IMG/VR virus record: IMGVR_UViG_3300046001_009918
Coordinates: 1 to 27,255 of that record
Strand: one strand, 5' to 3'
Source of the DNA: a virus
Length of the DNA: 27,255 bases
A program made the position numbers and the translations under genes. Below the pieces are notes generated by a model. That model saw only the letters and a program-made list of their open reading frames with translations, searched no databases and had not been told where the DNA came from. Of the stretch, positions 1 through 27,255 are shown piece by piece (positions within the stretch are counted from its first letter, which is position 1; every line of letters starts with the position of its first letter).

Positions 1-220
1 CATTCCAAATTTCTTGTCCTGATCTATAATCCGATGCATATTTTGCTTCGTGATGTTGTTTTACTATTGGGTAACAAATAAAACATGATATTGTAAATGC
101 CCAAAATAAAACAGCATATTTTCCGAAATGTCCTGTTATGTACCACTTAATAAATGCAAACAATAAATAAAATAGAATAAAACCTTCTAATAATCTAAAT
201 AACCCACCTAATATTTTCAT
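1..220 (-). CDS. Small membrane protein, 3' part beyond window edge
   Basis: The 73 visible residues start with MKILGGLFRLLEGF and the frame is still open at base 1, so the C-terminus lies outside the window. There are two hydrophobic stretches, roughly residues 7-27 and 35-52, followed by a hydrophilic tail (KQHHEAKYASDY), which suggests a two-pass inner-membrane protein. The ATG at 218-220 is preceded by TTTAAAAAATAAAATT, the A-rich start context seen across the window. The next gene upstream (281-457) also begins MKIL and is also a membrane protein, so the two may be distant paralogues or simply share a start context. No family is recognised. Host-envelope functions such as lysis or superinfection exclusion are possible but not shown. 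Confidence 0.6.
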   Translation of the reverse strand, partial: MKILGGLFRLLEGFILFYLLFAFIKWYITGHFGKYAVLFWAFTISCFICYPIVKQHHEAKYASDYRSGQEIWN

Positions 221-280
221 AATTTTATTTTTTAAATTAACTATTCCTTTAGACTTTGAGCGATACGAAACAGTAAAAGA

Positions 281-457
281 TTAATCCTCAAACAACCCAT
301 CTGAATAATCTGTGATAAAATCAAAGTAATTATCAATAACCACCTCGTGGCTTACTCCAAATAATAATGGTATAAACCACCATAAGAATTGAAACACAAC
401 CAAGATTAAATATGTTAACCACATTATGCCTACAAACATTCTTTTTAATATTTTCAT
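281..457 (-). CDS. 58-aa single-pass membrane protein
   Basis: A short ORF starting MKILKRMFVGIMWLTYLIL and ending in an acidic tail (FDFITDYSDGLFED). Residues about 8-33 are strongly hydrophobic and rich in Trp and Phe, consistent with one membrane span after a short basic N-terminus. It has the window's best start context, AAAAAATAAAAGTTATG, and lies just downstream of a promoter-like cassette (481-511), so it is probably expressed together with the partial membrane gene that follows. No family is recognised. The mixed basic/hydrophobic/acidic layout resembles many small phage membrane proteins, but no function can be assigned. Confidence 0.6.
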   Translation of the reverse strand: MKILKRMFVGIMWLTYLILVVFQFLWWFIPLLFGVSHEVVIDNYFDFITDYSDGLFED

Positions 458-480
458 AACTTTTATTTTTTTATTATATT

Positions 481-511
481 TAAATATACGTTAAATGGCC
501 TGGTAACCCAA
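481..511 (-). promoter_or_regulatory. Bacteroidota-like promoter cassette
   Basis: On the minus strand TTG (509-511) is followed after exactly 20 bases by TATATTTA (481-488), matching the TTG/TAnnTTTG plan of Bacteroidota promoters. The extended upstream part TTTGGGTTACCAGG is nearly identical to that of the copy at 1837-1867. The start codon of the downstream membrane gene is 23 bases beyond the -7-like element, after an A-rich ribosome-binding stretch. Confidence 0.6.
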
Positions 512-516
512 ACTCC

Positions 517-840
517 TTATTTTTTAACTCCATCTATAGCTATTACTTTATAGCTACCACGTTTACCACGTGTTTTACCTTCAGCTTTTTCTATAGCTTC
601 TTTCTCTGAAGTAGCCATCACTTCAATTGTCATACCTTCTGGACCATAATTGGTGTATTCCCAATATCCTACTTCGTATTCTTGTTCTTTTGGAGCACGA
701 AATTTATTCCTACCAGCTGGTTCAGATAAATTAATATCTGCTTGTTTAGCTAGATTTTGCATTGCTTGATCGTAATCAGATTCGTTTAATGCTTTTCTAA
801 CCTCTTCACGGATTATTTGTTTTAGTTCTGATTTTTTCAT
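517..840 (-). CDS. Shared-leader protein 1 (107 aa), candidate capsid-packaged protein
   Basis: Residues 1-20 are the shared leader in the form MKKSELKQIIREEVRKALNE, ending Leu18-Asn19-Glu20 before Ser21. The remaining 87 residues form a small soluble domain. Its end (about residues 55-107) alternates beta-prone and helical segments and holds a basic patch (KTRGKRGSYK). I do not recognise the C-terminal domain. It is the last of the seven leader genes in transcription order and starts 5 bases after the stop of the preceding one, so translation is probably coupled. If the leader is a capsid-targeting peptide cut by a prohead protease, the mature protein would start at Ser21; this is inference. 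Confidence 0.75.
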   Translation of the reverse strand: MKKSELKQIIREEVRKALNESDYDQAMQNLAKQADINLSEPAGRNKFRAPKEQEYEVGYWEYTNYGPEGMTIEVMATSEKEAIEKAEGKTRGKRGSYKVIAIDGVKK

Positions 841-845
841 ATTTT

Positions 846-1247
846 TTATACTAAATTTTCTCTTTTCATCATTTCAAGAGATGTTGAATCTGCTGGGTAG
901 ATGTTCGGGATGCTTTCAAACCAATCTTCATCTAATACAACTATAGAAAAAACATCACCAGTTTCTACATCAACATAATCAAGAGTATGAGACATATTGT
1001 AATTTTCTCTATCTGTGTCTGTATTGTTTCTAGGTGATTGTATTTGAGGGATAAAACGTGCTTTTTTTTCATTTTTTAAACCTCTAAAATATATAAATAC
1101 TAATTCTAAGTTATCTTGATCATCAAAATTTAAATCTTCATATACCTCTTCGTATTCTTTACCATAAGGTTTAAAGTAGTTAAGATTTTCATTTAATACT
1201 TTTCGTATTTCTTCCTTAATGATTTGCTTTAGTTCTGATTTTTTCAT
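846..1247 (-). CDS. Shared-leader protein 2 (133 aa), candidate capsid-packaged protein
   Basis: I place the start at the ATG at 1245-1247 because residues 1-20 (MKKSELKQIIKEEIRKVLNE) then align with six other genes. An in-frame ATG at 1287-1289 would add 14 residues that no relative has. The leader ends Leu-Asn-Glu before Asn21. The C-terminal 113 residues are rich in acidic and aromatic residues (YEEVYEDLNFDDQDNLE, DEDWFESIPNIYP) and look like a compact beta-rich domain. No family is recognised. The upstream neighbour in transcription is the AT-hook protein, which lacks the leader, so the leader array is interrupted at this point. Confidence 0.72.
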   Translation of the reverse strand: MKKSELKQIIKEEIRKVLNENLNYFKPYGKEYEEVYEDLNFDDQDNLELVFIYFRGLKNEKKARFIPQIQSPRNNTDTDRENYNMSHTLDYVDVETGDVFSIVVLDEDWFESIPNIYPADSTSLEMMKRENLV

Positions 1248-1302
1248 ATAGTTGTTCCAGTATTGCTGAGTTTGGTATTCGTCGTTCATTTAATAATACA
1301 TA

Positions 1303-1812
1303 TTAGGATTTTTTAGGACGTCCGCGTCTTCCATTACTATTCTTAGCACGTTCTGCTTTTTCTGCGTCTTTAATGGCTTTCAATGCCGGATCCATTGGTT
1401 TGCGGCCTCTTGAACCACCAGTTGGTACATACACTGCTTTCGTTTTTAATTCGCCATCTTTCTTTGGTCTGCCACGTTTGCCTGGTGTACCAGTAGATAC
1501 CTTTTCTTTAACTACATTTTCTGACTTAGTGAAAAATTTACGCATATTTAACTCAAATGGATGGACAATTACTTCATCTAAGTAATAATTATATGTTCCA
1601 CCTTCGGAATGCACTACTTCGAATCCACCATTAGGAAAATATTTATTTTCACCGGGTTCGTATCTAGCTTTTAATGTAAAATAGGTGTTTGGTTCTTCAA
1701 AATAATTTGCCGGTAAAACACGACACTTTGGAACGAATGTGGTAAATTTTAAATCAACCTCCACGAAATGTTTACGTGGTGGGAATACTGCGTTGTCTGT
1801 AACTACTTTCAT
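1303..1812 (-). CDS. Three-AT-hook DNA-binding protein (169 aa)
   Basis: The N-terminal 95 or so residues form an acidic/aromatic domain of unknown type, followed by a basic tail with three AT-hook-like cores: GKRGRPKKD near residue 111, SRGRKPMD near 134 and GRRGRPKKS at the very C-terminus. AT-hooks (core RGRP flanked by basic residues) insert into the minor groove of AT-rich DNA, which fits this AT-rich genome. Linkers between the hooks are Lys/Ala-rich (ALKAIKDAEKAERAK). The gene has the strongest start context in the window (AAAAATAAAAGTTATG) and its own promoter cassette at 1837-1867, so it may be expressed independently of the flanking leader genes. A role in DNA condensation or transcription is plausible; the N-terminal domain gives no further clue. 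Confidence 0.7.
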   Translation of the reverse strand: MKVVTDNAVFPPRKHFVEVDLKFTTFVPKCRVLPANYFEEPNTYFTLKARYEPGENKYFPNGGFEVVHSEGGTYNYYLDEVIVHPFELNMRKFFTKSENVVKEKVSTGTPGKRGRPKKDGELKTKAVYVPTGGSRGRKPMDPALKAIKDAEKAERAKNSNGRRGRPKKS

Positions 1813-1836
1813 AACTTTTATTTTTCTTGGTTGATA

Positions 1837-1867
1837 TAAATATACGAAAGAGGGCCTGGTAATCCAA
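1837..1867 (-). promoter_or_regulatory. Bacteroidota-like promoter cassette upstream of the AT-hook gene
   Basis: On the minus strand TTG (1865-1867) is followed after 20 bases by TATATTTA (1837-1844). The upstream block CTTGGATTACCAGG matches the copy at 481-511 almost base for base, although the surrounding sequence differs. It sits in a 64-bp gap between two genes, 24 bases before the ATG. Confidence 0.6.
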
Positions 1868-1871
1868 GCCC
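1852..1871 (-). terminator. Hairpin between genes, possible terminator or operator
   Basis: GGGCTTGG and CCAGGCCC pair as an 8-bp stem (one G-U) around an ATTA loop, four bases after the stop codon of the preceding gene. There is no long U-run after it, only TCTTTCG, so intrinsic termination is uncertain. The stem contains the TTGG of the promoter's -33 element, so it could equally be a palindromic protein-binding site. Confidence 0.4.
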
Positions 1872-1876
1872 TTTAA

Positions 1877-2233
1877 TTATTTTTTACGTAAAGCCACAAA
1901 ATCGGCACCTGTTATTTTATCTGCAGGTGGCGCAGCTGATGCTATTTTCTTTTGTTTAGGGGAAAGTGCTTTCTCGTCTAATTGAGAATTGTAATTCTTT
2001 AAAAAATTATATACTTCTTCAACATCGTCTTTTGATGTTGTGATGTGGTCGTTTGCCCAGTCATGTCCATTTGATAGAATTTGATCTACCATCATTGGAT
2101 CCATTTGAAGCATTGCGTCAACTGCATCTTTAATGGTTTTGAGGTTTTGGAAAAACATATAGTTGGATGTGTTTTCCTTCAATACGATTTGAATTTCTTC
2201 GCGAATAATTTGTTGGAGTTGCGATTTTTTCAT
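1877..2233 (-). CDS. Shared-leader protein 3 (118 aa), candidate capsid-packaged protein
   Basis: Residues 1-20 (MKKSQLQQIIREEIQIVLKE) are the most diverged leader but keep the hydrophobic spacing and the Leu18-Lys19-Glu20 end before Asn21. The rest is mostly helical: a Met-rich segment (VDAMLQMDPMMVDQIL, about residues 37-52), a helix around residues 70-85, and a Lys/Ala/Pro-rich tail (SPKQKKIASAAPPADK). It starts 2 bases past the stop of the preceding leader gene. The following gene is the AT-hook protein, behind a hairpin and promoter. No family is recognised for the C-terminal part. Confidence 0.75.
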   Translation of the reverse strand: MKKSQLQQIIREEIQIVLKENTSNYMFFQNLKTIKDAVDAMLQMDPMMVDQILSNGHDWANDHITTSKDDVEEVYNFLKNYNSQLDEKALSPKQKKIASAAPPADKITGADFVALRKK

Positions 2234-2235
2234 GT

Positions 2236-2589
2236 TTAGTCTTTTCTAGAATGTTTTGGATATACTAAATCTTGCTCACTAGAGTCAGTATTTGTATTAA
2301 CTCCTCCTGGATGTTCACGTTCAGCATTCCACCTTCCTATAACAAATTTACCTATAATATACGATATATCATCACCAATTTCACCACCACCATACTTTTC
2401 ATTATAATCAACTAATTCCCAATCTTTTTTGTCTTTACCCCAATAATAATCAAGAGCTTTTTCAAAGTCCTCTTTATTATCATAAAGGTTAAATCCATTA
2501 CTGTACGCTACTGGTTTAGGTGGTTCGTTTTCGTTTAATACTTTGCGTATTTCTTCTTTTATGATTTGTTTTAATTCTGATTTTTTCAT
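2236..2589 (-). CDS. Shared-leader protein 4 (117 aa), candidate capsid-packaged protein
   Basis: The leader is identical at protein level to that of the gene at 846-1247 (MKKSELKQIIKEEIRKVLNE), followed by Asn21. The C-terminal domain is acidic and aromatic, with WGKDKKDWELVDYNEKYGGG around residues 50-70 and a Gly/Ile-rich stretch (GDDISYIIGKFVIGRW) that could be a beta hairpin. It ends in a basic tail (YPKHSRKD). The start is two bases after the upstream stop. Identical leaders on different bodies suggest module exchange. I do not recognise the body. Confidence 0.75.
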   Translation of the reverse strand: MKKSELKQIIKEEIRKVLNENEPPKPVAYSNGFNLYDNKEDFEKALDYYWGKDKKDWELVDYNEKYGGGEIGDDISYIIGKFVIGRWNAEREHPGGVNTNTDSSEQDLVYPKHSRKD

Positions 2590-2591
2590 GT

Positions 2592-2930
2592 TTATTTAGT
2601 CATATATAATTTACACTCAAATCCATGATCATCTAATAAATCATTAACTTGTCTAATATATAGACTTTTATCAGATGTTTTAGGTTCAATACCAATTGAA
2701 AACTTTCCACCACCTATTGAATGGCCATCGCTATCCAATGCTTTAAGTGTGTTTTTTCCAAATGAGTGGGGTCGTAAGCCTTTGTTAGTTCTAACACCAG
2801 TATTAATAAAAGTAATAGCATCTAACAATTCGTCAATATTTGGCCCTATTAACTCAATATTTGATTGTTGTTCTTTTAATACCTTACTAATTTCTTCTTT
2901 GATAATTTGTTTTAATTCTGATTTTTTCAT
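2592..2930 (-). CDS. Shared-leader protein 5 (112 aa), candidate capsid-packaged protein
   Basis: The leader reads MKKSELKQIIKEEISKVLKE before Gln21; its DNA is closest to the copy at 3510-3569. The body (residues 21-112) begins with a helix (NIDELLDAITFINTGVRT), then a Gly/His-rich loop (SDGHSIGGGKFSIGIEP) and a final alpha/beta stretch (SLYIRQVNDLLDDHGFECKLYMTK). It looks like a compact globular domain with no catalytic motif that I can name. Spacing to both neighbours is two bases, so it belongs to a tightly packed cluster with coupled translation. Confidence 0.75.
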   Translation of the reverse strand: MKKSELKQIIKEEISKVLKEQQSNIELIGPNIDELLDAITFINTGVRTNKGLRPHSFGKNTLKALDSDGHSIGGGKFSIGIEPKTSDKSLYIRQVNDLLDDHGFECKLYMTK

Positions 2931-2932
2931 GG

Positions 2933-3220
2933 TTAAATTTCGTTTTCTAGATCTTCTATCTCCATTGATAGCTTTTTTTGTATTAGTTTAAAAGCCTTAG
3001 CTTTGTCAATATTCATTCCTAATTGTTTAGCTGCCTTTATGACAATGTTAAACTTTTCATCACCTGGAGTTATCAAATCAAACACATCTAATTTATTTAA
3101 TAATTTAACTTCTGCTGGTGTTCTTTGGAATAGATGTTTAATCTTATCAACGATAGACTCCTCTTTTAATACTTTTTGAATCTCTTCTTTAATTAGAGAA
3201 TGTAGTTCGGATTTTTTCAT
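2933..3220 (-). CDS. Shared-leader protein 6 (95 aa), candidate capsid-packaged protein
   Basis: The shortest member. The leader is MKKSELHSLIKEEIQKVLKE before Glu21. The 75-residue body is predominantly helical and amphipathic (VDKIKHLFQRTPAEVKLLNKLDVFDLI, then KAAKQLGMNIDKAKAFKLIQ, then LSMEIEDLENEI), alternating basic and acidic segments, possibly a three-helix bundle. The start follows the upstream stop by a single base. No family is recognised. Confidence 0.75.
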   Translation of the reverse strand: MKKSELHSLIKEEIQKVLKEESIVDKIKHLFQRTPAEVKLLNKLDVFDLITPGDEKFNIVIKAAKQLGMNIDKAKAFKLIQKKLSMEIEDLENEI

Positions 3221-3221
3221 A

Positions 3222-3569
3222 TTATTTAAACTTCATTGGAAATCCATTTTCGTCTGTAATGGATAATTTATATTTATCAACTATTATCTCTTTAGCCTTC
3301 ATCACAAACATCTTATTGCTTTTTAAGTCTGCTGATCCAGCCAACATCTCTTTTATGTTGTAGTAGAAGTCAGATAATTGATCTGCTGTTTTAATGTTTG
3401 CAGACTTTCTTCTTTCAGGTCTCATATCATCAACATATCCACCACCTTTAACCATTGGTTCTGCAATATTAACTAGTTCTAATGCAGCAGCTGCAAAGGT
3501 ATTAGTGGCTTCTTTTAAAACCTTACTAATTTCTTCTTTGATGATTTGTTTTAATTCTGAGTGTTTCAT
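3222..3569 (-). CDS. Shared-leader protein 7 (115 aa), candidate capsid-packaged protein
   Basis: First leader gene in transcription order. The leader MKHSELKQIIKEEISKVLKE is followed by Ala21, which gives the best match to the T4 prohead-protease consensus (Leu/Ile-x-Glu then a small residue). The body starts with an Ala-rich helix (ATNTFAAAALELVNIAEPMV), then a Gly-rich turn, a basic segment (RPERRKSANIK) and more helix. It starts only three bases past the stop of the 47-aa basic protein, so both are likely made from one transcript. No family is recognised for the body. Confidence 0.75.
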   Translation of the reverse strand: MKHSELKQIIKEEISKVLKEATNTFAAAALELVNIAEPMVKGGGYVDDMRPERRKSANIKTADQLSDFYYNIKEMLAGSADLKSNKMFVMKAKEIIVDKYKLSITDENGFPMKFK

Positions 3570-3572
3570 GTT

Positions 3573-3716
3573 TTATCTTCCTTGACCTGTGTACGCTTTA
3601 GCGTAATGTTTACCTGTTTTATGTACGCTATTTTTTTTCTTACTATGAACTCCGGGGCGTTTTATTCTTGCCTTTTTTATAACTCCACGTGATGATGTTT
3701 CTTTTGCCTTTGCCAT
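3573..3716 (-). CDS. 47-aa highly basic protein
   Basis: A short ORF from the ATG at 3714-3716 reading MAKAKETSSRGVIKKARIKR and ending KAYTGQGR. Fifteen of 47 residues are Lys or Arg, and there is no hydrophobic core. The central KRPGVHSKKKNS and the final Tyr-x-Gly-Gln-Gly-Arg resemble small basic proteins often seen in large phage genomes and annotated as hypothetical. The composition implies nucleic-acid binding. It directly precedes the leader array, so it may be made with it. Real coding is supported by tight packing against the next gene and by the lack of any other frame in this gap. Confidence 0.65.
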   Translation of the reverse strand: MAKAKETSSRGVIKKARIKRPGVHSKKKNSVHKTGKHYAKAYTGQGR

Positions 3717-3761
3717 TATCTTAATAAATTATTTATATTTTACAATACATATATTAATTTA

Positions 3762-4064
3762 TTAATTGTCAACTAAAGTTTGAATACCAATATTAATTTT
3801 TGCACATTCTTCATATAATTCGCGTTCTTCAAAGTATTTTAAATTTTCCTTCAAAGTATCAACAAAATTAGCTCGTTCTAACGTTATATCAAATATAACA
3901 TTTTCTTCAACGCACTTTACAGAAAGCACGTGTACATTTTTCTTTCGCGTTTTTTTGTTGCTTAAAATGGCACTAACAATCGCTTCTGATATACTGAAAT
4001 GTTTTTTGTTAACCATGTCTTGAAATTCCTCAAGTGTGTTAACTTTAAATTCTTTAGGTTTCAT
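3762..4064 (-). CDS. Unknown 100-aa protein with a UVR-like C-terminal segment
   Basis: The N-terminal half is alpha/beta (LEEFQDMVNKKHFSISEAIVSAILSN, about residues 12-37, then a basic KKTRKKN patch and beta-strands VHVLSVKCV and VIFDITLE). The last 35 residues, with LKENLKYFEERELYEECAKI followed by a Leu-ending helix, have the spacing of a UVR motif, a short helical protein-protein interaction element in UvrB, UvrC and some stress proteins. The resemblance is by pattern only. The start follows a 2-base gap after the upstream small gene, with TTAAAATTAATTATG-type A-rich context. No function can be given. Confidence 0.6.
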   Translation of the reverse strand: MKPKEFKVNTLEEFQDMVNKKHFSISEAIVSAILSNKKTRKKNVHVLSVKCVEENVIFDITLERANFVDTLKENLKYFEERELYEECAKINIGIQTLVDN

Positions 4065-4066
4065 AA

Positions 4067-4222
4067 TTAAAATAATTTAAGGAAGTTTGGATTTATCTTC
4101 TTCTCTTTTAATAGTTGCATTTTTTCATCGTTTTTCAACATTTGAGTGGCTAATCTTTCTAGGTGTTGAGCTTTTTGACCCTCATAGTCTTTAACTAGTT
4201 TATTGTGCTTCTTGTTTTTCAT
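4067..4222 (-). CDS. 51-aa charged helical protein
   Basis: A small ORF starting MKNKKHNKLVKDYEGQKAQH and ending INPNFLKLF. It is almost entirely charged and helix-forming, with heptad-like hydrophobic positions (LVKDYEG, LERLATQML, LLKEKKI), so a short coiled coil is likely. It fills the gap between the HNH-like gene and the 100-aa gene, with a 14-base spacer upstream and 2 bases downstream, the packing expected of a real phage gene. No family is recognised. Confidence 0.55.
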   Translation of the reverse strand: MKNKKHNKLVKDYEGQKAQHLERLATQMLKNDEKMQLLKEKKINPNFLKLF

Positions 4223-4236
4223 CAATTATAAATATT

Positions 4237-4887
4237 CTACAATCTTGAAATAAATTCAGAGCCGTCATTTTCAGGTGTAGGTGGTTGATATAATCCTAAT
4301 TTTTCTAATTGTTGTTTTTGAAAGTCATCTAATTCAAATTCAATTGCGTCAGTAGTTCCATTTGTTGGTGTATGTGTTTCTAACTGATGTAAGTCTTGTT
4401 TATTAAATATATCGCCGTGATTTAAGAAAAAGCAATTATAACATAAAAATCTAATGTTACCTAAGTTATAATGAGCTGGGTTGTTATCCTTAAAATTTAA
4501 TATTATGGGCACCTTATAGTCACTAACTCGTCGTTCACTAAATCCACATATAGCACATTCCTCTTTTAAGAAATTCTCCTCAATCATCCTCTTCTTGATT
4601 TCCTCAGGTTTAAAATGAGTGTGGGATATTCTTCCCTCAATGATGTCTATTGTTTTAAACTTACTATTTTTCTTTGGATTTTTCCCCCATTTAGCAATAC
4701 CTAATCCTTTAGGATTTAAATGTATATCAAATAATGTTCTACCACCTTCAAATTCATTATATCGTTTAGCCCACATTTTATAATGACTATAAGAGCAATT
4801 CATAAATCTAGCAGCTGCCCTGTTAGACTTAGTGTTATGCATAGCTAACAGTATTTGCTCCTTAGTAAGTGGTTTAGGTTTAGGCAT
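4237..4887 (-). CDS. HTH plus degenerate HNH-type zinc-binding protein (216 aa)
   Basis: Residues 8-42 form a helix-turn-helix (KEQILLAMHNTKSNRAAARF, then a recognition helix with YSHYKMWAKRY). Residues 111-152 have the HNH scaffold: C111-x2-C114, a beta hairpin, an Asn/His turn (DNNPAHYNLGNIRFLC) and C149-x2-C152. The catalytic HH of the usual LHHID is replaced by LNFKD, and the His after the last CxxC by Phe, so the fold is probably kept as a zinc-bound DNA-binding element with reduced or no nuclease activity. The C-terminal 50 residues are acidic and Pro-rich. Similar HTH-HNH proteins are spread through T4-like phages. A homing-endonuclease derivative or a regulator are both possible. Confidence 0.65.
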   Translation of the reverse strand: MPKPKPLTKEQILLAMHNTKSNRAAARFMNCSYSHYKMWAKRYNEFEGGRTLFDIHLNPKGLGIAKWGKNPKKNSKFKTIDIIEGRISHTHFKPEEIKKRMIEENFLKEECAICGFSERRVSDYKVPIILNFKDNNPAHYNLGNIRFLCYNCFFLNHGDIFNKQDLHQLETHTPTNGTTDAIEFELDDFQKQQLEKLGLYQPPTPENDGSEFISRL

Positions 4888-4888
4888 A

Positions 4889-5191
4889 CTATGCTAATTC
4901 AGTTGGATCTACTTCGTCATTTTCTACTTCTTCTTCTTCTTCAAATTCGTCTGGATGAGTAATTTCATCTACTCGTTTACCATTTTTTAAACGTTCTATT
5001 TCTTGAAATTTAACATATTCATCATGATCCATGATTATTGTTTCATTGTAAGTATGATCACCTGTTCCTTTTGTAACTGTAATTCCTGCTTTTTGTTTTG
5101 TGTTAGAACAAGCAACACATCTAGTAGCGCTTGGTAAAATCTCTAATCGTTTTGGGTGAATTTCTTCACCACATATGATACATTTTTTCAT
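4889..5191 (-). CDS. DksA/TraR-type zinc-finger protein (100 aa)
   Basis: Near the N-terminus four cysteines have the exact DksA/TraR spacing: C4-x2-C7-x17-C25-x2-C28, with the typical intervening segment (IHPKRLEILPSATRC) and following helix start. DksA/TraR proteins bind RNA polymerase through its secondary channel, but the N-terminal coiled coil that does this in DksA is absent, so only the finger is shared. The C-terminal 30 residues are very acidic (DEFEEEEEVENDEVD). I start at 5191, where AAATAAAAGTT precedes ATG; an in-frame ATG at 5237-5239 would add 16 Lys/Arg-rich residues and overlap the preceding gene. The product may modify host transcription, or simply bind zinc. Confidence 0.65.
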   Translation of the reverse strand: MKKCIICGEEIHPKRLEILPSATRCVACSNTKQKAGITVTKGTGDHTYNETIIMDHDEYVKFQEIERLKNGKRVDEITHPDEFEEEEEVENDEVDPTELA

Positions 5192-5196
5192 AACTT

Positions 5197-5595
5197 TTAT
5201 TTGTTTTTTTCTTCTTCTAATTTTTTTAAAAAATCCCAAAGTTCTTGGGGTGTACTTAAAATAATATTTTGTGGTTCTTTATCATTATTTTGTACTGCTA
5301 ATGATTGCATGTTTCCATCCATATCTACTCTTCCAAATATATACCATAATATAATTTCAGATTTCCATGGACCATACTTTAATAAGATTAAATTCTCCAT
5401 AATACGAAAATATTCTTCTTCATATTCTAAAAAACTAATTTTAAACATATCGTATAGTTTATTTGATCTATCCCAACATTTATATATTATTTCTATAGTT
5501 TCGACAAATAATTCCTCTTCAGAAATGGTTACTTCTTTTTTGGAGCGTTTGTTTAATTTTAACTTTTTACCAAAGTTACTTAGATTTAGTTTCAT
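5197..5595 (-). CDS. Unknown 132-aa protein
   Basis: The N-terminal 20 residues are strongly basic (KKLKLNKRSKK), followed by a long helical region of acidic and aromatic residues (ETIEIIYKCWDRSNKLYDMF, then YEEEYFRIMENLILLKYG) and a terminal helix (TPQELWDFLKKLEEEKNK). It overlaps the upstream gene by 20 bases and ends 5 bases before the DksA-like gene, so the three probably form one unit. I recognise no domain. The Trp/Tyr-rich centre (YGPWKSEIILWYIFGRV) looks like a buried core, not a membrane segment. Confidence 0.6.
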   Translation of the reverse strand: MKLNLSNFGKKLKLNKRSKKEVTISEEELFVETIEIIYKCWDRSNKLYDMFKISFLEYEEEYFRIMENLILLKYGPWKSEIILWYIFGRVDMDGNMQSLAVQNNDKEPQNIILSTPQELWDFLKKLEEEKNK

Positions 5596-5761
5596 AAGAA
5601 TTTATTATTTCAAATAATGTTAAAAATAAATGTTCCTTCATTTGTTTTCGATTTGCAAAATGCGTTAATGCGCTTTCAAAGTCAAATGCTAGAATTTTGT
5701 CGATCGCTTCCTTGTTTGGGTCGTTTTTAGCGTAGTAGTAGTAAGGTTTGTATTCTGGCAT
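5576..5761 (-). CDS. Unknown 61-aa protein
   Basis: A short ORF starting MPEYKPYYYYAKNDPNKEAI and ending EIINSYETKSK. After a Tyr-rich N-terminus there are two amphipathic helices (IDKILAFDFESALTHFA and MKEHLFLTLFEIINSY). The start is preceded by AAAAATTAAAAATC, the A-rich context used elsewhere, and by a weak promoter-like cassette at 5778-5809, so this is probably the first gene of the unit that follows the glycan island. No family is recognised. Confidence 0.55.
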   Translation of the reverse strand: MPEYKPYYYYAKNDPNKEAIDKILAFDFESALTHFANRKQMKEHLFLTLFEIINSYETKSK

Positions 5762-5777
5762 GATTTTTAATTTTTGA

Positions 5778-5809
5778 TAAATATATGAAAGAGAGTTCTA
5801 GAATCCTAA
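5778..5809 (-). promoter_or_regulatory. Weak promoter-like cassette after the glycan island
   Basis: TATATTTA (5778-5785, minus strand) lies 17 bases from the next start codon. Upstream at 21 bases is TTA (5807-5809), not TTG. The region AGGATT...AACTCT...TATATT matches the cassette at 19417-19448 in sequence and spacing, which supports a real element, perhaps of a second subclass. Confidence 0.4.
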
Positions 5810-5810
5810 T

Positions 5811-6569
5811 TTAAAGATATTTTGAGTTATCTAAAGGATTATGTTTTATATAAGAACCCCATTTGTACTTAGCGTATTCATGTCCATTCATTTCAGCTTG
5901 TCTTCTTTTTTCTCCATTTACAGATATAGAAGCAAAGTGATAAAGGTGACATTCGTATGTTCTAAGCATCTTCATTCCTGATAATTGGCATTTAAGAAAG
6001 AAATCCCAATCCGCAACCATTCCTTGCTCATAATTTTCATCCCAACCACCTACTTTTAAGTAATCTATTTTAGACATAAAAATGGGTAGTGTAGAACCAG
6101 TTTCGTCTACTTTATATCCTGAGGTAACATGGTAATCAAACATCCAAAATTTCTCTAAATCAAATGTTTTAGGATCTCTTCCTAAATTCTCAATTATAAA
6201 TTGAGGAAACATACTAGGTGTAGGTTCTATTTGATTTGGAGATACTACTGAGTTTGGTTGATAAGATTCTAGTAATGATAGATCCCAGTTTCGTGGAAAT
6301 ACATTATCATCATTTACTATTAAAACTAAATCATACTTTGCATTATAAACGCCTAAATTAGTACCTCTACATAGTCCTACATTTTCTTTTAAATCCAGTA
6401 TATCAATTGATTTAGCATATTTTTCGAGTACTTCTTTATTGATATCGTAAAAACCATCTACAACTACTATAATTTGGTTTTTTCTATCTTGCTGTCCTTC
6501 GATTGCTGATTTAAGACATAAGTCTAAGGCATCTGGGGATTTATAAGTGGGTATTATTACTGATATCAT
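5811..6569 (-). CDS. Family 2 (GT-A) glycosyltransferase
   Basis: The N-terminus MISVIIPTYKSPDALDLCLK is typical of family 2 glycosyltransferases, followed by the nucleotide-binding Asp (VVVDG, D38) and a metal-binding DDN triplet at residues 87-89 in place of the usual DxD. GGWDENYEQGMVADWDF (about 174-190) matches the acceptor/catalytic-base region of rhamnosyl- and related transferases. Length (252 aa) is normal for a single GT-A domain with no membrane anchor. Its start overlaps the upstream stop by four bases (ATGA), and it is the last gene of the glycan unit. The sugar and acceptor cannot be read from the sequence. Confidence 0.85.
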   Translation of the reverse strand: MISVIIPTYKSPDALDLCLKSAIEGQQDRKNQIIVVVDGFYDINKEVLEKYAKSIDILDLKENVGLCRGTNLGVYNAKYDLVLIVNDDNVFPRNWDLSLLESYQPNSVVSPNQIEPTPSMFPQFIIENLGRDPKTFDLEKFWMFDYHVTSGYKVDETGSTLPIFMSKIDYLKVGGWDENYEQGMVADWDFFLKCQLSGMKMLRTYECHLYHFASISVNGEKRRQAEMNGHEYAKYKWGSYIKHNPLDNSKYL

Positions 6570-7252
6570 ATTTTATTCCAATCCGTTAATGGTGACAAAA
6601 ATGGTACTTCACAATGTGTTGAATAACCAGGTATAGAGGAAATTAAATTAGATCCTTGCTCCCATAAATTAATAAATTTAGTGTGATCATAACCATCGTG
6701 AGTGTGTTCGGGACTACAATATTTCATATGAATATCCCAATGTTTTTTAAAAGTACTCCATTTACCAGCATATGTGTTACAAGTTGATGGAGTAGTTCTC
6801 CAATGGATAGATGGGGTATGTAAAATTTTTGATTGTAATTGTTCATACATTGCTAAAAAATACTTATCAGGGTGATCATATAACGTAACATAATCTACAC
6901 TAAAATTATCAAAAGCCTCTTTTAATATTAATTCCCAGTTAGGAATGTGCATATAATCATCTTCAACTATATATATTATATCATCATTTTGTAAATTTGA
7001 ATTTTTAATTGTTTCAAGACAAAATTTAAAACTAGCAGCGTCACTTCCACCTGTATATTCTATTATATTATCTTCATCATCAAATTTAAAATGGTGATCC
7101 ACTTTATTACCATCAAGTAATATTGTTAAATCAACATCCGCATTCTTTATTGAACGATAACACCTTTCATAAGAAAACCAATTAGGTCTCACTTCTTGTT
7201 TTCTTAGATTAGCTTTATTATAGTGTCTTAAATATACTTTTATTTTACTCAT
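6566..7252 (-). CDS. Putative GT-A-like glycosyltransferase (228 aa)
   Basis: The N-terminal half has the outline of a GT-A fold: MSKIKVYLRHYN, a strand with DLTILLDGN (about residues 41-49), then IIYIVEDDYMH, where EDDY (97-100) sits where a DxD metal site is expected. The C-terminal half is rich in His, Trp and Tyr (TPSIHWRTTPSTCNTYAGKW, CSPEHTHDGYDHTKF), which may form the acceptor site. I do not recognise the exact family. Assignment rests on the motif position and on five other glycosyltransferase-like genes around it. It overlaps both neighbours by 4-8 bases. Confidence 0.6.
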   Translation of the reverse strand: MSKIKVYLRHYNKANLRKQEVRPNWFSYERCYRSIKNADVDLTILLDGNKVDHHFKFDDEDNIIEYTGGSDAASFKFCLETIKNSNLQNDDIIYIVEDDYMHIPNWELILKEAFDNFSVDYVTLYDHPDKYFLAMYEQLQSKILHTPSIHWRTTPSTCNTYAGKWSTFKKHWDIHMKYCSPEHTHDGYDHTKFINLWEQGSNLISSIPGYSTHCEVPFLSPLTDWNKI

Positions 7253-7916
7253 GACATATCCATTTTGGGTTAATTAATGTTTTAATTGGTGATAAATCTT
7301 TATCTAGTGGTTTTCTAGGATATAAATGTAATTGAGTATTTTCTAAATTCAAAGTCTCAATTACAAAAAATAAGGCTGTAGAAACAGTATGTATTTCTTC
7401 TGCTTGTTCCAAAACACCACACCAGTCTAATAATGTAAAACCACTAATATATTCTTGATAGACAATTTTTAAATTTGTTTGTAATTTAATATCTACTTTA
7501 TAATTATACTCAGGTCCAGCGAAATTATTATTAATAAATATAAATTTATCCGTTGAAGATATATTTAGATGTTGTTTTAATTTATTTTCTTTTTCTTGAT
7601 TTCTATTAAATGATAATGTCCTCCATAATTCAGGATCTACATTTAACATATTGTATTTAGCTTGCATACAATCTTCTGCTTGAGGAATGATTGAATGAGC
7701 ATGTTGGAAAGGAACCTCAGTATAATTTGTATAATCTGTTATTTTATATTCTGATTGTTTTATGAATGTGAGATTATCTATTTTAATATATTCTTTTATC
7801 CAATAATAATGATCTACTATAGGCCATATAGCTTCCTCAATATCTAAACGAGAAACTAATGGTTGAAGGAATAATATATCTCCAATACCAAAAGGTTGAT
7901 TAATTATTACTTTCAT
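7245..7916 (-). CDS. GT9-like (heptosyltransferase-type) protein, 223 aa
   Basis: The N-terminus MKVIINQPFGIGDILFLQPL has the Gly-x-Gly-Asp loop (residues 10-13) that opens GT-B enzymes of family 9 (ADP-heptose:LPS heptosyltransferases). The protein is shorter than the usual 320-350 aa. The C-terminal half holds a strand/loop series (FIFINNNFAGPEYNYKVDIK; then EQAEEIHTVSTALFFVIETL) compatible with a reduced second Rossmann domain. I choose the ATG at 7914-7916, which overlaps the preceding stop as ATGA; a TTG two codons upstream would be the alternative. A compact GT-B enzyme is likely, but the missing length makes activity uncertain. Confidence 0.6.
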   Translation of the reverse strand: MKVIINQPFGIGDILFLQPLVSRLDIEEAIWPIVDHYYWIKEYIKIDNLTFIKQSEYKITDYTNYTEVPFQHAHSIIPQAEDCMQAKYNMLNVDPELWRTLSFNRNQEKENKLKQHLNISSTDKFIFINNNFAGPEYNYKVDIKLQTNLKIVYQEYISGFTLLDWCGVLEQAEEIHTVSTALFFVIETLNLENTQLHLYPRKPLDKDLSPIKTLINPKWICHE

Positions 7917-8665
7917 GAACAAATTTTTTCTAGGTAGGGTTTAACATCATCATTAAATTGATTAAAATCTAATTTAATAGGCATTGTACCTCCAGCTTGA
8001 TGTAATACTTTTACTGTTTTATTATTTAGTTTTAATTTACCATTTTCAACATATATTTGTTTCCATGAGTCCCAATGGTTTGTCTCACCCCAAACATTTG
8101 ATAAACCGTAATATAAATCAGTACCAAAATCATCTATTATATGTGAATTATATTTTTCTGAGTGGAATAACATATTTAATGTATCATTTTCTCCAAAAGG
8201 TAGATGGTCTGATAATTCAAAATTTAGGTTAATCCAATCTTCATAAAATTCTTTATTAGATACAGCTACTAATCCAGCATTTATATATTTAGTATAATGA
8301 ACATCTTTACAACTTATTGGATTATCTTTCCCTGCTTTATGATAATCATTAGTATTTCTAACACCAATAACATCATACTTTGAAACATTTTCTAATAATT
8401 CATCAATCCTATCAACTAACATAGAATCAGCATCCATATGAATAATTGTTTTATAATGATCAGTTAACATATAGGATACTATTGGGTGAATATTATTCCA
8501 ATTAATTCTTGGATCCTCATCCATAATTTTATTTAAGGTTTCATCTCCAAATACTATTAAATCTAATTCAGGGTGGAAAAATTGGATGGATTTTACTAAT
8601 TTATGAGCTCCAATACTATCATATAAATGATCGGAAACATGAGTGCAAATAACTATATCTTTCAT
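7913..8665 (-). CDS. Family 8-like (GT-A) glycosyltransferase
   Basis: The strand IIHMDADSMLV (about residues 74-84) carries the DxD metal motif (D78, D80). NAGLVAVSN (129-137) and FGENDTLN (157-164) correspond to the acceptor and catalytic regions of family 8 enzymes, and VLHQAGG (220-226) to their C-terminal metal-binding His motif. At 250 aa this is a complete single-domain enzyme of the galactosyl-/glucosyltransferase or glycogenin type. It starts 12 bases after the upstream methyltransferase and ends with an ATGA overlap. The donor sugar cannot be deduced. Confidence 0.75.
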   Translation of the reverse strand: MKDIVICTHVSDHLYDSIGAHKLVKSIQFFHPELDLIVFGDETLNKIMDEDPRINWNNIHPIVSYMLTDHYKTIIHMDADSMLVDRIDELLENVSKYDVIGVRNTNDYHKAGKDNPISCKDVHYTKYINAGLVAVSNKEFYEDWINLNFELSDHLPFGENDTLNMLFHSEKYNSHIIDDFGTDLYYGLSNVWGETNHWDSWKQIYVENGKLKLNNKTVKVLHQAGGTMPIKLDFNQFNDDVKPYLEKICS

Positions 8666-8677
8666 ATGTAATAAAAT

Positions 8678-9274
8678 TTACGGTGTAATTAAAATAAAAC
8701 CTTGTTCTGTATAATACTCAGTTATAGTCCTATCAGGAAAAAATTGGTATATAAAACTCTCATCTCCTAATTTATAGAGTAACCGATCTTCCCAATTACC
8801 CCCCTCATATGGACCATCCTTATAAATTCTTAAATCATCTAATATAATAACATCATTGAAGTTTGATCTATATTTCATTATTAATTCAAGTTCATCTTTT
8901 AGAGGTATGGCTTGATTCTTATAAAAGTCAATTGATTCTTGATAGGTCATCTTTTTAAAATCAGCAAAAGGAAAATGTGCATCTAAGAAAAACAAAACAT
9001 TATCTTTATCTATTAACTCATTTTGTAATATTTTATTTAAAAAATCAAATGAATTGTTACAACTATAGGTAACTCTATCCATACATCCTAATCGATTAGA
9101 GGCTTGGATTAACATATCAGGGTCTATATCAACTGTATATATATTGTTTAATGAGTTGATATTTAGTGCTACTTGTAGACTATTACCCTCTCCTGTACCT
9201 GTTTCTACATATGTTTCTATACTATAGAAATCACATAATTGTTTTAAATTAATTTTATTTAAAGGATTTCCCAT
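8678..9274 (-). CDS. Class I SAM-dependent methyltransferase (198 aa)
   Basis: YVETGTGEGNSLQVAL (about residues 18-33) is motif I of a Rossmann methyltransferase (E/DxGxGxG), YTVDIDPDML (47-56) provides the acidic residue that binds the SAM ribose, and VLFFLDAHFPF (93-103) is motif IV with an Asp/His pair as in sugar O-methyltransferases of the TylF/macrocin type. Its place between glycosyltransferases and the transketolase half suggests O-methylation of a sugar or glycan. It is separated by three bases from the transketolase gene. Confidence 0.75.
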   Translation of the reverse strand: MGNPLNKINLKQLCDFYSIETYVETGTGEGNSLQVALNINSLNNIYTVDIDPDMLIQASNRLGCMDRVTYSCNNSFDFLNKILQNELIDKDNVLFFLDAHFPFADFKKMTYQESIDFYKNQAIPLKDELELIMKYRSNFNDVIILDDLRIYKDGPYEGGNWEDRLLYKLGDESFIYQFFPDRTITEYYTEQGFILITP

Positions 9275-9277
9275 AAT

Positions 9278-9754
9278 TTATCGTTTTAAGTTTAAATAAC
9301 AAGGTTCAGTACAATTAAATACTTCATCTAATATTTGATTAATATTATCCATTTCAGGCCAGTATGATTTAATATTTTTAAAAGAATTTAACATCACATC
9401 TTCATCTTCCTCAGCCCAATGACTAAAACCATCATGAGAATAATCTTTATCTCTTCCGGATCCAATTAGTTTTATGTTAAGTTGTTCTTTATTAACATAG
9501 TTTCTAATTAATTCAAATGGTCTATATATCAAAAATGGAGTAATAGAATATGCTATAGGTTTTTTTCCTTCATAAGCAGCTCCAACACATAATCCAATCA
9601 TTAGTTGTTCTGAAGCCCCACAGTTGATAAAATTATTAGGGTGGTTGGTTTTAATGCTATCAAACATACCATAACCCAAATCTGCTGTAATTAATAAAAT
9701 AGAAGGATCTTGTTCTATTTTATTTTCTAAATATTTTGCGAATGTTCTTCTCAT
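9278..9754 (-). CDS. Transketolase, C-terminal half (pyrimidine-binding domain only, 158 aa)
   Basis: The sequence follows a transketolase Pyr domain: LLITADLGYGMF (about 20-31), then NCGASEQ (44-50), where E49 matches the catalytic Glu that activates thiamine diphosphate (GxxEQ), and the F-x3-R-x2-ELIR segment (74-84). It stops at residue 158, so the third transketolase domain (dispensable for thiamine-diphosphate catalysis) is absent. The matching N-terminal half is encoded at 10442-11062; a FkbM methyltransferase gene lies between. In bacteria such split transketolases form heterotetramers, and some serve sugar biosynthesis rather than central metabolism. Overlaps the upstream gene by four bases. 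Confidence 0.8.
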   Translation of the reverse strand: MRRTFAKYLENKIEQDPSILLITADLGYGMFDSIKTNHPNNFINCGASEQLMIGLCVGAAYEGKKPIAYSITPFLIYRPFELIRNYVNKEQLNIKLIGSGRDKDYSHDGFSHWAEEDEDVMLNSFKNIKSYWPEMDNINQILDEVFNCTEPCYLNLKR

Positions 9755-10440
9755 TTTCTATAACAATATAATGAATCTTCATTTAAATTTTCAACTTCCC
9801 AACCTAAACTAGAGAATAATGTATTATATTTATCTCTATATTCTCTATAATGGATTCCATTAGTTGTATGGAACTCTATGAAAAATTTCTTAACATATTC
9901 TCCTAAAGTTTTGATATTTTCTTCACTCAAAAATTTTATTTCAGAACCCTCAATATCTATCTTTAAAAAATCAATAACTTTTAAATCAAACATATCTACT
10001 ATATTTTTTAATGTATATGTTTGAACAATTACTTCCATTCCCCCTTTTCCACTCATTAGCGAATTTTCAGTTGTATCGTCTAATATGTAAAAACTAGTTA
10101 ATTCATTTTTATCTGAAATGGCTCCTTGTACACATTCTATATTTTTAAAATCTTTTGTAAAATGTTTTAATATGTTAAAATGTGATGGTGTAGGTTCTAC
10201 TGAAATTATTTTGTCAGCATAAGAGGATAAATGTATTGATACTAAACCTATATTTGCTCCTAAATCAACAATTACTTTATCATCTTCATTTACAAATTTT
10301 TTATAGTAATCTGAATTTGTTTGGTTTAATATTGGTACGGTGCAACATCTTGGGTTATTAAAGTGGTTCTGAAGTACTTCAGATGATATATCTAAATTTA
10401 GAACATCGTTGTTTATAAGTTTTAATTGTTTTGTTTCCAT
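9751..10440 (-). CDS. FkbM-family methyltransferase (229 aa)
   Basis: VIVDLGANIGLVSIHL (about residues 56-71) is the SAM-binding loop, IISVEPTPSHFNIL (78-91) supplies the ribose-binding Glu, and FLKIDIEGSE (residues about 159-168) is the signature of the FkbM family, whose members O-methylate sugars and polyketide oxygens. The C-terminal region (FFIEFHTTNGIHYREYRDKY) is also typical. The gene sits between the two transketolase halves, one base after the upstream stop and with a 4-base overlap downstream, so all three are almost certainly co-translated. The product is probably a methylated sugar on the phage or host glycan. Confidence 0.85.
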   Translation of the reverse strand: METKQLKLINNDVLNLDISSEVLQNHFNNPRCCTVPILNQTNSDYYKKFVNEDDKVIVDLGANIGLVSIHLSSYADKIISVEPTPSHFNILKHFTKDFKNIECVQGAISDKNELTSFYILDDTTENSLMSGKGGMEVIVQTYTLKNIVDMFDLKVIDFLKIDIEGSEIKFLSEENIKTLGEYVKKFFIEFHTTNGIHYREYRDKYNTLFSSLGWEVENLNEDSLYCYRK

Positions 10441-10441
10441 A

Positions 10442-11062
10442 TTATTTAATTATAGTATTAAGGTTAGCTACTTCATAATGAGCGGCTAATGGGGTTTGAG
10501 TTTCAAAAATTTCATTAACATTAGTATAATGAATATTAATTTTTAGTAAAAATGATTTTAATCTTTGAGATAATTTTTCAACATTTACTGGTTTGTAAGC
10601 AGCCCAACCATTTATATTGGCATGTATTTCAATATTTGAAATATCATTTTCATCTATAAATCTTAACGCTTCCCAAATACTCCCTTCTGCACATTCTCCA
10701 TCAGATATTAAACAATATACTTTAATTTTTGGATTAGCTAATGCTATTCCTGTTGCTATAGTAATACCTAATCCTAAACTACCTGTTGATACTTCAATAA
10801 AATTTCCCAAATCACGTTCAGGATGAATTCCATGAGTTTCTAATAAATATTCAGCATCAACCCCATGAAAATGTTCTAATACGACATATAAAGCTAATCC
10901 AGCATGTCCACTTGATAATATAAATTTATCTTCAGATTTTTTATTATTATATATTTCATAAATTATAGGTAGAGCTGTAAAGCAACTTCCCAAATGAGAT
11001 AATTTATGTTTGATACTTATTTCAAGTATTCTTTTATTTAATTTATCTATATTTTTTTTCAT
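10442..11062 (-). CDS. Transketolase, N-terminal half (ThDP-binding domain, 206 aa)
   Basis: The order of motifs is that of the transketolase PP domain: KLSHLGS (20-26, substrate/cofactor His), LSSGHAGLALY (49-59), GSLGLGITIATGIAL (94-108), and the thiamine-diphosphate/metal motif SDGECAEGSIWEA (120-132) followed by IHANINGW (146-153), replacing GDG...NxN. A normal single-chain transketolase is about 650 aa; this 206-aa piece is one complete domain and not a truncated pseudogene, since its partner is retained three genes on. It overlaps the upstream epimerase gene by 20 bases. The likely activity is two-carbon transfer in synthesis of an unusual sugar. Confidence 0.8.
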   Translation of the reverse strand: MKKNIDKLNKRILEISIKHKLSHLGSCFTALPIIYEIYNNKKSEDKFILSSGHAGLALYVVLEHFHGVDAEYLLETHGIHPERDLGNFIEVSTGSLGLGITIATGIALANPKIKVYCLISDGECAEGSIWEALRFIDENDISNIEIHANINGWAAYKPVNVEKLSQRLKSFLLKINIHYTNVNEIFETQTPLAAHYEVANLNTIIK

Positions 11063-11876
11063 AAATTTCTTTTAAACCAGTTTCTAAGTTATATTTTGGA
11101 TTGAATTTATATTTTGATTTAGCATAAGTTATATCAGCTACCCAATTTAAACCATCGTATTTATTAAATATATTATCTATTTTTTCATATTTCAAATTTA
11201 AATTAAATATTTTTTTTATAATATGAAAAACTTCTAAATTTGAATATTGAACTCCACCCCCAAAATGAACTATATCTCCCAACATAATTTCTTTTTCGGA
11301 ATAAAGTACTGAAAATATACCATCAATAAAATCATCTATATGGATAAAATCATGTACCCCTAAACTTATTTTAGATATATTATTATTTTTAAAATTTCTA
11401 AATAAAGTAGGTATTAATCTATTACTAGGTTCATTTATTCCATATACACTAAATGGTCTAACTATAGCTATAGGTTTATTATATTCTCTAGCAAATCCTT
11501 GACATAATAATGAGCTGGCTCCTTTTGTCCCCTCATACATTGTTCTAGGTTTTAATGATTCTTTTTCAGACATAGGTATATTAGTTTCCCCATATTCAGA
11601 AGATGATCCTAAACTAACAAAAGCTTTATAATTAATATCCTTTGTAACATTTAAAAGCCAATTAGTCATTAATATGTTTGATTCAAATGTTTTTGAAGGA
11701 TCTTTAATTTCAGCTGCACAATGAATTATATAATCTGGGTTGAAATTTTTGATATGATTAGATAATTCTAAAGAAGTTTGCCAATTTCTTCCTATTAGAA
11801 GTATGGTCTCACCAGATAATCTTTCTATTAAAGATTTCCCAATAAATCCAGTACCTCCAGTTATTAAATATTTCAT
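11043..11876 (-). CDS. NAD-dependent sugar epimerase/dehydratase (extended SDR, 277 aa)
   Basis: ITGGTGFIG (5-13) is the Rossmann GxxGxxG loop. HCAAEIKDP (52-60) lies where NAD is contacted, SLGSSSEYGE (88-97) contains the catalytic Ser, and Y114-x3-K118 (MYEGTKGAS) is the catalytic pair. RPFSVYG and the downstream HVHIDD-like FIHIDDFIDG are standard for nucleotide-sugar epimerases and dehydratases. The length fits the short members of the extended SDR family. Together with the split transketolase and methyltransferases it argues that the island makes a modified nucleotide sugar rather than only transferring host ones. The exact substrate (UDP-, GDP- or CDP-sugar) is not readable. Confidence 0.85.
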   Translation of the reverse strand: MKYLITGGTGFIGKSLIERLSGETILLIGRNWQTSLELSNHIKNFNPDYIIHCAAEIKDPSKTFESNILMTNWLLNVTKDINYKAFVSLGSSSEYGETNIPMSEKESLKPRTMYEGTKGASSLLCQGFAREYNKPIAIVRPFSVYGINEPSNRLIPTLFRNFKNNNISKISLGVHDFIHIDDFIDGIFSVLYSEKEIMLGDIVHFGGGVQYSNLEVFHIIKKIFNLNLKYEKIDNIFNKYDGLNWVADITYAKSKYKFNPKYNLETGLKEIYEKKYR

Positions 11877-12364
11877 TTTTTCTCTCCCATTACCATAAAT
11901 GCATTATTTAGATCTACTCCTGATTTGAAAATATTAATATATCCTCTGTCTTCCATGTAATCAGCAATTATTTCAGATGTAAAAATATTTAAGTGTTTTC
12001 TATTATTCCAAGGTCTCCAATATGCTTGTGAGTAATCTGGGAGGTAGAGAAATAATGTACCTCCTTTTTTAAGTTTGGAAGTCCAATAATCTAATACTTC
12101 CACCCAATCATATACATGTTCTAAACAATGTGAACTAAATATATAGTCTAACTTTTCATATGGAAAATCTAATGCTGTATATCCATTAAGATCAGGGTCA
12201 ACTGTTTGAGCTCCGGGGAATGCCCAGTCTTCTTTCATACAACCTACATCAACACCAAATCCTTTACATACATGTTTAGCAAATGGGATTGCAAATTGAG
12301 CAGCATATCCTTCTTCTTGGAATTTAGGATACACATTTGATTTATATTCTATTGTTTTTATCAT
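11873..12364 (-). CDS. Methyltransf_11-type SAM methyltransferase (163 aa)
   Basis: GFGVDVGCMKEDW (about 35-47) is a variant SAM-binding loop, TVDPDL (54-59) the acidic motif, and SSHCLEHVYDWVEVLDYW (78-95) with LKKGGTLFLYLPDY (98-111) are typical of Methyltransf_11 enzymes, where CLEHV is a common signature. At 163 aa it is a compact single domain. It overlaps both neighbours by four bases. A role in modifying the glycan or its precursor is inferred from context. Confidence 0.8.
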   Translation of the reverse strand: MIKTIEYKSNVYPKFQEEGYAAQFAIPFAKHVCKGFGVDVGCMKEDWAFPGAQTVDPDLNGYTALDFPYEKLDYIFSSHCLEHVYDWVEVLDYWTSKLKKGGTLFLYLPDYSQAYWRPWNNRKHLNIFTSEIIADYMEDRGYINIFKSGVDLNNAFMVMGEKK

Positions 12365-13014
12365 ATGTTTTCGTAAAATTTATTTTGTTTTTCTTGTCTT
12401 GTTATTTCTTTTGGATGATATAAACTCCAAACCTCTTCTGCTGGTAGTGGGGAGAATGTTTTAGTACCCTTAATTCGCTCATGTACTTTACCTTCCCATC
12501 TAATTTCAGGAATATTTTTGTAAATACGTGTTTGATAATCAGGAAAATTAACCCATCCTTTATCACTTACATTCCATCCCCATTTAGCAATATGTTCAGG
12601 TGTAAGACCTTCTACTGTATTTACTCTAGGAACTAAGAACATATCCACTTCTGGATTTTGTTCTAACATTAATGGTAAAAGTTTAACTAAATCGATGTGA
12701 GGTATTTCATCAGCATCTATAGAGAATATATAATCTCCTGTTGCTTGCTTAAATAATTCATTTTTAAACGTAGCAAAATCATTGTTTAATGGAAATTGAT
12801 AACATTTACTGTTTGTAATAGCATCTATTAATTCCTCTTTATGATTAAAACCAGTAAATAAATTACAAACTTCATGTACTTCATTTGTGGTGTTAACACT
12901 ATCTAACTGAATTATTACCTCGTCTTCTTTACGAATATTTAATTTTAAGAAACGAAGTAATTTTTCAAGTTCAATATGTTCATTACAAGCAGTAATACAA
13001 TAAGATATTTTCAT
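12361..13014 (-). CDS. Family 2 glycosyltransferase, WaaE/KdtX-like (217 aa)
   Basis: MKISYCITACNEHIELEKLL starts a GT-A domain. IFSIDADEIPHID (97-108) contains the DxD motif extended to DADE, and DYQTRIYKN...WEGKVHE (159-179) is the conserved segment of WaaE/KdtX-like LPS-core glucosyltransferases. The C-terminus is shorter than the usual 250-260 aa. It is the first gene of a nine-overlap, translationally coupled series reaching to 5811, and a promoter cassette (13019-13049) ends only four bases before its ATG. Confidence 0.8.
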   Translation of the reverse strand: MKISYCITACNEHIELEKLLRFLKLNIRKEDEVIIQLDSVNTTNEVHEVCNLFTGFNHKEELIDAITNSKCYQFPLNNDFATFKNELFKQATGDYIFSIDADEIPHIDLVKLLPLMLEQNPEVDMFLVPRVNTVEGLTPEHIAKWGWNVSDKGWVNFPDYQTRIYKNIPEIRWEGKVHERIKGTKTFSPLPAEEVWSLYHPKEITRQEKQNKFYENI

Positions 13015-13018
13015 ACTG

Positions 13019-13049
13019 TAAATATAAAAAATTAATTTTTATAATCCAA
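13019..13049 (-). promoter_or_regulatory. Promoter cassette of the main glycan unit
   Basis: On the minus strand TTG (13047-13049) is followed after 20 bases by TATATTTA (13019-13026), with the extended TTTGGATTA block. It lies in the 36-bp gap before the 217-aa glycosyltransferase. The ATG is four bases past the element, so a transcript from here would be leaderless or nearly so. Confidence 0.5.
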
Positions 13050-13050
13050 A

Positions 13051-13509
13051 TTATTCTGGAATGACTCCTATAAATGAAAGAGCATCCATAAATTCATTTT
13101 GCTCAAATGATTTCATTGTAGTCATGTCCATTCTCCATTCATAAAATTTACCTGGTTTGCCTTTAATTGGGTATTTTGTTTTTTCTGCTTCAGTTACTTC
13201 TATTGCTTTAACAGCTGCCCATTTAGCATTTTCTTTGTTTGTACCGTTGTAAAACACCATTCCGTTTTGAGGTAGGTTTACTGTTGTAGGCATCCAAATT
13301 AAGCCATTTACATCTGTAGATATTACATCTTTGTAGATTTCAGGTAATACTTCTAGTTGTTCTTCATAGAATTTTTCTCCTTCTTTCATTAATGAATTGG
13401 TTGTAAATCCACATCCAAAACAAGAATATGTTTTAACTGTTGGAGCTGATTCTACTTCGTAGCAAGCATCTGATCCACAGTGCTTACAAATTATTAAATT
13501 GTCTTCCAT
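13051..13509 (-). CDS. Unknown zinc-ribbon protein (152 aa)
   Basis: C8-x2-C11 and C30-x2-C33 form a zinc ribbon (ICKHCGSDACYEV...YSCFGCGFTTN). Residues 35-152 are a mixed alpha/beta domain with a notable central strand set (GLIWMPTTVNLPQNGMVFYN) and a helical end (MKSFEQNEFMDALSFIGVIPE). Proteins of this outline occur in large phages without known function, and I cannot name the family. It lies between the two GT4 genes and the main glycan unit, with no overlap downstream, so it may not belong to glycan synthesis at all. Confidence 0.6.
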   Translation of the reverse strand: MEDNLIICKHCGSDACYEVESAPTVKTYSCFGCGFTTNSLMKEGEKFYEEQLEVLPEIYKDVISTDVNGLIWMPTTVNLPQNGMVFYNGTNKENAKWAAVKAIEVTEAEKTKYPIKGKPGKFYEWRMDMTTMKSFEQNEFMDALSFIGVIPE

Positions 13510-13510
13510 T

Positions 13511-14812
13511 TTATATTTTAGTTAATTTTGGTAATTCTATTTTTTTAAGTGTTGGTAGTTTTAAAGCTACTTGTTTTGGAAATTCAGGAATACGTTTTAA
13601 ATGTTCAGCTAATCTTTCAGTCATTTTTTCAAATGAAAAATTAGTTTTAGAATAGAATCCTTGACGTTTAGCTCCATCCGTATAGTCTTTGTAGTTTTCA
13701 AACACATCTTTTAAATAAAATCCTACTCTGCTATTATCTGGAGTAAACCATTGTGATTCTTTCATCAACATATTATTAGCAGCACTCGGATGAACGTTAG
13801 TTAATGTACCACCTATTAATGATGTAAACTCTTGATTTAAAAAATCAACATGTCCACTCCAATTAGTTGTAATTAATGGCTTTTTACTTTGAGTAAACTC
13901 AAGTAATGGACGTCCAAAACCTTCACCTTTAGTTAACGAGAACATCGCTTTTATTTTTGGGTGGTTGTATATTTCGTTTATTTCAGCGTCTGTAAATTCA
14001 CCATTAAGTAAGTAGATATTTGGTAAGTCAGTTGAATTAATCGATGTTTTAATTTGATTAATGCGTTTTAGTACTTCATCTCTATCCATATAAGATGGAC
14101 TTACTATTGATGTTTTTAAGATAAGTGCTGGTCTATTCTTTTTGTTTTTAAATGTTTCTAAAAATGCTTTAATTAACAAACCTACATTTTTTCTATCTTC
14201 ACCTATATCTCCTGGTAGCCAGTGTCCTACAAATAAATAGCAGAATTCTTCTTTGATTGTATTTAAATCACCAATTTCTTTATTTGGTGTATCTAAGTAT
14301 TTGTAGATGTTTGTATCAATTCCTTCAAACAATACTTCAATTGGAGTAGTTATTTCAATAGTTCCCTCAGGTTGTTTCGTTTGGTTATTCATTCTTTGAT
14401 ATTTAGAATCAATAAATGCTTTTTTAGAGTGTTCAGATGAAACTAATACTAAATTCATTCTATTTACTCCTTCAACCCAATCACTAGGTACAATTGTTGT
14501 TTCTAATCCTGCAGTAATACCGATATTGTATTTTCCTACTTTTTGGAATTCTTGAGGTATAGTAATCCAAATAAAAATATCTGGTTGGTATGGTAGTTTT
14601 GGTGTTAGTATAAAACGTTCCTCTAAAAATTTCCATTCAGGATTTTCTTCAATAAAACCTGTTGGGGTATTTCCCCATGCGCATGGAATAATTTTAATAT
14701 CCCATTCATCTTTCTTTAAATCGATAATTGATTTAACTGTATCTCTTGATCTTGAACCATAACCACTTAAAGTGTCTACGGGTGCATATATTACACAACT
14801 TGTTTTGTTCAT
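13511..14812 (-). CDS. GT-B (GT4-like) glycosyltransferase (433 aa)
   Basis: The N-terminal Rossmann part includes VIYAPVDTLSGYGSRSRD (about 7-24), a glycine-rich acceptor loop. The C-terminal nucleotide-sugar domain has KAMFSLTKGEGFGRPLLEFT with the E-x7-E motif of family 4 and the following ITTNWSGHVDFL. ICVGHW-like YLFVGHWLPGDIGEDRKNVG near the domain boundary is the usual donor-phosphate loop region. Full length for the family, with no membrane anchor. It starts one base after the neighbouring GT gene's stop, and the two are probably paralogous partners acting in sequence. Confidence 0.85.
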   Translation of the reverse strand: MNKTSCVIYAPVDTLSGYGSRSRDTVKSIIDLKKDEWDIKIIPCAWGNTPTGFIEENPEWKFLEERFILTPKLPYQPDIFIWITIPQEFQKVGKYNIGITAGLETTIVPSDWVEGVNRMNLVLVSSEHSKKAFIDSKYQRMNNQTKQPEGTIEITTPIEVLFEGIDTNIYKYLDTPNKEIGDLNTIKEEFCYLFVGHWLPGDIGEDRKNVGLLIKAFLETFKNKKNRPALILKTSIVSPSYMDRDEVLKRINQIKTSINSTDLPNIYLLNGEFTDAEINEIYNHPKIKAMFSLTKGEGFGRPLLEFTQSKKPLITTNWSGHVDFLNQEFTSLIGGTLTNVHPSAANNMLMKESQWFTPDNSRVGFYLKDVFENYKDYTDGAKRQGFYSKTNFSFEKMTERLAEHLKRIPEFPKQVALKLPTLKKIELPKLTKI

Positions 14813-14813
14813 T

Positions 14814-16262
14814 TTAGTATATTAATTTATGATTTAATTCTCTTTTTTCTACGTTTTTAGTATCTATAAGTTCAAATTTCTTTCTTGGTTTCCAAGTTGA
14901 AAATAAAGTGTCTAAATTTTTAATTATTCTTTGACCCATTTTTTCTCCTGTTAAACCTGCTTCATCACTTAAAGCCCATTCTCTACCTTTTAATCCTCTA
15001 GAGTTACGTTCTTCTTTAGACATATGATATGCTCTTCCTATTTGTTCAGCAGCATCTTCAGATGTACATCTGTCATCCCAAATATAAGGAGTAACTGGTG
15101 AACCTTGCATTGAACGATTTGTAGGATATACTGGTAAAGCCCATTCACCATGTTTATCAATTGTACCATTGTGGTTTGAGGGTAAATCAGCACTTAATTC
15201 CATCCATGATCCATCTTCTTCTTCAAAACGCATTTGATCTTGCATTCCACCTGTTACGTTAGCGATAATCATTTTACCTGCTAAAATAGCTTCTGTTAAT
15301 GCTAATCCCCATCCTTCATTTGATGTTAATAAGATTTGAGTATCAGACATGTTATATAAATAATTCATTTTGTCTGGAGGTAATGGTGAGCTAGAAAATA
15401 CAATGTTATATTTTTCTTCCCCTTTAAATAGGAAATCACATACAGCACCTAAATCTGTTCCATTATCATCTACTACTTGAGTGTGAAGTAAAAAAGCACA
15501 TTTTTTAGCTTTTTCTTCTGGTAGTAAATCAATGAAGTATTTGTATGCTAATAAAGTATCAGGTATTTGTTTACGACGAATGTTTCTAGAATTAAAGAAT
15601 AAAACATAATCGTATTCTTTTCCTTTAAACATATTGTTTTTAAAATCAACATAATCTTTACTTGATTTTTCAGCATCAGTTAAAGGTCTAAACATATCAT
15701 GATTTAAACCATGTGGTACGTATTTAATTAATTTATCCTTTGCTTTACCACCTAACACTAATTTATTAATGTTAACTGTTTGTTTTGAAATACCTAACAA
15801 CGCATCACATGCTTCATAGAATGGTCTGTTATACATTGGTGCCGGATAGTTATCCCAAATATTTAAATACACAATAGGAACTTTTCTACGGATTTCATTT
15901 TCAATTTGAAACAACCACATAAAGTATCTTGGATCAGTAATTAAAAAGATAGCATCTGGTTTTTCTTGTTTGATCAAATGTCTAATTAAATTAGGATCAC
16001 CATATCCATCTACTGGGTAGATCATTATTGAGGAATCAGTTAATCCTGTATTGTTGTTTGTGTCTTGAGATAAATCTAGACGTTTACCTTTTTCAGGATG
16101 ATTAATTGCACCTGCAACTTGTACCCAATTAAAATGTTGGGCAGTATTTAATACCATTTCACGAGCAACAGTAGCTACACCTGAGTGTACTCTTAAATCA
16201 TCGCAAATAAGTAAAATTTTCTTCCTCTCATTCTGAGGAATGTAAGCAAAACTTGAATTCAT
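14814..16262 (-). CDS. GT-B (GT4-like) glycosyltransferase (482 aa)
   Basis: ILLICDDLRVHSGVATVARE (about 15-34) is the glycine-containing acceptor loop of family 4. The C-terminal domain carries VLFFNSRNIRRKQIPDTLLA (donor-phosphate region) and ILLTSNEGWGLALTEAILAG (E-x7-E motif). It is the first enzyme of the glycan island in transcription order, 32 bases after the ribbon-helix-helix gene; an AAATAAACAAATAAATAAAC tract fills that gap and probably serves as ribosome-binding region. The acceptor could be a virion protein, host LPS or another glycan. Confidence 0.85.
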   Translation of the reverse strand: MNSSFAYIPQNERKKILLICDDLRVHSGVATVAREMVLNTAQHFNWVQVAGAINHPEKGKRLDLSQDTNNNTGLTDSSIMIYPVDGYGDPNLIRHLIKQEKPDAIFLITDPRYFMWLFQIENEIRRKVPIVYLNIWDNYPAPMYNRPFYEACDALLGISKQTVNINKLVLGGKAKDKLIKYVPHGLNHDMFRPLTDAEKSSKDYVDFKNNMFKGKEYDYVLFFNSRNIRRKQIPDTLLAYKYFIDLLPEEKAKKCAFLLHTQVVDDNGTDLGAVCDFLFKGEEKYNIVFSSSPLPPDKMNYLYNMSDTQILLTSNEGWGLALTEAILAGKMIIANVTGGMQDQMRFEEEDGSWMELSADLPSNHNGTIDKHGEWALPVYPTNRSMQGSPVTPYIWDDRCTSEDAAEQIGRAYHMSKEERNSRGLKGREWALSDEAGLTGEKMGQRIIKNLDTLFSTWKPRKKFELIDTKNVEKRELNHKLIY

Positions 16263-16294
16263 ATAACTTGTTTTTGGTTTGTTTATTTATTTGT

Positions 16295-16468
16295 TTATTT
16301 TGTGTAGTTACTAACTTGTTTTCTAAAATTTTCATCTGTAAGATACAAATCAATTGCTCGATTTACAAGCTTATTTAGTGAAAACTTTCTCTTTACACAT
16401 TCGATCTTAAAAGTATCGAATAACTCTGGGTTTACTTTTACTGATGTTAAAATGTCTTTATTTTCCAT
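16295..16468 (-). CDS. 57-aa ribbon-helix-helix (Arc/MetJ-type) DNA-binding protein
   Basis: A short ORF reading MENKDILTSVKVNPELFDTF and ending FRKQVSNYTK. The strand TSVKVNPELF (8-17) followed by helix DTFKIECVKRKFS (18-30), turn, and helix LNKLVNRAIDLYLTD (31-45) is the beta-alpha-alpha plan of ribbon-helix-helix repressors, which bind DNA as dimers with the strand in the major groove. It is the first gene before the glycan island, the usual position for a local regulator or autorepressor. Its own start is preceded by a TATATTTA element and an AAATTAAAAC stretch. Confidence 0.7.
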   Translation of the reverse strand: MENKDILTSVKVNPELFDTFKIECVKRKFSLNKLVNRAIDLYLTDENFRKQVSNYTK

Positions 16469-16483
16469 GTTTTAATTTATATA

Positions 16484-16491
16484 TAAATATA
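16484..16491 (-). promoter_or_regulatory. Possible -7-like element before the RHH gene
   Basis: TATATTTA on the minus strand, 15 bases before the ATG of the ribbon-helix-helix gene, in the same position as in the stronger cassettes. No TTG is found 19-21 bases upstream, so the site is weak or needs an activator. The surrounding ATATATGTATATTTATATATAA is close to palindromic and could be an autoregulatory operator. Confidence 0.3.
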
Positions 16492-16497
16492 CATATA

Positions 16498-17451
16498 TTA
16501 CTTAAGAATCGCCTTATTGCATAATTCTTTTTTATCTTTATATGGACAATAGTTACATGTTGATTTACTTGGTTGTGCTTGATGTTCAACATCTTTATAA
16601 GTACCATCTATACTAAACACACTTTCAATAAATGTAGTGAGTGATGTTTTAGCTTTATTTACTTTTGTCTTACCATTTGCAGGAGTAAATTGTTGTACGC
16701 GTTTTTGAGGAAATTCACTTGCTTCCCATATTTTACGTTTAACAATAAAGAATTCAACATCGATGTTTTCTTCAGGAACTCCAAATTGTTCACTAAAAAA
16801 TGATTTATAAAGTAGTATTTGGAATTGTTTAATTTCGTCTTTCTTTTCTTTATCTCCCCACCCACGAGTACTTGTTTTTATATCGTAGATAACGAATTTA
16901 TTTGTTCCTTCATGATACATTACTAAGTCAATGAAGCCGTTGAATAAAACGTTGTTATGTGTTTTATTTGGCGCTATAACGATGGGGATCTCGATTCCTA
17001 CTAAATGCCATCCTTTAATACTAAAATATTCGCCTCGTCTTTTTTTAATGAAATCCAATATAGCTACTCCATCATCAAAAAATTCTCTCATTTCATTTGG
17101 GTTGGTAAAATGGATATTATTGTTTGATTTGTATCCATTTAAATATGTAGCACTAAAACAGTCTTCAAAATATTCCCATAGATTAATTTTATCAGCAGCT
17201 GCTCCTGATTCACTATACATTACAGATAAATAATTTTGTAATGTTTCGTGTATTGCGGTTCCAAAAGTCATGTTGATAGAAAAACTAGGTACTTTATGTC
17301 CATCTCTGTATTGTAATGCCCATTTTTTAGGGCATTGCAAATACATTGACATTTGAGAATAGGAAATAGTTTTTTGAAACGCGTAGTTTATTTCCTGTGG
17401 TTTGTAGTTTTGGATTTGTTTTATTGTAGATGGTAGTTTACTTTTAGCCAT
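16498..17451 (-). CDS. PD-(D/E)XK nuclease, Cas4/RecB-like with Fe-S cysteines (317 aa)
   Basis: SYSQMSMYLQCPKKW (30-44) is the N-terminal helix of Cas4/RecB-family exonucleases with the first cluster Cys (C40). FGTAIHE (63-69) gives the conserved His. The active site is GFIDLV (D175) and IYDIKTS (D190, K192), and a helix with KQFQILLYKSFF (about 208-219) matches the QxxxY motif. C299, C302 and C311 complete a likely [4Fe-4S] site with C40. Enzymes of this type resect or process DNA ends during recombination. The gene abuts the clamp-loader unit by one base, so a replication/recombination role is more likely than a link to the following glycan genes. Confidence 0.85.
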   Translation of the reverse strand: MAKSKLPSTIKQIQNYKPQEINYAFQKTISYSQMSMYLQCPKKWALQYRDGHKVPSFSINMTFGTAIHETLQNYLSVMYSESGAAADKINLWEYFEDCFSATYLNGYKSNNNIHFTNPNEMREFFDDGVAILDFIKKRRGEYFSIKGWHLVGIEIPIVIAPNKTHNNVLFNGFIDLVMYHEGTNKFVIYDIKTSTRGWGDKEKKDEIKQFQILLYKSFFSEQFGVPEENIDVEFFIVKRKIWEASEFPQKRVQQFTPANGKTKVNKAKTSLTTFIESVFSIDGTYKDVEHQAQPSKSTCNYCPYKDKKELCNKAILK

Positions 17452-17452
17452 A

Positions 17453-17800
17453 CTATTTTTTCCATAATCCTCTCTCTACTAATTGAGCAATAATACCATA
17501 GTTAGTAATATCTTGGTATGTGTCAACTAGTGGTTCATTTTTACCTATTTGTTTAGTAATGATAAGATTTTTCCATCTATTTACTTTATCTGATAAGCGA
17601 TACCAGAGTCCAGTTAATGCAAAGTCTTTTTCTTCATCGTTTGCTAATTGAGTACCAGCAGCGATATTTGACATTCCATAGTCTATGTGCTTACGTGCAA
17701 ACAATGTATATTGTTCTTTCATTATTTGTTTGTATCCTTGAGCGATAGTAGGATATTCTTTTTCTAGCTGTTCAATAACAGACATTTCTTCTTTAGCCAT
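17453..17800 (-). CDS. DUF1599-like protein (possible nucleotide-modification associated domain), 115 aa
   Basis: The arrangement FARKHIDYG (33-41), GLWYRLSDKVNRWKNLI (63-79) and NEPLVDTYQDITNYGIIAQL (88-107) follows the conserved pattern of DUF1599: a helical domain related in outline to all-alpha NTP pyrophosphatases and associated with phage nucleotide-modification loci. The acidic residues D40, D70, D93 and D97 are candidates for metal or nucleotide contacts. It overlaps the upstream clamp-loader stop (TAATG), so it is co-translated with the replisome genes. I infer a role in nucleotide metabolism; the enzymatic activity is not established. Confidence 0.6.
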   Translation of the reverse strand: MAKEEMSVIEQLEKEYPTIAQGYKQIMKEQYTLFARKHIDYGMSNIAAGTQLANDEEKDFALTGLWYRLSDKVNRWKNLIITKQIGKNEPLVDTYQDITNYGIIAQLVERGLWKK

Positions 17801-18252
17801 TACTTTAATAGTTTTTTAATTTCTTTTTCTTCAATTCCTTTTTTAATTAAAATATCTTCTACACCTTCTTTCCTCAATAAAGAAATATATTCATCTGCTT
17901 CACCTAAAGAACATTCAAAATGTTCAGATACATATTTTAGTAATTCAGAATTAGTAGATTTTTTGCTGTTTGGTCTAATGTAAGGCGAGTAAGTATTTTT
18001 TGATTTAGGAATCATCCAACAATATACTTCATACAACTTTTTATTATCTTTAATATTTAATCCTTGAACGTAATTAACAACTTCAACATATTTAGGATTC
18101 ATACTTAATGTTTTATTCATCATGTATCCATTGAATTCTTTTTGTTGTTCAGGAGTAAATGTATCCCAAGATGGTTTAGTATCAATAATTGCTTTTACAA
18201 AGTCAAATATTGAAAACAATTTTGGTTTAGATGGTTTTATTGTACTCTTCAT
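17800..18252 (-). CDS. 62: Clamp-loader small subunit, T4 gp62-like (150 aa)
   Basis: The N-terminal half PKLFSIFDFVKAIIDTKPSW, followed by FNGYMMNKTLSMNPKYVEVVN, is characteristic of T4 gp62, which joins four gp44 subunits to load the gp45 clamp. YCWMIPKSKN (about 78-87) is also typical. At 150 aa it is a little shorter than T4's (187 aa). The C-terminal helices end in a Lys-rich EEKEIKKLLK. The position two genes after the gp44-like ATPase supports the call. It overlaps the preceding small gene by 26 bases. Confidence 0.85.
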   Translation of the reverse strand: MKSTIKPSKPKLFSIFDFVKAIIDTKPSWDTFTPEQQKEFNGYMMNKTLSMNPKYVEVVNYVQGLNIKDNKKLYEVYCWMIPKSKNTYSPYIRPNSKKSTNSELLKYVSEHFECSLGEADEYISLLRKEGVEDILIKKGIEEKEIKKLLK

Positions 18253-18478
18253 ATTCTTCTCTTAATTCTTTAGGAAGTAATTCAATTAATATTTTTCCTG
18301 TTTTAGTATCAATAAATACTGGGATTGGAATAACTGCATCTTCACTTGTGCCTGTTAAAAATTTACTAATTTTTCTTAGTACTGTTACTTCTTGGAAGAT
18401 TTGTCCTCCGTCTTCAGATTTGATTGGGGTGGATTGTTTTATATCCACATTCATTTTCATTTGTTGTTCTTGATTCAT
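18227..18478 (-). CDS. Unknown 83-aa protein between the clamp-loader genes
   Basis: It begins MNQEQQMKMNVDIKQSTPIK. The middle is an extended acidic/hydrophobic stretch (GQIFQEVTVLRKISKFLTGT) and the end a strand-helix pair (VFIDTKTGKILIELLPKELREEYEEY). The layout suggests a small alpha/beta protein with a C-terminal helix. The 26-base overlap with the gp62-like gene implies coupled translation, which may set subunit ratios. No family is recognised. Confidence 0.6.
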   Translation of the reverse strand: MNQEQQMKMNVDIKQSTPIKSEDGGQIFQEVTVLRKISKFLTGTSEDAVIPIPVFIDTKTGKILIELLPKELREEYEEYNKTI

Positions 18479-18484
18479 ATTTAT

Positions 18485-19405
18485 TTATTTTATTGTTTCT
18501 AGGATTTTACTAATACAAGCCATTATGTTTATTTCTTTATCTAGTCTAAATGTAGCATGGTACATATACTCTTCTAAGTAACATATAACTATACCTTCAT
18601 TTCCATTAGCGTATTCATTTAATTTATCGTACAAAAATTTATATAAATCCTCAAAATTATCTGTATCTGAATTTGCAATAATTTGTCTAATGTTATTAAA
18701 CGATTTAATGGATGGTTTCTTTAATTCAGCCAATAAAGCATCTTTATAGTCATCAGTTGAATTAGACATTGTATCTAATTTTAAAGCACCATCTATAGTA
18801 TATTTTTGACAGTTATTAATGATTTTTCTAAAGTCAGGATAGAATTTATTTACAATAGTAACTAGATCCTCTACTTCATATTCAATTTCTTCTTTATCTA
18901 AAATACGACTAATGTATTGTGCAACTACTTTTTTAGTAGGAGGAGATAAATCAAATTCTTGCAATCTACTTCTTAGTGGTTCAATTAAGCGTTCTGGATA
19001 GTTACCTGTAAGTATAAAACGAGTAGTTAAACTATATGTTTCCATCATATTTAACAAAATAACTTGTGATGCTTGAAGTATATGAGTTGCTTCATCTAGA
19101 ATCACTACTTTAAGTGGTTTAAATGAACCAGCAGCAGCAAATGCTCCTACTTTATCTCTCATTACTTCTATTGAACGTTCATCAGTTGCATTAATATACA
19201 AATAATCACAATCAATATTTTTAGTTAATATTTTAGCAATTGTTGTTTTACCAGCACCTGGTTTCCCAAAGAATCCTAGGTGTGGGATATCTTGATTTTT
19301 GATGAATTCTTCAAATTTAGATTTATATTCATCTTTACAAATGTATCCTTCTAGAGTGTCAGGACGGTAACGTTCATTTAGGATGGTGTGTAACTTTTTT
19401 GACAT
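18485..19405 (-). CDS. 44: Clamp-loader ATPase subunit, T4 gp44-like (306 aa)
   Basis: The N-terminal NERYRPDTLEGYI is the conserved start of clamp-loader AAA+ ATPases. Walker A is GKPGAGKT (47-54), Walker B VVILDEA (100-106), sensor 1 ILTGNYPERL (131-140) and the arginine finger SRLQE (146-150; S146-R147). The C-terminal half is the all-helical collar domain. The length is close to T4 gp44 (319 aa). gp44 hydrolyses ATP to open the sliding clamp and place it at primer ends, with gp62. It starts the unit with the strongest start context (AAAAATAAAAGTTATG) and a promoter-like cassette at 19417-19448. Confidence 0.92.
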   Translation of the reverse strand: MSKKLHTILNERYRPDTLEGYICKDEYKSKFEEFIKNQDIPHLGFFGKPGAGKTTIAKILTKNIDCDYLYINATDERSIEVMRDKVGAFAAAGSFKPLKVVILDEATHILQASQVILLNMMETYSLTTRFILTGNYPERLIEPLRSRLQEFDLSPPTKKVVAQYISRILDKEEIEYEVEDLVTIVNKFYPDFRKIINNCQKYTIDGALKLDTMSNSTDDYKDALLAELKKPSIKSFNNIRQIIANSDTDNFEDLYKFLYDKLNEYANGNEGIVICYLEEYMYHATFRLDKEINIMACISKILETIK

Positions 19406-19416
19406 AACTTTTATTT

Positions 19417-19448
19417 TTAATATACGATTTAGAGTTTTGAAATCCTAA
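19417..19448 (-). promoter_or_regulatory. Promoter-like cassette before the clamp-loader unit
   Basis: TATATTAA (19417-19424, minus strand) with TTA at 21 bases upstream (19446-19448). The intervening AGGATT...AACTCT...CG block matches the cassette at 5778-5809. It lies in the 39-bp gap before the gp44-like gene, overlapping the stop of the 85-aa gene. Confidence 0.4.
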
Positions 19449-19702
19449 TAATCTCCATAAATATTGAATTTTTTAGCTGGTGGAGGAGGTGGTGGAGCTA
19501 CTTCTTCAGTAGTAATCATATACAACTCTCCTTTTAAAGGTGCTAATCTAAATTCACATTTGGTTTGTGTTTGTTGAAAATACGCTTCTAGTGTTTCAGT
19601 TAAACTATTGTGAACATCTTTTGCAAAACCATCAACTAGCGACCAGCGGTCCCCAGGAGGGACACGCTGTGCTATTAATATATTTTTTTCTACTTTTTCC
19701 AT
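19445..19702 (-). CDS. Unknown 85-aa protein with proline tract
   Basis: An N-terminal globular part (QRVPPGDRWSLVDGFAKDVH, then SLTETLEAYFQQTQTKCEFRLAPLKGELYMI) is followed by VAPPPPPPAKK and a short tail (FNIYGDY). The six-proline run looks like a flexible spacer or a binding ligand, and may cause ribosome pausing in hosts without adequate EF-P. It starts one base after the GroEL stop, so it is co-translated with the chaperonin. I do not recognise a family. Confidence 0.55.
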   Translation of the reverse strand: MEKVEKNILIAQRVPPGDRWSLVDGFAKDVHNSLTETLEAYFQQTQTKCEFRLAPLKGELYMITTEEVAPPPPPPAKKFNIYGDY

Positions 19703-19703
19703 A

Positions 19704-22134
<2,431 letters not shown>

Positions 22135-22144
22135 AGATTTTTAA

Positions 22145-22438
22145 TTAATCATTAATAACTGCTAATACTTGATTTTCACTACATGACCAATATTCTTGAC
22201 CATCCAATTCTACTTTAGATACTCCAACTGCGGGTAGTACCACTTGTTGTCCTTCTTTGAGTGTTGAAGTAACAAATTGACCGGTTGCACAGTAGTAGCC
22301 AGGACCTACAGATACAATTGTACCACGTAATCCTTTTTCTTTTCCTAAATCGGGTACTACTATAGAGCCGTAGGTTATTTCTTCCTCGTCTAGAGGCTTA
22401 ACGATAATGCTGTTAAATACAGCTTGTAATTTTGACAT
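22145..22438 (-). CDS. groES: Phage-encoded GroES co-chaperonin (97 aa)
   Basis: The length and layout match GroES: FNSIIVKPLDEEE (8-20) is the first beta-barrel strand, then the mobile loop with YGSIVVPDLGKEKG (IVV corresponding to the GroEL-binding IVL), RGTIVSVGPG (the conserved barrel strand and turn), EGQQVVLPAVG and the closing strand ENQVLAVIND. T4 instead uses gp31, which has low similarity to GroES; this protein is much closer to bacterial GroES. It heads the chaperonin unit, behind a strong promoter cassette (22472-22502), with an AAAAAATAAAATCT start context. Confidence 0.9.
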   Translation of the reverse strand: MSKLQAVFNSIIVKPLDEEEITYGSIVVPDLGKEKGLRGTIVSVGPGYYCATGQFVTSTLKEGQQVVLPAVGVSKVELDGQEYWSCSENQVLAVIND

Positions 22439-22471
22439 AGATTTTATTTTTTATAACTTTGTTTACTCGTA

Positions 22472-22502
22472 TAAATATATTAACTTTCAGTTGGTTGTCC
22501 AA
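22472..22502 (-). promoter_or_regulatory. Promoter cassette of the chaperonin unit
   Basis: TTG (22500-22502, minus strand) and TATATTTA (22472-22479) are separated by exactly 20 bases. The upstream part CTTGGACAACCAA contains a TTGG-N4-CCAA inverted repeat. The -33 element lies within the last codons of the 75-aa gene. The GroES start codon is 34 bases beyond the -7-like element. Confidence 0.6.
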
Positions 22503-22707
22503 GCTCTAAATTATCTTCTTCAACAATTTGTGCTTCTTCCACTTTTTGTAAAAAATATAATAATCCTTCTTTTTTTACTACCATATCCGCTTGTAAGTGT
22601 TCTCTCCAATCATCTATGATTGGTTTTGATTCTTCTTTAATTGTTCTTTTAACTACATACAAATCATTATTGTAAGTAATAAATTGTCTTACTAATGTAA
22701 ACATCAT
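22480..22707 (-). CDS. Unknown 75-aa protein after the sliding clamp
   Basis: It starts MMFTLVRQFITYNNDLYVVK and continues as alternating strand and helix (RTIKEESKPIIDDWREHLQA, VVKKEGLLYFLQKVEEAQIV) with an acidic end. The ATG overlaps the stop of the clamp gene (ATATGATG), so translation is coupled; which of the two adjacent ATGs is used cannot be decided. The first helix-strand part resembles a small modulator rather than an enzyme. No family is recognised. Confidence 0.6.
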   Translation of the reverse strand: MMFTLVRQFITYNNDLYVVKRTIKEESKPIIDDWREHLQADMVVKKEGLLYFLQKVEEAQIVEEDNLELGQPTES

Positions 22708-23444
22708 ATATCTTTTTTAACTAAATAATAAACACTTTTTATTGTATCTGTTTCGAATTCTAATTTCATTAATCCTTCTAAATTAATAGACATTTTGGAT
22801 TTAGTAGCTTCTTTATTGAAATTTAATATTTCTTTAATCAAATCCGAATTAAATCCTAATGAAAAACTTGATGGTACATCTTTTTGTACAAAATCAGATA
22901 AAAAATAAGAAACTTTATTTGCGTATTCTATATCTCCTCCAAATACCATTTCTAATTGAAAATCACCATCCAAACTTATTGTTGGTGATAACATAACTGT
23001 AGTACTTTCAGGTAATGCTGATTTAGCTTTAATTAATGCAACTATAATTTCATTATTTAATTCAGTTTCTAAATTGTATTCGTTTGATCCGTTGTAGGCT
23101 CCTGCTTTAGGTATAGTTAAAATATCTGCTAAAGTGTAGTTAACTGTAAATTGATTATCGGATACTATTAATTTTGATGGTGTTTTACCTTGTTGAATAT
23201 AATTTAACAATACATCTCCTGCTGTTATACTAATTAATTTTAGTAATTGTGATGTATTACTAATACCAACAGATGAGTCAGGTAATGGGAAGTTTTGGTA
23301 TGTAATTTCACCAAGCATTTCTCTGGTTGGGGATGTAAATTTAATACTTAGGTTTTTACTTTTAATATCCCATTTAACAGCTTCAATAAGCCCGTTTAGG
23401 TAATATTTATTAATAACTGCTTGTAATTCGAATTTTTGTATCAT
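22704..23444 (-). CDS. 45: DNA sliding clamp, T4 gp45-like (246 aa)
   Basis: Size (T4 gp45 is 228 aa), position next to the polymerase, and the alternating beta/alpha pattern of two clamp domains (residues about 1-110 and 115-246) support the call. Characteristic pieces are NFPLPDSSVGISNTSQLLKL (about 67-86), which matches the first-domain DLxxFLxxL-like helix of gp45, and SFSLGFNSDLIKEILNF in the second domain. Gp45 forms a trimeric ring that tethers the polymerase and, in T4, also activates late transcription. It has a strong AAAGTTATG start and its own promoter-like element at 23449-23478. Confidence 0.85.
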   Translation of the reverse strand: MIQKFELQAVINKYYLNGLIEAVKWDIKSKNLSIKFTSPTREMLGEITYQNFPLPDSSVGISNTSQLLKLISITAGDVLLNYIQQGKTPSKLIVSDNQFTVNYTLADILTIPKAGAYNGSNEYNLETELNNEIIVALIKAKSALPESTTVMLSPTISLDGDFQLEMVFGGDIEYANKVSYFLSDFVQKDVPSSFSLGFNSDLIKEILNFNKEATKSKMSINLEGLMKLEFETDTIKSVYYLVKKDI

Positions 23445-23448
23445 AACT

Positions 23449-23478
23449 TTAATATATGTAATTTTTAGTTAAAAGCAA
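23449..23478 (-). promoter_or_regulatory. Promoter-like element before the sliding clamp
   Basis: TTG (23476-23478, minus strand) is followed after 19 bases by TATATTAA (23449-23456); the clamp ATG is five bases further. The -33 part lies inside the end of the polymerase gene. It lacks the extended TTGG block of the strongest copies. Confidence 0.4.
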
Positions 23479-26053
23479 AGAATTTTTCAACATTTGGATT
23501 AAGAGACGGAAATTCCCAAGAAAGATCAAGATAAAGATTTCTCAACTTATTACCTAATAACGATTGAAATATTTCCTCAACATCAATATATATTTTAACA
23601 AATTCCTCAATTTCAGGAGGTACTTGAGCGTTTGGTAAACCAATTGTTTCTAAGTTGTAAGGATTTTGTTTTAAATTAATAATGAACAATTTATCGCCTT
23701 CAATTATAGATTCGTATTTTTTATCCAAACGTTTAAATTTAAGTAAATCATTGTAACGCACTGCTGCTTTTGAATTTGCTGGGGCTTTTAATCTAAATGA
23801 ACTAAACATTTCTCCAGTACGAGCTGGTATGTGATAGTTGGCTATTTGTTTTACTCCAGTTGGTTTACCTAATACTCTAGGATCTAATGTACGTAATGAT
23901 TTATAAAAGGTAACTATTTCTTTATCTATTTCGTTTTTAGGTTTACCAAACAATATATTTTTAATAAAATCCTCTCCAAATTTTTTAAATAATTTATTCA
24001 TATTGGATTTCATTAGTTCAAGCCCCTTCATATCTAATTCTTCTACAGAAACACCTTCTTTATTAGTAACATACATTGCATACCTTCGTTTACCTGTTGT
24101 AAGTACACTAGCACAAATTACTTCTTGCTTTAATTGGAAGTAGTGAGTGTTTGGTTTAATGTTGTATAAACTTTTACAAATACGATTCAAATCAGCGTTT
24201 GCTTCATTTTGAATTTCTTGAGCTAATTTAAGTATTTTATCGTTTTTTTCTTCAGGTGGGAGGTTTGGGTATCTATGATTCAATAAATCACCCAACACAA
24301 TATACATTGAATCTGTATCGCTAATGCAAACATGTTGTTTTTCTGTGTCTAGTTCAGTGTTTATTTTATTATTTACAAAATCAATTGATTCACAAGTTAA
24401 TCTTTGTCCTGAATTAGTAATAGCAGCACTACAAATTAATTGACCATCAGTATATCTCCATCCATGGATAGCAAATGTACCATACATTGCGTTTTGTAAG
24501 ATTTTAAATGCGTGTTGGAATAAATCATACAATTTATAGTTTGCCCAATCCTCTTCTTTACCTGCTTTTTTCTTTAAATCTCTATAATGCTCTCGTTTAT
24601 CAAACCATCCTGCTAAAATAGTTGATACAACACTTTTTTCATCAGTTCTAAACATAGCACCTGATGCTGCTATTGTTAAATTATTATCTTCAATTAATTT
24701 TATTAGATTTTTTAAAGTAATTTTAGTTGATTTAGTTATATAATTTATTTTGTCTAGTTTTTCAATAATAACTATTTCTTCAGGATCTCTTTCTTTAAGT
24801 TTTTCTAATGAATGGTTTTGTTCATAAGTTGGGTTATGATCTACTTTAATTCTACCTACCAATGTTTCAATACCTAAATTAAGTGATTTAATAATTGAAG
24901 GATATAGTGAGGTAAAGTCTAAATCAATTACATCAAAATACAAACCAGGAATTGGTTCTAGTAAATAACCACCAGCATAACTCTCCTTAACATTTTTTAA
25001 GGAAGGGTTATGTGTGGTTGGTTTGTTCGGCGAAACAATGCCTTCACGTTTAAGGTATTTCAAAATAGCACCCTCATTCATTACTGTGTTATAATAAATA
25101 CTCTCATAAGGTATATTACATATATGAGAAATCATTATAGTTAATTCAATGAATTTAAGTTTTTCTTCTAATTTTTCAATAATTTCAACGTCTCGTAAGT
25201 TATAATCAATAAATTTATTTATATCGCTTTTAAATAATGTATTTAAGTTACCTTCATATTCTATTTTACCTAACCCAACATATTTAGTTCCTATATCCCC
25301 TAATTTATATGATGATTCTTCCTTCATAATGTATTTTTTATGAAGCAACATGTAATCTAAGTGATTAATTCCTCCTATAGTGATTTGTGTTTCACCAGCA
25401 AAATCTCTTATGTTAATCTTTTTGATTGGAGATAAACGTAATACTTCTTCTTCCCCCACTACTTGTTTTAATCTGTAGTAAATATAAGGTATATCAAAAT
25501 AAGCACTGTTCCATCCTATTACAATTGTAGGATCTAGTTCTTCCCATTTATCTAAAAAACGTCTAATTAATTCTTTTTCTGAATGGCAAGGAATAATTAA
25601 TTTACCATCTTGATTTGTTTCTTGAATTTCTTTGCTTTTATCTACAACAAAACATATTTTTGTTTTTGTAGTCATATCTATTAAAGCAATAGAAGTGATT
25701 GGCATAGGAGCAGCTTTAACATATTCAGGTGTTAATGCTCCCCCCATTTCAATCTCAATATCCAGATGAACAATATTGTGCCATTCAGGAACAACATCAT
25801 CAAATTTATAGTACAATTCTCTTAATACAACTAATTCTTTACTAATATCTTTTTCTAATAAATTAGTATCTTCTTTGTTGAATTTTTTAGTAGGAACAGC
25901 CCATCCACCTGTTAATATAGGTTGAGCATTCTCTTGCCATTCATCAACTCGTTTCCAATAAGTAGGTTGGTATTGAAAATCGGACCACCCAGCTTTATCA
26001 TCACGAAGATAGTAAGTGTAAGTTTGATAATCGTAATAAATTGATTGATACAA
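23465..26053 (-). CDS. 43: Family B DNA polymerase, T4 gp43-like (862 aa)
   Basis: The 3'-5' exonuclease motifs are LDIE (D98, E100), NSAYFD (N182, D187) and YNLRD (Y284, D288). Polymerase motif A is DFTSLYPS (D379), motif B K517-x3-N521-x2-YG and motif C DTDS (579-582). All are intact, so both polymerase and proofreading activity are expected. The C-terminal EKFFAFN resembles the clamp-binding tail of T4 gp43. The start is TTG at 26051-26053, preceded by AAAATAAAATAAAC; no ATG exists upstream in frame before a stop, and the N-terminal YQSIYYDYQTYTYYLRDD segment fits the family. It is close in length to T4 gp43 (898 aa). Confidence 0.95.
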   Translation of the reverse strand: MYQSIYYDYQTYTYYLRDDKAGWSDFQYQPTYWKRVDEWQENAQPILTGGWAVPTKKFNKEDTNLLEKDISKELVVLRELYYKFDDVVPEWHNIVHLDIEIEMGGALTPEYVKAAPMPITSIALIDMTTKTKICFVVDKSKEIQETNQDGKLIIPCHSEKELIRRFLDKWEELDPTIVIGWNSAYFDIPYIYYRLKQVVGEEEVLRLSPIKKINIRDFAGETQITIGGINHLDYMLLHKKYIMKEESSYKLGDIGTKYVGLGKIEYEGNLNTLFKSDINKFIDYNLRDVEIIEKLEEKLKFIELTIMISHICNIPYESIYYNTVMNEGAILKYLKREGIVSPNKPTTHNPSLKNVKESYAGGYLLEPIPGLYFDVIDLDFTSLYPSIIKSLNLGIETLVGRIKVDHNPTYEQNHSLEKLKERDPEEIVIIEKLDKINYITKSTKITLKNLIKLIEDNNLTIAASGAMFRTDEKSVVSTILAGWFDKREHYRDLKKKAGKEEDWANYKLYDLFQHAFKILQNAMYGTFAIHGWRYTDGQLICSAAITNSGQRLTCESIDFVNNKINTELDTEKQHVCISDTDSMYIVLGDLLNHRYPNLPPEEKNDKILKLAQEIQNEANADLNRICKSLYNIKPNTHYFQLKQEVICASVLTTGKRRYAMYVTNKEGVSVEELDMKGLELMKSNMNKLFKKFGEDFIKNILFGKPKNEIDKEIVTFYKSLRTLDPRVLGKPTGVKQIANYHIPARTGEMFSSFRLKAPANSKAAVRYNDLLKFKRLDKKYESIIEGDKLFIINLKQNPYNLETIGLPNAQVPPEIEEFVKIYIDVEEIFQSLLGNKLRNLYLDLSWEFPSLNPNVEKFFAFN

Positions 26054-26081
26054 GTTTATTTTATTTTAAATTTTATAATAT

Positions 26082-26112
26082 TGAATATACGAATTAAATT
26101 TTGTATTTCCAA
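26082..26112 (-). promoter_or_regulatory. Promoter cassette before the DNA polymerase
   Basis: TTG (26110-26112, minus strand; TTTGGAAAT context) is followed after exactly 20 bases by TATATTCA (26082-26089). The distance to the TTG start codon is 28 bases. The -33 part lies in the last codons of the endonuclease gene. Confidence 0.55.
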
Positions 26113-26816
26113 ATGAATCCATAAGCTGTTTTTATTTTTCCTTGACAACATTTAGTTATATTTGGATTTTTAGATCTATCGTTAAATATAATATCACATG
26201 CCTTAGTAATAGAAGGAAATTCTTGTATAAAATTTCTATTTAAATCATATTGGATAATAGGCTTTGATGTAAAATCATATTTTTTTCCTTTCAACTTTTC
26301 ACTAATAATTTTTCCAAATCCTTCTGGTTTTGGTTTTTGGTTTTTTATATTAGGTTTATCTTTTAAATGGGCAGATCTTTTTAAAATATGTTCTTGGGTT
26401 TGTTTATATCCTTTTAAAGATTGACTTATATTTTTATTTCTACTTTCAGGGTAAATTTTATGTTTTCCCTTTACAGAATTTATAAAACGTTGAGTTTTAG
26501 GATATGAATATTTTTCTTTATTCTTTTTAGGAACTCTTAAATTTTTTCTTTGTTCTTCATCTAAATAAGAAGGACCACTTCCTCCTTTATTTTTATTTAA
26601 AACACTAAAATTCCACTGTTTAAATTGTTCAATCCAATAACATTCTAAAGGTTTCCAATCTTTTTTATCTAAAGAATTAATTTCATCTATAATAGTATAT
26701 TTGATATTTTCTCCAAATGTATATTTGTGAGGATTATATCTACTATTAATGGTTTTCCCAATATATACTTTGTTTGGATCTCCAAAACAATTTTCAATCA
26801 AATAAATTTTTGTCAT
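26094..26816 (-). CDS. GIY-YIG homing endonuclease with NUMOD repeats (240 aa)
   Basis: KIYLIEN (3-9) and VYIGKT (17-22) are the two strands of the GIY-YIG nuclease (GIY replaced by YLI). R26, H30 and E63 (or E58) are candidates for the catalytic Arg, His and metal-binding Glu, and NKNKGGSGP (74-82) ends the domain as in seg/mob-type enzymes. NUMOD3-like Lys-rich repeats (SQSLKGYKQTQEHILKRS, about 132-149) follow, and a NUMOD1-like segment (IIQYDLNRNFIQEFPSITKA, about 188-207, then CCQGKIKTAYGFIWKY) gives site-specific binding. Free-standing homing endonucleases often sit beside DNA polymerase genes, as here. Confidence 0.85.
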   Translation of the reverse strand: MTKIYLIENCFGDPNKVYIGKTINSRYNPHKYTFGENIKYTIIDEINSLDKKDWKPLECYWIEQFKQWNFSVLNKNKGGSGPSYLDEEQRKNLRVPKKNKEKYSYPKTQRFINSVKGKHKIYPESRNKNISQSLKGYKQTQEHILKRSAHLKDKPNIKNQKPKPEGFGKIISEKLKGKKYDFTSKPIIQYDLNRNFIQEFPSITKACDIIFNDRSKNPNITKCCQGKIKTAYGFIWKYKI

Positions 26817-26858
26817 ATACTTTACTATCTAGTTATCGATAATAAATATGTAAGAGAT

Positions 26859-27255
26859 CTATTTTTTACATGAATTTATTTCATCCTCTGTAAAAAATTG
26901 GTTTAGATTTGGAGGAAAATAGTTTAAACTTTTCATAATTTTTTTATCATCTCTATATACAACATACCCATCTCCTACTTTTTCATAGTGACATGAACGA
27001 CCTTGTTCTTGAGATCGCTTAATTACTGTTAATCGTGCTTCTTCTTCTGTTTTACAAACTTTAGATAAATTAGAGGCTTGTACTTCAGCATAACCTGGTT
27101 CAATTTTATCTTTTAAACCAAACACTAAAGCTCCATTTCCTAATCCTACATAAGTAATATCTAATATAGCATCTAATACTCCTACTATATCATTTTCTTC
27201 TACTGCTTGTTTTAATTCATCAAGTTCTTCTTGAATAAAATTAATTACAAAATCA
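26859..27255 (-). CDS. MazG-like NTP pyrophosphohydrolase, 5' end beyond window edge
   Basis: The reading frame is open to the last base of the window, so the true start lies outside; the apparent GTG at 27123-27125 is internal. The visible part begins DFVINFIQEELDELKQAVEE and continues NDIVGVLDAILDITYVGLGN. This gives the EExxE...ExxD/DxxxD metal motif of all-alpha (MazG/dUTPase-2-like) NTP pyrophosphohydrolases. VQASNLSKVC with a following EEEA is also typical of phage MazG-like proteins. Such enzymes hydrolyse non-canonical or excess nucleotides, possibly ppGpp precursors. The C-terminal 40 residues (DGYVVYRDDKKIMKSLNYFP) follow the family's substrate-binding tail. Upstream of the replisome genes. 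Confidence 0.75.
   Translation of the reverse strand, partial: DFVINFIQEELDELKQAVEENDIVGVLDAILDITYVGLGNGALVFGLKDKIEPGYAEVQASNLSKVCKTEEEARLTVIKRSQEQGRSCHYEKVGDGYVVYRDDKKIMKSLNYFPPNLNQFFTEDEINSCKK

Follow-up and report, generated by a model that had tools for sequence, protein, structure and literature searches.

A shared 20-residue leader probably marks unrelated small phage proteins for packaging into the capsid

In phage T4, capsid-targeting sequences (CTS) of 10–19 residues send proteins to the core and are then removed (PMC9026906; PMC3012670). A CTS rendered uncleavable by Asp10 still targets, and a CTS-fusion experiment carried a foreign protein into the head (PMC9026906). The T4 internal proteins IPII and IPIII begin with MKTYQEFIAE, while gp24, which is a shell vertex protein and not an effector, begins with MAKINELLRE. 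In giant phages such as phiKZ and SPN3US, a distant relative of gp21 cleaves propeptides off a large number of internal head proteins, and the diverged paralogues gp53 and gp54 have near-identical N-termini. Part of the giant-phage head proteins is unprocessed (PMC5694885).

The window analyzed here, a stretch of 27,255 nucleotides from an uncultured T4-like phage whose host is probably a member of the Bacteroidetes, carries seven minus-strand ORFs at 517–3569 with a common 20-residue N-terminal leader ending in L18-x-E20:

517..840, minus strand: gene with leader; body SDYDQAMQNL..., 87 aa; homologues in L002 and G002
781..840, minus strand: leader of 517–840, MKKSELKQIIREEVRKALNE
846..1247, minus strand: gene with leader; body NLNYFKPYGK..., 113 aa
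1188..1247, minus strand: leader of 846–1247, MKKSELKQIIKEEIRKVLNE
1303..1812, minus strand: leaderless gene within the cluster; basic C-terminus GRP/KRGRPKK (KRGRPKK/GRRGRPKK); conserved in L002 and L052
1877..2233, minus strand: gene with leader; body NTSNYMFFQNLKTI..., 98 aa; C-terminal KQKKIASAAPPADKITGADFVALRKK
2174..2233, minus strand: leader of 1877–2233, MKKSQLQQIIREEIQIVLKE
2236..2589, minus strand: gene with leader; body NEPPKPVAYS..., 97 aa
2530..2589, minus strand: leader of 2236–2589, MKKSELKQIIKEEIRKVLNE
2592..2930, minus strand: gene with leader; body QQSNIELIGP..., 92 aa
2871..2930, minus strand: leader of 2592–2930, MKKSELKQIIKEEISKVLKE
2933..3220, minus strand: gene with leader; body ESIVDKIKHL..., 75 aa
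3161..3220, minus strand: leader of 2933–3220, MKKSELHSLIKEEIQKVLKE
3222..3569, minus strand: gene with leader; body ATNTFAAAALELVN..., 95 aa; conserved in L052
3510..3569, minus strand: leader of 3222–3569, MKHSELKQIIKEEISKVLKE

The initial annotation had described a common leader on seven clustered genes, its invariant end, and an abrupt loss of similarity to small bodies behind it, and all three observations hold. A degenerate leader pattern matched exactly these seven ORFs and nothing in 100 dinucleotide shuffles; L18 and E20 were unchanged in 7/7 leaders, two of which deviate at residues 15–17 (RKAL, QIVL); and the bodies (75–113 aa) showed no similarity to each other, the best BLASTP E-value being 1.8. 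The layout needed amending: the seven leaders stand, one leaderless gene lies within the span, and the start of ORF 846–1289 was moved to 1247, since the longer frame would place MNDEYQTQQYWNNY ahead of the leader. The leader sequence is that of a charged amphipathic helix and lacks the uninterrupted hydrophobic core of a secretory signal peptide. The literature searched contained no mention of the leader string, and tblastn of the leader alone against cultured phages gave no match, a search in which the low-complexity filter may mask the leader. No window body had a credible match in PHROGs or Pfam, and no Pfam ADP-ribosyltransferase (ART) family matched any of the seven proteins. An MRS2-like match of 1877–2233 (E 9e-5, below cut-off) was discounted as a resemblance between coiled helices, and one window protein matched a genome collection only through its short C-terminal motif.

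Across the seven copies, leader DNA displayed a pS of 0.63, near saturation of synonymous sites, and a pN of 0.15 (pN/pS 0.23), indicating that selection acts on the peptide and that the copies are old. A recent paralogue expansion is ruled out by the saturated synonymous sites together with the unrelated bodies. The same substitution pattern, and the lack of any upstream conservation common to the seven genes, disfavor the idea that the leader is a nucleic-acid element, i.e., a regulatory leader or recombination tag translated by chance; although the leader tract does coincide with the boundary of body exchange (see below), we regard this idea as barely credible.

Searches for further leader-bearing genes, as the initial annotation had proposed, yielded, among relatives, 311 complete proteins that fall into 237 body families and bear the leader hereafter called class A (20 residues, MKKSELKQIIKEEIxKVLxE). 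Up to 12 class A genes occurred on one contig (44.6 kb), in line with the earlier expectation of a set much larger than in T4. To avoid circularity, leader sets from scans that required LxE were left out of the cleavage-motif statistic, for which we used 132 non-redundant proteins recruited on residues 1–13 only. In this sample, leaders ended in [L/I]xE at residue 20 in 53% of cases and at residue 17 in 13%, compared to ~1% elsewhere, although the 53% may be somewhat high because loci from the LxE scans also supplied residue-1–13 matches. Independently of this figure, strong coupling was seen between L18 and E20 (odds ratio 30, p 3e-14) and, in the remaining leaders, between L15 and E17 (odds ratio 128, p 1e-9). 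Hydrophobic residues were depleted after the [L/I]xE site (11/70 vs 32%, p 0.002), and information content dropped from 3.0 to 0.6 bits at residue 21 in a set partly recruited on LxE.

These couplings bear on whether the leader is cut at all. It could instead be a scaffold-docking helix that enters the head and usually stays uncleaved, with L18 and E20 merely ending the helix: L18 suits the hydrophobic face, the leader of an ART protein was modeled by AlphaFold as one helix (residues 3–20), roughly one class A leader in four has no [L/I]xE within residues 17–22, and unprocessed head proteins have precedent in giant phages. The tight L18–E20 coupling, its L15–E17 counterpart in shorter leaders, and the recurrence of [L/I]xE where unrelated leaders meet the same body all argue against this alternative, which we consider unlikely. 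Since the uncleavable Asp10 CTS of T4 still targets, the leaders without [L/I]xE are not fatal to a capsid-targeting propeptide.

Leader exchange provides the strongest sequence evidence for capsid targeting and, like the coupling tests, does not depend on the 53% figure. The same ART-like and kinase-like bodies are found behind class A or behind a 10-residue leader, MIKLIDLLKE (class B), usually joined at [L/I]xE; here “kinase-like” reflects a motif reading only (Gly-rich start, DxNxG...KxxD), because the structural model failed (pLDDT 41). The ART-like body follows class A in some homologues and class B or other leaders in others, and 10/10 homologues inspected have [L/I]xE at the junction; the leader is exchanged likewise on the kinase-like body (74% identity) and between L256 and L108/L216, and a few homologues (L218, L366) are joined without the motif. 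Within the cluster, homologues of 1877–2233 bear other N-terminal leaders (MIKLASLLKE...), the 846–1247 site in L002 and L052 retains the same upstream MNDEYQT stretch and the same leader with another body (NEPPEPVAYN), and 2236–2589 occupies a different cluster position in these two, at 91–93% DNA identity. Genes outside class A are enriched in [L/I]xE at residue 10 (z 7.9), and E10 is present in 78/94 class B motifs. The cultured Flavobacterium phage immuto (laboratory host LMO8) has leader-like genes as well, with MIKLIDLLTE at 24569, MISIYNILKE at 103366, class C leaders at 1803, 117631, and 118632, and a head-locus gene at 125241. At the sequence level, there are several interchangeable leader classes usually ending in [L/I]xE (A, 20 residues; B, 10 residues; C, about 16–24 residues), and the bodies behave as exchangeable cassettes, with the leader-coding tract as the boundary where different bodies join.

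Compared to described systems, class A amounts to the T4 capsid-targeting sequences on a far larger, modular scale. As for IPI–IPIII, a short conserved leader with a gp21-type [L/I]xE site precedes diverse, unrelated small bodies (7/7 in the window for both leader and site), and a gp21-type protease is encoded, here in relatives of the window phage. Unlike the T4 internal proteins, class A spans 20 residues and reads differently from MKTYQEFIAE, serves hundreds of bodies with up to 12 genes per contig, and is one of at least three interchangeable classes; the virion location of its bearers is inferred from sequence. Class B resembles the gp24 N-terminus in length and pattern, although gp24 differs in function from the leader-borne candidate effectors. 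The sharing of class A recalls giant-phage gp53 and gp54, whereas giant-phage propeptides are mostly >100 residues long and cut at A/S/G-x-E, and class A has [L/I]xE at 17–20.

The window fragment (27 kb) contains no head locus and no gp21. The initial annotation had stated that absence of a gp21-type protease from the complete genome would refute its reading, and had suggested checking whether leader and protease co-occur. A gp21-type (S77) protease (PF03420) was detected in 21/36 related contigs (9/20 and 12/16), including 7/7 leader-bearing contigs ≥140 kb; one gp21 homologue lies at L181:7089–7688. The T4 gp21 motifs GELDHP and (V/I)SSRG are retained. All leader-bearing fragments tested without gp21 also had no gp23, and in G001 and G009 the absence is explained by contigs that break off within the head locus. 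A phage may have the protease and still lack the leader, as the cultured relative Mel-JY01 has gp21 and no class A leader. In G011, a class A leader is found on a gene of the prohead-core locus between gp20 and gp21, whose counterparts read KLKE/MSATG; the major capsid protein (MCP) reads VVE/ASSTG. Alternatively, the leader might send proteins somewhere other than the capsid (a host complex, the membrane, the tail, or the baseplate), with LxE cut by a different protease or left uncut, a view that could draw on a weaker leader-like N-terminus of a gene adjoining baseplate genes in phage immuto and on internal hydrophobic or lipobox-like stretches in some leader proteins (L267, L241). Given the core-locus leader, the LxE/SATG common to MCP and core protein, and gp21 in every near-complete leader bearer, we judge such an address very improbable.

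The leader bearer L353 matched Tox-ART-HYD1 at E 5e-4, which falls short of the curated cut-off, and its model (pLDDT 74) had Tpt1 and DarT as best Foldseek matches (probability 1.00, best E only 1.2e-3), so that an ART catalytic fold is predicted behind a short [L/I]xE-ended leader. This is reminiscent of T4 Alt, a packaged ADP-ribosyltransferase, as a parallel by fold, the nearest folds here being Tpt1/KptA and DarT.

Taken together, leader exchange, the core-locus leader, the predicted ART fold, and gp21 co-occurrence support the earlier proposal of a capsid-targeting peptide, to which we assign a probability of about 0.83. The amphipathic helix (residues ~3–18) would dock the new protein onto the scaffold core of the prohead, the gp21-type S77 protease encoded by the same phage would cut after L18-x-E20, and the 75–113 aa body would be freed inside the head, be packaged along with the DNA, and probably reach the host by injection. 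The leader and its conserved terminus, like the observations above, are facts of sequence comparison, from which we infer docking, cleavage, packaging, injection, and an anti-host function for the seven window bodies.

More tentatively, and at somewhat below even odds, these phages may use modular capsid delivery, in which at least three tag classes and one prohead protease bring hundreds of exchangeable effectors from virion to host, with tag-coding DNA as the recombination tract through which cassettes turn over; ART-, kinase-, and zeta-toxin-like enzymes may be among the effectors. If true, a sequence tag alone would pick out proteins injected at the start of infection by these uncultured phages, marking 237 body families nearly all without known domain, and would provide a rule by which effectors and counter-defence proteins could be annotated, as well as candidate addresses with which cargo could be loaded into phage heads. 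The old idea of T-even internal proteins as an arsenal that turns over quickly behind one shared tag would become testable at scale. Among 132 body families scanned, 5 Pfam and 7 PHROG families were matched, and L038 displays a PARP-like GKGVYF motif.

Seven minus-strand genes of the window, a 27,255-base fragment of a T4-like phage, open with the 20-residue leader MKKSELKQIIKEEIxKVLxE (class A), and the window also encodes GroEL/GroES and a T4-type replication module. The initial annotation had described a common leader followed by complete divergence into small bodies, and this description held: a degenerate pattern recovered exactly seven leader copies in the window and none in shuffles, while the bodies span 75-113 aa, with no detectable similarity among the seven and no recognised domain. 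The start of one gene, called from 1289 by a simple ORF caller, is better placed at 1247. Lying among the seven is one further gene:

1303-1812, minus strand, leaderless gene

Across the leader codons of the seven copies, synonymous differences were near saturation (pS 0.63) while amino acids were kept (pN 0.15); the leader is therefore an old feature acting at the protein level. The near-saturated synonymous sites rule out recent duplication as the source of the seven copies and, together with the retained amino acids, a role as a DNA element. A very basic 47-aa protein (KKARIKRPGVHSKKKNS..., 3573-3716) adjoins the cluster, and 5811-16262 holds a long series of genes that, on reading their sequences, resemble glycosyltransferase, methyltransferase and sugar-metabolism genes. 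From 446 to 17801, the window is 99.86% identical to contig G016 across 17.4 kb, and beyond that 76-83%, i.e., these are closely related phages with a sharp mosaic boundary.

Public viral contigs were then scanned with three patterns, with counts taken from the matches listed and thus representing lower bounds. Further leader-bearing genes, for which the initial annotation had proposed a search, were plentiful in relatives, with at least 318 distinct proteins carrying a strong class A leader across the collected loci. At least 311 of these were complete and fell into at least 237 body families, 192 of those collected being singletons. A position-specific score discriminated class A leaders from shuffled N-termini. 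Single contigs had as many as 12 such leaders (G013, 44.6 kb), and 13 of 80 loci recruited through GroEL, i.e., independently of the leader, had at least one. The class A leader was absent from crAss001 and Flavobacterium phage 11b, two phages of Bacteroidetes whose heads are of other types and which served as controls, and the annotation of phage 11b gives a different type of prohead protease. Diverse bodies behind a conserved capsid-targeting sequence were described earlier for T-even internal proteins (PMC3012670), hence the kind is already known. What this case adds is another lineage and leader sequence, a larger number of bodies, several leaders that can replace one another, and a natural exchange pointing to a putative cut site. 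A full-text search of open-licence literature returned no mention of the leader string.

To locate the leader end, we used 132 non-redundant proteins matched on residues 1-13 only. An [L/I]xE motif ended at residue 20 in 53% (a value that may run somewhat high, as part of the sample came from loci first recruited by an LxE-requiring pattern), at residue 17 in 13%, and at later positions in ~1%. L18 and E20 were strongly coupled (odds ratio 30), as were L15 and E17 among the remaining leaders (odds ratio 128). Because divergence begins at residue 18 in leaders with the site at 17, [L/I]xE marks the leader terminus at whatever leader length.

Leaders were also exchanged between relatives. Depending on the phage, members of the L353 family (GKQVGxLYHFT...) bear either a class A leader or a very different one (MIKLIDLLNE, MIKLLDILRE, MENKNLKLIDLLNE, ...), with [L/I]xE directly before the body in 10/10 homologues inspected. 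In a family with kinase-like motifs, two loci (L051 and L172, 74% identity) differ by a switch from a 20- to a 10-residue leader at an unchanged junction; in another family, the same switch with an identical junction separates L256 from L108 and L216, and relatives of window gene 1877-2233 begin MIKLASLLKE.... Among 1,533 other genes of related genomes, [L/I]xE was over-represented at exactly residue 10 (z 7.9), and 94 non-redundant proteins had an M[I/V]xLxx[L/I/V]L... N-terminus (class B), 78 of them with E10. In T4, gp24 starts with MAKINELLRE and IPII/IPIII start with MKTYQEFIAE. A third class comprised N-termini like MENFDLKKYLAENKLLKE. Within the window cluster, the leader of gene 846-1247 and the sequence upstream of it are retained in the related loci L002 and L052, but the body is a different one, and their DNA similarity to the window ends where the leader ends. 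This natural exchange points to the leader end as the probable cut site. In one cluster (G013:C1:33184-36994), genes with class A leaders are interleaved with genes bearing class B leaders.

The predicted co-occurrence with a gp21-type protease was borne out in relatives: Peptidase_S77 was found in 9/20 and 12/16 related contigs from two sets, including all seven contigs ≥140 kb of the second set. This total of 21/36 compares with ~20 expected if every genome encoded gp21, a hand estimate from contig extents relative to ~165-kb genomes. Nine leader-bearing contigs tested that are without gp21 also lacked gp23, and two contigs (G001 and G009) end inside the head locus. The relatives' protease matches T4 gp21 (5jbl, E 6.5e-13) and keeps the GEL(D/N)HP and (V/I)SSRG motifs. 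Head genes run terminase, gp20, core genes, gp21, gp22 (named from position and composition only) and gp23, parallel to T4, which has gp67 and gp68 between gp20 and gp21. In contig G011, a core-position gene has a class A leader followed by MSTTG; its counterparts read KLKE/MSATG, ALRE/MSATG and SLGE/ESATG, and the major capsid protein VVE/ASSTG or IRE/ATATG. Thus, in our reading of the aligned sites, leader-bearing and head proteins would have one candidate site type in common. Two gp21 genes on leader-bearing contigs (G015:C1:40193-40621 and G034:C1:35552-35974) each contain three in-frame TGA codons, which suggests TGA recoding in those phages.

In T4 IPIII, the first ten residues are enough for packaging; targeting is affected by positions 4 and 7 and processing by positions 8 and 10, and Asp10 prevents processing but leaves targeting intact (PMC9026906). 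The class A leader fits this division: its constrained helix covers residues 2-14, and its [L/I]xE end is separable. Based on this fit, we adopted a reading in which the leader would dock the protein on the prohead core and be cut by gp21, and the released body would remain in the head and be injected. About one-quarter of leaders have no [L/I]xE in residues 17-22; given the T4-like split between helix and site, these can still, by analogy, be targeting tags. The main rival, docking on the core without cleavage, would accommodate such leaders but not readily a site kept at exchanged junctions, and we consider it improbable.

Nearly all bodies are unrecognised: among 132 scanned, the matches were to 5 Pfam and 7 PHROG families. 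The L353 family weakly matches Tox-ART-HYD1 (E 5e-4); in Foldseek, its AlphaFold model (pLDDT 74, leader helical up to residue 20) matched Tpt1/KptA and DarT best, at a probability of 1.00 but with E-values of only ~1e-3. T4 Alt, a packaged ADP-ribosyltransferase, has its leader cut at ITE-6 (PMC5694885). Locus L038 combines a PARP-like GKGVYF stretch with leucine-rich repeats, and a class B protein (L154:2918-3718, leader MIKLTDLLKE) has a zeta-toxin domain (E 7.6e-14); its relative in Pelagibacter phage HTVC008M starts with MIPFILKE. Two leader proteins (L267:107-1021 and L241:8224-9180) contain internal hydrophobic stretches, one lipobox-like (LVSC), suggestive of a destination in the cell envelope. 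Finally, KQKKIASAAPPADKITGADFVALRKK, the C-terminal motif of window gene 1877-2233, recurs in unrelated phages (L383, L384 and L385), where it forms a short reading frame close to genes for terminase/portal or other phage structural proteins.
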